The notes: a model not told the origin generated them from the sequence alone. Shown: positions 1-64,000, numbered from the stretch's first letter. The stretch: 64,000 nucleotides of DNA from an uncultured Pelagibacteraceae bacterium (GCA_902615425.1 CACMPD010000002.1:62001-126000); one strand, 5' to 3'. Numbers and translations are program-made.

Positions 1-507
1 TATATGGTCTACTTTATGTTTATGTAGACATATACCTTTAACTAAATTTACTTGTACTTCATAAGCAGTTATTATTCCTCTTAAAAGATCTAAACCACTT
101 TTTTTATTTTGTTGAGCAACACTTATTAGAGGAGGAATGTTATCTCCTGGATGACTATAATCAGCGGCTAAAAAAGTATCATGAAAATCCAATTCTCTTA
201 CAGCAGTTCCGTTCGACCAAGCTGCCCACTCACAATCAAATCTTAATTTACTATTAACACCGAATAATGTTGCACCATTTTTTCTTGAATGTTTTAGAGC
301 CATTTCTCTAGATGAAACAACAGGCCTTCTGTTAAGTGATGCTATTGCAACCGATGCATTGTCTATTATTCTATTTATTGACATTTCAATTGCATCTTTA
401 CTTAACTTAGAATTATCACAGGCAATTTCTGCAATTTTCCATGCAAGCTGATTTTTTTTTGGTAGATGAATCTTAGATGGGTAAACTTTAATTTTATGAA
501 CTATCAA
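1..507 (-). CDS. prpD: MmgE/PrpD family protein (2-methylcitrate dehydratase-like), N-terminal part, truncated by window edge
   Basis: My reverse-strand translation from TTG at 505-507 gives MIVHKIKVYPSKIHLPKKNQLAWKIAEIACDNS...ELDFHDTFLAADYSHPGDNIPPLISVAQ, a PrpD-like N-terminus; not in the ORF track. Confidence 0.8.
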   Translation of the reverse strand, partial: MIVHKIKVYPSKIHLPKKNQLAWKIAEIACDNSKLSKDAIEMSINRIIDNASVAIASLNRRPVVSSREMALKHSRKNGATLFGVNSKLRFDCEWAAWSNGTAVRELDFHDTFLAADYSHPGDNIPPLISVAQQNKKSGLDLLRGIITAYEVQVNLVKGICLHKHKVDHI

Positions 508-560
508 AATAACTCCTAATTAACGAAGTTGTTTTAATAGTTAAAAAAAAATAATCAATA

Positions 561-1244
561 TTAAAGATATTTTGATACTATTTTTTCGATACCAATAAAG
601 TCTTTTACCAAGTGATTATGGTAAATTTCATTTGTTTTTTTTTCAGTATATCCATCTTCCATTAAGATAACTGGTATACCAGCATCTTTTGCTGCATTTG
701 CGTCAGTTTCACTATCTCCAATCATTAACGATTTTTTTATATCACCTTGCAATATTTCAATTACAGATGTTAAATGCCTTGGATCAGGCTTACAATAATC
801 AAATGTGTTATGTCCAGCAACGTATTCAAAAAAATCATAAATCCCAATTTTTTTTAAAAGATCGACGGCCAAGTAATCAGTTTTATTTGTGCAAACAGCC
901 ATAGAAATATTATTTTTTTTCGACCATATTAAAAAATCTTTGACACCATTTATCAAAGTACTTTCGTTAACAATGTTTTTTCCATAGAAGTCAATAAAAT
1001 CTTTTATCATCTCTTTTTTAATTTTTTCATCTTGCACTTTTCCAAATTCCTTTTTAGCTTGTCCCCAAATTGATCGTCCAAGCATTGCACCTGCACCTTG
1101 CCCTACAAGACTCCTTATTTCCTCTGTAGACTTTGTGGGATAACCAAATTTTTTCATTACATGATTATGGGCACGCATTAAATCTGGTGCTGTATCAACT
1201 AAAGTTCCATCTAAATCAAAAAGAATTGTAAAATTTTGCTGCAT
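561..1244 (-). CDS. gph: HAD-superfamily phosphatase, phosphoglycolate phosphatase-like
   Basis: DLDGTLVDT motif, CTNKTDYLA, MIGDSETDANAAKDAGIPVI. Confidence 0.85.
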   Translation of the reverse strand: MQQNFTILFDLDGTLVDTAPDLMRAHNHVMKKFGYPTKSTEEIRSLVGQGAGAMLGRSIWGQAKKEFGKVQDEKIKKEMIKDFIDFYGKNIVNESTLINGVKDFLIWSKKNNISMAVCTNKTDYLAVDLLKKIGIYDFFEYVAGHNTFDYCKPDPRHLTSVIEILQGDIKKSLMIGDSETDANAAKDAGIPVILMEDGYTEKKTNEIYHNHLVKDFIGIEKIVSKYL

Positions 1245-1315
1245 AATTAAAAGTTTTTTTAAGAAATATTATGTGAATTAAGAAACATGTATACTTAATA
1301 TAAAGGATTTTATAG

Positions 1316-1939
1316 ATGAAACAATTAAATTTACAAAAGCTTCAATATAATCTTCGAAAAAAATTTTTAAAAGTTGGTGTAAAAATGATTAGTCCTGAAA
1401 CGATTTTTTTTTCGAAAGATACAAAGATAGGTAAGAATGTGATTATCGAACCTTATGTAGTAATTGGCCAAAGAGTTAAAATTGGAAACAATGTTACAAT
1501 AAAATCTTTTTCACATTTAGAAGATTGTAAAATAGAAAATAAAGTTGATGTTGGCCCATATGCTAGAATAAGACCGGGTGTAATTTTAAAAAGTGGTTCA
1601 AAAATTGGAAATTTTGTTGAAATTAAAAAAAGTACTTTGGGTATAAATTCAAAAGTAAACCACTTAACATACATTGGTGATAGCGAAATTGGTAAATCGG
1701 TTAACATTGGTGCTGGAACAATTACTTGTAATTATAATGGGGTAAAAAAAAGCAAAACTAAGATAAAAGACAATGTATTTATTGGTTCAAATTCATCATT
1801 AGTAGCACCACTTACTATTGAAGAGAATAGTGTGGTTGGAGCTGGATCAGTTATAACGAAAAATGTAAAGAAAAAATCATTAGCATTAACGAGAAGTTTA
1901 CAGACGGAAATTAAAAATTATAAAAGAAAATCAAAATAG
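1316..1939 (+). CDS. glmU: GlmU C-terminal (left-handed beta-helix acetyltransferase) domain only
   Basis: Hexapeptide repeats, GPYARIRPG, NHLTYIGDSEIGKSVNIGAGTITCNYNG; linker helix retained but no pyrophosphorylase domain. Confidence 0.85.
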   Translation: MKQLNLQKLQYNLRKKFLKVGVKMISPETIFFSKDTKIGKNVIIEPYVVIGQRVKIGNNVTIKSFSHLEDCKIENKVDVGPYARIRPGVILKSGSKIGNFVEIKKSTLGINSKVNHLTYIGDSEIGKSVNIGAGTITCNYNGVKKSKTKIKDNVFIGSNSSLVAPLTIEENSVVGAGSVITKNVKKKSLALTRSLQTEIKNYKRKSK

Positions 1940-1941
1940 TT

Positions 1942-3762
1942 ATGTGTGGAATAATTGGAATTAATAGCAATAAACCTGTATCAGCAACTATAATTAATTC
2001 TCTAAAAAAATTAGAGTATAGAGGTTATGACTCAGCTGGTATGGCAACTCTCTATAATGGATTAATAAATGAGTTAAAATCTGAGGGGAGAGTAGAAAAT
2101 TTGGAGAAAAATTCCTTAGTTCAAAGTATGGAGGGAACTATTGGTATTGGTCATGTAAGATGGGCAACACACGGGCTCCCAAATAGTATTAATGCTCATC
2201 CACATTCTTCCAAGAATGTTTCTGTTGTTCATAATGGAATTATTGAAAACTCAACAATATTAAAAAAATATTTAATTGGAAAAGGTCACAAATTTAAATC
2301 TCAAACTGATACAGAGGTAATAGTACATTTAATTACTGAAAATCTTAAAACAGAAAACATTGTTAATTCAATTCAAAAAACTTTGAAGTCGTTACATGGA
2401 AGTTTTGCATTGGGTATAATTTTTAAAGATCAACCAGATTTAATCGTTGGTGCAAGAAGGGGTTCACCATTAGCTGTTGGTTATGGTCCTAATGAAAATT
2501 ATCTAGGCTCTGACTCCTATGCCCTTAAATCAATGACAAATAAAATTACATATTTAAATGATGGTGAATTCTGTATTATTAAAAAAGATTATGTGGAATT
2601 TTTTAATGAGGAAGGAACTAAAATTAATAAAAAAATTTTAGAATTATCCTCTGAAGAAGAAAAATATGACAAAGGTGATTACAAACATTTTATGGCTAAA
2701 GAAATTGAAGAACAACCAAACACAATTAGAAATGGAATTAATGAGTATATAGATATGTCTAATAAAGATGTTAATATTTATAACTTTCCTTGGAAAAGTG
2801 ATGAGATTACATCAATAACCTTGATTGGATGTGGGACAGCGTATCATTCATGTTTAATGGCAAAATATTGGTTTGAAGAAATAACATCATTAGATGTAAA
2901 TATAGATATTGCATCAGAGTTCAGATACAGAAAAAACAGATTTAAAAAAGAGACACTTTATGTATTTGTCTCACAATCTGGAGAAACAGCAGATACTTAT
3001 GCTGCTTTAGATCTTTGTAAACAAAATGGCGTTAAAACTTGTGCAGTTGTAAATGTAGTAGAAAGCTCAATTGCAAGAGACTCTGAATTTGTATTACCAA
3101 TACATTGTGGAACTGAAATAGGTGTTGCTTCAACTAAAGCATTTCTTGGACAAATATTAGTTTTATATATTTTAGCCTTGAAACTTGGTTTATTAAGAAA
3201 GGATATTGAAAAAGCTCATTTTGATAAAAAAATTGACGATCTTAAAAATTTACCAAAACTTGTTGAGCAAACATTATTGATTGACAATAAAATACAAGCA
3301 ATTTCAAATACTTTTAATGAGGCAAAGGGTTCTATGTTTTTGGGACGTGGATTTTCTTATCCAATCGCTCTAGAAGGTGCCTTAAAACTAAAAGAATTAT
3401 CATACATTCATGCCGAAGGTTATCCTGCAGGAGAGATGAAACACGGACCTCTTGCATTAATAGAGGAGGGTATGCCAGTTGTAGTTTTAGCTCCACGAGA
3501 CAATTATTATAAAAAAACAATTTCAAATATGCAGGAGGTGATTGCAAGGGGGGCTAAAGTTTTATTAATAACAAATAAAAGTAAAGATGAGGTAATTTCA
3601 GAAAATATTTGGGAGAAAATCGAAGTTGAAAGCACTAATGAAGATTTACTACCTTTTCTTTTGACAATTCCTTTGCAAAAATTAGCTTATTATTCAGCGT
3701 TAAAAAAAGGTTATGACATTGATAAACCTAGAAATTTAGCAAAGTCAGTAACCGTTGAATAA
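1942..3762 (+). CDS. glmS: Glutamine--fructose-6-phosphate aminotransferase
   Basis: MCGIIGI N-terminal Cys, SIS domains (SQSGETADT), C-terminal DKPRNLAKSVTVE. Confidence 0.98.
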   Translation: MCGIIGINSNKPVSATIINSLKKLEYRGYDSAGMATLYNGLINELKSEGRVENLEKNSLVQSMEGTIGIGHVRWATHGLPNSINAHPHSSKNVSVVHNGIIENSTILKKYLIGKGHKFKSQTDTEVIVHLITENLKTENIVNSIQKTLKSLHGSFALGIIFKDQPDLIVGARRGSPLAVGYGPNENYLGSDSYALKSMTNKITYLNDGEFCIIKKDYVEFFNEEGTKINKKILELSSEEEKYDKGDYKHFMAKEIEEQPNTIRNGINEYIDMSNKDVNIYNFPWKSDEITSITLIGCGTAYHSCLMAKYWFEEITSLDVNIDIASEFRYRKNRFKKETLYVFVSQSGETADTYAALDLCKQNGVKTCAVVNVVESSIARDSEFVLPIHCGTEIGVASTKAFLGQILVLYILALKLGLLRKDIEKAHFDKKIDDLKNLPKLVEQTLLIDNKIQAISNTFNEAKGSMFLGRGFSYPIALEGALKLKELSYIHAEGYPAGEMKHGPLALIEEGMPVVVLAPRDNYYKKTISNMQEVIARGAKVLLITNKSKDEVISENIWEKIEVESTNEDLLPFLLTIPLQKLAYYSALKKGYDIDKPRNLAKSVTVE

Positions 3763-3791
3763 TAAAAAATTTCTGATACAACAATCTTGAG

Positions 3792-5177
3792 TTGAAAATG
3801 AAAAATTGGAAAGTTAATAGCTGGAGAAAATATCCTGTAAAACATATTCCGGAATATCCGGATAAAAAAGAATTGGATCAAGTTTTGAATAAAATCAAAA
3901 CCTTTCCACCTTTGGTTTTTGCTGGAGAAACAAGACATTTGAAACAACAACTTGCTGAAGTTGTGGATGGAAAAGCCTTTTTATTACAAGGTGGTGATTG
4001 TGCAGAAAGTTTTGCAGAATTTCATCCTGACAATATTCGAGATACATTTAAAGTTATTCTTCAAATGTCGTTAGTTTTGACTTACTCAGCATCTTTACCA
4101 GTTGTAAAACTTGGAAGAATAGCTGGTCAATTTTCAAAACCAAGAAGTGCCCCTACTGAAATACAGGGCGGCAAAGAATTACCAAGTTATTTAGGCGATA
4201 ATATAAATGCGATTGATTTTACAGAAAAAGCGCGAAGACCTGATCCAAAAAGGATGTTCAAAGCTTATTCACAATCTGCTTCAACCTTAAATATCTTAAG
4301 AGCATTTTCAAAAGGAGGTTTTGCAGATTTAAATAAAGTTCACTTGTGGAACTTAGATTATATTAAGAAAAGCCCTCAAGCTAAAAAATTTAAAGAGTTG
4401 GAGGATAAAATTGCTGATGCTTTAGCTTTTATGGAAGCTTGTGGAATAACTTCCGACTTTAATAATAGATTGTACACAGTGAATTTTTGGACTTCTCATG
4501 AAGCATTACATTTACCTTTTGAGGAAAGTATGACTAGAATTGACTCTACTACAGGAGAATATCATGATACATCTGCTCATTTTGTTTGGATTGGAGATAG
4601 AACAAGACAAATTGATGGTGGTCATGTAGAGTTTTGTAAGGGTATCGAAAACCCAATAGGAATTAAATGCGGACCAACCTCAAAGCCAGATGAAATTGCA
4701 AAAATTTGTGAATTGATAAACCCAAACAATGAAAAAGGTAAAATTACTTTGATCTCTAGGTTTGGTCATAAAAATGTTGAGAAATTTTTACCTAAATTAA
4801 TTAGAGGAATAAAAAAAGAGGGTTTAAATGTGGTTTGGTCGTGCGATCCAATGCATGGAAATACAATTAAATCGACAACAGGTTTCAAAACAAGACCTTT
4901 TAATGATGTTGTTAGTGAGGTTAAAAATGTATTTGCTGTGCATCAGTCTGAAGGGTCTTATGCTGGTGGTTTACATGTTGAAATGACTGGACAAGATGTG
5001 ACAGAGTGTACGGGTGGTGCAAGAAAAATATCAGATGCTGACCTGTCTAGCAGATATCATACTCATTGCGATCCTCGTTTAAACTCCGATCAAGCAATTG
5101 AGCTAGCATTTTTAATTTCTGATGAGATTAAAAAGAATAGCAGCTATTCGAAAAATGCTATTCAAGCGGCATCTTAG
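3792..5177 (+). CDS. 3-deoxy-7-phosphoheptulonate synthase, class II
   Basis: LLQGGDCAESF, GRIAGQFSKPRS, WSCDPMHGNT, HVEMTGQDVTECTGG. Confidence 0.97.
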   Translation: MKMKNWKVNSWRKYPVKHIPEYPDKKELDQVLNKIKTFPPLVFAGETRHLKQQLAEVVDGKAFLLQGGDCAESFAEFHPDNIRDTFKVILQMSLVLTYSASLPVVKLGRIAGQFSKPRSAPTEIQGGKELPSYLGDNINAIDFTEKARRPDPKRMFKAYSQSASTLNILRAFSKGGFADLNKVHLWNLDYIKKSPQAKKFKELEDKIADALAFMEACGITSDFNNRLYTVNFWTSHEALHLPFEESMTRIDSTTGEYHDTSAHFVWIGDRTRQIDGGHVEFCKGIENPIGIKCGPTSKPDEIAKICELINPNNEKGKITLISRFGHKNVEKFLPKLIRGIKKEGLNVVWSCDPMHGNTIKSTTGFKTRPFNDVVSEVKNVFAVHQSEGSYAGGLHVEMTGQDVTECTGGARKISDADLSSRYHTHCDPRLNSDQAIELAFLISDEIKKNSSYSKNAIQAAS

Positions 5178-5216
5178 ACTGTTGTTTTTAAATCAATTTT
5201 GATTAAATAGTATGTT

Positions 5217-5954
5217 ATGAATCCTACTGAAAAAGTAAAATACATATCAAATTGGATTAAGAGTTACGTTGATCAAATGCCAAGTAAAGCTCAATCTTTA
5301 GTGATTGGTATTTCTGGCGGTATTGACTCATCTGTTTCAAGTACCTTGAGTGCGATGACAGGTTTAAAAACAATTGTTTTAACTATGCCAATAAAACAAA
5401 AGGAAAATCAGCATGATTTAAGTTTAAAGCACCAGGAATGGTTAACAAAAAAATTTAAAAATGTTGAAGCTCATACTATTAGTTTAGATAAATTATTTGA
5501 AACATTTTCATCTACATTAAATAAATTTGATAACGAACATGGATACGCGAATTCTAGAGCCAGGTTAAGAATGGCAACTCTTTACCAAGTAGCTGCAGCT
5601 AACAAAGGTATTGTTGTTGGAACTGGTAATAAAGTTGAAGATTTTGGTGTTGGTTTTTATACAAAATATGGTGATGGCGGTGTTGATATTTCTCCAATAG
5701 CAGATTGTAACAAAACAGAAGTATGGGAATTAGGAAAAGAACTTGGAATATTAAAAGAGATTATTGATGCTCCCCCTACTGATGGCTTGTGGGATGATGG
5801 CAGAACAGATGAAGGTCAGTTAGGATTCAATTATAGTGAGTTGGAGGATGCAATGAGTAACCCAAATTCTCCTCATAGAAGCCAATACGAAAAAATTAGA
5901 AATCAAAACTTGCATAAAATGGAGCCTATTCCAGTTTGCAAGATTCCTAGTTAA
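5217..5954 (+). CDS. nadE: NAD synthetase (ammonia-dependent type)
   Basis: SGGIDSS ATP-pyrophosphatase motif, GTGNKVEDFGVGFYTKYGDGGVDISPI. Confidence 0.95.
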   Translation: MNPTEKVKYISNWIKSYVDQMPSKAQSLVIGISGGIDSSVSSTLSAMTGLKTIVLTMPIKQKENQHDLSLKHQEWLTKKFKNVEAHTISLDKLFETFSSTLNKFDNEHGYANSRARLRMATLYQVAAANKGIVVGTGNKVEDFGVGFYTKYGDGGVDISPIADCNKTEVWELGKELGILKEIIDAPPTDGLWDDGRTDEGQLGFNYSELEDAMSNPNSPHRSQYEKIRNQNLHKMEPIPVCKIPS

Positions 5955-6002
5955 TCAATTAGATTAACAAATCATCAAATAAGGTATATTTCTTAATCAT
6001 CA

Positions 6003-7349
6003 ATGATGGATATTTTTTTAACAAATAATTTAACAAATAAAAAAGAGCAATTCATTCCAAAAAATAAAGAGAAAATAGGAATGTATGTTTGTGGACCCAC
6101 TGTTTATGATGATCCACATATTGGTAATGCAAGACCTTTGGTTGTTTTTGACATTCTTTATAGGCTACTTAAAGATAACTTTTCAAATGTAACCTATGTT
6201 AGGAATATAACTGATATTGATGATAAAATTATCAAATCGTCTAGAGAACAAAAAATTTCCACAAAAGAACTTACAGAAAAAGTAACCTCAGGTTTTTTAA
6301 AAGATTGTGAATTTTTAAATTGTGAAAATCCAACTCATCAACCTAAAGCGACAGAACATATAGATCTTATGATTGAGATGATTACTGAATTGATTAAAAA
6401 GGGTTTTGCTTATGAAAATCAAAAACACGTATATTTTGAAGTAAAAAAATTTTTAGATTATGGAAAATTATCGAATAAAAATTTAGATGACTTGATTGCA
6501 GGATCAAGAATAGAAATTAGTGAAAATAAAAAAAATTCTGAGGATTTTGTTTTATGGAAACCATCAATTAATGATGAACCTTATTGGGACTCTCCCTGGG
6601 GAAAAGGTAGACCTGGTTGGCATTTAGAATGTTCTGCAATGTCCAAAAAATTTTTGGGCAATGAATTTGATATTCACGGGGGCGGTATAGATTTAATTTT
6701 TCCACATCACGAAAATGAAATTGCTCAATCTAGATGTGCAAATGAAACAAAAGTTTTTGCAAAATATTGGATCCATAACGCCTTTATCACAATGTCTAAT
6801 GAGAAAATGGCTAAGTCCCAAGGAAATATCTTAAAGATTAAAGATTTTAGAAATAAGATTAGTGGTCAGATTATTAGATTGGCTCTAATGAGTACACATT
6901 ACAAACAGCCACTTGATTGGAATGATAAGTTATTAAGTGATTGTGAAAATACTTTAGATAAATGGTACAAAGTCTATTCATCTGATTTAAAATCAATTAA
7001 AGTTCCAGATAAAATTTTAAAGCCATTATATGAAGATTTGAACACACCTGGTTATATTGCAAACCTTCACAATTTATTTGAAAAAGCCACTAAAGGTGAA
7101 GGTATAGACTTATTCATATCAGCATGCCAATTTATAGGTTTGATGAATGAAAGTACTGAGCAATGGAATGACTTTAAAAAGAATAAAGCATCTATTAGTG
7201 AGTCTGAAATTAAAAATATGCTTAGTTTAAGAGATAAAGCTAGAGAAAATAAGAATTATAAAGAAGCAGATAGAATTAGAGATGAACTTTATGACAAAGG
7301 TGTTTTAATAGAAGACAAAGATGGTAAAACACTCTGGAAATTTAAATGA
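6003..7349 (+). CDS. cysS: Cysteinyl-tRNA synthetase
   Basis: MYVCGPTVYDDPHIGNAR, PGWHLECSAMS, KMAKSQGN (KMSKS-like). Confidence 0.97.
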   Translation: MMDIFLTNNLTNKKEQFIPKNKEKIGMYVCGPTVYDDPHIGNARPLVVFDILYRLLKDNFSNVTYVRNITDIDDKIIKSSREQKISTKELTEKVTSGFLKDCEFLNCENPTHQPKATEHIDLMIEMITELIKKGFAYENQKHVYFEVKKFLDYGKLSNKNLDDLIAGSRIEISENKKNSEDFVLWKPSINDEPYWDSPWGKGRPGWHLECSAMSKKFLGNEFDIHGGGIDLIFPHHENEIAQSRCANETKVFAKYWIHNAFITMSNEKMAKSQGNILKIKDFRNKISGQIIRLALMSTHYKQPLDWNDKLLSDCENTLDKWYKVYSSDLKSIKVPDKILKPLYEDLNTPGYIANLHNLFEKATKGEGIDLFISACQFIGLMNESTEQWNDFKKNKASISESEIKNMLSLRDKARENKNYKEADRIRDELYDKGVLIEDKDGKTLWKFK

Positions 7350-8947
7350 GCAAAGAAAGATTATACATATTTGATACAACTCTAAGAGATGGAGCTCAAA
7401 CTCAGGGTGTTGATTTTTCTTTGGAAGATAAAGAAAAAATTGCCTCAGCTTTAGATAATTTAGGTGTTGATTATATTGAAGCAGGATGGCCTGGTGCTAA
7501 TCCAACAGATACAGAATTTTTTCAAAAGAAACATAATTTTAAAAACTCAAAGCTAACATCTTTTGGGATGACTAAAAGATCTGGAAGAAGTGCAGAAAAT
7601 GATACTGGTTTATCAGCACTCATGAATTCAAATACCTCTGCTGTTTGTTTGGTAGGAAAGTCCTGGGATTTTCATGTTGATGTAGCTTTAGGAATAACAA
7701 ATGAGGAAAATTTAGAAAATATTTCTGAAAGCGCTAAACATTTTGTAAAAGCAAAAAAAGAGTTCATGTTTGATGCAGAGCATTTTTTTGATGGTTACAA
7801 AGCAAATCCAAAATATGCATTGTCTTGTATAAAAGCTGCATATGATCAAGGTGCAAGGTGGATCGTTTTATGTGATACGAATGGAGGAACATTGCCTCAC
7901 GAAGTTACACAAATAATTACCGAAGTTTCTAAAGTTGTTCCAGGAAAGAACCTGGGAATCCATGCACATAACGATACTGGCAATGCAGTTGCAAATTCAT
8001 TAGCAGCAGTATTATCTGGAGTGAGACAAATCCAAGGAACAATCAATGGTTTAGGTGAAAGATGTGGTAATGCAAATTTAATGTCATTAATTCCAACTTT
8101 TTTTTTGAAAAAAGATTTTTCATCGCAATTTGAAATCAGTATCAAATCAGAAAACATTAAAAATTTAACTGAATGTTCAAGATTATTAGATGAAATTTTA
8201 AATAGAAAACCTAATCAACATTTACCTTATGTTGGTGCTGCAGCATTTTCACATAAAGGAGGATTGCATGTATCAGCTGTACAAAAAGATCCAAAAACTT
8301 ATGAACATATCGATCCAGAAAAGGTTGGTAATACAAGAAATATTGTTGTTTCAGATCAATCTGGAAAATCAAATATTATATCTAGACTAAAAAGTATCAA
8401 AATTAATATTGAGGAAAGTGATCCAAAAATTAAAAAATTGTTGGACGAAGTTAAAGATAGGGAATTTATTGGTTATAGTTATGATGGGGCTGACGCCTCT
8501 TTTGAATTACTAGCTAGAAGAATTATTGGAGAAATACCAAGATATATTTCAATTAATGAATATGACGTGTCTGTTAAAAAAAATAAGTCTGGAGAAATAG
8601 TTTCCTCTGCAAAAGCTCAATTAGAAGTTGATGGAGAAAAAATTATATGTGAGGGAGAGGGGAATGGACCAGTAAATGCATTAGATAATGCTATTAGACA
8701 AAACGTTGATAGACTTGCAAAATATTCAAAATATCTAAAAGATTTAAAACTTGTTGATTACAAAGTAAGAATTTTAAATACAGGAACAGAGGCAGTTACT
8801 AGAGTGTCTATTGAAAGCACAGATTCAAAAGGAAAGAATTGGTTTACTATTGGTGTATCTACAAACATTATCGATGCTTCGTTCAAAGCATTAATTGATA
8901 GCTTAGATTATAAACTATTTAAGGATAATGCTCCTGCTAGTAAATAA
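7346..8947 (+). CDS. cimA: (R)-citramalate synthase / HMG-CoA lyase-like family
   Basis: DTTLRDGAQTQGVDFS, GIHAHNDTGNAVANS, GLGERCGNANL, LeuA-type regulatory C-terminus. Confidence 0.92.
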   Translation: MSKERLYIFDTTLRDGAQTQGVDFSLEDKEKIASALDNLGVDYIEAGWPGANPTDTEFFQKKHNFKNSKLTSFGMTKRSGRSAENDTGLSALMNSNTSAVCLVGKSWDFHVDVALGITNEENLENISESAKHFVKAKKEFMFDAEHFFDGYKANPKYALSCIKAAYDQGARWIVLCDTNGGTLPHEVTQIITEVSKVVPGKNLGIHAHNDTGNAVANSLAAVLSGVRQIQGTINGLGERCGNANLMSLIPTFFLKKDFSSQFEISIKSENIKNLTECSRLLDEILNRKPNQHLPYVGAAAFSHKGGLHVSAVQKDPKTYEHIDPEKVGNTRNIVVSDQSGKSNIISRLKSIKINIEESDPKIKKLLDEVKDREFIGYSYDGADASFELLARRIIGEIPRYISINEYDVSVKKNKSGEIVSSAKAQLEVDGEKIICEGEGNGPVNALDNAIRQNVDRLAKYSKYLKDLKLVDYKVRILNTGTEAVTRVSIESTDSKGKNWFTIGVSTNIIDASFKALIDSLDYKLFKDNAPASK

Positions 8948-9660
8948 TGAGTGAAAAAAACGTCACTTTTATTTTACATAAACCTCAATTATCAGAAAAC
9001 ATTGGTGCATGTGCTAGGGCTATAAAAAATTTTAATTTTAAAAAATTAGTTTTAATTAATCCAAAACCCATCTTCCCTAATGATAAAATCTTAGCAACAT
9101 CTGTCGGAGCAAAAGACATCATTAATCAAAGTAAAAAACATGATAATTTAGAAAAAGCTTTAGGAAAGATTGATATTTTAATTGCCACTTCGGCAAGATT
9201 TAGAAATAAGAATATAAAACATATTAATTTAGAAGATTTAAAAAAGATTAATTTTAAGAAGAGAGTTGGGTTTTTATTTGGGTCAGAAGCATCAGGCTTA
9301 TCAAATGAGGAGGTGAGTTATGCAAATTACACTTTGCAAATACCTACTAATCCTGATTTCAAATCTTTAAATTTATCTCATAGCTTGATCATAATTGCTC
9401 AATATGTAGCCAGTCTTATCAAATTAAAAAATATTCCGTTCAAAAAATCAAAAAAGGTTAAATCAGCGAGCAAAAAAGAAATTCAATTAATGTTAGGCCT
9501 TTGCATTAAAAATTTAGATGAAATAAATTTTTTTAGACCTAAAGAGAAGAGGCCAAAAATGTTAGAAAACCTAAGAAACATTTTTTATAAAATGGACTTA
9601 TCTGATAAAGAAACACGTATATTATCTGGTGTATTTGCAAGTTTGGGTAAAAAACGTTGA
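8947..9660 (+). CDS. SpoU/TrmH-family RNA methyltransferase (TrmJ-like)
   Basis: HKPQLSENIGACARAIKNF, GFLFGSEASGLSNEE, NLSHSLIIIAQY. Confidence 0.88.
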   Translation: MSEKNVTFILHKPQLSENIGACARAIKNFNFKKLVLINPKPIFPNDKILATSVGAKDIINQSKKHDNLEKALGKIDILIATSARFRNKNIKHINLEDLKKINFKKRVGFLFGSEASGLSNEEVSYANYTLQIPTNPDFKSLNLSHSLIIIAQYVASLIKLKNIPFKKSKKVKSASKKEIQLMLGLCIKNLDEINFFRPKEKRPKMLENLRNIFYKMDLSDKETRILSGVFASLGKKR

Positions 9661-9700
9661 TTGACAAAATAATGAGTAAGTTTATAAAGCCCTCTATTAA

Positions 9701-10318
9701 ATGACAAAAAGATTAAACTCTAAACATAAAGTTGACAGAAGATTAAAAGTAAATCTTTGGGGAAGACCTAAAAGTCCGTTTAATACAAGAGCATATGGAC
9801 CCGGCCAACATGGTCAGACCAAAACCTCAAAACCATCAGATTATGGAATTCAGTTACAAGCAAAACAAAAATTAAAAGCTTATTACGGAAATATTAATGA
9901 AAGACAATTTAGAAATATTTATAAAAAAGCTAGCATGCTCAAAGGTGATACAAGTGAGAACTTAATTGGATTATTGGAAAGAAGATTGGATGCAGTGATA
10001 TATAGAGCAAAGTTTGCAACTACAATTTTTTCTGCAAGACAATTAATCAACCATGGACATGTAAAAGTAAATGGAAAAAAAGTAAATATTTCTAGTTTTT
10101 CTGTTAGAGAAGAAGATACTATAGAAATTAGAGATAAGTCAAAACAACTTGCGATAATCGATATTGCTCTAGCTAGCAAAGAAAGAGAAGCTCCAGAATA
10201 TATTCAAATGGATGAAAAAAATAAAAAATTTAAGTTTGTTAGAATTCCAAAATTTGAGGAAGTACCATACCCAATTGTTATGGAGCCAAATTTAGTAATT
10301 GAGTATTACTCTAGATAA
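9701..10318 (+). CDS. rpsD: 30S ribosomal protein S4
   Basis: [27 protein letters not shown]4 RNA-binding domain [18 protein letters not shown]. Confidence 0.97.
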
Positions 10319-10321
10319 TAA

Positions 10322-10654
10322 TTATTTTTTATAGTTAATACCTTTATCATCAAATAATTTTTTTAATTCTCCGCTCTCATACATTTCTTTAATGATATCA
10401 CATCCACCTATAAATTCTTTTTTGATATAAAGTTGAGGTATTGTTGGCCAATCACTAAAGACTTTAATTCCATCTCTCAAAGATTGATCTTCTAATACAT
10501 TTACACCCTTAAAATTTATTTCTAACATTTTAAGTATGTTTGAGACAGTCATTGAAAAACCACATTGTGGTTGGTCTGGAGTACCTTTCATAAAAAGGCA
10601 CACATCATTAGCACTAATATGATTTTGAATTAAAATTTTTGTTTGATCATCCAT
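10322..10654 (-). CDS. grxD: Monothiol glutaredoxin (Grx4 family)
   Basis: VCLFMKGTPDQPQCGFS, WPTIPQLYIKKEFIGGCDI. Confidence 0.95.
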   Translation of the reverse strand: MDDQTKILIQNHISANDVCLFMKGTPDQPQCGFSMTVSNILKMLEINFKGVNVLEDQSLRDGIKVFSDWPTIPQLYIKKEFIGGCDIIKEMYESGELKKLFDDKGINYKK

Positions 10655-10884
10655 TATTGTTCCTTTGTTTTAATTGCTAAAGCGTGTAGTTCATTTCCCA
10701 TCTTACCTTTTAATGAATTGTAAACCATTTTATGTTGTTCAATTTTACTCTTACCTGCAAATTGAGAAGAGGTTATAGTTGCTGAATAATGATTACCATC
10801 TCCAGCTAGATCTTGAATATCTATTACAGCATCCGGCATTGCTTCTTTAATATATTTTTCGATTTCTTTTAAATCCATTGCCAT
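10654..10884 (-). CDS. BolA family protein
   Basis: BolA/IbaG fold residues; MVYNSLKGKMGNELHALAIKT; adjacent to grxD. Confidence 0.9.
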   Translation of the reverse strand: MAMDLKEIEKYIKEAMPDAVIDIQDLAGDGNHYSATITSSQFAGKSKIEQHKMVYNSLKGKMGNELHALAIKTKEQ

Positions 10885-10887
10885 TTT

Positions 10888-13077
10888 TTAACTCATATAC
10901 TTTGATAACCAATTTGTATAATAAGACTTCAATTCGTCAATTGTAACTTTTGTCTTTTCATTAATAATCATATCGTTTTGTGTGATAATACCTAATTCCT
11001 CATGATGTACTGAGTTTTTGTTTAAAATTTTCGTAACTTCTTTTAAATCTTCTTTATTCACTTCAATTAAGTATCTACCTTGGTCTTCTGAAAAAAAATA
11101 CTCAATTTCATTAATTAAACTCTTTGGCTTGTTAATTTGAATTCCTTTATTACCTTTGATGCACATTTTACTTATTGCAACCAATAAACCTCCTAAAGAT
11201 ATGTCATGAGCACTTTTCACATATCCTTTATCAATTAAGTTTAAAATTGACTCTCCATTATTTTTTTCATTAAAAAGATTTACCTCTGGTGGAGGACCAT
11301 TTTTTTCATCTAAAATAGTTCTAGCAAATAAACTTTGGTCAATATGCCCTTCAGTCTTACCAATGATTAAAACTAAATTATCAATTTCTTTCAAATCCAT
11401 TGAAATCATTTTTTCATAATCTTTGATGAGACCCACACCACCAATTGATGGAGTTGGTTTGATACCAACTTCTTTGGTTTGGTTGTAAAAAGATACATTA
11501 CCAGATACCACTGGAAAATTTAAATATTTACTTGCTTCACCTATACCTTGAACACATTCAACAAACTCACCCATATTCTCCTCTTTTTCAGGGCTTCCAA
11601 AGTTTAAGCAATTTGTAATAGCGATTGGCTTTGCCCCAACTGAAATTAAATTTCTCCAACTTTCAGCGACAACTTGTTTACCTCCTGTTAATGGGTGAGC
11701 CCAACAATATACTGCTGAGGAATCCACTGATGCTGCTACAGCTTTATTTGTTCCATGTACTCTTACAACACCAGAGTCTCCACCTGGTTTTTGAATAGTG
11801 TCACCCATAACTGTATGATCATATTGTTGCCAGATCCATTCCTTACTACATATATTCTCATTAGATAAAACCTTTTTAAGTACATCTTTTATTTTTAATT
11901 TATTCAAAGCTTCATTTCTAATTTTATTTTTTTTAGGTAACTTTGATTTTTTCCATTTGCGATCATACATTGGAGAATTTTCAACGAGTAAATTAACTGG
12001 TATTTTTGCTACTTGATCTTGGTTAAAAAATAATTCGATGTTTTTTGAGTTTGTGGTTTTTCCAATAATTGCAAAGTCTAAATTCCATTTATCAAATATT
12101 TTCTTAGCAGTTTCCTCTTTACCATTTTCTAATACTATCAACATACGCTCTTGACTTTCAGACAACATGATTTCGTAAGGAGTCATTTTAGTCTCTCTGC
12201 AGGGGACTTTATTTAAATCAATTTCAATGCCTAAATTTCCTTTTGATGCCATTTCAATACTCGATGAAGTAAGACCAGCAGCTCCCATATCTTGAATGGC
12301 AATAATTGAATCACCAGCCATTAATTCTAAACATGCCTCTAACAAAAGTTTTTCAGTAAAAGGGTCACCAACTTGTACAGTTGGTTTTTTTTCTTCAATC
12401 TTCTCATCAAAACTAGCTGAAGCCATACTTGCACCATGAATTCCATCTCTACCAGTTTTAGAACCTACATATATTACAGGTTTGTTCAAACCAGCAGCCT
12501 TTGAGTAAAAAATTTTATTTTTTTTAACCAGGCCAAGCGTCATTGCGTTTACTAAAATGTTTCCATTATAAGAACTATCAAATGAGGTCTGTCCTGCTAT
12601 GGTTGGCACACCCATACAATTCCCGTACCCACCAATACCATGTACAACTCCTCGTAAGAGATTTTTTGTTTTTTTATTTTGTGGAGATCCAAAATGTATA
12701 GAATTCAAATTAGCTATCGGTCTTGCCCCCATTGTAAATACATCTCTCATAATTCCACCTACACCCGTTGCAGCTCCTTGATATGGTTCAATAAAAGATG
12801 GATGATTATGACTTTCGATTTTAAAGACAATTGCATCGCCATCCTCAATATCAATAACACCTGCATTTTCTCCTGGACCCTGAATTACTTTTTTTCCTTT
12901 GGTTGGTAGTTTTTTAAGGTGAAGTCGTGATGACTTATATGAACAATGCTCATTCCACATTGCAGAAAAAATTCCAAGTTCAGTAATATTTGGCGTTCTC
13001 TTAAGTAACAGACAAATTTTTTTATATTCGTCAGATTTGAGACCATGATCTATAGCAATTTGTTCATTAACTTCCAT
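10888..13077 (-). CDS. purL: Phosphoribosylformylglycinamidine synthase subunit PurL
   Basis: [35 protein letters not shown]. Confidence 0.97.
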
Positions 13078-13760
13078 TATTTAATATTATTAATAAGGTT
13101 TTTGAAAAAAATTGAGCCATCTTCCCCAGATAAACTTTGGTCAATCATTCTCTCAGGATGGGGCATCATTCCTAATACATTTTTTTCTTTATTAAAAATA
13201 CCTGCAATATTTTTAATTGAACCATTTGGGTTATGTTGGTCTTCTATCTTACCTTCTTTATTACAATAATAAATTGCAATTTGATTATTATCCTCAATTT
13301 CTTTCAATTGATCTTTGGTACAAAAATAATTTCCTTCATTATGAGCAATATGAAATTCTAGAATATCTTTATTAAGATTTTTAAAATATGTATTTTCTTT
13401 GTTATCCAATTTCACGAAGACATTTTTACATATAAACTCCAAATATTTATTTCTTAACAACACTCCTGGCACTAAACCTGTTTCAACCAGTATTTGAAAT
13501 CCATTACAAATTCCCATGACCAATCCCCCAGATTTTGCAAAATTTATAACTGATTGCATTATTTTAGATTTAGATGCCATACTTCCACATCGCAAGTAAT
13601 CCCCGTATGAAAAACCACCTGGAAGAACGACCAAATCACTTTTTGGGAGTTCACTTTCATCATGCCAAACCATTTTATTGTTAAAACCAAATTTCTTGAG
13701 TGCAACATCCATGTCTCTATCGCAATTTGAGCCAGGAAAAGTTATTACAGATGACCTCAT
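13077..13760 (-). CDS. purQ: Phosphoribosylformylglycinamidine synthase subunit PurQ
   Basis: [16 protein letters not shown] catalytic Cys, MMPHPER. Confidence 0.97.
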
Positions 13761-13763
13761 TAA

Positions 13764-14006
13764 TTATTGTGTTTCAATAATTTTAAAGTTTTCGATTACA
13801 AGATTAGCTAAAAGTTTTTTACACATATCCTCAACAACAGCTTTTGCTTTGTTTGGATCGTTTTCATTTACATCTATTTCAAAATATTTACCTTGTCTTA
13901 CTTCACTTATATTTTCAAAACCCATTCCATCCAGGGCTTGATGGATGACTTTTCCCTGTGGATCTAAAACATCCTTTTTTAAAGTTATTATTGCTGAAAC
14001 TTTCAT
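13764..14006 (-). CDS. purS: Phosphoribosylformylglycinamidine synthase subunit PurS
   Basis: Small protein VLDPQGKVIHQALDGMGF between purQ and purC. Confidence 0.95.
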   Translation of the reverse strand: MKVSAIITLKKDVLDPQGKVIHQALDGMGFENISEVRQGKYFEIDVNENDPNKAKAVVEDMCKKLLANLVIENFKIIETQ

Positions 14007-14788
14007 TTACTCTTTTTTTTAATTGAAGAGAGGTTTGTTACGTTAACTGCAGATACATTTGATTGTTCATGAAGAATACCAAGTCGTTTTGCAACTTCAG
14101 TATAAGCTGGTATCAAATCTCCCAAATCTTTTCTAAATCTATCTTTATCAAGTTTTTTATCAGTAATTGTGTCCCACAATCTACAGGTATCAGGGCTAAT
14201 TTCATCTGCTAAAATAATTGTATTTTTTCCACTTTCATGAGTGAATCCAAACTCTACTTTAAAATCAACTAGTTTAATTCCGACACCTCGAAATAAACCA
14301 AGTAAAAAATCATTCAATCGTTTTAAATTTTCATCAATTAAATCAAGCTGAATAGCTTTAAGCCAATTAAATGCTAGAATGTGTTCTCTACTTATGTTTG
14401 GATCACCCAATTTATCATCTTTGAGACAATATTCTATTAATGGATATTCAAGTACAGTACCATCCTCAATACCCAATCGTTTTGTGAGAGAACCGGTTGC
14501 AATATTTCTTACAATGAACTCAATAGGAATAATATCTACAAGTTTTACAAGTTGTTCTCTCATATTAAGTCTTTTTACTAAATGATTTTTAATTCCAATT
14601 TGATTTAGGTTTGAAAGTATATGTTCTGAAATTCTATTATTAAGGACACCTTTGCCCTCAATAGTACTTTTTTTTTGATTATTAAATGCTGTTGCATCAT
14701 CTTTAAAATATTGAATAACTAAATTTTTATCAGAAGTTGCATAAATAATTTTAGCTTTTCCTTCATATATTTTTTTTCCTTTTTTCAT
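14003..14788 (-). CDS. purC: SAICAR synthase
   Basis: KIYEGKAKIIYAT, DFKVEFG, LADEISPDTCRLWD. Confidence 0.97.
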   Translation of the reverse strand: MKKGKKIYEGKAKIIYATSDKNLVIQYFKDDATAFNNQKKSTIEGKGVLNNRISEHILSNLNQIGIKNHLVKRLNMREQLVKLVDIIPIEFIVRNIATGSLTKRLGIEDGTVLEYPLIEYCLKDDKLGDPNISREHILAFNWLKAIQLDLIDENLKRLNDFLLGLFRGVGIKLVDFKVEFGFTHESGKNTIILADEISPDTCRLWDTITDKKLDKDRFRKDLGDLIPAYTEVAKRLGILHEQSNVSAVNVTNLSSIKKKSK

Positions 14789-15201
14789 TAGTTTTTTTCT
14801 AATTTACACTTTTCTCTTTGAGTTTGTTTGGCACCATTCCATTTAAAATTTGAAGATCTTTTGAGTTTTTTAAAATCTGTAACAGAAGTTGAGTCGGTTC
14901 CTATTCCTCCATTAAGAAATGTAGCTTTTTTTGTGAAACAAATGGCCTGGTAATCAGAAATAATTAATTCAACACCTTCAACTGATTTTAAAAAATGCTT
15001 GTTACTTTTATTAATTTCAGCAGGACAAAATTTATGGTAGTTTTTTTTATCTTTTTTAATATTTGCACTATATATGGTTACCCCTGAATCATCTGATACA
15101 TACTTATATCTATATTTTTTACATTTTATAATAATAGTTTCAGCAACTAAGCTTGTAGAAAAAAAAGTTAAAACAAAGATAACAAAAATTTTTTTCATCA
15201 T
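14788..15201 (-). CDS. Small exported protein of unknown function with several Cys, inside the pur gene run
   Basis: ORF with N-terminal signal-like MMKKIFVIFVLTFFSTSLVAET; overlaps neighbours by a few nt. Confidence 0.75.
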   Translation of the reverse strand: MMKKIFVIFVLTFFSTSLVAETIIIKCKKYRYKYVSDDSGVTIYSANIKKDKKNYHKFCPAEINKSNKHFLKSVEGVELIISDYQAICFTKKATFLNGGIGTDSTSVTDFKKLKRSSNFKWNGAKQTQREKCKLEKN

Positions 15202-16493
15202 TTAAACACTCTTCTAAAGATTAAATTTACATTTTTGAGATGCTTGGCATAACTAAAAATAGTTCTTAATTTTTTAAGTGATATATTGTTCATTATATAT
15301 TTATCAGATTGCGCTACATCAAATAAATTCAAATTTTCAGCAAAACACTTTTTCGAGAAATTTTGAACCATTCTATATGATTTTTCTCTAGTTAATCCAG
15401 TTTTTGTAAGCTCAAGCATCAACTCTTGTGAAAAAATTAAACCTTTCGTTATGTTTAAATTCTCTAACATTTTTTTTGGATAAACAATCATATTGTCCAA
15501 AATATTGGTTAATCTTACTAAAGCAAAATCAATAGTTATATTAGCATCTGGGCCAATGTTTCTCTCTACACTTGAATGTGAAATATCTCTTTCGTGCCAT
15601 AAGGCTATATTTTCAAGTGCAGGAATTACACTACTTCTAACCATTCTTGAAAGACCTGTTAAATTTTCACTCAAGATAGGATTTCTTTTATGCGGCATGG
15701 CAGATGAACCTTTTTGTTTTTTTGAAAAAAATTCTTGTAGTTCGTAAACTTCAGTTCGTTGTAAATGCCTGATTTCTGTAGCTACTCTTTCTATAGAACC
15801 CGCAATAATTCCTAGAACTGAGAAATAAAAAGCGTGTCTATCCCTTGGAATAATTTGAGTTGAAATCGGTTCAACTTTTAAGCCAAGTTTTTTAGCTACA
15901 TGTTTTTCCACATTTGGATTTATGTTGGCAAAAGTTCCAACTGCACCTGAAATAGCACATGTAGAGACCTCATCTATAGCATCGACTAATCTTTTTCTAT
16001 TTCTTTTAAATTCTGCGTAAAAAGAAGCAAGTTTTAAACCAAAGGTAATGGGTTCAGCATGTATGCCATGACTTCTTCCCATGCATGGTGTAAATTTATA
16101 TTTGTTTGCTTGTTTTTTTAATATTTTTAAAATTTGGTCAAGATCTTTGAGAATAATTTTTCCTGACTGAATCAACTGAACATTAAAACTTGTATCTACA
16201 ACATCTGATGATGTCATTCCTTGATGAAGATATCTTGATTTAATCCCAGCTTTCTCTGTAACAGAAGTTAAAAAAGCTATGATATCATGTTTAACTTGAG
16301 ACTCGATTTGATGAATTCTTTTTACATTAATTCTTGCTTTTTTTCTAACAATTGAGGAAACTCCTTTAGGAATTTGATTTAATTTTTCCATTGCTTGTGC
16401 TGCAGCTATCTCTACATCTAACCAAACTTTGTATTTATTTTCTTCTGACCAAATATCAGTAAGTTCTTTTCTCGAGTATCTTTTAATCATCAA
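15198..16493 (-). CDS. purB: Adenylosuccinate lyase
   Basis: GMTSSDVVDTS, GRSHGIHAEPITFG, signature GSSAMPHKRNP. Confidence 0.97.
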   Translation of the reverse strand: MMIKRYSRKELTDIWSEENKYKVWLDVEIAAAQAMEKLNQIPKGVSSIVRKKARINVKRIHQIESQVKHDIIAFLTSVTEKAGIKSRYLHQGMTSSDVVDTSFNVQLIQSGKIILKDLDQILKILKKQANKYKFTPCMGRSHGIHAEPITFGLKLASFYAEFKRNRKRLVDAIDEVSTCAISGAVGTFANINPNVEKHVAKKLGLKVEPISTQIIPRDRHAFYFSVLGIIAGSIERVATEIRHLQRTEVYELQEFFSKKQKGSSAMPHKRNPILSENLTGLSRMVRSSVIPALENIALWHERDISHSSVERNIGPDANITIDFALVRLTNILDNMIVYPKKMLENLNITKGLIFSQELMLELTKTGLTREKSYRMVQNFSKKCFAENLNLFDVAQSDKYIMNNISLKKLRTIFSYAKHLKNVNLIFRRVFK

Positions 16494-17267
16494 TTATAAA
16501 TATGGAGGCTTTGAATAACCTTTAGCAGATTCTGTAAAAATTTCATAACCATTTTCTGTAATTCCAACTGTATGCTCAAATTGTGCAGACAAAGATTTAT
16601 CTTTTGTAACTGCTGTCCAACCATCATTAAGCATTTTTGTAGCAAATTTACCTGCATTAATCATAGGCTCAATCGTAAATGTCATTCCTGGTTTTAGTTC
16701 CATTCCTGTATTTTTAGTTCCATAATGTAAAATATTTGGCGATTCATGAAAAGTTGTGCCTATACCATGTCCGCAAAAATCTCTGACAACTGAAAAGCCT
16801 TTTTTTTCTACATATGTTTGAATTTCATGACCAATATCTCCAAGTTTTTTTCCAGGTTTTAAGATTTTTATGGCCCTCATCATTGACTCGTGTGTCGCAT
16901 CTATAAGATTATTCAATTTGACAGAAGTTTTACCTATACAAAACATTCTACTTGTATCTCCGTAGTGGTTATCAATGATTGCTGTGACATCTACATTGAC
17001 TGCATCCCCTTCTTCTAAAATTTTTTCTTCAGAGGGAATTCCATGACAAACAACATGGTTTAATGATGTACACAATGATTTATTAAAGCCTCTGTAATAA
17101 AGTGGAGCAGAGTAACCTCCGTTGTCTCTAATAAATTCGTAACCAAGCTTATCAATTTGTGCAGTCGAAATACCTTCTTTAATATTTTCAGTAAGCATAT
17201 CTAAGGTCTGAGCTGCAAGTTTTCCTGCAATTCTCATTTTTTCAAATTTTTCTGAATAATTATTCAT
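16494..17267 (-). CDS. map: Methionine aminopeptidase, type I
   Basis: NHVVCHGIPSEEKILEEGDAVNVDVT, CGHGIGTTFHESP, TIEPMI. Confidence 0.97.
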   Translation of the reverse strand: MNNYSEKFEKMRIAGKLAAQTLDMLTENIKEGISTAQIDKLGYEFIRDNGGYSAPLYYRGFNKSLCTSLNHVVCHGIPSEEKILEEGDAVNVDVTAIIDNHYGDTSRMFCIGKTSVKLNNLIDATHESMMRAIKILKPGKKLGDIGHEIQTYVEKKGFSVVRDFCGHGIGTTFHESPNILHYGTKNTGMELKPGMTFTIEPMINAGKFATKMLNDGWTAVTKDKSLSAQFEHTVGITENGYEIFTESAKGYSKPPYL

Positions 17268-17964
17268 TAATAATATTTAACTTTTTTTCTATTTTAATTT
17301 CTTTTGAATTTAGTTTGCATCTATAAGCAAGAAAATTAACACCAGCTTTTTTGGCAATAAGGTAGTTTTTATAGTACTCTTCATCAATATCTTTCGCAAT
17401 TTTAAAATTTTCCATATTTTGTATCTGAACCAAGAAGATCAAGTATGATTTATAACCTTTTTTTATGGCATCAATAAGGGTAAGAAGATGTTTTGAACCC
17501 CTTGTAGTAATTGCATCAGGAAATTCAGCAGTTTTTTTCTGTCTAAAAAGAGTTACATTTTTAACTTCAATAAAAATTTTTTGCTTTTTTTTCTCTATTA
17601 AAAAATCAAATCTGGTTTCTTTGTTGTAAAAAACTTCTGACTTAATAGTATCATTGTTTTTTAATTCAGTTATTAAATTAGCTTTTAGACCATGTTCAAC
17701 AATTTTATTTGCCATGTGAGTATTTACACCAACTAGATTATTATTGGCTTTAATCAATTCTAAACCATATTTCAGTTTTCTTTTTGGATTATCATTTTTG
17801 AGTAAGTATACATCATTTCCCGCATCAAGTAGACCTTTCATGGAGCCTGTATTTGGACAATGAGCTGTGACAACTTCTTTATTTATTTTTACATCTACAA
17901 AAAAACGTTTATATCTTTTGATTAATTTGCCTTTTATTAAAGACTTGGTAAATTCCATATTCAA
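17260..17964 (-). CDS. sfsA: SfsA family DNA/RNA nuclease-like protein
   Basis: AHCPNTGSMKGLLDAGNDVYL, RFDFLIE, FIEVKNVTL, FPDAITTRGSKHL. Confidence 0.93.
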   Translation of the reverse strand: MNMEFTKSLIKGKLIKRYKRFFVDVKINKEVVTAHCPNTGSMKGLLDAGNDVYLLKNDNPKRKLKYGLELIKANNNLVGVNTHMANKIVEHGLKANLITELKNNDTIKSEVFYNKETRFDFLIEKKKQKIFIEVKNVTLFRQKKTAEFPDAITTRGSKHLLTLIDAIKKGYKSYLIFLVQIQNMENFKIAKDIDEEYYKNYLIAKKAGVNFLAYRCKLNSKEIKIEKKLNIINE

Positions 17965-17976
17965 ATTATAGATAAT

Positions 17977-18726
17977 ATGAAAAAAAATACAAAAGTTAAT
18001 GCTGCTATATTAATAATTGGAAATGAAATTCTTTCAGGCCGAACTCAAGATACAAATACGAGCACCTTGGCTGTATGGCTGAATTCACTTGGAGTTCAGG
18101 TAAATGAAGTAAGAGTAATACCAGATACAAAAAAAATTATAATTGAAAATTTAAATGTCTTAAGAAAAAATAATGATTATGTATTTACAACTGGTGGTAT
18201 TGGTCCAACACATGATGATATTACAGCAGAGTCTGTTTCAGAAGCCTTTGGATTAAAATATGAAATTCATCCAGAAGCTTTTAAAATATTAGAAAGTTAT
18301 TATAAACCAGGAGAATTCAATGAAGGGAGACAGAAAATGGTCTGGATGCCACATAATGCAAAATTAATTTTAAATCCGACGAGTGGGGCACCAGGATTTA
18401 GTGTTGAGAATGTGTTTTGTTTACCAGGTGTCCCATCGATATTAAAATCAATGTTAGGTAGTTTGAAACAAAAAATTGTAGGCGGTGATCCAATACTGAG
18501 CCATACAATAAGCTTAAGAACTGTAGAAAGTGAAATTGCAAATTCTTTATCAAAAGTTCAAGATCAGAATAAAGATGTTGAAATTGGAAGCTATCCCTTT
18601 TTCCATGCAGGAAAACTTGGAGTCTCCATAGTTCTTCGATCTGAGCAGCAATCAAAAATTGATACTTGTAATGCTCAGATTTTAGATTTTATAAAAGAAA
18701 AAAAAATTGAAATAGTAGATCGATAA
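17977..18726 (+). CDS. CinA N-terminal / MoaB-Mog-like molybdopterin-binding domain protein
   Basis: ILIIGNEILSGRTQDTNT, TTGGIGPTHDDITAES, FCLPGVP. Confidence 0.88.
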   Translation: MKKNTKVNAAILIIGNEILSGRTQDTNTSTLAVWLNSLGVQVNEVRVIPDTKKIIIENLNVLRKNNDYVFTTGGIGPTHDDITAESVSEAFGLKYEIHPEAFKILESYYKPGEFNEGRQKMVWMPHNAKLILNPTSGAPGFSVENVFCLPGVPSILKSMLGSLKQKIVGGDPILSHTISLRTVESEIANSLSKVQDQNKDVEIGSYPFFHAGKLGVSIVLRSEQQSKIDTCNAQILDFIKEKKIEIVDR

Positions 18727-19128
18727 ATGCTTTATTTTGCTTATGGTAGTAACTTGCATCATTTTCAAATGAAAAGAAGATGCAAAGATAGTTTTTTCTT
18801 AAAAAAAATAAATCTAAAAAATTTTAAACTAACATTTAGAAGTAAATATAGAGCTGCAGACATAGAGCCCAAAAAAAATTCAATTGTTCCTGGTGGACTT
18901 TTTGAAATATCTAAAAGTGATGAAAAAAAACTTGATATTTATGAAGACTTTCCAATTTTATATAAGAAGTATTATTTTTCATATTATGGGAAAAAAGTTA
19001 TGACATATACAATGACTAACAAAACACCTTTTAGATTTCCAACTGAAAGATACCTTAATGTTGTAAAAAGAGGTTATAAAGATTGTAAGCTTGATCATAA
19101 ATATTTGTTAAAAGCTTTGTCAAATTGA
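18727..19128 (+). CDS. Gamma-glutamylcyclotransferase-like (AIG2/GGCT fold)
   Basis: N-terminal YFAYGSN motif and catalytic-Glu region LDIYEDFP. Confidence 0.8.
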   Translation: MLYFAYGSNLHHFQMKRRCKDSFFLKKINLKNFKLTFRSKYRAADIEPKKNSIVPGGLFEISKSDEKKLDIYEDFPILYKKYYFSYYGKKVMTYTMTNKTPFRFPTERYLNVVKRGYKDCKLDHKYLLKALSN

Positions 19129-20079
19129 TGATAATTCATTAATTAAGAAATGAATCTTTTTTGCATCAAAAAAATTTGGTTTTAACAACTTTTTTTCATT
19201 AATACTTTTTCGAAAAATTTTAAGATTTGCCAAGACTGGATAAAATCTAAAATCTTTTTTATCATTTATTGGTTTAAAAATAACTTTATTTGATTTTTTT
19301 AATATAAATTGATCACTTAAACTTTCCGCTTGTGAAAATAATTCAAAATTATTCTTTTCACTAAAAATCTTAATTCGATGAATAGGTTTTTGCCTAGATT
19401 TTAAAGATAAAATTTTAAAATTTAGGTAAATAATAAAATTTTTTTTAACATTTCTTAATCTAATTTTTATAGTTGTGGGATTTTTTTTTCTATTTTTATT
19501 TAGCTTTTCAATTACAAAATCACCGAATAAGTCCTCTAAATAATATATGCTATGACATATATAATTATAGAAAATACCACCACCTCTATTATGAAAATTT
19601 TTCCATGAAGATCTTTTTTGTTGAGAAATTTTGATTGTCCAATTTATTTGAATTTTTTTGATATAAATTTTTTTTAAAATTTTTTTTTTAAAAAATTTAA
19701 AAGCTGCTATTTCTGGGAATTCATAGTTCACAATATGGAATAATTTTTTATTTTTTAATAAATTAGTAACTTGCATGACTTGTTTATAAGATTTAGTTAC
19801 TGGTTTTTCGCAAAAAATGTGAATTTTTTTTTTAATAGCTGTTTTAATTATTTCTAGATGTGTTTCTGGTGGAGAAGATATTATTACTGCATTGATTTTT
19901 TTGTTACTCAGCATTTTTTTCCAGTCTGTATATATCCTAATTTTATTTACAGTATTGAAATTACTAGGATTTTTGAAACAAAAAGCAATTGTGTTAAATT
20001 CTTTTACTCTTTGAATTACTGTGAAAATAAGTTTATAACCGAAATTTTTTCCAATTATTCCTACATTAATTTTTTTCAT
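19120..20079 (-). CDS. Gfo/Idh/MocA-family oxidoreductase
   Basis: NAVIISSPPETHLEIIKTAIKKKIHIFCEKPVTKSY motif. Confidence 0.85.
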   Translation of the reverse strand: MKKINVGIIGKNFGYKLIFTVIQRVKEFNTIAFCFKNPSNFNTVNKIRIYTDWKKMLSNKKINAVIISSPPETHLEIIKTAIKKKIHIFCEKPVTKSYKQVMQVTNLLKNKKLFHIVNYEFPEIAAFKFFKKKILKKIYIKKIQINWTIKISQQKRSSWKNFHNRGGGIFYNYICHSIYYLEDLFGDFVIEKLNKNRKKNPTTIKIRLRNVKKNFIIYLNFKILSLKSRQKPIHRIKIFSEKNNFELFSQAESLSDQFILKKSNKVIFKPINDKKDFRFYPVLANLKIFRKSINEKKLLKPNFFDAKKIHFLINELSSI

Positions 20080-20774
20080 TTTTTAAAAGTAGACATTAAA
20101 ATGTATAAGTACCATCTAAAATAAAATGGAATTGTATAATAACTGAATTTACTTTCACCACTTGTTCTTACTGGCCATTTTTCAGGCAGTTCTGTAATTT
20201 TATAATTATTTCTATGTGCTTTTGCTAATAATTCTATACTAAAAGTAAAGCCTTTCTTCGATTCAATTGGGAACTTTTCAACAATTGATTTTGAAAATAA
20301 TCTAAAGCCATTGGTTGCATCTTTTGTGGGTAAAGATGTAAAATTAGTTAATGTGAAAGACACAAACTTCACAATTAATCTTTTTATTAGTGGTGCCCCC
20401 TCATAACTTCCACCATCAATAAATCTACTTGCACAAACTATGTCATAACCTTCATTAAACTTATTAAACATTTTAGATATTAAATTAAAATTTTTGTGAT
20501 CATCTGCTGGGTAAAGCAACGTTGCCTTAGATTGAATATTCTCAAAGCCTGTCTTTATAGCTCCATTAAACCCCTCGTATTTATTTTTTAAACAGATTAC
20601 TTCAGATCTATTAAATCTTTCACTAATTACACTAAGTGTAGGATCTTCATCGAAATCATAAATAACTAATATTCTATAATTTATTTCTGAAATTTTAGAA
20701 ATTTCTTGTAACGTTTTTGAGATATTGCCTTCCTCCCTGAAAACTGGCACTATGATATCTAAATCATATTTCAT
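20076..20774 (-). CDS. Glycosyltransferase family 2
   Basis: DIIVPVFREEGNISKTLQEI, LYPADDH, DATNGFRLFSK. Confidence 0.88.
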   Translation of the reverse strand: MKYDLDIIVPVFREEGNISKTLQEISKISEINYRILVIYDFDEDPTLSVISERFNRSEVICLKNKYEGFNGAIKTGFENIQSKATLLYPADDHKNFNLISKMFNKFNEGYDIVCASRFIDGGSYEGAPLIKRLIVKFVSFTLTNFTSLPTKDATNGFRLFSKSIVEKFPIESKKGFTFSIELLAKAHRNNYKITELPEKWPVRTSGESKFSYYTIPFYFRWYLYILMSTFKK

Positions 20775-20830
20775 TTTAATTTAAATGACTTGTTATTATC
20801 TTATATAAAGGTATTTATTATTCAATAGAT

Positions 20831-22087
20831 ATGAGTGTTTCTGATTTAAAACCTGGTGTTATTAATGAATGTCAGATTTGCAAGTCAAAAAAAATATATG
20901 AAATTTTAGATCTTGGACATTCTGGTCTGTGCGACAGCTTACTCAGAAAAGATGATTTAAATAAATACGAAAAAAGCTATCCACTAAAACTTTTAAAATG
21001 TAAAAATTGTCATTTACTTCAAATAAATTACGTTGTGGATAATAAAGAGGTCTTTCATTTAGATTATCCATATAAAAGTGGTATAACAAAAACCCTTAAA
21101 GACTTATTACATAGCACTAGCAAATATACAGTTAAAAATTTTGAATTTTCAAAAAATCCCCTGGCTATAGATATAGGATCGAATGATGGTACTCTTCTTG
21201 AAGGTTTTAAAAACCAAGGGTTTAAAGTCTTGGGTATTGAACCAACAAATATAGCTAAATTAGCAAATAAAAAGGGAATTAAAACAATTCAAAAATTTTT
21301 TGATAATAAAACTGCTCAATTTATAAGAAAAAGATTTCAGAAAGCTGAGGTAATTACTGGGACAAATATTTTTGCCCACATCAATAAACTTGATAGTTTG
21401 ATGAAAGGAGTAAAGAGTATAATAAATATAAAAAATGGAATTTTCGTCACCGAATCTCATTATGCAGTGAATATTTTAGACGAAATGCAATTTGACTCAA
21501 TTTATCATGAGCATTTAAGATTTTACTTGTTAAGGCCTTTAATTTTTTTATTAAATAAATATGGTTTTAAAGTAATAGATGCATCCAGAATACCAAATTA
21601 TGCAGGCTCTATAAGAGTCACAGCAACTCTTAATAAAAACATAAAAGCAAAAAAGAGCGTAAAAAAGTTAATTAATCAAGAAAAAAAGAGGGGATTTTAT
21701 TCTGAAAAAAAATATAAACAATATGCAAACAAAGTAATTAAGGTCAAAAAAGATTTAACTGAATTACTTTGGAAATTGAGATTAAAAAGAAAAAAAATTG
21801 TTGGAGTTGGATGCCCGGGAAGAAGTATAACTTTATTAGCTTATTGTAATATAACTAATCAATTAATTGATTATATTGCTGAGCAAAGTAGTTCATTAAA
21901 GTTAAATATGTTTACCCCAAGTACACATATAAAAATTATAGATGAAAAATATATGATAAAGCATCAACCTGATTATGCACTTATTTTATCTTGGCATTAT
22001 GGAAAAAATGTAATGAAAAATTTAAGAAATAAAGGTTATAAAGGTAAGTTTATTATGCCGTTACCAAAACCTCAAATTATTAATTAA
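20831..22087 (+). CDS. SAM-dependent sugar C-methyltransferase-like protein (Zn-binding N-terminus plus methyltransferase)
   Basis: Paired Cys CQICKSK..LKCKNCH; DIGSNDGTLLEGF; ESHYAVNILDEMQFDSIYHEHLRFY; C-terminal KKIVGVGCPGRS. Confidence 0.85.
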   Translation: MSVSDLKPGVINECQICKSKKIYEILDLGHSGLCDSLLRKDDLNKYEKSYPLKLLKCKNCHLLQINYVVDNKEVFHLDYPYKSGITKTLKDLLHSTSKYTVKNFEFSKNPLAIDIGSNDGTLLEGFKNQGFKVLGIEPTNIAKLANKKGIKTIQKFFDNKTAQFIRKRFQKAEVITGTNIFAHINKLDSLMKGVKSIINIKNGIFVTESHYAVNILDEMQFDSIYHEHLRFYLLRPLIFLLNKYGFKVIDASRIPNYAGSIRVTATLNKNIKAKKSVKKLINQEKKRGFYSEKKYKQYANKVIKVKKDLTELLWKLRLKRKKIVGVGCPGRSITLLAYCNITNQLIDYIAEQSSSLKLNMFTPSTHIKIIDEKYMIKHQPDYALILSWHYGKNVMKNLRNKGYKGKFIMPLPKPQIIN

Positions 22088-22115
22088 ATAAATTATAAAT
22101 TTTATTTCGAAAATA

Positions 22116-23585
22116 ATGGAATTAAGCAAAAAAAAAGAGATCATTTTATATATTATACTTAGCTTTTTTTTTGCAATAACAATTCAGCAATTTCCACTTT
22201 TTAAAGGTAACTCATTGCATTTGCTTCATGCAATAAAAGATTTTGAGTTTAATAAGTTGCAAAATGATTGGATAGCCAATCAAACTAATCATTTGCCATT
22301 TTTCACCATGTTTAATCATTTTTTGATTAAATTTTTTTCACTTAAAATATTATATTTTGTTCATTTTATATTGTTATCATTATGTTCCTTTTTTTTATTT
22401 TTAATTTGTAAAACTCAATTCAAAAACCTTGCAAATATTTATTTATCTATAATTTGGTTTGCATTATTTTTAATCATTTATCACGAAAATAGTTTGTTCG
22501 GTGGTGTTGCGGGTCAAGATATTATCAATGAGGGTTATCAACCTGCAAGCTTTGGTGTACTTTTTTTTATTGGTATTTATTTTTTTCTAAAAAAGAAAAA
22601 TTTATTTGCAGTTTTTTTTATTTGTCTGGCGGCAACTTTTCACCCAACTTATACACTACATTCAGGATTTTTGATTAGTGGAATTTTAATTTATCTTATT
22701 TTTAGAAAAGAATTTAAAGAATTTTTAAAAGTATTAATCTTTTATATTATTTTAATTTTACCAATTACGATCTATGTGATTTATAATTTCTTACTCATAG
22801 AAAGTAACATACTTTTAGAAGGTCAAAAAATTTTATTAAATAGAATTCCTCATCATGCCAATATAAATCATTGGTTTTCATATAAAGATCTATTATCCCT
22901 TATTACTTATTCAATTTCGTTGCTTATTGTCTATAGAAACAAACGTATATTTTTACCACTTTTTATTTTTGGCTTTGTTGCTATTTTTTTATCTGTTGTT
23001 GATTATTTTATTTCAAATAATACCCTATCTCTTACTTTTCCATGGAGAAGCTCAGTTATTTTAATCCCGTTATCAACAACTATTATTTTATCTTTTTTAT
23101 TATCAAAAATTTCATTAGAAAATAAAACTCTCAAATTAGTAAGTATTATTTTATTTGTTTTTTCTTGTTTTTTCTTTTTTATAAAAAATCATCATATTAA
23201 AAATTCTAATAAAGATTTTTATAAAAAACTAGAGTTGGTGAAAAAAATAAATAAGAATTATGACTCTATAGATAGAATTTTGATCCCTGATAATTTGACG
23301 TATATAAGAATGAATACAGGTTTACCGATATTTATTGATTGGAAACACCATGCTTTTAAATACGATGAAATTATTCTTTGGAAAGAAAGATTAGATCTGA
23401 CAAAAAGCTTTTATAATTCAAAAGGTTTTGATGATAAAAAATTAATTTTAAAGAACATTAATAAAATCGAAAAAGTCACGCACATTCTTTTTTACAAAAA
23501 AAATTTTTCTCTAAATTGTGAAAATTTGATTGATGATAAAAACTTTATATTTGTCGATACAAATAGCTGTTTTGGTATTAATTAG
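22116..23585 (+). CDS. Multi-pass membrane protein of unknown function (GT-C/polymerase-like topology)
   Basis: Many hydrophobic segments; no clear family motif. Confidence 0.7.
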   Translation: MELSKKKEIILYIILSFFFAITIQQFPLFKGNSLHLLHAIKDFEFNKLQNDWIANQTNHLPFFTMFNHFLIKFFSLKILYFVHFILLSLCSFFLFLICKTQFKNLANIYLSIIWFALFLIIYHENSLFGGVAGQDIINEGYQPASFGVLFFIGIYFFLKKKNLFAVFFICLAATFHPTYTLHSGFLISGILIYLIFRKEFKEFLKVLIFYIILILPITIYVIYNFLLIESNILLEGQKILLNRIPHHANINHWFSYKDLLSLITYSISLLIVYRNKRIFLPLFIFGFVAIFLSVVDYFISNNTLSLTFPWRSSVILIPLSTTIILSFLLSKISLENKTLKLVSIILFVFSCFFFFIKNHHIKNSNKDFYKKLELVKKINKNYDSIDRILIPDNLTYIRMNTGLPIFIDWKHHAFKYDEIILWKERLDLTKSFYNSKGFDDKKLILKNINKIEKVTHILFYKKNFSLNCENLIDDKNFIFVDTNSCFGIN

Positions 23586-23610
23586 CTTTATATAATTATT
23601 TATAATAAAT

Positions 23611-25335
23611 CTATATATTAGATATCCATAGAGTTTCAAAAGGTTTCAAAACTACAAATTGGTTATTTTTAATTTGTATCTTTGATCCCATTAAATTTCT
23701 CATTTTTTGATTGTTTATATTAATCTTTATTTTTTGGGTCACTGAACTCAAATTTGTAACACATGTTATTGATTGTTTTTTATCTCTACTTATCCTTTTA
23801 AATCCAAATATTTTTGGTCCAAAATTCATATTTATTCTTATTGCATTTGGATGAAAAGCTTTTTGTCTTCTTCTAATGTCCAATAGACTACATATGCTAT
23901 TATAAAATATACTTTGTTTAGTTTTATGGTTTCTAAGTTTATTAGAAATATTTTTTAAATTCCATCTATATCTATTTACATCTCTGTTATTACCAGTGAT
24001 GATAAATTTATTTTCGTCATTAGAGGTACCAAAAATAGAATTAAAATATATCGCTGGTATTCCCTCAAAAGAGATCATTATAGCATGAGCTGAAATATAT
24101 CTTTCTTGATAAAATTCACCTTTTTTATCATAATCAGATTTTTTTAAAGCATCAAAGACAGTAATATTTGCTTCATAAACTTTTTTAGTTTTATTTTGAA
24201 CTCTTCTATAAGAGAATTTTGAACCATTTTTTTTTAGCCTCTTTAAAAAATTATTTAATGCTTTTTCATTTAATAATCCCTCTGTAGGTCTTATTCCTAT
24301 TCCATCGTGTGAAGCAATAAAGTTTAAATAACAATTTCCTTTTTCTGTACTTGGAAGATTTCTGCTCCATTTATTTAGATATGAGCTATTTTCAAATAAA
24401 AAAGCATGAATTAATAATGGTGGTAAAGAAAAATTATAAATCCAATTTGCCTCGTCCTTTTTACCAAAATAGCTTAAATTCTCTTTTTCAGGCAAATTTG
24501 TTTCTGTAATTATTGTAGTTTGTACGTTAAGCAGATCAATTATATTTCTTAAAAGTTTAATAATTTCATGAGTTTGTTTTAAATTAATACACTTACTTCC
24601 ATTTTCCTTCCAAAGATATGCAATAGCATCTAATCTAAAAATAGTAACACCATTATTAATGAGATGAATCATTATTTTGATGAATTGAATTAATACAGAA
24701 GGATTTTTAAAATTTAAATCGATTTGATCTGGGCTAAATGTTCGCCAAAGATAATCAGATTTTTTAAAAATGTTTATTTTTTTCAGTAATTTATGATCTC
24801 TTGGTCTAACCACCTTAGAAGTATTAAATTTAGAGTCGACTGTTAAAAAATAATCTTTTCCAGGTTCTTTTTTCTTAAGAAAATTTTTAAACCACAAACC
24901 TCTTGCTGATGAATGATTAATAACTATATCGGCCATAACATCACTTGATTTTGAAACATTCTTGATATCTGACCAATTCCCAAGTTTATTCTCAACTTTA
25001 TAATGATCTTTTACAGCAAAGCCACTATCGCTACTTGAGGGATAGAATGGTAAAAAGTGAATAATATTGAAGTAATTTTTTAATTTTTTCTGAAAGAAGT
25101 TTAGAAATACTCTAATTGATTTCTTTTTTTTGGAATATATGCTGTCACCATAACAGATTACCAAAGTAGTTTTTTCAGAAATATTTTTCTTCTTTTTTGG
25201 ATTTTTTTTATTAAAATTTTTGATTATTTGAACAATTTCATACTCAAAATAATCAATATCTTTTTTAGATAAGATTATTTTAAAAATATTGTCTAGTCTA
25301 GATCTTATAATTCTCTGATCTTTTTGAGTTAACAT
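23611..25335 (-). CDS. GH13 (sucrose phosphorylase/glucosylglycerate phosphorylase-like) enzyme
   Basis: DIVINHSSARG, FRLDAIAYLWKE, TETNLPEKENLSYFG, FIASHDGIGIRPTEG; adjacent to gpgS-like gene. Confidence 0.85.
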   Translation of the reverse strand: MLTQKDQRIIRSRLDNIFKIILSKKDIDYFEYEIVQIIKNFNKKNPKKKKNISEKTTLVICYGDSIYSKKKKSIRVFLNFFQKKLKNYFNIIHFLPFYPSSSDSGFAVKDHYKVENKLGNWSDIKNVSKSSDVMADIVINHSSARGLWFKNFLKKKEPGKDYFLTVDSKFNTSKVVRPRDHKLLKKINIFKKSDYLWRTFSPDQIDLNFKNPSVLIQFIKIMIHLINNGVTIFRLDAIAYLWKENGSKCINLKQTHEIIKLLRNIIDLLNVQTTIITETNLPEKENLSYFGKKDEANWIYNFSLPPLLIHAFLFENSSYLNKWSRNLPSTEKGNCYLNFIASHDGIGIRPTEGLLNEKALNNFLKRLKKNGSKFSYRRVQNKTKKVYEANITVFDALKKSDYDKKGEFYQERYISAHAIMISFEGIPAIYFNSIFGTSNDENKFIITGNNRDVNRYRWNLKNISNKLRNHKTKQSIFYNSICSLLDIRRRQKAFHPNAIRINMNFGPKIFGFKRISRDKKQSITCVTNLSSVTQKIKININNQKMRNLMGSKIQIKNNQFVVLKPFETLWISNI

Positions 25336-26555
25336 TAATAATATTTTTTATTATCATCATTAACTACTTTTTCAAGTCTTCCAAGGAAATCTGGTATGGC
25401 GCTTTTTACCCTGCTCCATGTGGGAATAAAAGGGGTATCCATTGGATTAAGAATAAAAGCCTCTCCAGCTTTCATTATGTTTATTGCAAATAATTCGACT
25501 GCTTTTTCCTCAGTGTGAGAATCAAATTTTAGACCATTCATTACTGCATCATTCCTATATATATCAATTAAATCTAGGGCACATCTATAATAAGTTGCTT
25601 TTAATGATCTAAACTTTTCCCTGCTAAAAGTGTTTCCTTGAGTTGCTAACTTTTTGATAAATGTTTTAATGATATCAATAGACATTCTTGATAGTCCTTT
25701 TGTTTCATCATCAATTGATAGTACCTGATGTTTATGCTCATAAGTATCTGCTAAATCCACTTGACATATATTTTGAGGAGAAAAACTTCTTTGCATTTCA
25801 GATAAAATTCCAACTTCTATTCCCCAGTCTGAAGAAATTCTCAATTCAGGTAAAACATTTCGCCTAAATGAAAACTCACCCGCTAAAGGATATTTAAATG
25901 ATTTCATAAAGTCTAAATAATCACTTTTACCAATAGTTTTTTCTAACGCCGTTAATAAAGGAAAAACTAATAATCTTGCAACTCTTCCATTCATTTTTTC
26001 ATTAGCTACTCTTGGATAATAACCTTTACAAAATTCAAAGTTGAAAAGGGGATTTACTACTGGATAAAATAACTTTGCAAGCATTCTTCTATCATAAGTT
26101 TTAATATCACAATCATGTAAGGCAACTGATCGCGCACTATCTCTTGCTATACACATGCCTATACAATACCAAACATTTCTACCTTTACCCAGTTCACTTG
26201 GTGCAAGATTATTTTTTTTTAATTCTTCATCAAGTTTTTTCAAACCAGCACCATCATTCCATAGAATTGAAAATGGTGATTTTAATTTCTTGAAAAATTT
26301 CCAAGCTTTTTTAGCTTGCGTTTCGTTTGCCTTATCTAATCCGATAATGATGTGATCTAAATATTTTGTTTTACTTATTTCCTCAACTATCTTTGGCAAA
26401 GCCGTTCCCTCTAATTCAGAGTAAAGACATGGTAAAATTAATTCCATTTTTCTTTGCTTTGAAAATTTTGATAGCTCATTTTCAATGACTGATGTAGACT
26501 TTGTTTTAAAGTCGTGCAAAGTTGAGACTACTCCATTTTGAGAAAAATCACTCAT
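25335..26555 (-). CDS. gpgS: Glucosyl-3-phosphoglycerate synthase-like glycosyltransferase (GT81)
   Basis: LILPCLYSELEGTALPKIVEEI, GKGRNVWYCIGMCIARDSARSVALHDCDIKTYDR, EFSFRRNVL. Confidence 0.85.
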   Translation of the reverse strand: MSDFSQNGVVSTLHDFKTKSTSVIENELSKFSKQRKMELILPCLYSELEGTALPKIVEEISKTKYLDHIIIGLDKANETQAKKAWKFFKKLKSPFSILWNDGAGLKKLDEELKKNNLAPSELGKGRNVWYCIGMCIARDSARSVALHDCDIKTYDRRMLAKLFYPVVNPLFNFEFCKGYYPRVANEKMNGRVARLLVFPLLTALEKTIGKSDYLDFMKSFKYPLAGEFSFRRNVLPELRISSDWGIEVGILSEMQRSFSPQNICQVDLADTYEHKHQVLSIDDETKGLSRMSIDIIKTFIKKLATQGNTFSREKFRSLKATYYRCALDLIDIYRNDAVMNGLKFDSHTEEKAVELFAINIMKAGEAFILNPMDTPFIPTWSRVKSAIPDFLGRLEKVVNDDNKKYY

Positions 26556-26570
26556 GCCGGGTTTTTAATA

Positions 26571-27371
26571 TTAATAGTCTAGTTTAACTAGTGCCGTTTT
26601 AATCACATCAGCCCAGCCCTCAGGTGATGGCTTGTTCGAAACTATTAAATTATCTATGTTTATTTGATCCTGTTTAAATTGATCATTAAAGACTAAACAT
26701 GGAATATCACAATTTCTCAACATATCTAAATCATTGAAATTATCTCCTACAGCTATGACCTTAATTTTACTTTCTACTTTTTTATAAATTTTAAGAACTT
26801 GATTCATTGATTTAACTTTATCTGTTTTATCACCTAAATTTAGAACACGACCACCTTCTTGCATAGTTAATGAAGAAGATCTTAATATATTGAATAATTT
26901 ATTTTTTTCTTTTTTGTCACCCTCAAATAAAAAGGGAATTGTATATTTCCGATTTAAAGCATTTTTTAAATTATTTTCTTCAAGACCAAAAATATTGGTT
27001 TGTTCTTTTGAATTCATTTTTGAAATAAATTTACATTTAGCTTTAAGATTTTCAGGAACTTTAGAATCAAAAATTTTAATTAATTCCTCTTTATCTCTGC
27101 TCAAAACTATTTTGTTTGGAAAATTATTATTAATTAAATTTAATCCATGAATTGAAGATCCATTTTCAGATATATAAGGAAGATTTGAACCAAGTTCCGC
27201 TATAAATCCCTCTATCTCTTTTTCAGTTTTACTAGTATTAGGAATAATAATGATCCCCTCAACAATAAGACTTTTTAAATAATCCTTTATCTCATCAAAT
27301 TTGAAATTATCTCTATGTAATAATGAACCATCTAAATCAGTAAATATAATTATTGAAAATTTTTTACTCAA
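26571..27371 (-). CDS. HAD-superfamily mannosyl/glucosyl-3-phosphoglycerate phosphatase-like
   Basis: FTDLDGSLLHRDNF, PYISENGSSIHG, AVGDNFNDLDML; next to gpgS. Confidence 0.85.
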   Translation of the reverse strand: MSKKFSIIIFTDLDGSLLHRDNFKFDEIKDYLKSLIVEGIIIIPNTSKTEKEIEGFIAELGSNLPYISENGSSIHGLNLINNNFPNKIVLSRDKEELIKIFDSKVPENLKAKCKFISKMNSKEQTNIFGLEENNLKNALNRKYTIPFLFEGDKKEKNKLFNILRSSSLTMQEGGRVLNLGDKTDKVKSMNQVLKIYKKVESKIKVIAVGDNFNDLDMLRNCDIPCLVFNDQFKQDQINIDNLIVSNKPSPEGWADVIKTALVKLDY

Positions 27372-27377
27372 AGAAAT

Positions 27378-28430
27378 CTATCTTATCCTGTTTTTATTTT
27401 TATCAAAAAATAAAACCTTGTCTTTAGAAAATGATATTTTAAGTGGCTGATTATTTATATTTTCTGACGATTTTATAATAATTTGGGTATCTGATAACTT
27501 AGCATAAATAATTTTTTCGAAGCCTAAATTTTCAATAAGGTCTACTTTAACGTCTAATTTAATTTCATGATCACTTTTGATACTGATATCTTCAGGTCTA
27601 ATACCTAAATAAATCTCATCTTTAAAATCAAAATTTTCAAAGGTTATTTTATTTTTAAACAATTCTATTGTGTTCGAATTAACAATTTGATCTCTATTGA
27701 TTTTAATAATATTCATTTTTGGGGAACCAATAAATTCTGCAACAAAAATGTTATTTGGATCAGTGTAAATCTCATTAGGAGTTCCAAACTGTTCAACAAT
27801 TCCTTTATTAAGAACTACAATTCTATCAGCTAATGTCATCGCCTCTATTTGATCGTGTGTTACATAAATAATATTTGTTTTTAATTTTTTGTGTAGTTTA
27901 GAAATTTCAACTCTCATTTCAGATCTTAAAGCTGCATCTAAATTAGATAATGGTTCATCGAATAAAAATACTTTTGGATTTCTTGTAATTGCTCTACCAA
28001 TTGCAACTCTTTGTCTTTGTCCACCTGAAAGTTGTTTGGGCTTTCGTTTTAATAAATCTTCAATTTGAAGTGTAGAAGCTGCATGATTAACTTTTTCATT
28101 AATTTCATTTTTTGAAATTTTTTCCATTTTCAAACCAAATGACATATTTTCAAAAACATTCATGTGTGGATATAAAGCATACGATTGAAAGACCATTGCA
28201 ATTTCACGTTTAGAAGGAATTAAATTATTAATTAGCTTTGTATCTAAAAAGATTTCTCCTTGATCGATACTTTCTAATCCTGAGACCATTCTTAATAAAG
28301 TTGATTTTCCACAACCTGAAGGACCTACTAAAACTATGAATTCCCCATCCTTTATGTCTATGTTAAAATTGTTGATAACTTTATTTTCGCCAAATGATTT
28401 TTCGAGATTTTTAATAACAATTTTTGACAT
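27378..28430 (-). CDS. Sugar ABC transporter ATP-binding protein (MalK/UgpC type)
   Basis: [47 protein letters not shown]. Confidence 0.95.
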
Positions 28431-28570
28431 TTATTTGATTTAAAGGGATTTTAACTAACCATTAAATGTTGTTAAAAATTTATTACACTGCTAGATTTAT
28501 CGCAATGAAAAAATCGCGAACATCAGAGAAAACTAAATACCAGAGAGGAACAATATAAGAGGGGGAATAC

Positions 28571-29899
28571 ATGATTAGAAAAATCATAATTAATATATTT
28601 GCTCTAGTATTTCTAATTACTAATACTAGTTTTGCGGATATTAAATTTTGGACGACAGAGGTCCAACCTGCAAGAATGGCAAAACAAGAGGAGATGGCTA
28701 AAGCGTTTGAAGCTAAAACTGGCATCAAAGTTGAAGTCATACCAATTGAAGAAAAAGATCTTGGTACAAGAGCTACTGCAGCAGCAGCAGCAGGAGATCT
28801 TCCAGATGTGATTTATCACACTCTTCAATATGTTTTACCATGGGCTGAGGCAGGCATATTAGATGTTGATGCAAATAACGCTGTAGTTAAGTCGTTAGGT
28901 AAGAAAACATTTGCACCGGGCGCATTAAATATGGCTAAGAAGGGTGGAAAAATTGCAGCTGTTCCAGTTGATGGCTGGACGCAAATGGTTGTTTATAGAA
29001 AAGATCTATTTGCTGCAGCTGGCTTAGAGCCACCAACTTCATATGCAAACATCGTAAAAGCAGTTAATGCATTATCAAGCAATGATATGTTTGGCTTTGT
29101 AGCTGCCACAAAAACAGATGAAAACTTTATGAGTCAAGTACTTGAACATGTACTTTTAGCTAATGGAGTAAATTTTGTTAAAAAAGGTGGAACTAAAAAG
29201 CAAGGGAAAGCTTTAAAGAATTCTTTAGAATTTTATAAAGTAATTGCTAAAGCAAGCCCTCCAGGAGAATTATTCTGGAAACAATCAAGAGCTTTATACT
29301 TTGCTGGAAAAACACCAATGATTATTTGGTCACCATTTATTATGGATGAGTTAGCAGGATTAAGAGACTCTGCTCCGCCAACAATTAATAGTGACCCAAC
29401 ATCACCAGAGTTAGCTTCTAAAACTGGTTTCATTACTAATTTTAGTGGACCGAATAATAAAAAAGGAGCTGCTTGGGCTGATGTAAGATACTTTGGTATT
29501 ACTGCGGATGCAGATACTGATGAAGCTAAAAAATTCATCGAGTACTCTATGAGTGAAGGTTATACAGCTACATTAGGAATTGCTCCGGAAGGAAAATTTC
29601 CAGTAAGAAGAGGAAATAAGAGTGATCCTGGTGCTTACACAAAAGCTTGGAGTAAATTACCAGTGGGTGTTGATAGAAAAGCTCCTTTAACAGATCTTTA
29701 TTCTGCAGATGTTATTGATAACATCGTTGCAGGTTTAGATACTGCAAACAGATGGGGTGTTAAAGAGGGTGAACTATCTCGAGCATCAAAAATCATCAAT
29801 TCTCAATTCTTAAATAGAATCACGAGAGAATATATTGATGATCAAATCTCAGTTGATGAAGCGGTTAAGAAAATTAACGCTGAATTAGCTAAGTTTTAA
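28571..29899 (+). CDS. Sugar ABC transporter substrate-binding protein
   Basis: N-terminal signal peptide; extracellular solute-binding family 1-type organisation upstream of two permeases. Confidence 0.93.
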   Translation: MIRKIIINIFALVFLITNTSFADIKFWTTEVQPARMAKQEEMAKAFEAKTGIKVEVIPIEEKDLGTRATAAAAAGDLPDVIYHTLQYVLPWAEAGILDVDANNAVVKSLGKKTFAPGALNMAKKGGKIAAVPVDGWTQMVVYRKDLFAAAGLEPPTSYANIVKAVNALSSNDMFGFVAATKTDENFMSQVLEHVLLANGVNFVKKGGTKKQGKALKNSLEFYKVIAKASPPGELFWKQSRALYFAGKTPMIIWSPFIMDELAGLRDSAPPTINSDPTSPELASKTGFITNFSGPNNKKGAAWADVRYFGITADADTDEAKKFIEYSMSEGYTATLGIAPEGKFPVRRGNKSDPGAYTKAWSKLPVGVDRKAPLTDLYSADVIDNIVAGLDTANRWGVKEGELSRASKIINSQFLNRITREYIDDQISVDEAVKKINAELAKF

Positions 29900-29912
29900 A
29901 TAATAAATTTAT

Positions 29913-29945
29913 AAAAAGCGGATAATATTTTATTATCCGCTTTTT
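29913..29945 (+). terminator. Perfect 15-bp inverted repeat with A-start/T-end: intrinsic terminator or 3'-end stabiliser between binding protein and permease
   Basis: aaaaagcggataata-ttt-tattatccgcttttt, arms exactly complementary. Confidence 0.8.
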
Positions 29946-29948
29946 ATT

Positions 29949-31208
29949 ATGAGTGATTCATTATCAAAATTAGAAAAAAGAACTGCTTACACTTTAGTTT
30001 TACCTGCAGTCCTATTAGTTTTTGCTATCGTATTATTTCCTATATTTGCAAATGTTTGGATCAGTTTTAAGGACATTGAATTAAAAGATATTAGAATTCC
30101 TGAACCAAGGGCAAAGAAAATTGTTAAATCAATTTCAGAAAATCAATCAGAATTAAAAATTATTTATAAATTACGAAATAGTTCTTTAATTCAAGAAATA
30201 AGAAATGTTAAATTTCAAGATAAATTTCCAACAAATGTCTCACCGATCAATTTAGATCCAAGATGCAATTTTCAATCTAAAAAAGTTGTTTGCGATTTTG
30301 GAAATTGGCAGGCAAAATTTAGAGAAAATTTTGAGATAACTATACAGAATAACAATGGTGAAATAATTGACAGAAAAATAATCAAATCCCAAAAACCAAT
30401 TTTAAGTGGAAAAGCAGATAATCCATTATTGACTACAAATTTCACTTTAGAAAATTTTAAAAAAGTTTTTTATGAAAATAATTTTGTTGAATTACTTTTA
30501 ACGACATTTTACTTCACTTTTTTTGGCACAGTTGGTGCAATTATCTTTGGAATTTTAGCAGCACAATTAGTTAATCAAAATATTCAAGGACGAACATATA
30601 TGCGAGGTATTTTACTTTTTCCGTATGTGGGCCCTGTAGTTGCTTTAGCTTATACTTGGACTTTATTACTAGATCCAAATAGTGGAACTTTAAACGCATT
30701 ATTGGTTAATTTTAACATCATAGAGAAACCAATAAATTTATTAGGCCAAAAATACATAACCATGAGTATTTTAGGATTTGAATTTAAATTAAGGTTGGCT
30801 TTAACCACAATTATCTTTTTTGAAATTTGGCGCTATTTTCCACTCGCCTTTCTATTTATTTTAGCAAGATTACAAGCAATACCACAAAGTTTGTATGAAG
30901 CAGCGGAGGTAGATGGAGCAAGTCCTATTCAAAAATTTATCCATATTACACTGCCTCAAATTACAGCGATTATCTCAATTTTATTTATGATTAGGTTTAT
31001 TTGGAACTTTAATAAATTTGAGGATATCTTTTTGTTAACGGGTGGGGCATCAGGTACAAGAACTTTACCTATTAATGTTTATCAACAAGGTTTTGCAGTA
31101 TCAGATATTGGGATGGGCTCTGCTGTTTCGATAGTCATTGTGATGTTACTTCTTAGTTTCATGATTATTTATTTTAGATTAATTGGAAAGAGGGCTAATG
31201 AAGTTTAA
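29949..31208 (+). CDS. Sugar ABC transporter permease (MalF-like)
   Basis: EAAEVDGASPIQKFIHITLPQI EAA loop; TM segments; periplasmic insertion between TM1 and TM2. Confidence 0.93.
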   Translation: MSDSLSKLEKRTAYTLVLPAVLLVFAIVLFPIFANVWISFKDIELKDIRIPEPRAKKIVKSISENQSELKIIYKLRNSSLIQEIRNVKFQDKFPTNVSPINLDPRCNFQSKKVVCDFGNWQAKFRENFEITIQNNNGEIIDRKIIKSQKPILSGKADNPLLTTNFTLENFKKVFYENNFVELLLTTFYFTFFGTVGAIIFGILAAQLVNQNIQGRTYMRGILLFPYVGPVVALAYTWTLLLDPNSGTLNALLVNFNIIEKPINLLGQKYITMSILGFEFKLRLALTTIIFFEIWRYFPLAFLFILARLQAIPQSLYEAAEVDGASPIQKFIHITLPQITAIISILFMIRFIWNFNKFEDIFLLTGGASGTRTLPINVYQQGFAVSDIGMGSAVSIVIVMLLLSFMIIYFRLIGKRANEV

Positions 31209-32391
31209 GTCTCTTGCAATATTTTTAATAATTTCATCTTTTTTTCTAACATGTATTTTATCAATTTGGAAAATCATGGCTACATTACAAGGCGTAAGCT
31301 TTACTAATTTAAACATCACACCTGTTTTCTTAATTGGTATTTTATTATCTTTAACATTTGTCTTAATCGGTAATAAACTTAACCACTTAATAAAGATTCT
31401 TTTATTATCTTTTATATTTTCAATTTCATATTTTTACTTAAATGAGGCATCTCCATATTGGTATATATTTGGAGTTTTCTTAATTACTTTATTTTTTACG
31501 AACAAACTCAAAAAATACAATATGCAATCTTTACAGGAAGATTTCATATCTGAAAAAATTATTTTTGATTTTATTACCTTATTTGGCATTGTTTTCTTTG
31601 CATTTGTAATCTTATTCCCGTTTTACATTATGCTGGTTACAAGTTTTAAAACACAGATCGTTTTATTAGTTAATCCTTTAGACTTTAGTCTTGATTTCAC
31701 CAAAAGCTTAACTGAGTTGTTTAAGTCTTATTTTGTTATCTTTGAAACTTATAATTTTGGTAGGTATATCTTAATAAGCTCAGCAGTTTCTATCGGAACT
31801 GTTATTGTCACATTGTTATTTGCCATCCCTGCAGCCTATGCTGTTGCTAGATTAAATTTCTTTGGCAAAAACTTTTTATCAACCTCAATTTTAATTATCT
31901 ATATGTTTCCAGCTATAGTATTAGTCATCCCTTTATATACTGTGTTTAGTCAACTGGGATTAAGAAACTCAATCTTTGGTTTATTGATTGTTTATACAGC
32001 GACTACTTTGCCAGTCGCAATATACATGCTGCAAGGATATTTTAAAAGTATTCCAAAAGAAATTGAAGATGCTGGTATCATGGATGGTCAAAATTGGTTT
32101 GGTATAATTTTAAAGATTATTATTCCTTTAAGTTTGCCAGCTATTGCATCCGTTGCACTCTATGTTTTTATGATTGCTTGGAATGAATTCCTTTTTTCAT
32201 TGATGTTTTTAGATAGTCCCAAGTCCTTTACTTTATCACGAGCCATTCAATATCTAAGTGGGGACGCTGAAACACCACGCCAATACTTAATGGCAGGCTC
32301 AGTAATAGTTACATTGCCAGTACTATTTATATTCATTTATTTTGAAAAATATTTAGTCAGCGGTCTAACAGCTGGTAGTGTAAAAGAGTAA
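31198..32391 (+). CDS. Sugar ABC transporter permease (MalG-like) with extended N-terminal TM region
   Basis: EIEDAGIMDGQNWFGIILKIIIPLSLPA EAA-type loop; likely ATG at 31198 rather than track start 31183. Confidence 0.92.
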   Translation: MKFKSLAIFLIISSFFLTCILSIWKIMATLQGVSFTNLNITPVFLIGILLSLTFVLIGNKLNHLIKILLLSFIFSISYFYLNEASPYWYIFGVFLITLFFTNKLKKYNMQSLQEDFISEKIIFDFITLFGIVFFAFVILFPFYIMLVTSFKTQIVLLVNPLDFSLDFTKSLTELFKSYFVIFETYNFGRYILISSAVSIGTVIVTLLFAIPAAYAVARLNFFGKNFLSTSILIIYMFPAIVLVIPLYTVFSQLGLRNSIFGLLIVYTATTLPVAIYMLQGYFKSIPKEIEDAGIMDGQNWFGIILKIIIPLSLPAIASVALYVFMIAWNEFLFSLMFLDSPKSFTLSRAIQYLSGDAETPRQYLMAGSVIVTLPVLFIFIYFEKYLVSGLTAGSVKE

Positions 32392-32402
32392 TTTTTAGTA
32401 CT

Positions 32403-34517
32403 ATGAAATTAAAGAGTTGTTTAAGATCTTTTATATTTCTAATTCCTTTGACTCTGGTTTTTTCTAAAGCTATAGCGGAGCCAACCTTTGTGCAAAGCAA
32501 ATCACTTGATAACGCCTTTTATTTGGGACTTAACTTTAATAATGATGGTACAAAAATGTATACTGTAAATGCTGGAGCATCGGATGCAGTTATCGAACAT
32601 ATATTAACTACCCCATATGACATTTCAACTGCAATCGTAAATAACACTTTTGGAGTAAGTAGAGGTGGTGATACACAAGCAACACAAGTAGTGTTCAATA
32701 ACGATGGAACAAAAATGTTTATTGTTAACCATGCTGGTAGAAAGTCAGTAGATTACTACTCACTAAGCACTGCATTTGATGTTTCAACTGCTACATTTGA
32801 TGGCGAATATTTTATCTCTGGTCAAGAAAAGAGAGCAAATTCAATTGCATTTAATAATGATGGTACCAGAATGGTTGTTGCTGGTGTAGGAAATAATTCA
32901 CAAGTGCAAATTCATGAATATTCACTAAGCACAGGATTTGATCTTAGCTCCACAGTTACTCATCTTAATACTCAAGACCTAATTTCTTTTCAAAATCACA
33001 TAGATGGAGTTACTTTTAATTACGATGGTACTAAAATGTATACCATTACACTTATGAATAAAGATGGAACAGAAGCACAAGATTTGATGAGTCAGTTTAA
33101 ATTAACTACACCTTATGATGTTTCTACTTTATCACTTGAAGGCACTTATACTGTAAGTTCTGTTAGTGGAGATTCAAGAGAAGTTGTGTTTAGTAATGAT
33201 GGAAGTAAAATGTTTATCATTGATGATGATAATGATAAAGTTCATGAATTTAACTTAAGTTGTAATTGGAGCGTAGTTGATGGTGCTTGTGATGATCCAA
33301 TAACTACCTCTGATGGGGGTAAAGATATTTTAAGCTCAATCGAGTCTCAAACTGCAACCGCGAAACAAATTGCTATACACGCAAGTACTCCAGTTCTTAA
33401 CCGTATGTATTGGTTAAGAAGACATAGAACTAATGACCAATTAAGTGATCAAAATATTAGATTAAATTTTTCTAATTCAATGATGGCATCGCTTTCTAAC
33501 ATTATTCCTATATCAAATAAAACAAATGAAGTTCTAGACAAATTATCAGATGATTGGTCATTTTGGAGTGAGGGTAGTGTAAGTATTGGTAGAACTGGAG
33601 ACACATCTACTTCATCATCTAAAAAAATTAATACCAAGGGCATTACACTTGGCATGGATAAAAAGATAAGCAAAAATAGATTATATGGTTATGCTCTTAG
33701 ATTTGGTAATGATGATGTTGATGTCGGTACATCTGGGACTAATTTAGACACTGAGTCTTTTAGTTTATCTGTTTATGGAACTTTTCCTCATAATGATGAA
33801 AAATTTACTGAAGGTATCATTGGAGTGAGCACTTTAAAGACTGATCATATTAGGAAAGGGGGAGGAAGCACTAGAACAGGAGAGAGAGATGGTGCACAAA
33901 TATTTGGTTCACTTAACTACTTAACAACATATAAAAAAGAGGATTTTAATATTACTCCTAATTTAAGAGTTGATTTAAGCTATACAGAATTATCCGAATA
34001 TAGAGAAAATGGTCCTGCAGCCTTAGTTTACAAAGCTCAAACAATTGAAACTGGAATGATATCTGCTGGTTTTACCATAAGTGATATTTTAGATTATAAT
34101 TCTTTCACGTTTAAACCAAATGGTGGATTAGAACTTGGAGTAGATTTTAGTCCGTCTTCAGATGCAACATATCGTTATCTATCGGAAACTACAGAATATA
34201 CAAAATCAATTGATCAAGATTCTAAAAATTTAAGAGCAAATATTGGATTTGATTTATTAACCGATAATGGTTTTTCCATAATGTCTATCTATGAAAGAAA
34301 TCAAAGTGATAATTCTCATAGCGATACTTTATATTTAGGATTTGGTTATATAAGAACAGATGACACCGAATATGCTATGAAATTAGATAATAATGAAGCA
34401 ACTTTAGATTATAAAAGAAATTTAAGTGGTTTTGATATCAACATAAGTTCTAACTATAGTTTGATGAGTGAATTTCTCGAATATGGAACAAATATTGAAT
34501 TAAGAAATACATTCTGA
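32403..34517 (+). CDS. Beta-propeller-like repeat protein with C-terminal autotransporter-type beta-barrel
   Basis: Signal peptide; recurrent FNNDGTKM(Y/F) / YD(I/V)STA repeats in N-half; barrel-like C-half ending in aromatic Phe (ELRNTF). Confidence 0.75.
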   Translation: MKLKSCLRSFIFLIPLTLVFSKAIAEPTFVQSKSLDNAFYLGLNFNNDGTKMYTVNAGASDAVIEHILTTPYDISTAIVNNTFGVSRGGDTQATQVVFNNDGTKMFIVNHAGRKSVDYYSLSTAFDVSTATFDGEYFISGQEKRANSIAFNNDGTRMVVAGVGNNSQVQIHEYSLSTGFDLSSTVTHLNTQDLISFQNHIDGVTFNYDGTKMYTITLMNKDGTEAQDLMSQFKLTTPYDVSTLSLEGTYTVSSVSGDSREVVFSNDGSKMFIIDDDNDKVHEFNLSCNWSVVDGACDDPITTSDGGKDILSSIESQTATAKQIAIHASTPVLNRMYWLRRHRTNDQLSDQNIRLNFSNSMMASLSNIIPISNKTNEVLDKLSDDWSFWSEGSVSIGRTGDTSTSSSKKINTKGITLGMDKKISKNRLYGYALRFGNDDVDVGTSGTNLDTESFSLSVYGTFPHNDEKFTEGIIGVSTLKTDHIRKGGGSTRTGERDGAQIFGSLNYLTTYKKEDFNITPNLRVDLSYTELSEYRENGPAALVYKAQTIETGMISAGFTISDILDYNSFTFKPNGGLELGVDFSPSSDATYRYLSETTEYTKSIDQDSKNLRANIGFDLLTDNGFSIMSIYERNQSDNSHSDTLYLGFGYIRTDDTEYAMKLDNNEATLDYKRNLSGFDINISSNYSLMSEFLEYGTNIELRNTF

Positions 34518-34540
34518 TTAATATCTAATGTTTTAAAAAT

Positions 34541-35221
34541 TTAAGATATTTTTGAAATTTCACCTTTTTCAAAAGAAATAATTTTATTGCAAATTTTTTT
34601 CAACCTTTCTGAATTGTGTGAAGCAATTAAAGTAATTTTTGATTTTGCAATTCTTTCAAAAATTAGTTGATCAACTTTATCTCTTAAATTTTGATCAGCC
34701 ACTCCAATCCATTCATCTAATAATAAAATATCACTCTCGATATGTAATGATGTAAAAAAAGCTAATCTAAATCTCATTCCCGTAGAGTAAGTTTTTATTG
34801 GTAAATAAAGATAATCACCAAGCTCAGTTTCATTTTTGATTTTTTCTAATAAATTATTTCTTTGATTTTTTTTTATACCCTCAATAATTAATCTAAATTC
34901 TATATTATCAACACCAGTAAGTTCTGGATTAAACCCAAAATTGATATCGATCATAGAACTTATTGAACCAGAAATTTCAATCTTTCCTGAAGAAGGTTGA
35001 AAAATCCCTGCAACCAGTTTTAATAATGAGGTTTTTCCAGACCCGTTAGCTCCAGAGAGTCCGTAAATGCCATTATCAAATTTTAGATTTATATTTCTTA
35101 AGGCCTCTATATAGTTATTTTTAATATTTGAACCAAAAATACCATTAACTATACTTCTTCTCAAAGATAAGTTTTTATTTGAAATGGGATAATTTAAACT
35201 AACATTTTCTAATATAATCAT
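34541..35221 (-). CDS. Polysaccharide/polyol ABC exporter ATPase (KpsT/Wzt type, no C-terminal glycan-binding domain)
   Basis: GLSGANGSGKTSLLKLVAGIFQPSSGKIEISG, YSTGMRFRLAF, LLLDEWIGVAD. Confidence 0.92.
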   Translation of the reverse strand: MIILENVSLNYPISNKNLSLRRSIVNGIFGSNIKNNYIEALRNINLKFDNGIYGLSGANGSGKTSLLKLVAGIFQPSSGKIEISGSISSMIDINFGFNPELTGVDNIEFRLIIEGIKKNQRNNLLEKIKNETELGDYLYLPIKTYSTGMRFRLAFFTSLHIESDILLLDEWIGVADQNLRDKVDQLIFERIAKSKITLIASHNSERLKKICNKIISFEKGEISKIS

Positions 35222-36021
35222 AAATACAATATAGTTTTATTTTCCAAATGTTTATTTATTTTTAGATTAATTAAAAAAATTGTTAACATTATTATCAATG
35301 AGATAAAAAAACTTTGATAAAACTTTTCATCAAAATCATTCATTAATGGGTTTCTAAATAAAACTAAAAAATGATAAAAAGGATTAAAAATAAGAATTTT
35401 TTGAATTTTAGCTGAAACCATATTTTCACTCCATATAATTGGAGTTGCAAAAAAGAAAGCATAAACAAGATTTTCTACAATTTTTTTGACATCTTTATAT
35501 ATCGCTGACATGATTGTAATTAGATAACCTATCATAATTAAGTTGATTAATACTATAAGTAATCCAAGAAGAGCGAAGAACAAACTAAATTGAAATTTAA
35601 AATCAGAAAAAAATAATAATACGAAAATTATAGGGAAGCTATGTAAAAAAATAATAAAGTTTGTGTAAATATTTTCACATACAAAATTTTTAATATCTAT
35701 TTTTTTTTCATTCAATAAGTTTTTCTTATCTTCTAATAATGATGTAAATCCATTTAAACAACTTGAAATAAATAACCATAAAAATACTGATATAGATAAT
35801 CTATAAACAAAATTATTAAAATTATCAGGATTTAAAAATAAAAAGTAACTTAACGATAATACTGAAATTAGAAAAATGCTATTAATTACGTTCCAGAACG
35901 GTCCTAAAATAGTATCTTTATATTTTAAAACTATATTTTTATGTGAATAAAAAATCCATATATCTGAATAAGAAAAGCACTTAAAAAATTCTTTTAAAAA
36001 ATTCATTATAATAATATACAC
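35218..36021 (-). CDS. Polysaccharide ABC exporter permease (ABC-2, KpsM/Wzm type)
   Basis: YKDTILGPFWNVINSIFLISVLSL; hydrophobic; paired with ATPase by 4-nt overlap. Confidence 0.88.
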   Translation of the reverse strand: MYIIIMNFLKEFFKCFSYSDIWIFYSHKNIVLKYKDTILGPFWNVINSIFLISVLSLSYFLFLNPDNFNNFVYRLSISVFLWLFISSCLNGFTSLLEDKKNLLNEKKIDIKNFVCENIYTNFIIFLHSFPIIFVLLFFSDFKFQFSLFFALLGLLIVLINLIMIGYLITIMSAIYKDVKKIVENLVYAFFFATPIIWSENMVSAKIQKILIFNPFYHFLVLFRNPLMNDFDEKFYQSFFISLIIMLTIFLINLKINKHLENKTILYL

Positions 36022-36036
36022 AAGATAATAAATAAG

Positions 36037-37119
36037 ATGAATAATATTTACCTCTCAATAGTTGCTGCAAGTAGAAACGATAACCATGGAGATAAATTAG
36101 ATGAAAGAACTAATTTATTTATTAAAAGTTTAGCTGAAAATTGTAAAAAATATCAAATTCATTCAGAATTAATCCTTGTAGAGTGGAATCAAATACCTAA
36201 TAAAAAAACTTTATCCGATCGATTAAGTTTAATTACAAATGATTATCTAGAAATTAAGATCATACCTGTAAACCAAGATCATCATTTAAAATTACCAAAT
36301 AGTGATCGTTTAGAATTTTTTCAAATGATTGCTAAAAATGTTGGTATTAGAAGAGCAGTAGGTAAGTTTATCCTAGCAACAAATATTGATGTAATTATGA
36401 ATCAAAAACTTTTTAAATTTATTTCAAAAAAAAAATTAAAAGAAAAAATAATTTATAGATGTGATCGTCATTGTGTTGAATATGATTATTCAGGAAATAT
36501 TGAGGATAGTCACCTTGATCAATTTACAAATTTTATTGATAGAAAATACTATTCTTTAGATGTTAAAACAAATGAGAAATATTATGTTTATTCTACCTTT
36601 TTAAATCAATTAAAAAATTTTTTTAAAAGTTTAAGAAGTATTTTTGAAATACAAAAAAATAAAAAAAATTTATTTCAAAAAATCACTATCAAAAACCTTA
36701 TAAGTATTAGTAAAAAGATTATTTTTTTTCTTAAAAATTATAAATTTTTCCAAAAAAAAATATTTACAAATGCTTGTGGTGATTTTACTCTTTTAGATAG
36801 AAATTCTTGGATTGCACTTAAAGGTTATTGTGAGCTGCCAATATATTCTTGGCATTTAGACTCGCTTTTTTTGTGGGAGGCAAGATTTAAAAACTATAAA
36901 TTTCATGATTTTGACAAAAATTATTATATTTTTCATATGAATCATCAAAAAAGTGGTGTGATATCTGTTAAAGAAAAATTGTTTGAAAATTTAGATAAAA
37001 ATAAGATACCTTATTTAACTAATGAAGAATTTCTAGATATAGCTATCAAATTAAGTAAAAATCCAGATTATTTAAAAACCAACGAATTATGGGGTTTACA
37101 TAATAAAAATTTAAATTAA
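36037..37119 (+). CDS. Putative glycosyltransferase-like protein
   Basis: YLSIVAASRNDNHGD, AKNVGIRRAVGKFILATNIDVIM GT2-like architecture. Confidence 0.6.
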   Translation: MNNIYLSIVAASRNDNHGDKLDERTNLFIKSLAENCKKYQIHSELILVEWNQIPNKKTLSDRLSLITNDYLEIKIIPVNQDHHLKLPNSDRLEFFQMIAKNVGIRRAVGKFILATNIDVIMNQKLFKFISKKKLKEKIIYRCDRHCVEYDYSGNIEDSHLDQFTNFIDRKYYSLDVKTNEKYYVYSTFLNQLKNFFKSLRSIFEIQKNKKNLFQKITIKNLISISKKIIFFLKNYKFFQKKIFTNACGDFTLLDRNSWIALKGYCELPIYSWHLDSLFLWEARFKNYKFHDFDKNYYIFHMNHQKSGVISVKEKLFENLDKNKIPYLTNEEFLDIAIKLSKNPDYLKTNELWGLHNKNLN

Positions 37120-37129
37120 ACCTCTTTAT

Positions 37130-38473
37130 ATGTTTAGAAACATATCAGTCATTGGCCTTGGAAAACTTGGTTACCCAATGGCACAGTTTTTGTCGAGTTC
37201 TGGTGCAAAAATCAGTTGTTATGATAAAGATGAAAAACTTGTTGATGATTTAAAAAAAAATCATGGTGAACATTTGCATGAAATAGGTTTGAACAATCTG
37301 GTCAATAATAATAATGATTTAATTTATCATAATAATATCCGTAGTTGTATTAGTGAGGCTGAAATCATTTATATCACTGTTCCTACCCCCTCTAAGTTGG
37401 ATGGATCTTTTTCAAATGAGGTAATAATTGAAATATTAGATGAGGTTGCAGATGTAATAATAAAAAATAAGAAATCTTATATTATAAATATCAATTCAAC
37501 AGTTCAACCTGGGTCAACAGAAAACGAGATAATACCTTTTTTAGAAAGTAAAGGTTTAAAAACTAACGATGATTTTTATCTTATATATAATCCTTATTTT
37601 GTTGCGCTGGGTTCGGTTATTAGAAATCTTGAAGAGCCTGATTATTTATTGGTTGGATCTTCAAGCATATATGCTGCAAAAAAAATTACAAAATTTTACA
37701 ATTCTTTGTATAAAAACCCAAAAATAAGACTTTTGAAATTTAAAGAAGCAGAACTTACAAAACTATTAGTTAATACTTATTTGACAACAAAAATTTCTTA
37801 CTCAAACTTTGTAAAAAATATTTGCAAAAACTTTGATGATATAAGTGATCTAAGAGTTTTAGAGTCAGTTGGTTTGGATGCAAGAATAGGTACTAAATTT
37901 ATGTTACCGGGTGGCCCTTACTCAGGCCCATGTTTGCCAAGAGATAATTTATCTCTTAAAAAATTTTGTTCAGATAACAATATTCAAAACTCTTTTTCAG
38001 ATGAAGTTCAAAAAATTAATAATGAAACGATCGAAAGCTTGTATAAAGTCATATCCACTCTTAAAAATCAATATGGGATTAAATCTTTTGGTTTTTTAGG
38101 CCTTGGCTATAAATCTAATACGCAATGCTTTGAAGAAAGTTATTCAATCAAAATGATGAAATTTTTAGAAAGTTTAAAAATAAAAGTATATTACTATGAC
38201 CCTTATTTAACTGAGAAATTTTCTGCCACAAAAGTAAATAGTTTTGAGGAATTATGTTTAAATAGTGAGATTATTTTCCTGTCTTATATTGATCAACATT
38301 TTAACCCTATTGTACAAGTAAAACATGAAAAAAATATTTGGGATTTGTGGTATCATTTTTCTGATTCTAAATTTAACAGAGTTTTTCATAAAGTATCTGA
38401 CTTCAAAAAATTTGTAACCAAAATATCTAACAAAAACCAAAAAATTATTCAGTTTAATAAAAAGATTGGTTAA
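37130..38473 (+). CDS. UDP-glucose/GDP-mannose-type nucleotide-sugar dehydrogenase
   Basis: GLGKLGYPMAQFL, TVPTPSKLDGSF, GGPYSGPCLPRDN active-site Cys region. Confidence 0.88.
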   Translation: MFRNISVIGLGKLGYPMAQFLSSSGAKISCYDKDEKLVDDLKKNHGEHLHEIGLNNLVNNNNDLIYHNNIRSCISEAEIIYITVPTPSKLDGSFSNEVIIEILDEVADVIIKNKKSYIININSTVQPGSTENEIIPFLESKGLKTNDDFYLIYNPYFVALGSVIRNLEEPDYLLVGSSSIYAAKKITKFYNSLYKNPKIRLLKFKEAELTKLLVNTYLTTKISYSNFVKNICKNFDDISDLRVLESVGLDARIGTKFMLPGGPYSGPCLPRDNLSLKKFCSDNNIQNSFSDEVQKINNETIESLYKVISTLKNQYGIKSFGFLGLGYKSNTQCFEESYSIKMMKFLESLKIKVYYYDPYLTEKFSATKVNSFEELCLNSEIIFLSYIDQHFNPIVQVKHEKNIWDLWYHFSDSKFNRVFHKVSDFKKFVTKISNKNQKIIQFNKKIG

Positions 38474-38637
38474 ACTCGAAATTTTTTTTAATACCAATAT
38501 TTACGACAAAATATATTTCAGATACTCTGATCAGGCTAAGAAATATAACAAATAATTTTGAATTTAAAGTTGATTTTAAATATACAAAAAAAATCAATCA
38601 AAATTTAAAATTATTTGAAGTAAAATATTGAACTATT

Positions 38638-39651
38638 ATGAAAAAAATTTTAGTAACCGGTGGTTTAGGCTTTATTGGTAGTAATTTAATAAGATTATTA
38701 TTATTAAAAAAATTTAAAGTCGTAAATATAGATAATAAGAGTTATTCATCAAGTAGTTACAATACAAAAAATTTTAAAGACAATAAAAATTATCAATTTA
38801 TAAAAGCAGACATTAATAATAAAAAAAAATTAATACAGATATTTAAAAAATTCAAACCGGATGGAATTTTTAATTTAGCTGCATCGACTCATGTTGATAG
38901 ATCTATCGAAAATCAAGTTAGTTTTATCAATAGTAATATTTTGGGTACATATAATCTTTTAGAAGCGCTAAGAGATTATTCTAAAATAAACAAAAATTAC
39001 AAATTAATTCATGTTTCAACAGATGAAATTTACGGCGATATATTAAAAGGAAGTGTTAAAGAAAATTTTCAAGTGAAACCTAGTTCTCCTTATGCAGCAA
39101 CTAAAGCTGCTGCAAATCATTTAGTAAGTTCTTATATTAAAACATTTAAATTAAAAGCGCTAATCGTAAATCCTACAAATAATTATGGTCCGAATCAACA
39201 TCCCGAGAAACTTATCCCAAAAATTATATATAATATCTTAAATAATAAAAGATTACCTATTTATGGAAAAGGCAAAAACAAAAGAGAATGGATTTTTGTT
39301 TCAGATAATTGTGAAGCATTATTTGCAGTTTATAAAAATGGAATAATTGGTGAGTCATATAATATTGGTTCAGGAAAAATAATTTCAAATTTAGCAATTT
39401 GTAAATTATTAATGAGTATTGCAAAAAAAAATAAAGTTTTAGGACAAAATGTCAAAATCCAATTTATAAAAGATAGACCTGGACATGATTTTAGATATTC
39501 AGTTAATAGCTCAAAAATTAAAAAAAAGATTAAATGGAAACCAAAAGTAAAATTATTGGAGGGTCTTGAATATACTTTTAATTGGTATGTAGAGAATAAA
39601 AATTATTTTAATTCGTTTAATAAAAAAGATTTCACAAGAAGAATTGGATGA
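38638..39651 (+). CDS. rfbB: dTDP-glucose 4,6-dehydratase
   Basis: TGGLGFIGSNLI, HVSTDEIYGDI, YAATKAAANHLV, NNYGPNQHPEKLIP. Confidence 0.95.
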   Translation: MKKILVTGGLGFIGSNLIRLLLLKKFKVVNIDNKSYSSSSYNTKNFKDNKNYQFIKADINNKKKLIQIFKKFKPDGIFNLAASTHVDRSIENQVSFINSNILGTYNLLEALRDYSKINKNYKLIHVSTDEIYGDILKGSVKENFQVKPSSPYAATKAAANHLVSSYIKTFKLKALIVNPTNNYGPNQHPEKLIPKIIYNILNNKRLPIYGKGKNKREWIFVSDNCEALFAVYKNGIIGESYNIGSGKIISNLAICKLLMSIAKKNKVLGQNVKIQFIKDRPGHDFRYSVNSSKIKKKIKWKPKVKLLEGLEYTFNWYVENKNYFNSFNKKDFTRRIG

Positions 39652-40421
39652 AGACAAGAGGTATTATTATGCTTGGAGGTAGAGGAATTAGATTAAAACC
39701 AATGACAGAATATATATCTAAACACTTATTACCTGTTTATAATAAGCCCATGGTTTATTACTCCCTGTCATCTTTAATTTACTCAAATATAAGAGAAATT
39801 TTAATTATATGTAATAAGCATGATTTAAACATTTACAAAAAATTACTCAAACCAATAGCTAAAAAATATAAAATCAAATTTAGTTTTGAGTTCCAAAAAA
39901 AAATAGGTGGAGGAATAGCTGAAAGTTTACTAATAGGAGCAAAGTTCATAAATGGTTGTAAAAAAGTTGTATTGATTTTGGGTGACAATTTTTTTTATGG
40001 AAGAGAATTTCCAAGATTATTGAAAAAAACAATTTCAAAAAAAAACAAATCTTTTGTATTTTTATCACCAGTTAAAAATGTTAAGAACTTTGGTATTGCA
40101 TACTTGGATAAAAGAAAAAAATTAAAAAAAATAATTGAAAAGCCCTCTAATTCCAAAAGTAATTTGGCTGTTACAGGACTCTACGTTTATTCCACCAGCC
40201 ATATAAACAATTTGCATAAACTCAAAAGATCTAGAAGAGGTGAACTAGAAATAACAAGTTTCAATAACAGATTATTAAAAAATGATAAACTAGACTACAT
40301 AAATTTAGGTCAAGGAATTACTTGGTTTGATCTTGGAAGTTTTAATAATTTATATCAATGCTCTGAATTTGTAAAAGTTGTTGAAAATAGACAAGGAAAA
40401 AAAATTTCTGGTTTACTTTGA
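39648..40421 (+). CDS. rfbA: Glucose-1-phosphate thymidylyltransferase
   Basis: GGRGIRLKPMTEYISKHLLPVYNKPMVYYSLS, LGDNFFYG, WFDLGSFNNL. Confidence 0.93.
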   Translation: MKTRGIIMLGGRGIRLKPMTEYISKHLLPVYNKPMVYYSLSSLIYSNIREILIICNKHDLNIYKKLLKPIAKKYKIKFSFEFQKKIGGGIAESLLIGAKFINGCKKVVLILGDNFFYGREFPRLLKKTISKKNKSFVFLSPVKNVKNFGIAYLDKRKKLKKIIEKPSNSKSNLAVTGLYVYSTSHINNLHKLKRSRRGELEITSFNNRLLKNDKLDYINLGQGITWFDLGSFNNLYQCSEFVKVVENRQGKKISGLL

Positions 40422-41563
40422 TGAAAAATAAGAGAATAACATTTAATAAGCCTTTTTTTTTTGAAAATGAATTTAAAAAAAATTTATCAATCTTAAAACA
40501 AAAATCCCATTTTTCTTCATTAGGTTATTTTACTGAAAAATGTAAAAACTGGCTATCGCTAAACTTAAATTGTAAAAATGTTTTTCTTGTTCATTCTTGT
40601 ACTGCGGCCCTTGAGATGACTGCTTTATTGTTAAATATTAAAAAAGGTGATGAGATTATTATGCCCTCATACGCTTTTGTATCTTCAGCAAATGCTTTTG
40701 TGCTTAGAGGTGGAAAGCCTGTTTTTGTAGATACGGGCTCAAATAATTGCAACATAGATCCAAACAAGGTTGAGGCAGCAATAACAAAAAGAACCAAGGC
40801 AATATTAGTAGTTCATTATTCAGGTTTTAGTTGCGATTTGGATAAAATTTTAAAAATTGCAAAAAAACATAATTTATTTGTTATAGAGGATGCTGCCCAA
40901 TCAATTTTATCAACATACAAAAATAAAAAATTAGGCTCTATAGGAGATATTGCCACTATTTCTTTTCACGAAACTAAAAATATTCATTGTGGTCAAGGTG
41001 GGGCGTTATTAGTTAATAATGAACGATTTGTGAAAAGAGCAAACATATTACTTGAGAAAGGAACTAATAGATATCTTCACAGAAATAATTTAATAAAAAA
41101 ATACACATGGATTGATCTTGGCTCTTCATTTGCTTTAAATGAAATAAGCGCTGCATATTTGTATACACAATTGGTTAAAGCAAAAGAGATAACTAATCAG
41201 AGAAAAAGAATATATAATTACTATAATAAAAAATTTGAAATTCTTGAAAAAAAAGGTTTTCTTTTAAGACCGCAAATACCGAGACATTCAAAAACTAACT
41301 ATCATATTTATTATATTCTGATTTTAAAAAAAAAAAGAGATGATTTAATAAGTTATCTTAAAAGTAAAAAAATTTCAGCATTATTTCACTACATACCTCT
41401 GCATAAATCAAAGTATGGAAAACAAAATGGAATTGCTAAATTCAGTATGAAAAACACTGATTGGATTTCAAATAGATTATTAAGACTCCCCCTTCATCAT
41501 CGAATAAAAAAAAAAGATATAAATAGAATATGTAATGAAATTCTTTTATTTTGTAAAAGATAA
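40418..41563 (+). CDS. wecE: dTDP-4-amino-4,6-dideoxygalactose transaminase-like DegT/DnrJ/EryC1 aminotransferase (WecE/RffA type)
   Basis: VIEDAAQSIL, SFHETKNIHCGQGGALLVNN, KGTNRYLHRNNLIKKYTWIDLGSSF. Confidence 0.87.
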   Translation: MMKNKRITFNKPFFFENEFKKNLSILKQKSHFSSLGYFTEKCKNWLSLNLNCKNVFLVHSCTAALEMTALLLNIKKGDEIIMPSYAFVSSANAFVLRGGKPVFVDTGSNNCNIDPNKVEAAITKRTKAILVVHYSGFSCDLDKILKIAKKHNLFVIEDAAQSILSTYKNKKLGSIGDIATISFHETKNIHCGQGGALLVNNERFVKRANILLEKGTNRYLHRNNLIKKYTWIDLGSSFALNEISAAYLYTQLVKAKEITNQRKRIYNYYNKKFEILEKKGFLLRPQIPRHSKTNYHIYYILILKKKRDDLISYLKSKKISALFHYIPLHKSKYGKQNGIAKFSMKNTDWISNRLLRLPLHHRIKKKDINRICNEILLFCKR

Positions 41564-41672
41564 ACTAAAAATTTGTATAGTACTTTGATTATGATAATTT
41601 TTATATCTTAAAACAAATAAAATTTTTTAAGTTTTAAATCGATATAAATTAAGTTAAATTAAATTTGATCTT

Positions 41673-42446
41673 ATGACACAAAATTTAATGTATGATGAAA
41701 ATTTTCATAAAGAGTTAATAAAATTAGAAGATAATAACTTTTGGTTTATCTCTAGAAATAAAAGGATAGAACACATTTTAGATAAATATGTAAAAAGCCA
41801 ATTTGATAATTTTTTAGAAATTGGTTGTGGCACGGGGTATGTAACTAAAATGATTGCAAAAAAATTTCCTGATAAAAAGATATATGCCTCAGAATATTTA
41901 TTGTCAGGCTTAAATGAAGCAAAAGAAAGACTTAAAAATTTAAATAACGTTTCTCTTATTAGTTTAGACGCGAGGAAAATTCAGAGTAAAAATAAATATG
42001 ATATAATTGGTGCATTTGATGTTATCGAACATATATCTGAAGAAGATATTGTACTAAAAGAAATCAATAATAGTTTAAAAAAAAATGGAAAGTTTATATT
42101 TTCAGTCCCACAACATCAATTTTTATGGAGTATATATGATGACTTAGGGTTTCATAAAAGAAGATATTCAAGAAAATACTTATTACAAAAGTTAAAAGAA
42201 AATAATTTTGAAATTATCTACATAAATTCATTTAATTCACTTTTATTACCAGCAATGTACGTTTCAAGATTTTTAAACAAATTTAAAAAAAAAGAAGAAT
42301 TTGATATAATGGATGAATTAAAAATAAGTAATTTTTTAAATGGTGTTTTAAAAAAAATTTTAAATTTTGAATATTTTTTGTCTAAAATTGGTATTAATTT
42401 TCGATTTGGGGGTTCTTTAATTGGTATCGCAAAAAAAAAAACCTAA
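41673..42446 (+). CDS. Class I SAM-dependent methyltransferase
   Basis: FLEIGCGTGYVTKMIAKKFP, GAFDVIEHI. Confidence 0.88.
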   Translation: MTQNLMYDENFHKELIKLEDNNFWFISRNKRIEHILDKYVKSQFDNFLEIGCGTGYVTKMIAKKFPDKKIYASEYLLSGLNEAKERLKNLNNVSLISLDARKIQSKNKYDIIGAFDVIEHISEEDIVLKEINNSLKKNGKFIFSVPQHQFLWSIYDDLGFHKRRYSRKYLLQKLKENNFEIIYINSFNSLLLPAMYVSRFLNKFKKKEEFDIMDELKISNFLNGVLKKILNFEYFLSKIGINFRFGGSLIGIAKKKT

Positions 42447-43302
42447 TTTTATAATTATTGGATCTTGTGCAGGTGGAACATCTTTTTTATCCTCTATTTT
42501 AGCTTATCATAAAGAAATTTATCTTCCGAAAATTAAAAGACCAGAACCTAATTTTTTTCATTATACACATAAATATAAAAAAGGAATAAGTTCTTATCTA
42601 GATGAATGGTTTTCGGACGTTAAAGATGAGAAAGCAATAGGAGAAAGATCTTCTTTACTTTTAACAAGCAAATTAGCTCCAAAAAGACTTTACAAACATT
42701 TTCCAAAAATTAAAATTATAGCAACTCTTCGTAATCCAATTGAAAGAGCGTGGGCAAATTATAGATTTACATGCTTAGAGGGCTTAGAAACTTATAAATT
42801 TCTTAACTCTTTGAAAAAAAAATATAAATACAAGAATAAATTTTGGAGTGAAGTTGCTCCCAACAACTATATTCAAAGAAGTCTTTATGCGGATAGTATT
42901 AAAGCATTTATCAGACTATTTGGGAAAAAAAAAATATTGTTAATAAAATCAGAAGATTTGAATAACAATACGAAAAAAGAATTAAATAAAATTTGTGAAT
43001 TTTTAAATGTTTCTAAAAATTTTAAATTTCGTAGACCTCCTACATTTACGAGCCCAAATGTAAAATATTTAAAAGTGCAGAAAAAATTAAGAAAAAAATA
43101 TAATGAAAAATTTTATAAAATTATTGAACAAATAAGAGAAAAAAGACTTAATAGTAAAAAATTTAATGATATTAAAAAAAATATATCTTTTGACAAAATG
43201 AATATGGATAATAATTCTAGAATTTATCTAAATAAAATTCTATTTAAAGATATTAAAAAACTTTCCAAATATGTTAACTTTGAAACAAAGGATTGGATAT
43301 GA
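42421..43302 (+). CDS. Sulfotransferase-fold protein
   Basis: FIIIGSCAGGTSFLSSIL 5'-phosphate loop-like; ATLRNPIERAWANYRF 3'-phosphate-binding motif. Confidence 0.8.
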   Translation: MVSQKKKPNFIIIGSCAGGTSFLSSILAYHKEIYLPKIKRPEPNFFHYTHKYKKGISSYLDEWFSDVKDEKAIGERSSLLLTSKLAPKRLYKHFPKIKIIATLRNPIERAWANYRFTCLEGLETYKFLNSLKKKYKYKNKFWSEVAPNNYIQRSLYADSIKAFIRLFGKKKILLIKSEDLNNNTKKELNKICEFLNVSKNFKFRRPPTFTSPNVKYLKVQKKLRKKYNEKFYKIIEQIREKRLNSKKFNDIKKNISFDKMNMDNNSRIYLNKILFKDIKKLSKYVNFETKDWI

Positions 43303-44231
43303 AAAATAAAAAAAAAGATATAGCTATAATATTACCAGTTTTCAATAATGAAAAAACTATATCTAAGATAACTCAAATAATCATAAAAGCTTGCAACAAA
43401 ATTAAAAAAAAATATGAAATAATATTTGTTGATGATGGAAGTAAAGACAACAGTTGGTCGAAAATTTGTGAACAAAATTCGATTAACAAAAATATTAAAG
43501 GTATTAATCTTATGAGTAATTTTGGTCAGCATAATGCCATTATTGCAGGTCTTGAGCATTCAAATTCAAGATATAATGTAGTTATGGATTGTGATTTACA
43601 AGATAATCCAAAATACATATGCAATTTATATTCTGAAATTATTAAAAAAAAAAACGATGTAGTTGCAATAGAATTTGAAAAAAGACACGAGAATTTTTTT
43701 CAAAGAATTTGTTCTAACATTTTTTGGAAGACAATTTCGATTTTGTCAAAAAAAAAATTTAATAATAAAATTGGAAATTTTATGATTTTTTCTGAAAAAA
43801 TCAAAAATGAAATTTTAAAATTCAAAGAACAAGACAAATTGCTTAGTGGAGTATTGCTTTTAATGGGCTGTAAATTTGGTACTATTAGGTTTCCAAGAGA
43901 GGCAAGAGGATATGGTAAGTCTAGTTATACTTTTGTAAAAAAAATAATTTTAGCGCTGAATTTAATAATAAACTATTCAAATATTATAATTAAATATTTT
44001 ATATTTTTTAATTTTATTATTTTTCTTTTTAGTTTTTTTGCTATTTTCTACATATTATACTTATCATTTTTTGATTATATTCAAGTCTTTGGATGGGCTG
44101 GAATAATGGTAAGTATTTTCTCAATATTAAATATTCAATCATTATTTTTAATAATCATTTCTTATTATGTGCATAAACTTCATGTAGAGTCTAAGAATCG
44201 GCCTAACTACTTAATCAGGAAAATAATTTAA
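43293..44231 (+). CDS. Glycosyltransferase family 2 with C-terminal TM helices (DPM/ArnC/GtrB type)
   Basis: AIILPVFNNEKTISKI, FVDDGSKDNSW, VMDCDLQDNP; two C-terminal hydrophobic segments. Confidence 0.9.
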   Translation: MDMKNKKKDIAIILPVFNNEKTISKITQIIIKACNKIKKKYEIIFVDDGSKDNSWSKICEQNSINKNIKGINLMSNFGQHNAIIAGLEHSNSRYNVVMDCDLQDNPKYICNLYSEIIKKKNDVVAIEFEKRHENFFQRICSNIFWKTISILSKKKFNNKIGNFMIFSEKIKNEILKFKEQDKLLSGVLLLMGCKFGTIRFPREARGYGKSSYTFVKKIILALNLIINYSNIIIKYFIFFNFIIFLFSFFAIFYILYLSFFDYIQVFGWAGIMVSIFSILNIQSLFLIIISYYVHKLHVESKNRPNYLIRKII

Positions 44232-44232
44232 T

Positions 44233-46527
44233 TTGAAACTTCCAACTAAAATAATTAATTTAGAGAAGGCAAAATTAATATGCAATGTTCCAAAATTTTT
44301 ATATTTTAGTTTTCAAGATTATAAAAATAATCAAAATTTAGTAGTAAAAAATATACAAAAAAAATTAAAAAAAAAAATAATTATTAGATCGGCCTCTTTT
44401 AATGAGGATGGTGAATATAGCAATGCTGGAAAATATTTATCTTTACCAAATATAAAGACGACAAATTTTACTAAGATTAAAAATAGTATTGAAAAGGTTT
44501 TCAAAAGTTATGGTCCCCATAAAAAAAATCAATTCATTTTAGTTCAAGAATATATTCAAAATGCTGAAAGTGTTGGTGTTATCTTTACAGCTGATCCTAA
44601 GAACGGATCGCCATTCAGAACAATAAATTTTAATGAATCTAATTCTACCGACTTAATAACCTCTGGAAAATCTAATGGTCAAATTATATATTTTTTTAAA
44701 GATATCCCAAAATCAAAAATTAAGATTGATAAGAAAATTAAAAATTTTAACAATATTATTAAAAAATTAGAGAAAAAGTTTTCAAATAATTTTTTAGACA
44801 TAGAATTTATAATTTACCAAAAAAAAATTTATATTTTGCAGGTTAGAAAACTAAAAATATACTCTAATAGTAAAATAAATTTTAAAAAATCATTACGAGA
44901 TCTTGAAAAAAAGATTTTAAAAATGACCTGTGAAAATTCTCACCTAATCGGAAAAAAAAGATTTTTTTCAACTATGACCGATTGGAACCCAGCAGAAATA
45001 ATTGGACTAAAACCAAAGCCATTAGCCCTTTCTCTTTATAAAAGTTTAATAACAGATGAAATCTGGTCAGAGAGTAGAGTGAGTTTAGGCTATAAAGATA
45101 TAACAAAAATGCCTTTATTATACTCATTTTTAGGAACGCCTTATATTGATCTAAAAACAGATATAAATTCATTTTTAATTCCAGATCTGTCAAATGAAGT
45201 ACAAAAAAAATTATTAAAATTTTATTTGAAAAAATTTAAACAGAAACCATATTTCTATTACGATAAAATAGAAAGTGAGTTGGTATTAAATTGTATTTCG
45301 TTAGATACTAAAAAATATGAAAAAATTATTCAAAAATCTTCTCTTACAAAAAAAGAGTTAAATATTGTTATAAAAAAATATAAAGAGTTAACAATTTCTT
45401 TAATTTTGAGATTAGATGAAAATATAAAAAAATATAATCATGGTAAATTGTTATTCAAAAAAATAAAAAGTACCCAAAACTCTATAATTAATAAAATATA
45501 TCTTTTACATAATATATGCAAAAACTACGGTACTTTACCTTTTGCAAACTTAGCAAGGATGGCATTTATAGCAATCGAGTTTCTCAATTCTTTTGTGAGT
45601 TTGAAAATTATATCAAATGATGAAAAAAAAATATTTCTGGAAACTATCAAATCTGTATCGTTTGAAATGAGTAAAGATTTATCTAAATCGAAGTTTTTAT
45701 TTTTAAAAAAATACGGTCATTTAAGACCGAATACTTATGAAATTTCTAATCAATGTTATAATGACAATTTTAAGAATTACTTTCGAAATTCCCAGAATTT
45801 AGTTAAAAGACCAAAAAAATTTAAATTTACAACAAAGCAAATAAATAAAATTAATTATCACTTAAACAAAAAAAAGTTTGAAAATATTGATGCAAAATTA
45901 ATTATTAATTTTATTGAAAATTCAATATATCAACGTGAAAAATCAAAATTTTTTTTTACTGAAATAATAAATGAGATTTTTAATCAGCTAAAAATTTTAG
46001 CTAGAGGAATAAAATTAAAAGAGAGTGATTTGCAATATTTAGATATTTATAAAATTTTAGAATTATATGAACAGTTTGATCATGAAGTTATAGTAAAAGA
46101 CTTGAAAAATAATATAAATAGAAACAGAGATATGTATGTATTTAACCAAAATTTTAATTTACCGAATGTAATATTAGATAAAAATGATTTATACATTTAT
46201 CATGAAAAACAGGCATCACCTACATTTATAACTGATAAAGAAGTTTTATCGGAATTTATCAATTTAAATAGAATGAAAAAAAATTTAAATTTAAATGATA
46301 AAATAATATGTATCGAAAATGCTGATCCAGGATATGATTTTATTTTTAGTTGTAGAATTAAAGGTCTAATAACAGCATTTGGTGGTCCAAATTCGCATAT
46401 GAGTATTAGGTGCAATGAATTTTCCGTACCTGCTGCAATAGGTATAGGTGAAAAAAAGTTTCAACAATTATTGAAGAAAAATAGGTTGTACCTTAATTGT
46501 AAAAAAAGAATATTGAATAGTTTATAA
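44233..46527 (+). CDS. PEP-synthase/PPDK-like kinase, candidate L-glutamine kinase (Cj1418-like)
   Basis: N-terminal ATP-grasp-like RSASFNEDGEYSNAGKY..VGVIFTADPKNGSPF; C-terminal phospho-His domain LITAFGGPNSHMSIRCNEFSVPAAIG; TTG start; next to amidohydrolase and nucleotidyltransferase genes. Confidence 0.75.
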   Translation: MKLPTKIINLEKAKLICNVPKFLYFSFQDYKNNQNLVVKNIQKKLKKKIIIRSASFNEDGEYSNAGKYLSLPNIKTTNFTKIKNSIEKVFKSYGPHKKNQFILVQEYIQNAESVGVIFTADPKNGSPFRTINFNESNSTDLITSGKSNGQIIYFFKDIPKSKIKIDKKIKNFNNIIKKLEKKFSNNFLDIEFIIYQKKIYILQVRKLKIYSNSKINFKKSLRDLEKKILKMTCENSHLIGKKRFFSTMTDWNPAEIIGLKPKPLALSLYKSLITDEIWSESRVSLGYKDITKMPLLYSFLGTPYIDLKTDINSFLIPDLSNEVQKKLLKFYLKKFKQKPYFYYDKIESELVLNCISLDTKKYEKIIQKSSLTKKELNIVIKKYKELTISLILRLDENIKKYNHGKLLFKKIKSTQNSIINKIYLLHNICKNYGTLPFANLARMAFIAIEFLNSFVSLKIISNDEKKIFLETIKSVSFEMSKDLSKSKFLFLKKYGHLRPNTYEISNQCYNDNFKNYFRNSQNLVKRPKKFKFTTKQINKINYHLNKKKFENIDAKLIINFIENSIYQREKSKFFFTEIINEIFNQLKILARGIKLKESDLQYLDIYKILELYEQFDHEVIVKDLKNNINRNRDMYVFNQNFNLPNVILDKNDLYIYHEKQASPTFITDKEVLSEFINLNRMKKNLNLNDKIICIENADPGYDFIFSCRIKGLITAFGGPNSHMSIRCNEFSVPAAIGIGEKKFQQLLKKNRLYLNCKKRILNSL

Positions 46528-47111
46528 TGAAAACAATCGGTTTAATACCTTCGATTATAGAACATAGAAACTCAAATCATTTAACAGTTGATTATAAGCT
46601 GATAATTTTTATCGAAAAATGTTTTCCAAAACATCACCTAAAAATTTTAACTGGAGTCGAAAAAAAAAATAAATTGGATTATGTTATATCTATTGGTAGC
46701 AATGATATTTTAACAATAAAAAATACAAAGTCTAATAAACTGAGAAAAAAATTAGATGACTATTATTTCAGCTATTCTTTAAAAAAAGATATTCCTTTTA
46801 TAGGGATTTGTTATGGAGCTCAATATATTGCAAATTTTTTTAAATCAAAAATAATAAAAAAAAAGAACCATACTAAAAAAAAACACAAAATCTATTTTAA
46901 CAAATCCTCAAAAACTCTAAACGTAAATAGCTATCATGACTACTCAATTGTAAAATTAGGAAAAAAATTAAATGTGATTGCATATACAAAAGATGGTTCT
47001 ATCGAGGCTTTTCGTCATGAAAAAAAAAAAATTCTTGGAATAATGTGGCATCCCGAAAGATATAATCGAATAAAAAATTTTGATATCAAATTTATCAAAA
47101 AATATATATGA
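46527..47111 (+). CDS. Class I glutamine-amidotransferase-like hydrolase (peptidase C26 type), candidate gamma-glutamyl-CDP-amidate hydrolase (Cj1417-like)
   Basis: IGICYGAQYIANFF nucleophile elbow, GIMWHPERYNR His-Glu. Confidence 0.77.
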   Translation: MKTIGLIPSIIEHRNSNHLTVDYKLIIFIEKCFPKHHLKILTGVEKKNKLDYVISIGSNDILTIKNTKSNKLRKKLDDYYFSYSLKKDIPFIGICYGAQYIANFFKSKIIKKKNHTKKKHKIYFNKSSKTLNVNSYHDYSIVKLGKKLNVIAYTKDGSIEAFRHEKKKILGIMWHPERYNRIKNFDIKFIKKYI

Positions 47112-47851
47112 ACTTTATAGTATTAGCATCAGGGAGAGGCTCGAGATTAAATATTTTAACCAAAAAAAAACCTAAGTGTCTGACAGAAATTAAAAATAAA
47201 AAAACTCTGCTAGATTTTATTGTTGAAAACTTTAATAATAACGATAATAAAATAATATCAATAGGCTATAAATCAAATTTAATCACAAAACATCTTTCAG
47301 ATAAAAGTGTGATTTTTGTCAAAAACAAAAATTTTCTTAGTACAAATATGACAGAGTCTCTAATGCTATGTAAAAAAAAATTAAAAAAAAAAGATTTAAT
47401 TATTGTGTATAGTGATATCTATTTTGACCAAGTGATTATAAAAAAAATTAGAAAATTAAAAGGTAATATAATTGCATTAAATTCCAATTGGTTGAATTCA
47501 TGGAAACAGAGGTATTTGTCTTTAAAGAAAATAAAAGAAGATGCTGAAAATTGTGTTGTTTCAAAAGGAAAAATTAAAAAAATTGGACATAAAATTGGAA
47601 AAAAATTACCAAAATACCAGTTTATGGGAATTATAAAAATTGAATATAAAACTTTTAGTAAACTTGAAAATTTTTATAAAAGATTAAAAAATAAAAAAAT
47701 TAGCATGACACACTTTTTAAACGAATCAATAAAATTTAATATAACTAATTATAAATATTTTGACTGTAAAAATTATTGGTATGAGGTAGATAATATTTCA
47801 GATTTGAATTATTTAAAAAAAATGTTTAATCAACATAGCTATCTTAACTGA
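47108..47851 (+). CDS. Small nucleotidyltransferase, candidate CTP:phosphoglutamine cytidylyltransferase (Cj1416-like)
   Basis: VLASGRGSRLNILTKKKPKCLTEI signature and IVYSDIYFD; 4-nt overlap with preceding gene. Confidence 0.77.
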   Translation: MNFIVLASGRGSRLNILTKKKPKCLTEIKNKKTLLDFIVENFNNNDNKIISIGYKSNLITKHLSDKSVIFVKNKNFLSTNMTESLMLCKKKLKKKDLIIVYSDIYFDQVIIKKIRKLKGNIIALNSNWLNSWKQRYLSLKKIKEDAENCVVSKGKIKKIGHKIGKKLPKYQFMGIIKIEYKTFSKLENFYKRLKNKKISMTHFLNESIKFNITNYKYFDCKNYWYEVDNISDLNYLKKMFNQHSYLN

Positions 47852-48645
47852 GCTAGATAAGCTACATTATCATAAGGCACCTCAACAAAATCAGTTTTCA
47901 AAAAATTTACGTAATTTGTTATAGATTTAATAATTTGTTTAAAGTGACTATTATTTTGACAGTTTCTTTTTAACGTTCCGTGTGAATTCCAAGCTTTTAT
48001 AAAATCTTTTTTATCAATTTTAATAGAAAAACTTTGTGTTATTTTTTCAACATTTTTAAATGACTTTTCTTTTTTTATTATGGTTCTATAATCAAATCTC
48101 CTATCTCCGTAATTATAATTTGGTAAATGAGATTTTATAATTTTCTCTATTGCTCTTTGATGTACGTTGTTTAAGTTTCTGTGATTCCACATACAACAAA
48201 AGTAACCTTTTTTTATTAATATTCTTCGAATTTCTGTAAAGGCTTTTTTATAATTAACAGTATTAAAAGATGACCCAAAAAAAGTACAGTAAACACTATT
48301 AGATTTTAATGTAGTATTTTCACCTGTGCCGCTTGACCAATTAACATTTGAAAATTTTTTTGTATTTTTTTCTCCATAAAATCTCATGTAACTATTTGGC
48401 TCAATAGAATTTACAATCATCTTATTTTCACAGAGTAATTTTGTTAATTTCCCAGTGCCTGCTCCAATATCAGCTACGGGGTAATTTTCTTTGCATTTAA
48501 TCTTTTTTAAAATTTTTTTAATTAGTTTTTTTGAATAGTCTGCTCTTAGATCATAGTGTTTAGCTAATGTAGTGTAGTCCCAATTTGTTTTTATGTTTTT
48601 CTGTTTCATCCTATTAGCATTAATTCCTAATGAATAATTTTTCAA
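47839..48645 (-). CDS. Class I SAM-dependent methyltransferase, candidate phosphoramidate O-methyltransferase
   Basis: YPVADIGAGTGKLTKLLCE, SIEPNSYM; converges on nucleotidyltransferase, 13-nt overlap. Confidence 0.75.
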   Translation of the reverse strand: MKNYSLGINANRMKQKNIKTNWDYTTLAKHYDLRADYSKKLIKKILKKIKCKENYPVADIGAGTGKLTKLLCENKMIVNSIEPNSYMRFYGEKNTKKFSNVNWSSGTGENTTLKSNSVYCTFFGSSFNTVNYKKAFTEIRRILIKKGYFCCMWNHRNLNNVHQRAIEKIIKSHLPNYNYGDRRFDYRTIIKKEKSFKNVEKITQSFSIKIDKKDFIKAWNSHGTLKRNCQNNSHFKQIIKSITNYVNFLKTDFVEVPYDNVAYLAQLR

Positions 48646-48650
48646 TAAAA

Positions 48651-49076
48651 TTAAATACTAAAGATATTTTTAGAAAAGTTTTCAAAAGTTTCACATTTAA
48701 ATTTTGGTTGTTTAATATGTATTCCAACAATATTTTTTTTATTTGCTAATTTTCGATTAATTTTATTTTTTGAACCCAGAACATTAACAACTCTGATTTT
48801 GTTCTTTTTTGCTTTTAGAAAATGATTTAAGTCTAGAAAAACACTTGAAATAATTGGATAATATCCATTTTTGATTGCAATTTTAGCCAATCCAAGTTTT
48901 CTCTTATTTGATTTGATTCTATCAGATTTGCTGTATCCAAGATCAAAACTAATAAATCTTCGAACTTCATCACCATCAATAATAAATGGGTTTTTTATTT
49001 TTTTTGAAATTTTTTTAGATAGATAAGTTTTACCAGAGCCCGACAATCCAAATAGCCACAACCCTTTATAAATCAT
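48651..49076 (-). CDS. Adenylylsulfate-kinase-like protein (CysC fold), candidate cytidine diphosphoramidate kinase (Cj1415-like)
   Basis: LWLFGLSGSGKTYLSKKI Walker A, IIDGDEVRRFIS, GYSKSDRIKSNKR. Confidence 0.77.
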   Translation of the reverse strand: MIYKGLWLFGLSGSGKTYLSKKISKKIKNPFIIDGDEVRRFISFDLGYSKSDRIKSNKRKLGLAKIAIKNGYYPIISSVFLDLNHFLKAKKNKIRVVNVLGSKNKINRKLANKKNIVGIHIKQPKFKCETFENFSKNIFSI

Positions 49077-49141
49077 AAATATATCCTTTATAGGTTAATA
49101 TAAATTTCATTTTTTTAAATATAGAAAAATTGAAGTTTAAT

Positions 49142-50866
49142 CTAGTTATTAAAATTTAATTTAAATGAATATGCATTATTGAATTTTAAATTTATCTCCT
49201 CTATATTTTTTTTATCTAACTCACAGTTTTGTACTATTTTGAAAATTTTTTCTTTAGCATCTTTTGAACTAGAAAAACCCCGAGCATAAATTATGGAATT
49301 TCCAAATAATTTAAACCAAGAAATTTGTCCACATATGTCATAGGGTTTATAAAACCTTGAATAATCACTATACATAGTATCAATCAATATATTATTATTG
49401 TTGCCACTAAATATGAAATCTTTTTTTTCATCTAAAATCCAAATTCTATACTTATCATCATATTGAGTTATATCTTTTATTTCTTTTGAAAGTTGACTCA
49501 ATATTTTAGTTTTATCAAATTTAAGAATTGGGTTATTTATTTGTCCGATGTACCAAAGAAATGAGGAAAGAACAATCATGTAGACAATTAAACAATAACT
49601 TATTAAACTAAGGAGCTTTCTTATTTTTAAATTATTCTTAAATAAATTATTTAAAAAAATTAATATCGCTAAAACACCTATTAAATTATATATATTTTTT
49701 GCATTCTCATAATTATTAAATTTCATTAAAATTATTACTAATAAAGAAATAATTATAGTAACTAAATATACATAAACTTTTTGTGAGAATGTTAAATTAA
49801 TAATTAGTGTAGTTGAAAAAATAATAATAGTTATAAATGGTAGTATAAATGAATGACCACCATATAAAAGGTCGCCTCCAAGCATAAATTTATTATAACT
49901 AATAATTTGGGGTAAATAGAATACTAATAATAATGAAGTTATAATTATAGTATAATTTTCAATATTATTTTTTAATTGAGTATTATTGTTTTTCATTGAA
50001 ATTAAATTGAAAAAAATAACCATTACAACAAAAAATAGTGTTCCCATTGGAAGATATATTTTAAAGTACTCTCTTTGACCCCAAACATCATGGATTAAAA
50101 GCCCTGCTGTCTTTAGGAGGGTATATAAGATTATATTTGTATCGTACCCGATAAATTTACCCATTATGAAGTCTATTATTAGTATTATTATTATCGCTTT
50201 AATAACTTCTAAATTTAATTTCATAAATTTGTTTTTAAGTTGCGATAACTTTATCAAGTAAATTATATAACTTGTATAAATGAAGAGCGCCGCATAAATG
50301 TGACCTTGCCAACTTATAAAAATTATACCTAAAAGAAAAAAATTTAAAAAAATTTTGTTAAAATCTAAAATTTTTGACTGAAAATTTTCAATCATATTTT
50401 TTAAAACTAATAAATACAATGGTATCGCAATGTAGCTTGAATGCATTGATACCATTTGTTGAGTTACATATTTGCTAAACAAAAATAAAAAAAAACATAA
50501 CAAATAACCACTCAAGTTTTCATTTAAGATTAAATTTGTTATTTTTAATAAGAAAATGACCGAAAAAAACATTGTTAAATGAAATAAAATTAAAAAAGTT
50601 AAATTTGCGTCTACAAATAATTGTAATAAAAAAATTGGAATTATAGTTGCCCATCTTCTTAAATAATATGTGTCCTGAAAATGTTCACTAAAATATTCTA
50701 AATTTAGTGCCGTTCCAAAATAGAACCATTTATCAATTTCACCTAAACCTATCTGAATCCACCAAACTGGGTAAAAATAATTTTTTAAAATTATTAAAAT
50801 TAATGAAAATAGAATGAATATCCTATATTTTTTACCAAAAAAAATTTCACTCAATAAACTTTTCAT
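49142..50866 (-). CDS. Multi-pass membrane protein of unknown function (glycan polymerase/GT-C-like topology)
   Basis: Many TM segments, 574 aa, inside polysaccharide island. Confidence 0.7.
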   Translation of the reverse strand: MKSLLSEIFFGKKYRIFILFSLILIILKNYFYPVWWIQIGLGEIDKWFYFGTALNLEYFSEHFQDTYYLRRWATIIPIFLLQLFVDANLTFLILFHLTMFFSVIFLLKITNLILNENLSGYLLCFFLFLFSKYVTQQMVSMHSSYIAIPLYLLVLKNMIENFQSKILDFNKIFLNFFLLGIIFISWQGHIYAALFIYTSYIIYLIKLSQLKNKFMKLNLEVIKAIIIILIIDFIMGKFIGYDTNIILYTLLKTAGLLIHDVWGQREYFKIYLPMGTLFFVVMVIFFNLISMKNNNTQLKNNIENYTIIITSLLLVFYLPQIISYNKFMLGGDLLYGGHSFILPFITIIIFSTTLIINLTFSQKVYVYLVTIIISLLVIILMKFNNYENAKNIYNLIGVLAILIFLNNLFKNNLKIRKLLSLISYCLIVYMIVLSSFLWYIGQINNPILKFDKTKILSQLSKEIKDITQYDDKYRIWILDEKKDFIFSGNNNNILIDTMYSDYSRFYKPYDICGQISWFKLFGNSIIYARGFSSSKDAKEKIFKIVQNCELDKKNIEEINLKFNNAYSFKLNFNN

Positions 50867-50941
50867 TTAAACAAATTAATAAATTAATTAACATAACTTT
50901 TTTGAATTTAATATATATAATGGTAAAAGGCTTTTTATAAA

Positions 50942-52021
50942 ATGATACCCTTATCTGAACCTAAAATAACATCAGCAGATATTAGATATGTTACAGATCA
51001 ATTAAAATCAAACTTTTTTGGACCAGGAAAAACAAATGAGGAATTTTCAAAAAAATTAGCAAAAATTACAAATAGAAAGTTTGCAATTACATTATCAAGT
51101 GGCACAGTAGCATTGACAATTGCCGCTTTGGCGATTGGGTTAAAAAAAAATGATGAAATTATTATTCCTTGTTATGGAGTTTTTTCAGTAATAAATGCTT
51201 TTGCTACGATTGGTCTAGATATTAAATTATGTGATATCAATCCAGAAAATGGTTCAATGGATGCAAGAAAATTAGAAAAATTAATTTCCAAAAAAACGAA
51301 AGCTGTTTGTTTTATAAGCTTTTTAGGTAATATTGGGGAAGATCTAAACAGAGTAGTAAGCATATGTAAAAAAAAGAAAATTTTATTGATTCACGATGGA
51401 GCTTGGTGTCTTGGAAGAAAAATTAAAAAAAAAATTGGATGTAGCCAAGGAGATATCTCGATTACAAGTTTTAGTGTACCTAAAATAGTAACCACAGGTC
51501 AAGGTGGTGCAATTATGACAAACTCTCGCAGAATAAGAGACAGAGTTATGGGTTTGATTGATCAAGGAGATAAAAACTGGAGAAAAAAAAATAATATTAA
51601 TTCAATAGGTTCAAATCTAAGACTATCAGATCTTAATGCATCATTTGGTCTTTCACAATTATCTAGAATAAATCTCAGCCATAAAATCAGAAGAAAAAAT
51701 TTTAAATTATTAAATAGATTACTGAATGATAGATTAATTAAAACTCTTGATAATGATTATTCATTTCAAAATGTTATATTAGCAAAAGAAAAAAATAAAA
51801 TTATTAAGTTCTTAAGGAGTAAAAAAATATTAGCAACTAATCAATATAATTTGTATTCAAAATTAAATTTCTATAAGAAAAAATATAATAGATTAAAATT
51901 TCCAGGAGGTGAACTTTGGGCTTCAAGGGCAGTTTACTTACCTTTTGGTATCGCTATGAAAAAAAAATCAATAATATATACTGCAAATTTAACAAATAAA
52001 ATTTTAAAAAATCTTTCTTAA
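50942..52021 (+). CDS. DegT/DnrJ/EryC1-family sugar aminotransferase (second paralogue)
   Basis: FAITLSSGTVALTIAALAIGLKKNDEIIIPCYG, SFSVPKIVTTGQGGAIMTN PLP-Lys region. Confidence 0.85.
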   Translation: MIPLSEPKITSADIRYVTDQLKSNFFGPGKTNEEFSKKLAKITNRKFAITLSSGTVALTIAALAIGLKKNDEIIIPCYGVFSVINAFATIGLDIKLCDINPENGSMDARKLEKLISKKTKAVCFISFLGNIGEDLNRVVSICKKKKILLIHDGAWCLGRKIKKKIGCSQGDISITSFSVPKIVTTGQGGAIMTNSRRIRDRVMGLIDQGDKNWRKKNNINSIGSNLRLSDLNASFGLSQLSRINLSHKIRRKNFKLLNRLLNDRLIKTLDNDYSFQNVILAKEKNKIIKFLRSKKILATNQYNLYSKLNFYKKKYNRLKFPGGELWASRAVYLPFGIAMKKKSIIYTANLTNKILKNLS

Positions 52022-52030
52022 TTAAATAAT

Positions 52031-52768
52031 GTGATAAAACAAAAAATAATTTTTTTTGGTACAGGAAAAAAAAGTAAAAAATGTTTGAAATATTTATATG
52101 AAAATTTTAAAAAAATTAAAATAATTTGTCTTTGTCCAAATTTTTATGAAAAAAAAAGTAATAAATTAAATGAAACTATTCAATATGCCAAAAATAAAAA
52201 TATTAAAATTTTAAATCTTAGCCAAGTTCAAAATATAAGATTTGATTTAGGCATTAGTTACTTATACGATAAGATTTTCAGTAATAAATTATTAAGTATT
52301 CCAAGAAAGGGAATTGTTAATTTACATTTAGGACCCCTTCCTATGTACAAGGGGTCATATTCTGTTTATCATGCAATCAACAACTTATCTAAATCTAATA
52401 ATCATAATTTTGGAGTAACACTTCATTATGTAGTATCGAAAGTTGATAATGGTCCAATTATAGATTTAACCAATATACCTATTCTGAAAAACGATACAGC
52501 TTTTACTCTTTATAATCGGTCTATAAATGAATTGTACCCACTTTTTAAAAGAAACATAAGATCTATTTTAGAAACAAAAAATAAAGTTAGTGCAAAAAAG
52601 CAAAGTAAAATTGGAAAATTTTATAAAAGAACTAAAATTAATCACAAGATTAATATTAAGCTCAATGAAAAAGAATTATATAATAAGATTCGTGCTCTTA
52701 CCTTTAGAGGAAAAGATAAACCATATTTTATTCTTAAAAAAAGAAAAATTTATTTAATAATGAAATAA
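52031..52768 (+). CDS. Formyltransferase-fold protein, candidate sugar N-formyltransferase
   Basis: GIVNLHLGPLPMYKGSYSVYHAI..GVTLHYVVSKVDNGPII Fmt/ArnA/VioF-type motif; follows aminotransferase. Confidence 0.78.
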   Translation: MIKQKIIFFGTGKKSKKCLKYLYENFKKIKIICLCPNFYEKKSNKLNETIQYAKNKNIKILNLSQVQNIRFDLGISYLYDKIFSNKLLSIPRKGIVNLHLGPLPMYKGSYSVYHAINNLSKSNNHNFGVTLHYVVSKVDNGPIIDLTNIPILKNDTAFTLYNRSINELYPLFKRNIRSILETKNKVSAKKQSKIGKFYKRTKINHKINIKLNEKELYNKIRALTFRGKDKPYFILKKRKIYLIMK

Positions 52769-52780
52769 ATTTTAATAATC

Positions 52781-54115
52781 ATGAAAAATTATAAATTTTC
52801 TATAGTTATAGCCTCAAAAAATTCCTATCCATATATTGTAGGAACTATTGAGTCATTAAAAAAACAGATATATAAAAATTTTGAAGTGATTGTAATTGAT
52901 TGTTTATCAAAAGATAAAACAATTGAGTATTTGAGAGATCAAAACAAATTTTTAAATATAAAGATATTTTCTGAGCCTGATGATGGTATTTCTGACGGTT
53001 TCAACAAAGGACTTTCAAAAACCACAGGAGACATAATCGGTTTACTATCTACAGATGAGAGATATTTTGATGAAACTCTATTAAAAGTTAATGATTGGTA
53101 TTCAAAGTATCCAGAAAAAGCTCTGATATCAGGATCTTGTAATATGATAAGTAAAGAGGGCATATTTTTGTATAATCACAAAAATGAAAACATGAATTTT
53201 CATAATCATATTAAATCAAGAAAAGTTCCAGCAATTGCAACTGTTTTTTTTAACAAGAATATTTTAAGTGATGATTTATATTACAACATTTCACAAAAAA
53301 CAGTTCCTGATTATGAATTTTGGGCAAGAGTTTTTTTAAAACACAGCGAAAATAAATTTATGTGGATGAATGATCCAATTGTTGAAGCTATTGAAGATGA
53401 AATTTCTATGAGTAAAAATTTTAGATTTTTTGATCAGATGACATTAGATAAGATCGAATATTTTAATAATTTTTATATAAAAAATAAGAATAATCCAGCT
53501 TTTAAGGAACTTGATCCAAATACTTGTAGAGCTGAAATTTGTATGTGGGCAGCAGAAAGTTTAAAGGCAATTAAAACCGACAAAAATATAATTTGTAAAT
53601 TTTTACAAATGTCAAATAAATATCAATTGAAAAATACAAGATTAAAGAATTTTATAGAAATTAATCAAAATTATTATTTCCATAACGATAATATTTTTTT
53701 TTCAGATAATCCTAAAAAATATAAAGTAGTTAAAAAACTAAATTATGTAAGCAAAAAAATTTTAGGCAACGATTCAAATCCATGGGGTTATAGAGAATTA
53801 CTCACTATTCAAAAGACGATTTTATTGAAATTTTATTTAAATAAATATTTTCAAAAATTGATTAATTTGAAAAATTTTTATTCAATTAAGATCACTTTCG
53901 AAATTTTCTCTGGATCAATTGGTATTTCACAAATTTTTGATAATAAACTTTTAAATGAAATTATCTATAACAGAACAAATAATCAAATTTTATTAGAAAC
54001 AGTCTTTCCATTAAAAGAACCATCATCAATTAAAATTCCTTTAATGATCAGGAATGCTGGAGACTCTAATTCAAAATACGAAATAAAAAGTATAGAATTA
54101 ATTTACGGAAGCTGA
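52781..54115 (+). CDS. Glycosyltransferase family 2
   Basis: FSIVIASKNSYPYIVGTIESLKKQIYKNFEVIVIDCLSKDKT; SEPDDGISDGFNKGL. Confidence 0.88.
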   Translation: MKNYKFSIVIASKNSYPYIVGTIESLKKQIYKNFEVIVIDCLSKDKTIEYLRDQNKFLNIKIFSEPDDGISDGFNKGLSKTTGDIIGLLSTDERYFDETLLKVNDWYSKYPEKALISGSCNMISKEGIFLYNHKNENMNFHNHIKSRKVPAIATVFFNKNILSDDLYYNISQKTVPDYEFWARVFLKHSENKFMWMNDPIVEAIEDEISMSKNFRFFDQMTLDKIEYFNNFYIKNKNNPAFKELDPNTCRAEICMWAAESLKAIKTDKNIICKFLQMSNKYQLKNTRLKNFIEINQNYYFHNDNIFFSDNPKKYKVVKKLNYVSKKILGNDSNPWGYRELLTIQKTILLKFYLNKYFQKLINLKNFYSIKITFEIFSGSIGISQIFDNKLLNEIIYNRTNNQILLETVFPLKEPSSIKIPLMIRNAGDSNSKYEIKSIELIYGS

Positions 54116-54118
54116 TTA

Positions 54119-54658
54119 TCATTTTTTGCATTCTACATTTAGATTAAACAAAATTCCTTTAGCTTTATCCATATGAGGGTAATATGCTTGTGAATAATCG
54201 TCTACATTACTATGTTCTGTTTGCCTCCAATCCCAGTTTTTAATTTTTCTAAATTTGTTTTTAATTAATATTTTTTTTAAATAGTCAAAATCAAAAATTA
54301 TTTTATGATAAATACTTTTTTTGCCCAATGGCCATTTTCCATATATAGTTCCTAAAAGTTTATCTAATTTTAATTTTTTATTTTGGTACAATAAGCTAAT
54401 AATTTTAAAATTTGGAACAGATAATCTCAAAATACCATCTTTCTTAAGAACTCTTCGCCATTCTTTTAGTACCACATTTATTTCGTCAACGTCAAAATAC
54501 TCCAGGACTTGACACGCATAGATTAAATCAGCGCTATTGTTCTTAAAGCATGAAAGATTTTTTACATTTCTTTTATAGTCAATATGTTTAAAATTAGCTA
54601 AATCTACATGAATAAAACCAGGTATATATCTTTTACCACAACCAAGGTGCAACTTCAT
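54119..54658 (-). CDS. Small class I SAM-dependent methyltransferase
   Basis: KLHLGCGKRYIPGFIHVDL, WRRVLKKDGILRLSVPNF. Confidence 0.85.
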   Translation of the reverse strand: MKLHLGCGKRYIPGFIHVDLANFKHIDYKRNVKNLSCFKNNSADLIYACQVLEYFDVDEINVVLKEWRRVLKKDGILRLSVPNFKIISLLYQNKKLKLDKLLGTIYGKWPLGKKSIYHKIIFDFDYLKKILIKNKFRKIKNWDWRQTEHSNVDDYSQAYYPHMDKAKGILFNLNVECKK

Positions 54659-54659
54659 T

Positions 54660-56003
54660 TTAAATAATTATTTTTTTAACTTTGTTACTTAATTGTTTTG
54701 AAATCTCTTTATTTTTTGAGTTTCCAAAATTTATATATTTTGTTGATTTTATTATATCTTTATTTTTAACTACTCTCCATAAATCAACAATAATTTTTTT
54801 TGAAAAAATTTTATAATTAATATTTGTAAATGGCTGTACAATTATTATTACATCGCACATTTTAATTGCTTTAATATTGTTAGTGTGTTTGAATTTTTTA
54901 CTTTTAATTATTTTTTCTATGTCTTTACTTACTAAGGGATCATAGCCAATTATATTTTTTGCATGAGGCAAAATTGATTTTATTAAATTTATAGAGAAAG
55001 AATTTGTAATTAATGGAGTTCCAACTTTATACGCAAGTCCTAATATTCCTAATTTTAACTTTTTCTTTTTAAGCAGATTTTTTAACAAACTTTTTAAATA
55101 TTCTGAATGATGATTATTAAAAGTACCTATAGCATTTGGAATACTATCTTTTAAATTAATTTGATTAATTAGACTTGAAAGCGCAATGTTATCTCGAGGC
55201 CAACAAGGCCCTCCATATGGGGCAGCTGCTTTAAAAAATTTTTTCTTAAATCTAAAAGTTAGTGCGTTGGTTATATTATCAACATTTGTATCACCAATCT
55301 CGTTAGAAATTTGAGCTATCATATTTATAAAACTTAATCTCATAGTTTCGTATGTATTTGAAGCTAGTTTAGTAATTTCTGCTTCAGTTAGTGACATGCC
55401 TAGAATTTTAGAATTATTTATAATAATTGATTTATTAATATCTTTTATAGCTTTCAAACTTCTTTTAGAAGAATATCCAATTATAGAGAAAACTGGATTT
55501 GTTATTCCTTTTAGAATTTCACCTTGAGCAATAAAAGAGGGGTTATAACAAAAACCAAAGGATTTATTTATCCTTTTTTTTGTAATTTTTTCAATGTAGG
55601 GAATAATTTGAAGTAATGATGATCCTGGCACTACTGTACTTACAAGTGCAAATGTATGAAACTTTTTTTTTTTAATTAATTCTTCTTTAATGCTATCAAA
55701 AACTTGAAGAATATGTTTATTAGAAAAACCACCATAAATATTAGAATTCGTTGGAACAACTATAAATGTAGTGTCTGTTTTTTTTATTAGGTCTTTAGAA
55801 TCATCACAAAATATTAATTTTTTAAAATTTTGACTAATTATTCTTTTTATCCCTGGCTCATAGAATGGAAATTCTTTTTTTTTATATTTATTAATAAGAT
55901 TTTTATCTTTATCCGAAATAAAAACCGAAAATTTAGAATTTAATAGAGCCGCACATAAAGATATTCCAACTTTTCCAACACCAATTATTGAAGCTTTTTT
56001 CAT
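54660..56003 (-). CDS. Nucleotide-sugar dehydrogenase (UDP-glucose/GDP-mannose type), second paralogue
   Basis: SIIGVGKVGISLCAALL, VVPTNSNIYGGFS, APYGGPCWPRDN. Confidence 0.87.
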   Translation of the reverse strand: MKKASIIGVGKVGISLCAALLNSKFSVFISDKDKNLINKYKKKEFPFYEPGIKRIISQNFKKLIFCDDSKDLIKKTDTTFIVVPTNSNIYGGFSNKHILQVFDSIKEELIKKKKFHTFALVSTVVPGSSLLQIIPYIEKITKKRINKSFGFCYNPSFIAQGEILKGITNPVFSIIGYSSKRSLKAIKDINKSIIINNSKILGMSLTEAEITKLASNTYETMRLSFINMIAQISNEIGDTNVDNITNALTFRFKKKFFKAAAPYGGPCWPRDNIALSSLINQINLKDSIPNAIGTFNNHHSEYLKSLLKNLLKKKKLKLGILGLAYKVGTPLITNSFSINLIKSILPHAKNIIGYDPLVSKDIEKIIKSKKFKHTNNIKAIKMCDVIIIVQPFTNINYKIFSKKIIVDLWRVVKNKDIIKSTKYINFGNSKNKEISKQLSNKVKKIII

Positions 56004-56962
56004 TTTTCGTTTATTGCTGTGTGTTTTTTGGAATAAGAATCATAAAAATATCCATTTTTGACTGAATTATATACTTCAATAATTGCTGGATTTATTTTTC
56101 CATATTTCATTTTTCCAAACATTTTAATAAATTTTCTTCCTGAAACTTTATAATCTCTTATATCTGATGATACTTTCTTTTCTTTAAATTTAATTCTTTT
56201 TTTTAATACTTTTGAAACTCTTTCAATTAAATCACTTTTTTTTAAATTTTCTCCGACGATATTAAATATCTTATTTTTAGTTAGTCTTTTATTAGCTTTG
56301 ATTATTTTTTCTAAAGAAATAACTGCATCATCTATTGTTAAATATGGTCTCCATGATGATGGCGAGTATAAATCAATATTATGATTTAAGGCTATATTTC
56401 TACATATCTCGTTAATTAATAAATCAAACCTCATCCTTGGGCTTAAACCACATAGTGTTCCAAGTCTTAGAATTGTATAGTTTTTTTTATAATTTTTAAT
56501 TATGTATTTTTCTATTGAAACCTTTTGTTTTGCATAAATTGATAAAGGTTTTAATACTGAATCTTCATTTAAAAACTTATTTTTTGAATTAAGACCATAA
56601 TTACTACATGTACTTACATAAATTAAATGACTTAAGTTTTGATTATTTAGTGTTTTTACGATTTTTTTTATATCTAGATAGTTAGTTTTTTTTGATTGTG
56701 GAATATTTTTTTTGCAGGCTTCTTCTCCAACTATCCCAGCAAGATGAATGAATTTGTCAACTTTTTTTAATAATTTCTTTATTAAATCAATATCACCTAT
56801 ATCACCCTGAACAATTTCTAGATTTTTTTTATTTTTATAAAAAATACTTGGTAGTCCAAAATTCATTATATCTAAAGCAACAACTTTATAATTCTTTTTT
56901 AATAAATACAAAACAAGAGAAGAACCCAAATAACCAAATGCACCAGTTACTAATATTTTCAT
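56000..56962 (-). CDS. NAD-dependent epimerase/dehydratase (extended SDR)
   Basis: ILVTGAFGYLGSSLVLYLL, YVSTCSNYG, SIYAKQKVSIEKYI. Confidence 0.9.
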   Translation of the reverse strand: MKILVTGAFGYLGSSLVLYLLKKNYKVVALDIMNFGLPSIFYKNKKNLEIVQGDIGDIDLIKKLLKKVDKFIHLAGIVGEEACKKNIPQSKKTNYLDIKKIVKTLNNQNLSHLIYVSTCSNYGLNSKNKFLNEDSVLKPLSIYAKQKVSIEKYIIKNYKKNYTILRLGTLCGLSPRMRFDLLINEICRNIALNHNIDLYSPSSWRPYLTIDDAVISLEKIIKANKRLTKNKIFNIVGENLKKSDLIERVSKVLKKRIKFKEKKVSSDIRDYKVSGRKFIKMFGKMKYGKINPAIIEVYNSVKNGYFYDSYSKKHTAINEK

Positions 56963-57092
56963 ATTTTTATTTTTTCTCTTATTGTTATATTCAATCTTTT
57001 TTAAAGTCTAATTAAGTCTGTACTAAAAAGTCCTTATATTTATCAAATAAAAAAGATGATTATTATGAGATATATTAGAAGAGAGCACAGCT

Positions 57093-57131
57093 TGCTTTTG
57101 TGTTGAAATTGGTAGACACAAAGGACTTAAA
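57093..57131 (+). pseudogene. 5'-half tRNA-Leu relic (29-nt perfect core match to tRNA-Leu at 62823)
   Basis: tgaaattggtagacacaaaggacttaaaa at 57103-57131 identical to 62833-62861; acceptor 5' strand degenerate (gcttttgt vs gccctcgt); no 3' half follows. Confidence 0.85.
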
Positions 57132-57305
57132 ACAGTTTGAACTGAGTAATTTCAGGCCTCAAATATTCCAAGGTAATTTAAGATACCTCATAAAATCTAA
57201 TAAATTTAATTTAGCATTCAATTAATATTAGAGAATTAATCTTAACTAATTTTAGCAAATTTGCCCAGACTTGCACATGAAATGATAAATTTGTATATTT
57301 AGGTT

Positions 57306-58169
57306 ATGAGATTTATATTAGTACTAATTTTTTCAGCATTAATATCTTTTGCAGCAAATGCTATAAATATTGATCAAAAAAAAAAGGAGTTAAAAAAAAT
57401 TTATGAGGCAGGTGGCATATCAAAAGTAGAATATGAAAAAGCTATTGAGTTCTTAGAAAACGAAACTGAAAAAGTAAAAAAAGTTAAGAAAAAAACATTT
57501 TCTTTAAAAAATCAAAAGAAAAAAAAATCTAATTTTAATTTATTAAAAAAAGAAGATGATTTAGAGGAAATAACTTCGGAGAAAATTGAGGAATTAGGAC
57601 AACCAATAAAATTTAACGACACTTATTTTACTGAGGGAATGATAAAAAAATTTAAAGGATGTAATAATAGTTTTAAATGCAGAGGACAAAAAGCTGGAAG
57701 AGCTTTATACAAAACTTTTTCAGCAAGCAAAAGTTTTGGTCAAAAGAATCCTGGTAAAATGATTAAAGCCATGGCTATGTACGAAGTTTTCTATGCCCAA
57801 AAATTATGGTACGCAAGAAAATCCATTGAAAGATACAATGCAAATGATTATTCAAAAGGGAAAATACTTTATACCAAAAAAAAAGATGAAAAAGAAATAA
57901 GATCATTATTTGGGATAAATAAAGGCAGAAAAGGTATGCGAGAAGCTCTTGGTATGAATTTAGATACCCCAGCGAAAGAGGCGATTAAAAAATTTTGGTT
58001 GTTAGGTGAATTTTTAGATCTCGGTACTGGTGTTAAAAATGACAAATTAGACAAAGATTTAAAAGAAAGACAAGAATTATTAGAAGCTTATAAGCTACAA
58101 ATAGCTAATCTAAAAAAAAAACTTCAGGATGATATAGATGAGGAGAAAAATGAAGAGTCAGTTGAATAA
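57306..58169 (+). CDS. Exported protein of unknown function with SHOCT-like N-terminal helix motif and coiled-coil C-terminus
   Basis: Signal peptide MRFILVLIFSALISFAANA; LKKIYEAGGISKVEYEKAIEFLE. Confidence 0.7.
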   Translation: MRFILVLIFSALISFAANAINIDQKKKELKKIYEAGGISKVEYEKAIEFLENETEKVKKVKKKTFSLKNQKKKKSNFNLLKKEDDLEEITSEKIEELGQPIKFNDTYFTEGMIKKFKGCNNSFKCRGQKAGRALYKTFSASKSFGQKNPGKMIKAMAMYEVFYAQKLWYARKSIERYNANDYSKGKILYTKKKDEKEIRSLFGINKGRKGMREALGMNLDTPAKEAIKKFWLLGEFLDLGTGVKNDKLDKDLKERQELLEAYKLQIANLKKKLQDDIDEEKNEESVE

Positions 58170-61100
58170 AATTTTAAAAATCATAATTATAATTTCATTA
58201 TTTTCTTTTTCTAAATCCTATTCAATTGAAAACGTGAGTGAGTTTACAGATGCAATTGATGAAGTAAGAGAAGAGTTTAACAATATTTCTGAAGCTTCAA
58301 CAGAACAATCAAAAATTATTGACGAAGCATTAAAAGAAATAGACAAAGCAACAGAATATGTTCAAGAAGCTATCGATAACAATAAGCCTGAAGACGCAAT
58401 AATAACTTTAGAGTTTATAGAAAAATCTTTAACTGATGTCGAGAGTATTATTCCACAAGAATTTGGATCTGACATGTCTAATATTGATACTTCTGTAATT
58501 GCCAAAGAGGATATGGATGTTGTTAATGAAGTAACTGCCCAAATGAAAACTGCTAAAGAAGAAAAATTAAAAGATTTCATGTCTGATTTGATTGATCTTA
58601 ATCAAAAAGGTATTGATACAATAACAATTTCCGAAAATTTAAATAGTCTTGGGATTGATACAATAGAATTAGATTTAAATTTAGATGAAAAAAAGAAAAT
58701 GGAAACATGGACCAAAGAGGAATGGGCAAATTCTTATAAAGGTTCTGTTTTAACATCAGATGGTTCTGAAGTAATTACTGATCAAGAGATAAATACTAAG
58801 GTAGGTGATTTAGAGCAAAAATTACAAGCCAATACTGCAGCAATATTAGACAAAAGATCTTCACTTACAGAATTACAAACAAAAATTGATCCTTTATCAG
58901 GACAAATCACAGAACTGAAAACACAAAAAACTAATCTCTTAGCCAAATATAATGAGGAGATTTTAAAACAATCTTCAACAATTTTATCTGATGAAGAAAT
59001 CAGTGAAAGTAAAAAGTTGGCAGATCAATTTAATAGTCAATTAAGTAATCTAACTGATCAAATAAAAACTGCAGAACAACAATCAAATTCACTTCAAGAG
59101 CAAGTACAAAGCTTAAATTTAGAATTAGCTAATGAAATTGCTAATAAAACACAACTACAAACTAATATTAATGAATTAAACAATCAACTTTCTGCAAATC
59201 AAAATATTTTATCTAAAAAAACATTAGAGCTTGATCAGCTTAAAAATACAAATTTAGATACAAAGATATCCTCTTTAAATGAAAAACTCCAGTCAGCTTC
59301 TCGTGAGAGAGATTTCATTCAAACAGATTTTGAAAGATCAATTGACTTAGAAGTGGATGCAATTGAAAGATATCACACAGCGTTAGGTAATATTGATAGT
59401 AAAAATTTTGATGATGAGGTGGAATTTTCAATTAGAGAAGTGGGTGTTATTATGGATGCTGATCCGAGAAAACATAGAGCGTTCGAGTTAGAAAAATATG
59501 CAACTTATGCAGGATTTTCTGATGATTATATCCAAAAAGGTATTAAAGCAATAAATAATGATGATTGGGGACGACAAAGAGAACTTTATAACGAAGTAGC
59601 AAAAAAACTTTCTAAAAATCCAGAATGGACTGTTGATATTCCATCCAACGCTGAACTAAATGTGATGATTGAAGAGGATAAAGCAATACAAGCTGCAGCT
59701 CTTGCTTCGATGCAGATTAATGAAATTAATTCAGCATGGGATAAAAAAATAAATGAACAAGTAAAAGATATCCAACCGTTAGCTGCTTTAAATCTATTAA
59801 CCATTAAATCAGCTGCTACCTGGGAAGGTATGAGAGAACATAGTTTTCTTGTTGAGGAAACAAATAAATTACTAGCAGGCCAAAATTTGGAAGCGAAGTT
59901 TGAAGCTTATGAAAAAGCCCAGCAAGCATATGATGAATACATGAATAAGGACTGGAGATCAGTTAATTGGCAGGGGTATAGTTTAAACAAAGCTTTAGAT
60001 CTTCAAACAAAAAAAAATGAGCTTTTTTTTGAAGCTAAGGATATTGAATGGGATGCAGAAAGACAAGCAAGAGAAAATCTTTATGCTGCTGTAGAGTCAG
60101 CTAAATCAAAATATAATGAAATTATTTCTCAAGAAAATCCTGAGCTTAAATCTGTTAAAGAAAAAGTTACAAAGATATTAAAAGATGTTCCAACTTTTGC
60201 AGATAGTGCAGAAAATCTTGCAGGACTTGATCCTGCTACTTTAAGAGCAAGATTAATTGATATAACATTAGGGAATAACAATGAATCAGAAGCATTAGAA
60301 GCAGCAAGAAATGCTATTGCAGAAATAGGTGAGGCACCTGTAAGTGAATACATGACAGGACCTTATTGGGAAATGACTAATGTTAAGGCTGCCGCAATAG
60401 TAAGATCAAAAAAATATGATTGGGTAGATGATTATGAATATATTAACGCATATTATGAAGAATCCTTAAATCTTAATTCATCACAAAGAGAATACGTTGA
60501 GGGTGAATTGAAAGGATTATTAGGCCAGAATAATATTAAATTACAAACACTTGAAAGTAAAATTTCTGATTTATCTAATGAGTTAAATTTAACTAAAGAG
60601 GAAAGTCAAAATTTAACAACTGAAATATCTCGTTTAGAAAATGAATTGTCTTCACTTAAAAATTCAGAAATTGAAATTCAAAACCAAATCAGTGATTTAT
60701 CAAATCAATTTAGTTCTAAAGAAAATTTAATTGTTGAAAAAACTCAAAACTTAGCTTCACTTCAAGAACAATTAAACCCCTTAAATGATAAAATGAATGA
60801 ACTTGAAGGTCAAAGAGCTGAATTAGATGCTAAACTCAATACTCAATTAGCTACTATTGCAAATCAAATTGAAAGTCAGGGTCAAGCAAATAATAAAGCA
60901 AATGCATTAAAGGCTCAATTTGAAAGTCAAATAGCACAATTAGATGGACAATTAAAAAATTATGAAAACCAAAGTCTTGAAATCAATAGTCAATTAGCTT
61001 CTCTTACAACTGAATTAAGTACTTTAGAAACTGAGACACCAGAAATAGCAAATCAAATTGAAAGTTTGAATCAGGATCTTGAAAACTTCATTAATATTAA

Positions 61101-62679
61101 AGCAGACTTAGCTATGGCTAGTGCAGAAAAATATAATATAGATATACATGAAAAAGTAGTAGATGCAGTAAAACCTTTGGAAAACAAATCTATAATTTCA
61201 ATTGAGGGCACTAATATCTTTAGAGTAGTAGAAAGTGATGAATTATTAGATAATAAAGGTAAATTTAAAATTCCAACTGGAACACTTACCTTAAAAGGTG
61301 AAGTTTATACAGCTGGTGCTGTTCAACCTGAAAAATTATTTTCTTTTGCAAAAATAAATAGCGATGAAGAAATAAATGGAAAAATACTTGAACTAGAAAA
61401 ACAATTTGAAGCTGGAACTTTATCAGAAGAGGAATTACGATCTCAAAGAAATAGTTTGAATGCAACAAGATCTAATATGAAAGTTGAATTTTCTGAAATA
61501 GCAGCTGAACAATTTGCAAGCACTGGTGCTTTAAAAGGGGGTGAGCAAGCATATACTGGAAGTACATTAGGATCATGGGTACTGGTTAATGCTATCACAG
61601 GTGAGCAAATGGCTAATCCATTAACAGGTCATTCAGGCTCAATTGTTTGTGAAGGATCAACCTGTGGTCAAGGAGGATCCTTGGCGAATCAAGCAGCCTC
61701 ATTCGGTGGTATGTATGTTCTTGAAAGTCTAGCGGACCAGAATGGAAATGTAGCTGGTAGATGTGCGGGGGGTGGATGTAAGTTTGATGTTGATACTTTA
61801 AGAGTGCTTGGTCCAAATAAAATCGAAGGAAATGTTTTCAATGAAAGAGGAGAGGGGTTATTTCAAGGGGCATTTACTTCATCTGAATTAAATGAAATTG
61901 AAAAATATGGAATGACATCTGGACAGAGACAGAAAGCAGTAGATTATGCTTTGAAAAATAATATTGAATTTAATGCTTCTGATTTTGTTGATCAAGATAG
62001 CTTAGAAACACAAGCTAAAGCAGTTGCGTATGCTGCAAAAACTAACACAGCAATATCAAAAATTAATAAAACTGCTGGTTCTTACGTCAAATTTAAAACC
62101 GATAATTTCACAAGAAAATTTTCGTCAACACTTACTTATACTGGTGAAACATTTTCTGGTTCATCAAGTGCTTCGCCAACTGCATCATTTAAAGTTGTAG
62201 ATGGACAAATAGTTAAAAAGACAGCTTCAGAAATAGCACAAGCACAAAGTGCTGCTCAAGAAGCAGCATCAGCAGCGCAAGAGGCAGCATCTGCTGCACA
62301 GGAAGCTACGCAAGTCGCTCAAGCTGCTGCTCAAGAAGCAGCGTCTGCTGCACAAGAAGCTGCTGAAGAAGTTGCCCAAGTTGCCTCAAGTGTAATAACT
62401 GGAAATGATGTTGAAGAACTATCTAAATTAGCTAATGATGCTTTGGGAGCATGGGTATTAGTTGATGCGGCGACAGGTAAACAAATGACAAACCCAATTA
62501 ATGGTTATAGCGGTTCATCTGTATGCACAGCTAGTGTTTGTGGCGCAGAGGGATCTTTTGGTAAAGAGGCAGCATCTTTTGGTGGAGTATATGTTTTAGA
62601 AAGATTAGCTGACCCTGAAACTGGAAATGTTGCAGGATCTTGTGCTGGTGGCGATTGCCAATTTGATTTGGGTAATTAA
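58138..62679 (+). CDS. Giant (1513 aa) exported coiled-coil protein with Ala/Gln/Glu-rich linker and duplicated 4-Cys domain
   Basis: Hydrophobic N-terminus; long coiled-coil-like heptad stretches; repeated WVLV(N/D)A.TG.QM.NP..G.SGS.VC domain. Confidence 0.8.
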   Translation: MRRKMKSQLNKILKIIIIISLFSFSKSYSIENVSEFTDAIDEVREEFNNISEASTEQSKIIDEALKEIDKATEYVQEAIDNNKPEDAIITLEFIEKSLTDVESIIPQEFGSDMSNIDTSVIAKEDMDVVNEVTAQMKTAKEEKLKDFMSDLIDLNQKGIDTITISENLNSLGIDTIELDLNLDEKKKMETWTKEEWANSYKGSVLTSDGSEVITDQEINTKVGDLEQKLQANTAAILDKRSSLTELQTKIDPLSGQITELKTQKTNLLAKYNEEILKQSSTILSDEEISESKKLADQFNSQLSNLTDQIKTAEQQSNSLQEQVQSLNLELANEIANKTQLQTNINELNNQLSANQNILSKKTLELDQLKNTNLDTKISSLNEKLQSASRERDFIQTDFERSIDLEVDAIERYHTALGNIDSKNFDDEVEFSIREVGVIMDADPRKHRAFELEKYATYAGFSDDYIQKGIKAINNDDWGRQRELYNEVAKKLSKNPEWTVDIPSNAELNVMIEEDKAIQAAALASMQINEINSAWDKKINEQVKDIQPLAALNLLTIKSAATWEGMREHSFLVEETNKLLAGQNLEAKFEAYEKAQQAYDEYMNKDWRSVNWQGYSLNKALDLQTKKNELFFEAKDIEWDAERQARENLYAAVESAKSKYNEIISQENPELKSVKEKVTKILKDVPTFADSAENLAGLDPATLRARLIDITLGNNNESEALEAARNAIAEIGEAPVSEYMTGPYWEMTNVKAAAIVRSKKYDWVDDYEYINAYYEESLNLNSSQREYVEGELKGLLGQNNIKLQTLESKISDLSNELNLTKEESQNLTTEISRLENELSSLKNSEIEIQNQISDLSNQFSSKENLIVEKTQNLASLQEQLNPLNDKMNELEGQRAELDAKLNTQLATIANQIESQGQANNKANALKAQFESQIAQLDGQLKNYENQSLEINSQLASLTTELSTLETETPEIANQIESLNQDLENFINIKADLAMASAEKYNIDIHEKVVDAVKPLENKSIISIEGTNIFRVVESDELLDNKGKFKIPTGTLTLKGEVYTAGAVQPEKLFSFAKINSDEEINGKILELEKQFEAGTLSEEELRSQRNSLNATRSNMKVEFSEIAAEQFASTGALKGGEQAYTGSTLGSWVLVNAITGEQMANPLTGHSGSIVCEGSTCGQGGSLANQAASFGGMYVLESLADQNGNVAGRCAGGGCKFDVDTLRVLGPNKIEGNVFNERGEGLFQGAFTSSELNEIEKYGMTSGQRQKAVDYALKNNIEFNASDFVDQDSLETQAKAVAYAAKTNTAISKINKTAGSYVKFKTDNFTRKFSSTLTYTGETFSGSSSASPTASFKVVDGQIVKKTASEIAQAQSAAQEAASAAQEAASAAQEATQVAQAAAQEAASAAQEAAEEVAQVASSVITGNDVEELSKLANDALGAWVLVDAATGKQMTNPINGYSGSSVCTASVCGAEGSFGKEAASFGGVYVLERLADPETGNVAGSCAGGDCQFDLGN
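61558..61806 (+). repeat. First copy of internal 4-Cys domain coding repeat
   Basis: GSTLGSWVLVNAITGEQMANPLTGHSGSIVCEGSTCGQGGSLANQAASFGGMYVLESLADQNGNVAGRCAGGGCKFDVDTLRV. Confidence 0.85.
62251..62370 (+). repeat. Low-complexity Ala-rich coding repeat (AAQEAAS units)
   Basis: Translates as AAQEAASAAQEAASAAQEATQVAQAAAQEAASAAQEAAEE. Confidence 0.9.
62431..62676 (+). repeat. Second copy of internal 4-Cys domain coding repeat
   Basis: ANDALGAWVLVDAATGKQMTNPINGYSGSSVCTASVCGAEGSFGKEAASFGGVYVLERLADPETGNVAGSCAGGDCQFDLGN. Confidence 0.85.
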
Positions 62680-62822
62680 ATCAAAAATTTAGAATTTTTA
62701 TTAAGGATAATATAGGTTAACTTGCACCAGACTTGCGCACAGGGAGATAAAATAAAAAAAATTTACTTATTCATCTTGTTCAATTATAAATATTGGCATA
62801 AACACTCATGAAACTCATTAAT

Positions 62823-62908
62823 GCCCTCGTGGTGAAATTGGTAGACACAAAGGACTTAAAATCCTTGCCGCTTGCGGAGTGCCAGTTCGAGTCTGGCCGA
62901 GGGCACCA
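62823..62908 (+). tRNA. tRNA-Leu (anticodon UAA), CCA encoded
   Basis: GCCCTCG/CGAGGGC acceptor, AAGGA-CTTAAAA-TCCTT anticodon arm, long variable arm, GCCAG-TTCGAGT-CTGGC T-arm, terminal ACCA. Confidence 0.95.
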
Positions 62909-62912
62909 GTAA

Positions 62913-63683
62913 ATGGACAGAGTTCAAATCATTTCAGATAAAAATCAAAGATCTTTAAAAATAAAATCAGAAATCCAAAAAAAGATTAATGAAAATAAAG
63001 TTAAAAGATCGAACATTACAATCGTTATTGGTGGAGATGGTTTCATGCTACAAACACTTAAAAAGAATAGAAAATCAAAAAAATTTTTTTATGGAGTAAA
63101 TTCTGGAAATTATGGATTTTTGATGAATAAATTCTCATCTAAAAATATAATAGGCAATTTACATAAAGCTAAAATGATTACTATTTCCCCTTTAGAGATG
63201 TCTGTTAAAAATAATAAAAATCAAACAAGAAAACATATTGCTATAAATGAAGTTTCAATTTTAAGACAAAGTAGACAAGCTGCTTCTTTATCAATTAATC
63301 ATGGCTCCAAACAAGTTATAAAAAAATTAGTTTCTGATGGAGTTCTTGTTTCAACACCAGCTGGAAGCACTGCATATAATCTTTCAGTTCACGGGCCAAT
63401 TTTAAGTTTGAACTCAAAAAAACTATCTATTTCACCCATAAGTGCTTTTAGGCCTAGAAGATGGAAGGGAAAAATTGTAAGTGATAGGTCAAAAATAATG
63501 ATTAAAAATTTAAATCCTAAAAAAAGACCTATCAGTGCTGTTGCAGACAACATTGAAATAAGAAATGCTAAAAATGTAATAGTAAAAACAAATCAAAAGA
63601 TAAAATTTAATCTTTTATATGATAAAAATAAAAGTCTTCAGAAAAAGATAAAATTAGAACAATTACGTAAAGAAACCTCATAA
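62913..63683 (+). CDS. nadK: NAD kinase
   Basis: VIGGDGFMLQTLKK, NSGNYGFLMN, LVSTPAGSTAYNLSVHGPI. Confidence 0.93.
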   Translation: MDRVQIISDKNQRSLKIKSEIQKKINENKVKRSNITIVIGGDGFMLQTLKKNRKSKKFFYGVNSGNYGFLMNKFSSKNIIGNLHKAKMITISPLEMSVKNNKNQTRKHIAINEVSILRQSRQAASLSINHGSKQVIKKLVSDGVLVSTPAGSTAYNLSVHGPILSLNSKKLSISPISAFRPRRWKGKIVSDRSKIMIKNLNPKKRPISAVADNIEIRNAKNVIVKTNQKIKFNLLYDKNKSLQKKIKLEQLRKETS

Positions 63684-63699
63684 TCCAAAGTAAAATTTT

Positions 63700-64000
63700 A
63701 TGAATTATAAAAATTTATTAAAAACAAAAAAATATAAAATTGGAATTTGGGGCACTGGATATATTGGTTTATCGACAATGGTTTATTTTTCTAAGAAAAA
63801 TATTAAATGTGTGGGTTTTGATATTAACAAAGAAAAAGTTAGAAAAATAAATTCAGGAATAATTCCTTTAAAAGATTTAGAGAAATGGTTTGGGTTTAAT
63901 ATTAAAAAGATGGTTCAAAAGGGTTATTTGAAAGCTACCGCAAATCCTGATGATTTAATCTCAGATAAATTCATTGTTCACTTCATAGCTGTTCCAACCG
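63700..64000 (+). CDS. Nucleotide-sugar dehydrogenase-like protein, N-terminal part (truncated by window edge)
   Basis: My translation: MNYKNLLKTKKYKIGIWGTGYIGLSTMVYFSKKNIKCVGFDINKEKVRKINSG...FIAVPT; not in ORF track. Confidence 0.8.
   Translation, partial: MNYKNLLKTKKYKIGIWGTGYIGLSTMVYFSKKNIKCVGFDINKEKVRKINSGIIPLKDLEKWFGFNIKKMVQKGYLKATANPDDLISDKFIVHFIAVPT

Follow-up and report, generated by a model that had tools for sequence, protein, structure and literature searches.

A two-gene cassette and related gene cassettes at the tRNA-Leu(UAA) gene of SAR11 bacteria

The window analysed here is a 64,000-nt stretch of DNA from an uncultured Pelagibacteraceae bacterium (GCA_902615425.1 CACMPD010000002.1:62001-126000), which belongs to a genome of about 1.06 Mb. 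Near one end of the window, a pair of genes for exported proteins lies between a decayed 5' half of a leucine tRNA gene and an intact copy of the same gene. A first-pass annotation had read this as an att-type scar of integration at the anticodon loop, with the element restoring the tRNA 5' half, or alternatively as an old duplication. The features of the locus are as follows (coordinates are those of the window).

57094-57132 (+), left attachment site, a decayed 5' half of tRNA-Leu (GCTTTTGTGT plus the exact 29-nt core at 57104-57132)
57133-57198 (+), decayed type-C attachment arm, with 57133-57155 conserved and the three AGTC 10-mers (expected at +23/+33/+43) lost
57260-57277 (+), left copy of the cassette-specific tandem 8-mer (TTTGCCCA / CTTGCACA, first unit mutated)
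57306-58169 (+), cargo gene 1, a 287-aa exported protein, predicted all-helical, of no known family
58138-62679 (+), cargo gene 2, a 1513-aa exported protein with long coiled coils and two similar Cys-containing C-terminal repeats, of no known family
62721-62739 (+), right copy of the cassette-specific tandem 8-mer (CTTGCACC / CTTGCGCA, 11-bp period), 112 nt before the core
62740-62822 (+), conserved right end, GGGAGATAAAATAAAAAAAATTTACTTATT followed by the promoter region of the tRNA, supplied by the cassette (promoter by position and conservation only)
62823-62908 (+), intact rebuilt tRNA-Leu(UAA), with the right core at 62833-62861
62913-63683 (+), NAD kinase, the chromosomal gene that follows the tRNA (fixed right flank)

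The 29-nt direct repeat TGAAATTGGTAGACACAAAGGACTTAAAA is exact at 57104-57132 and 62833-62861, with a start-to-start spacing of 5729 and not 5730 as first annotated. Similarity extends over the whole tRNA 5' half (57093-57132 vs. 62822-62861, 36/40). ARAGORN finds one intact tRNA-Leu (anticodon taa), and its anticodon arm reads AAGGA-CTTAAAA-TCCTT, so that the repeat ends at the last base of the 7-nt anticodon loop, as the first-pass annotation had stated. A search for a further, more decayed half copy in the window gave only one site with 9 mismatches and no tRNA context. The attachment arm after the relic and the matched tandem 8-mers at the two ends had not been noticed in the first-pass annotation.

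Only two ORFs lie between the repeats, both with signal-peptide-like starts, and no integrase family was found in either. The two proteins match no Pfam family above its cut-off; no PHROGs family was found for gene 1, and gene 2 gave weak coiled-coil matches only. The structure model of gene 1 (pLDDT 71) has no PDB match with E below 0.001, while the model of the gene 2 C-terminus is poor (pLDDT 46). Proteins related to the two occur in a few genomes only, mainly in one (G054), and unlike the neighboring NAD-kinase gene, which is conserved in the genus, the gene pair is not conserved at this position across the genus.

The 29-mer, on the other hand, is often present in several copies. Among 399 genomes of the genus, 287 have it and about 122 have two to five copies, while the reversed control pattern had no hits in any genome searched. 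The examples that we retrieved lie on one contig, in tandem, upstream of the intact tRNA and NAD kinase. As a control tRNA we used tRNA-Ser(UGA), whose 5' half is multi-copy in 2 of 58 genomes with a match, against 19 genomes for tRNA-Leu in the same set of 101. The repeat is thus not a chance finding, although the fact that the core is intact in the window is partly a matter of ascertainment. The window itself holds one unit, and the single scar noted at first is one member of a cassette array system.

Five different left flanks were found both empty (L132/L137/L138, L136, L139, L126, and L141, where L numbers label individual sequences) and occupied (L152/L130, L157/L149, L067/L116, L156/L164, and L150/L153/L155/L163). 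Pairwise BLASTN showed that left homology runs to the last base of the 29-nt core of the first half in most pairs, and to within 1–3 bases in the others, and that right homology resumes in or shortly before the last, intact tRNA. An empty site with the left flank of the window was not found, because that flank is a hypervariable surface-polysaccharide-like region.

Among 110 distinct half copies in relatives, AGTC lies at +23 (86), +33 (83), and +43 (67) after the core, and 88 have at least two of these, against a shuffled mean of 0.03. Three main arm types, A, B, and C, account for 95 of the 110. The arm in the window is type C by its first 23 nt, which rank 1 of 127,879 window positions against the type-C profile (score 20.5 vs. 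a background maximum of 0.8), but its AGTC motifs are mutated and the copy looks old. The type-C junction occurs in 42 stretches, all titled Pelagibacteraceae or Pelagibacterales, and nowhere else in the genome contigs searched. The type A, B, and C junction patterns gave no match in viral contigs, though that collection selects for viral genes.

We compared 89 bounded segments, which run from 267 to 15,234 nt (median 2535), with 239 of 278 ORFs pointing the same way as the tRNA. Near the right end, usually 112 nt before the core, lies a pair of tandem 8-mers with an 11-bp period; the offset seen in the window (-141 from the core end) is shared by 56 of 66 cassettes. The 8-mer sequence differs between cassettes, with 34 distinct right codes in 78 cassettes, but is repeated near the left end, about 126 nt after the core. 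A first scoring matched 43 of 66 but lost pairs through register shifts. In an anchored test the right 8-mer was within one mismatch of its own left end in 71 of 78 segments, 66 of them exact, whereas permutation gave a mean of 12.8 and a maximum of 22. In the window the left copy has one mismatch to the right copy. An old duplication of the tRNA 5' half without any mobile element, which a 29-nt direct repeat alone would allow, is rejected by the conserved arms and matched ends, by the empty sites, and by the integrase-bearing elements in the same position described below.

The sampled cargo includes an ATP-grasp protein with a proteasome-like partner, a PrsW-like protease, an MFS transporter, an autotransporter, an Mrr-type nuclease, and a MORN-repeat protein. 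A shared signal-peptide start was seen in only 6 of the 89 segments.

Only 3 of the 89 segments carry a recognisable integrase, and these are satellite-like elements of 7.8–10.2 kb. In the chromosomes of two genomes (G160 and G208) such elements lie exactly between a half copy and the intact tRNA-Leu, and a third (G242) has a type-A cargo cassette followed by a 10.2-kb integrase element. A 7799-nt viral contig, L083, has the core with the same flanks near both ends, which fits a 7.7-kb circle, and encodes a tyrosine integrase beginning about 100 nt after the core, a primase, and a RusA-like resolvase. The relatives L098, L103, and L101 share it, and L083, L098, and L103 carry the AGTC offsets and matched 8-mers on both sides of attP. 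G160 has a type-A arm and the code CCAGCACA, like several integrase-less type-A cassettes. Interestingly, a further genome (G366) carries a related integrase element in tRNA-Ser(UGA), with the same 5'-half design and a matched code CTTGAGAC. Integrase relatives were, however, found in only 9 of 399 genomes, and the genome of the window, about 80% complete, has none.

Whole cassettes have been transferred recently between diverged SAR11 genomes. One cassette is 99.83% identical over 2414 nt between L183 and L190, whose NAD-kinase genes are 77.8% identical, and another is 98.4% identical against 75.7%. Identity profiles for L183/L190 are 41% left of the half, 100% over the half and core, 99–99.9% inside the cassette, and 74% in NAD kinase. 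The same cassette occurs at different positions in different arrays. It is very unlikely that these genes are shuffled by homologous recombination through the repeated tRNA halves and conserved flanks, with the integrase acting only in the distant past. The repeated 39-nt half tRNAs and roughly 80-nt promoter regions do give short homology, and SAR11 polysaccharide clusters are described as replacement islands (PMC11898729). Yet the breakpoints fall at or within 3 bases of the end of the core in the empty/occupied pairs, identity in the best pair is lost in the left flank, and matched, cassette-specific 8-mers at both ends are not needed for homologous recombination.

We also consider it unlikely that the window segment is a degraded prophage or satellite that lost its integrase and replication genes after integrating. 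Integrase-bearing elements do use the same site with the same attachment layout, and the arm and relic in the window are decayed. But integrase-less cassettes are found at 95–99.9% identity in diverged genomes and different array positions, so they move as they are; 86 of the 89 segments lack a recognisable integrase and most are under 5 kb; and the window retains matched cassette ends around host-like exported genes.

The simplest account (probability about 0.8) is that the 5.7-kb segment 57133-62861 is a non-autonomous integrated gene cassette. A tyrosine integrase recombined a circular copy into the anticodon loop of tRNA-Leu(UAA). Because the circle carried its own tRNA promoter region and 5' half, the rebuilt functional tRNA lies on its right and the displaced original 5' half on its left, free to decay. 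Later insertions target the rebuilt tRNA, so arrays grow at their right end. The integration reading of the first-pass annotation is supported. As most cassettes lack an integrase yet move between species, we infer that they are moved in trans by an integrase of matching specificity from satellite-like elements such as L083, G160, and G208, although no circular form of an integrase-less cassette was seen and recombination was not assayed. The copy in the window has lost its AGTC motifs and is probably no longer mobile.

We infer that the matched 8-mers are paired arm-type sites for the integrase, whose specificity has diversified. We read them in this way because the attP of Cluster J mycobacteriophages has a tRNA-Leu core ending in the anticodon loop and flanked by pairs of 10-bp direct-repeat arm-type sites, with similar sites at the int start codon (PMC3706429), although those are phages with one arm consensus rather than some 34 distinct codes. 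The 8-mers could also be sites for directionality factors or transcription factors (PMC11963761). That they are operators or activator boxes controlling expression rather than recombination seems doubtful. By eye, the left copy is followed by GATAAT- or TATAAT-like sequence before the first gene in many cassettes. However, in L083, L098, L103, G160, and G208, and in the tRNA-Ser element of G366, the left copy lies inside or at the start of the integrase coding region, and a right copy occurs at a fixed distance before the tRNA, where there is no cargo to drive.

Several known systems resemble the one described here. The isolate pelagiphage HTVC105P carries an exact 43-nt copy of the tRNA-Leu(UAA) 5' half just after its integrase gene, between the integrase and RNA polymerase genes, and a 46-bp match to SAR11 tRNA-Leu was reported for an HTVC019P-like contig (PMC3861242). 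HTVC105P is a 42-kb podovirus with a different (about 297-aa) integrase and different sequence around the core, and no AGTC motifs at those offsets and no matched 8-mers were seen, while the window segment has no phage genes. Additive flexible genomic islands in Actinomarinales and Methylopumilus grow by serial addition of small gene cassettes at a tRNA, marked by direct repeats of part of the tRNA, also in streamlined aquatic bacteria (PMC7771536, PMC10872708). In Methylopumilus the repeat is described as the last 20 nt of the tRNA, whereas here it is the 5' half and the cassette supplies the promoter region; the descriptions that we read do not mention arm sites, matched end codes, or an integrase-bearing partner.

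Tycheposons (Prochlorococcus; reported in Methylophilaceae) are tRNA-bordered cargo elements in streamlined marine bacteria, also listed as proposed phage satellites (PMC10872708, PMC11389934). They are described as 4–200 kb with a tyrosine recombinase, and no integrase was found in the window segment, without comparison to a Prochlorococcus recombinase. CALINs are integron cassette arrays lacking an integrase and moved in trans by one encoded elsewhere (PMC11389934); the ends found here, without a search for attC sites, are half-tRNAs with arm-like sites, and the cassettes are long and often multi-gene. Charybdis elements (PMC12324425) are different, with no virus or transposon hallmark proteins and archaeal hosts. 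We found no description of the SAR11 tRNA-Leu arrays or of matched end codes in an open-access literature library that leaves out most subscription journals.

It is about as likely as not that SAR11 carries a CALIN-like cassette economy at tRNA-Leu(UAA), in which integrase-less cassettes bear a matched, cassette-specific address code at both ends, read by the arm-binding domain of integrases from small circular satellites with diversified specificity. This would move surface, metabolic, and possibly defence genes between distant SAR11 species.

SAR11 is among the most abundant organisms in the sea and few prophages are known in it, so how it gains genes is an open question. The arrays give a concrete, testable route, namely a single tRNA gene where gene cassettes accumulate and where near-identical cassettes are shared by genomes that are about 76–78% identical in the neighboring gene. 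The matched end codes make explicit predictions about which integrase moves which cassette, and the layout also gives a simple rule for finding cassettes in the many SAR11 single-cell genomes.

The viral contig L083 (1-7799) is a probable 7.7-kb circular element of SAR11 with a tyrosine integrase, an AEP-type primase and a RusA-like resolvase but no recognised capsid gene, and it represents a candidate satellite family with L098, L101 and L103 as relatives. A related integrase element was also observed in the tRNA-Ser(UGA) of the genome G366 (locus L117, 1455-10577). It has the same 5'-half layout, with a 40-nt repeat 9,006 bp apart, and the matched code CTTGAGAC. Long type-A segments of 15.2 and 11.0 kb were seen in the loci L145 (973-16235) and L164 (oriented; 3005-14049), respectively. 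These share about ten gene families, and no integrase was detected in them by the queries used. At the other extreme, locus L199 (oriented with the tRNA on +) contains at 3218-3514 a 267-nt minimal unit, which consists of a half copy, a type-C arm, the right end and the rebuilt tRNA with essentially no cargo.

In locus L118 (419-4075), a run of six pilin-like genes (FTLIELLVVVAIIGILAAVGVVAYNGYT) lies just left of a half copy, and a similar run is found in L057. Interestingly, some cargo proteins with otherwise different mature parts begin with a near-identical signal-peptide-coding start (MKKLLGIVVLGLL) about 175-215 nt after the core, as seen at L154:2703, L163:2187, L066:47 and L159:8535 (oriented with the tRNA on +), although overall this applies to only 6 of 89 segments. 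The variable region of the window itself contains at 25335-27371 a gene pair of families F8/F6, which appear glycosyltransferase- and phosphatase-like by eye. In the loci L044, L051 and L183 this pair sits directly behind a half tRNA as a 2177-nt cassette without the usual arm or code.
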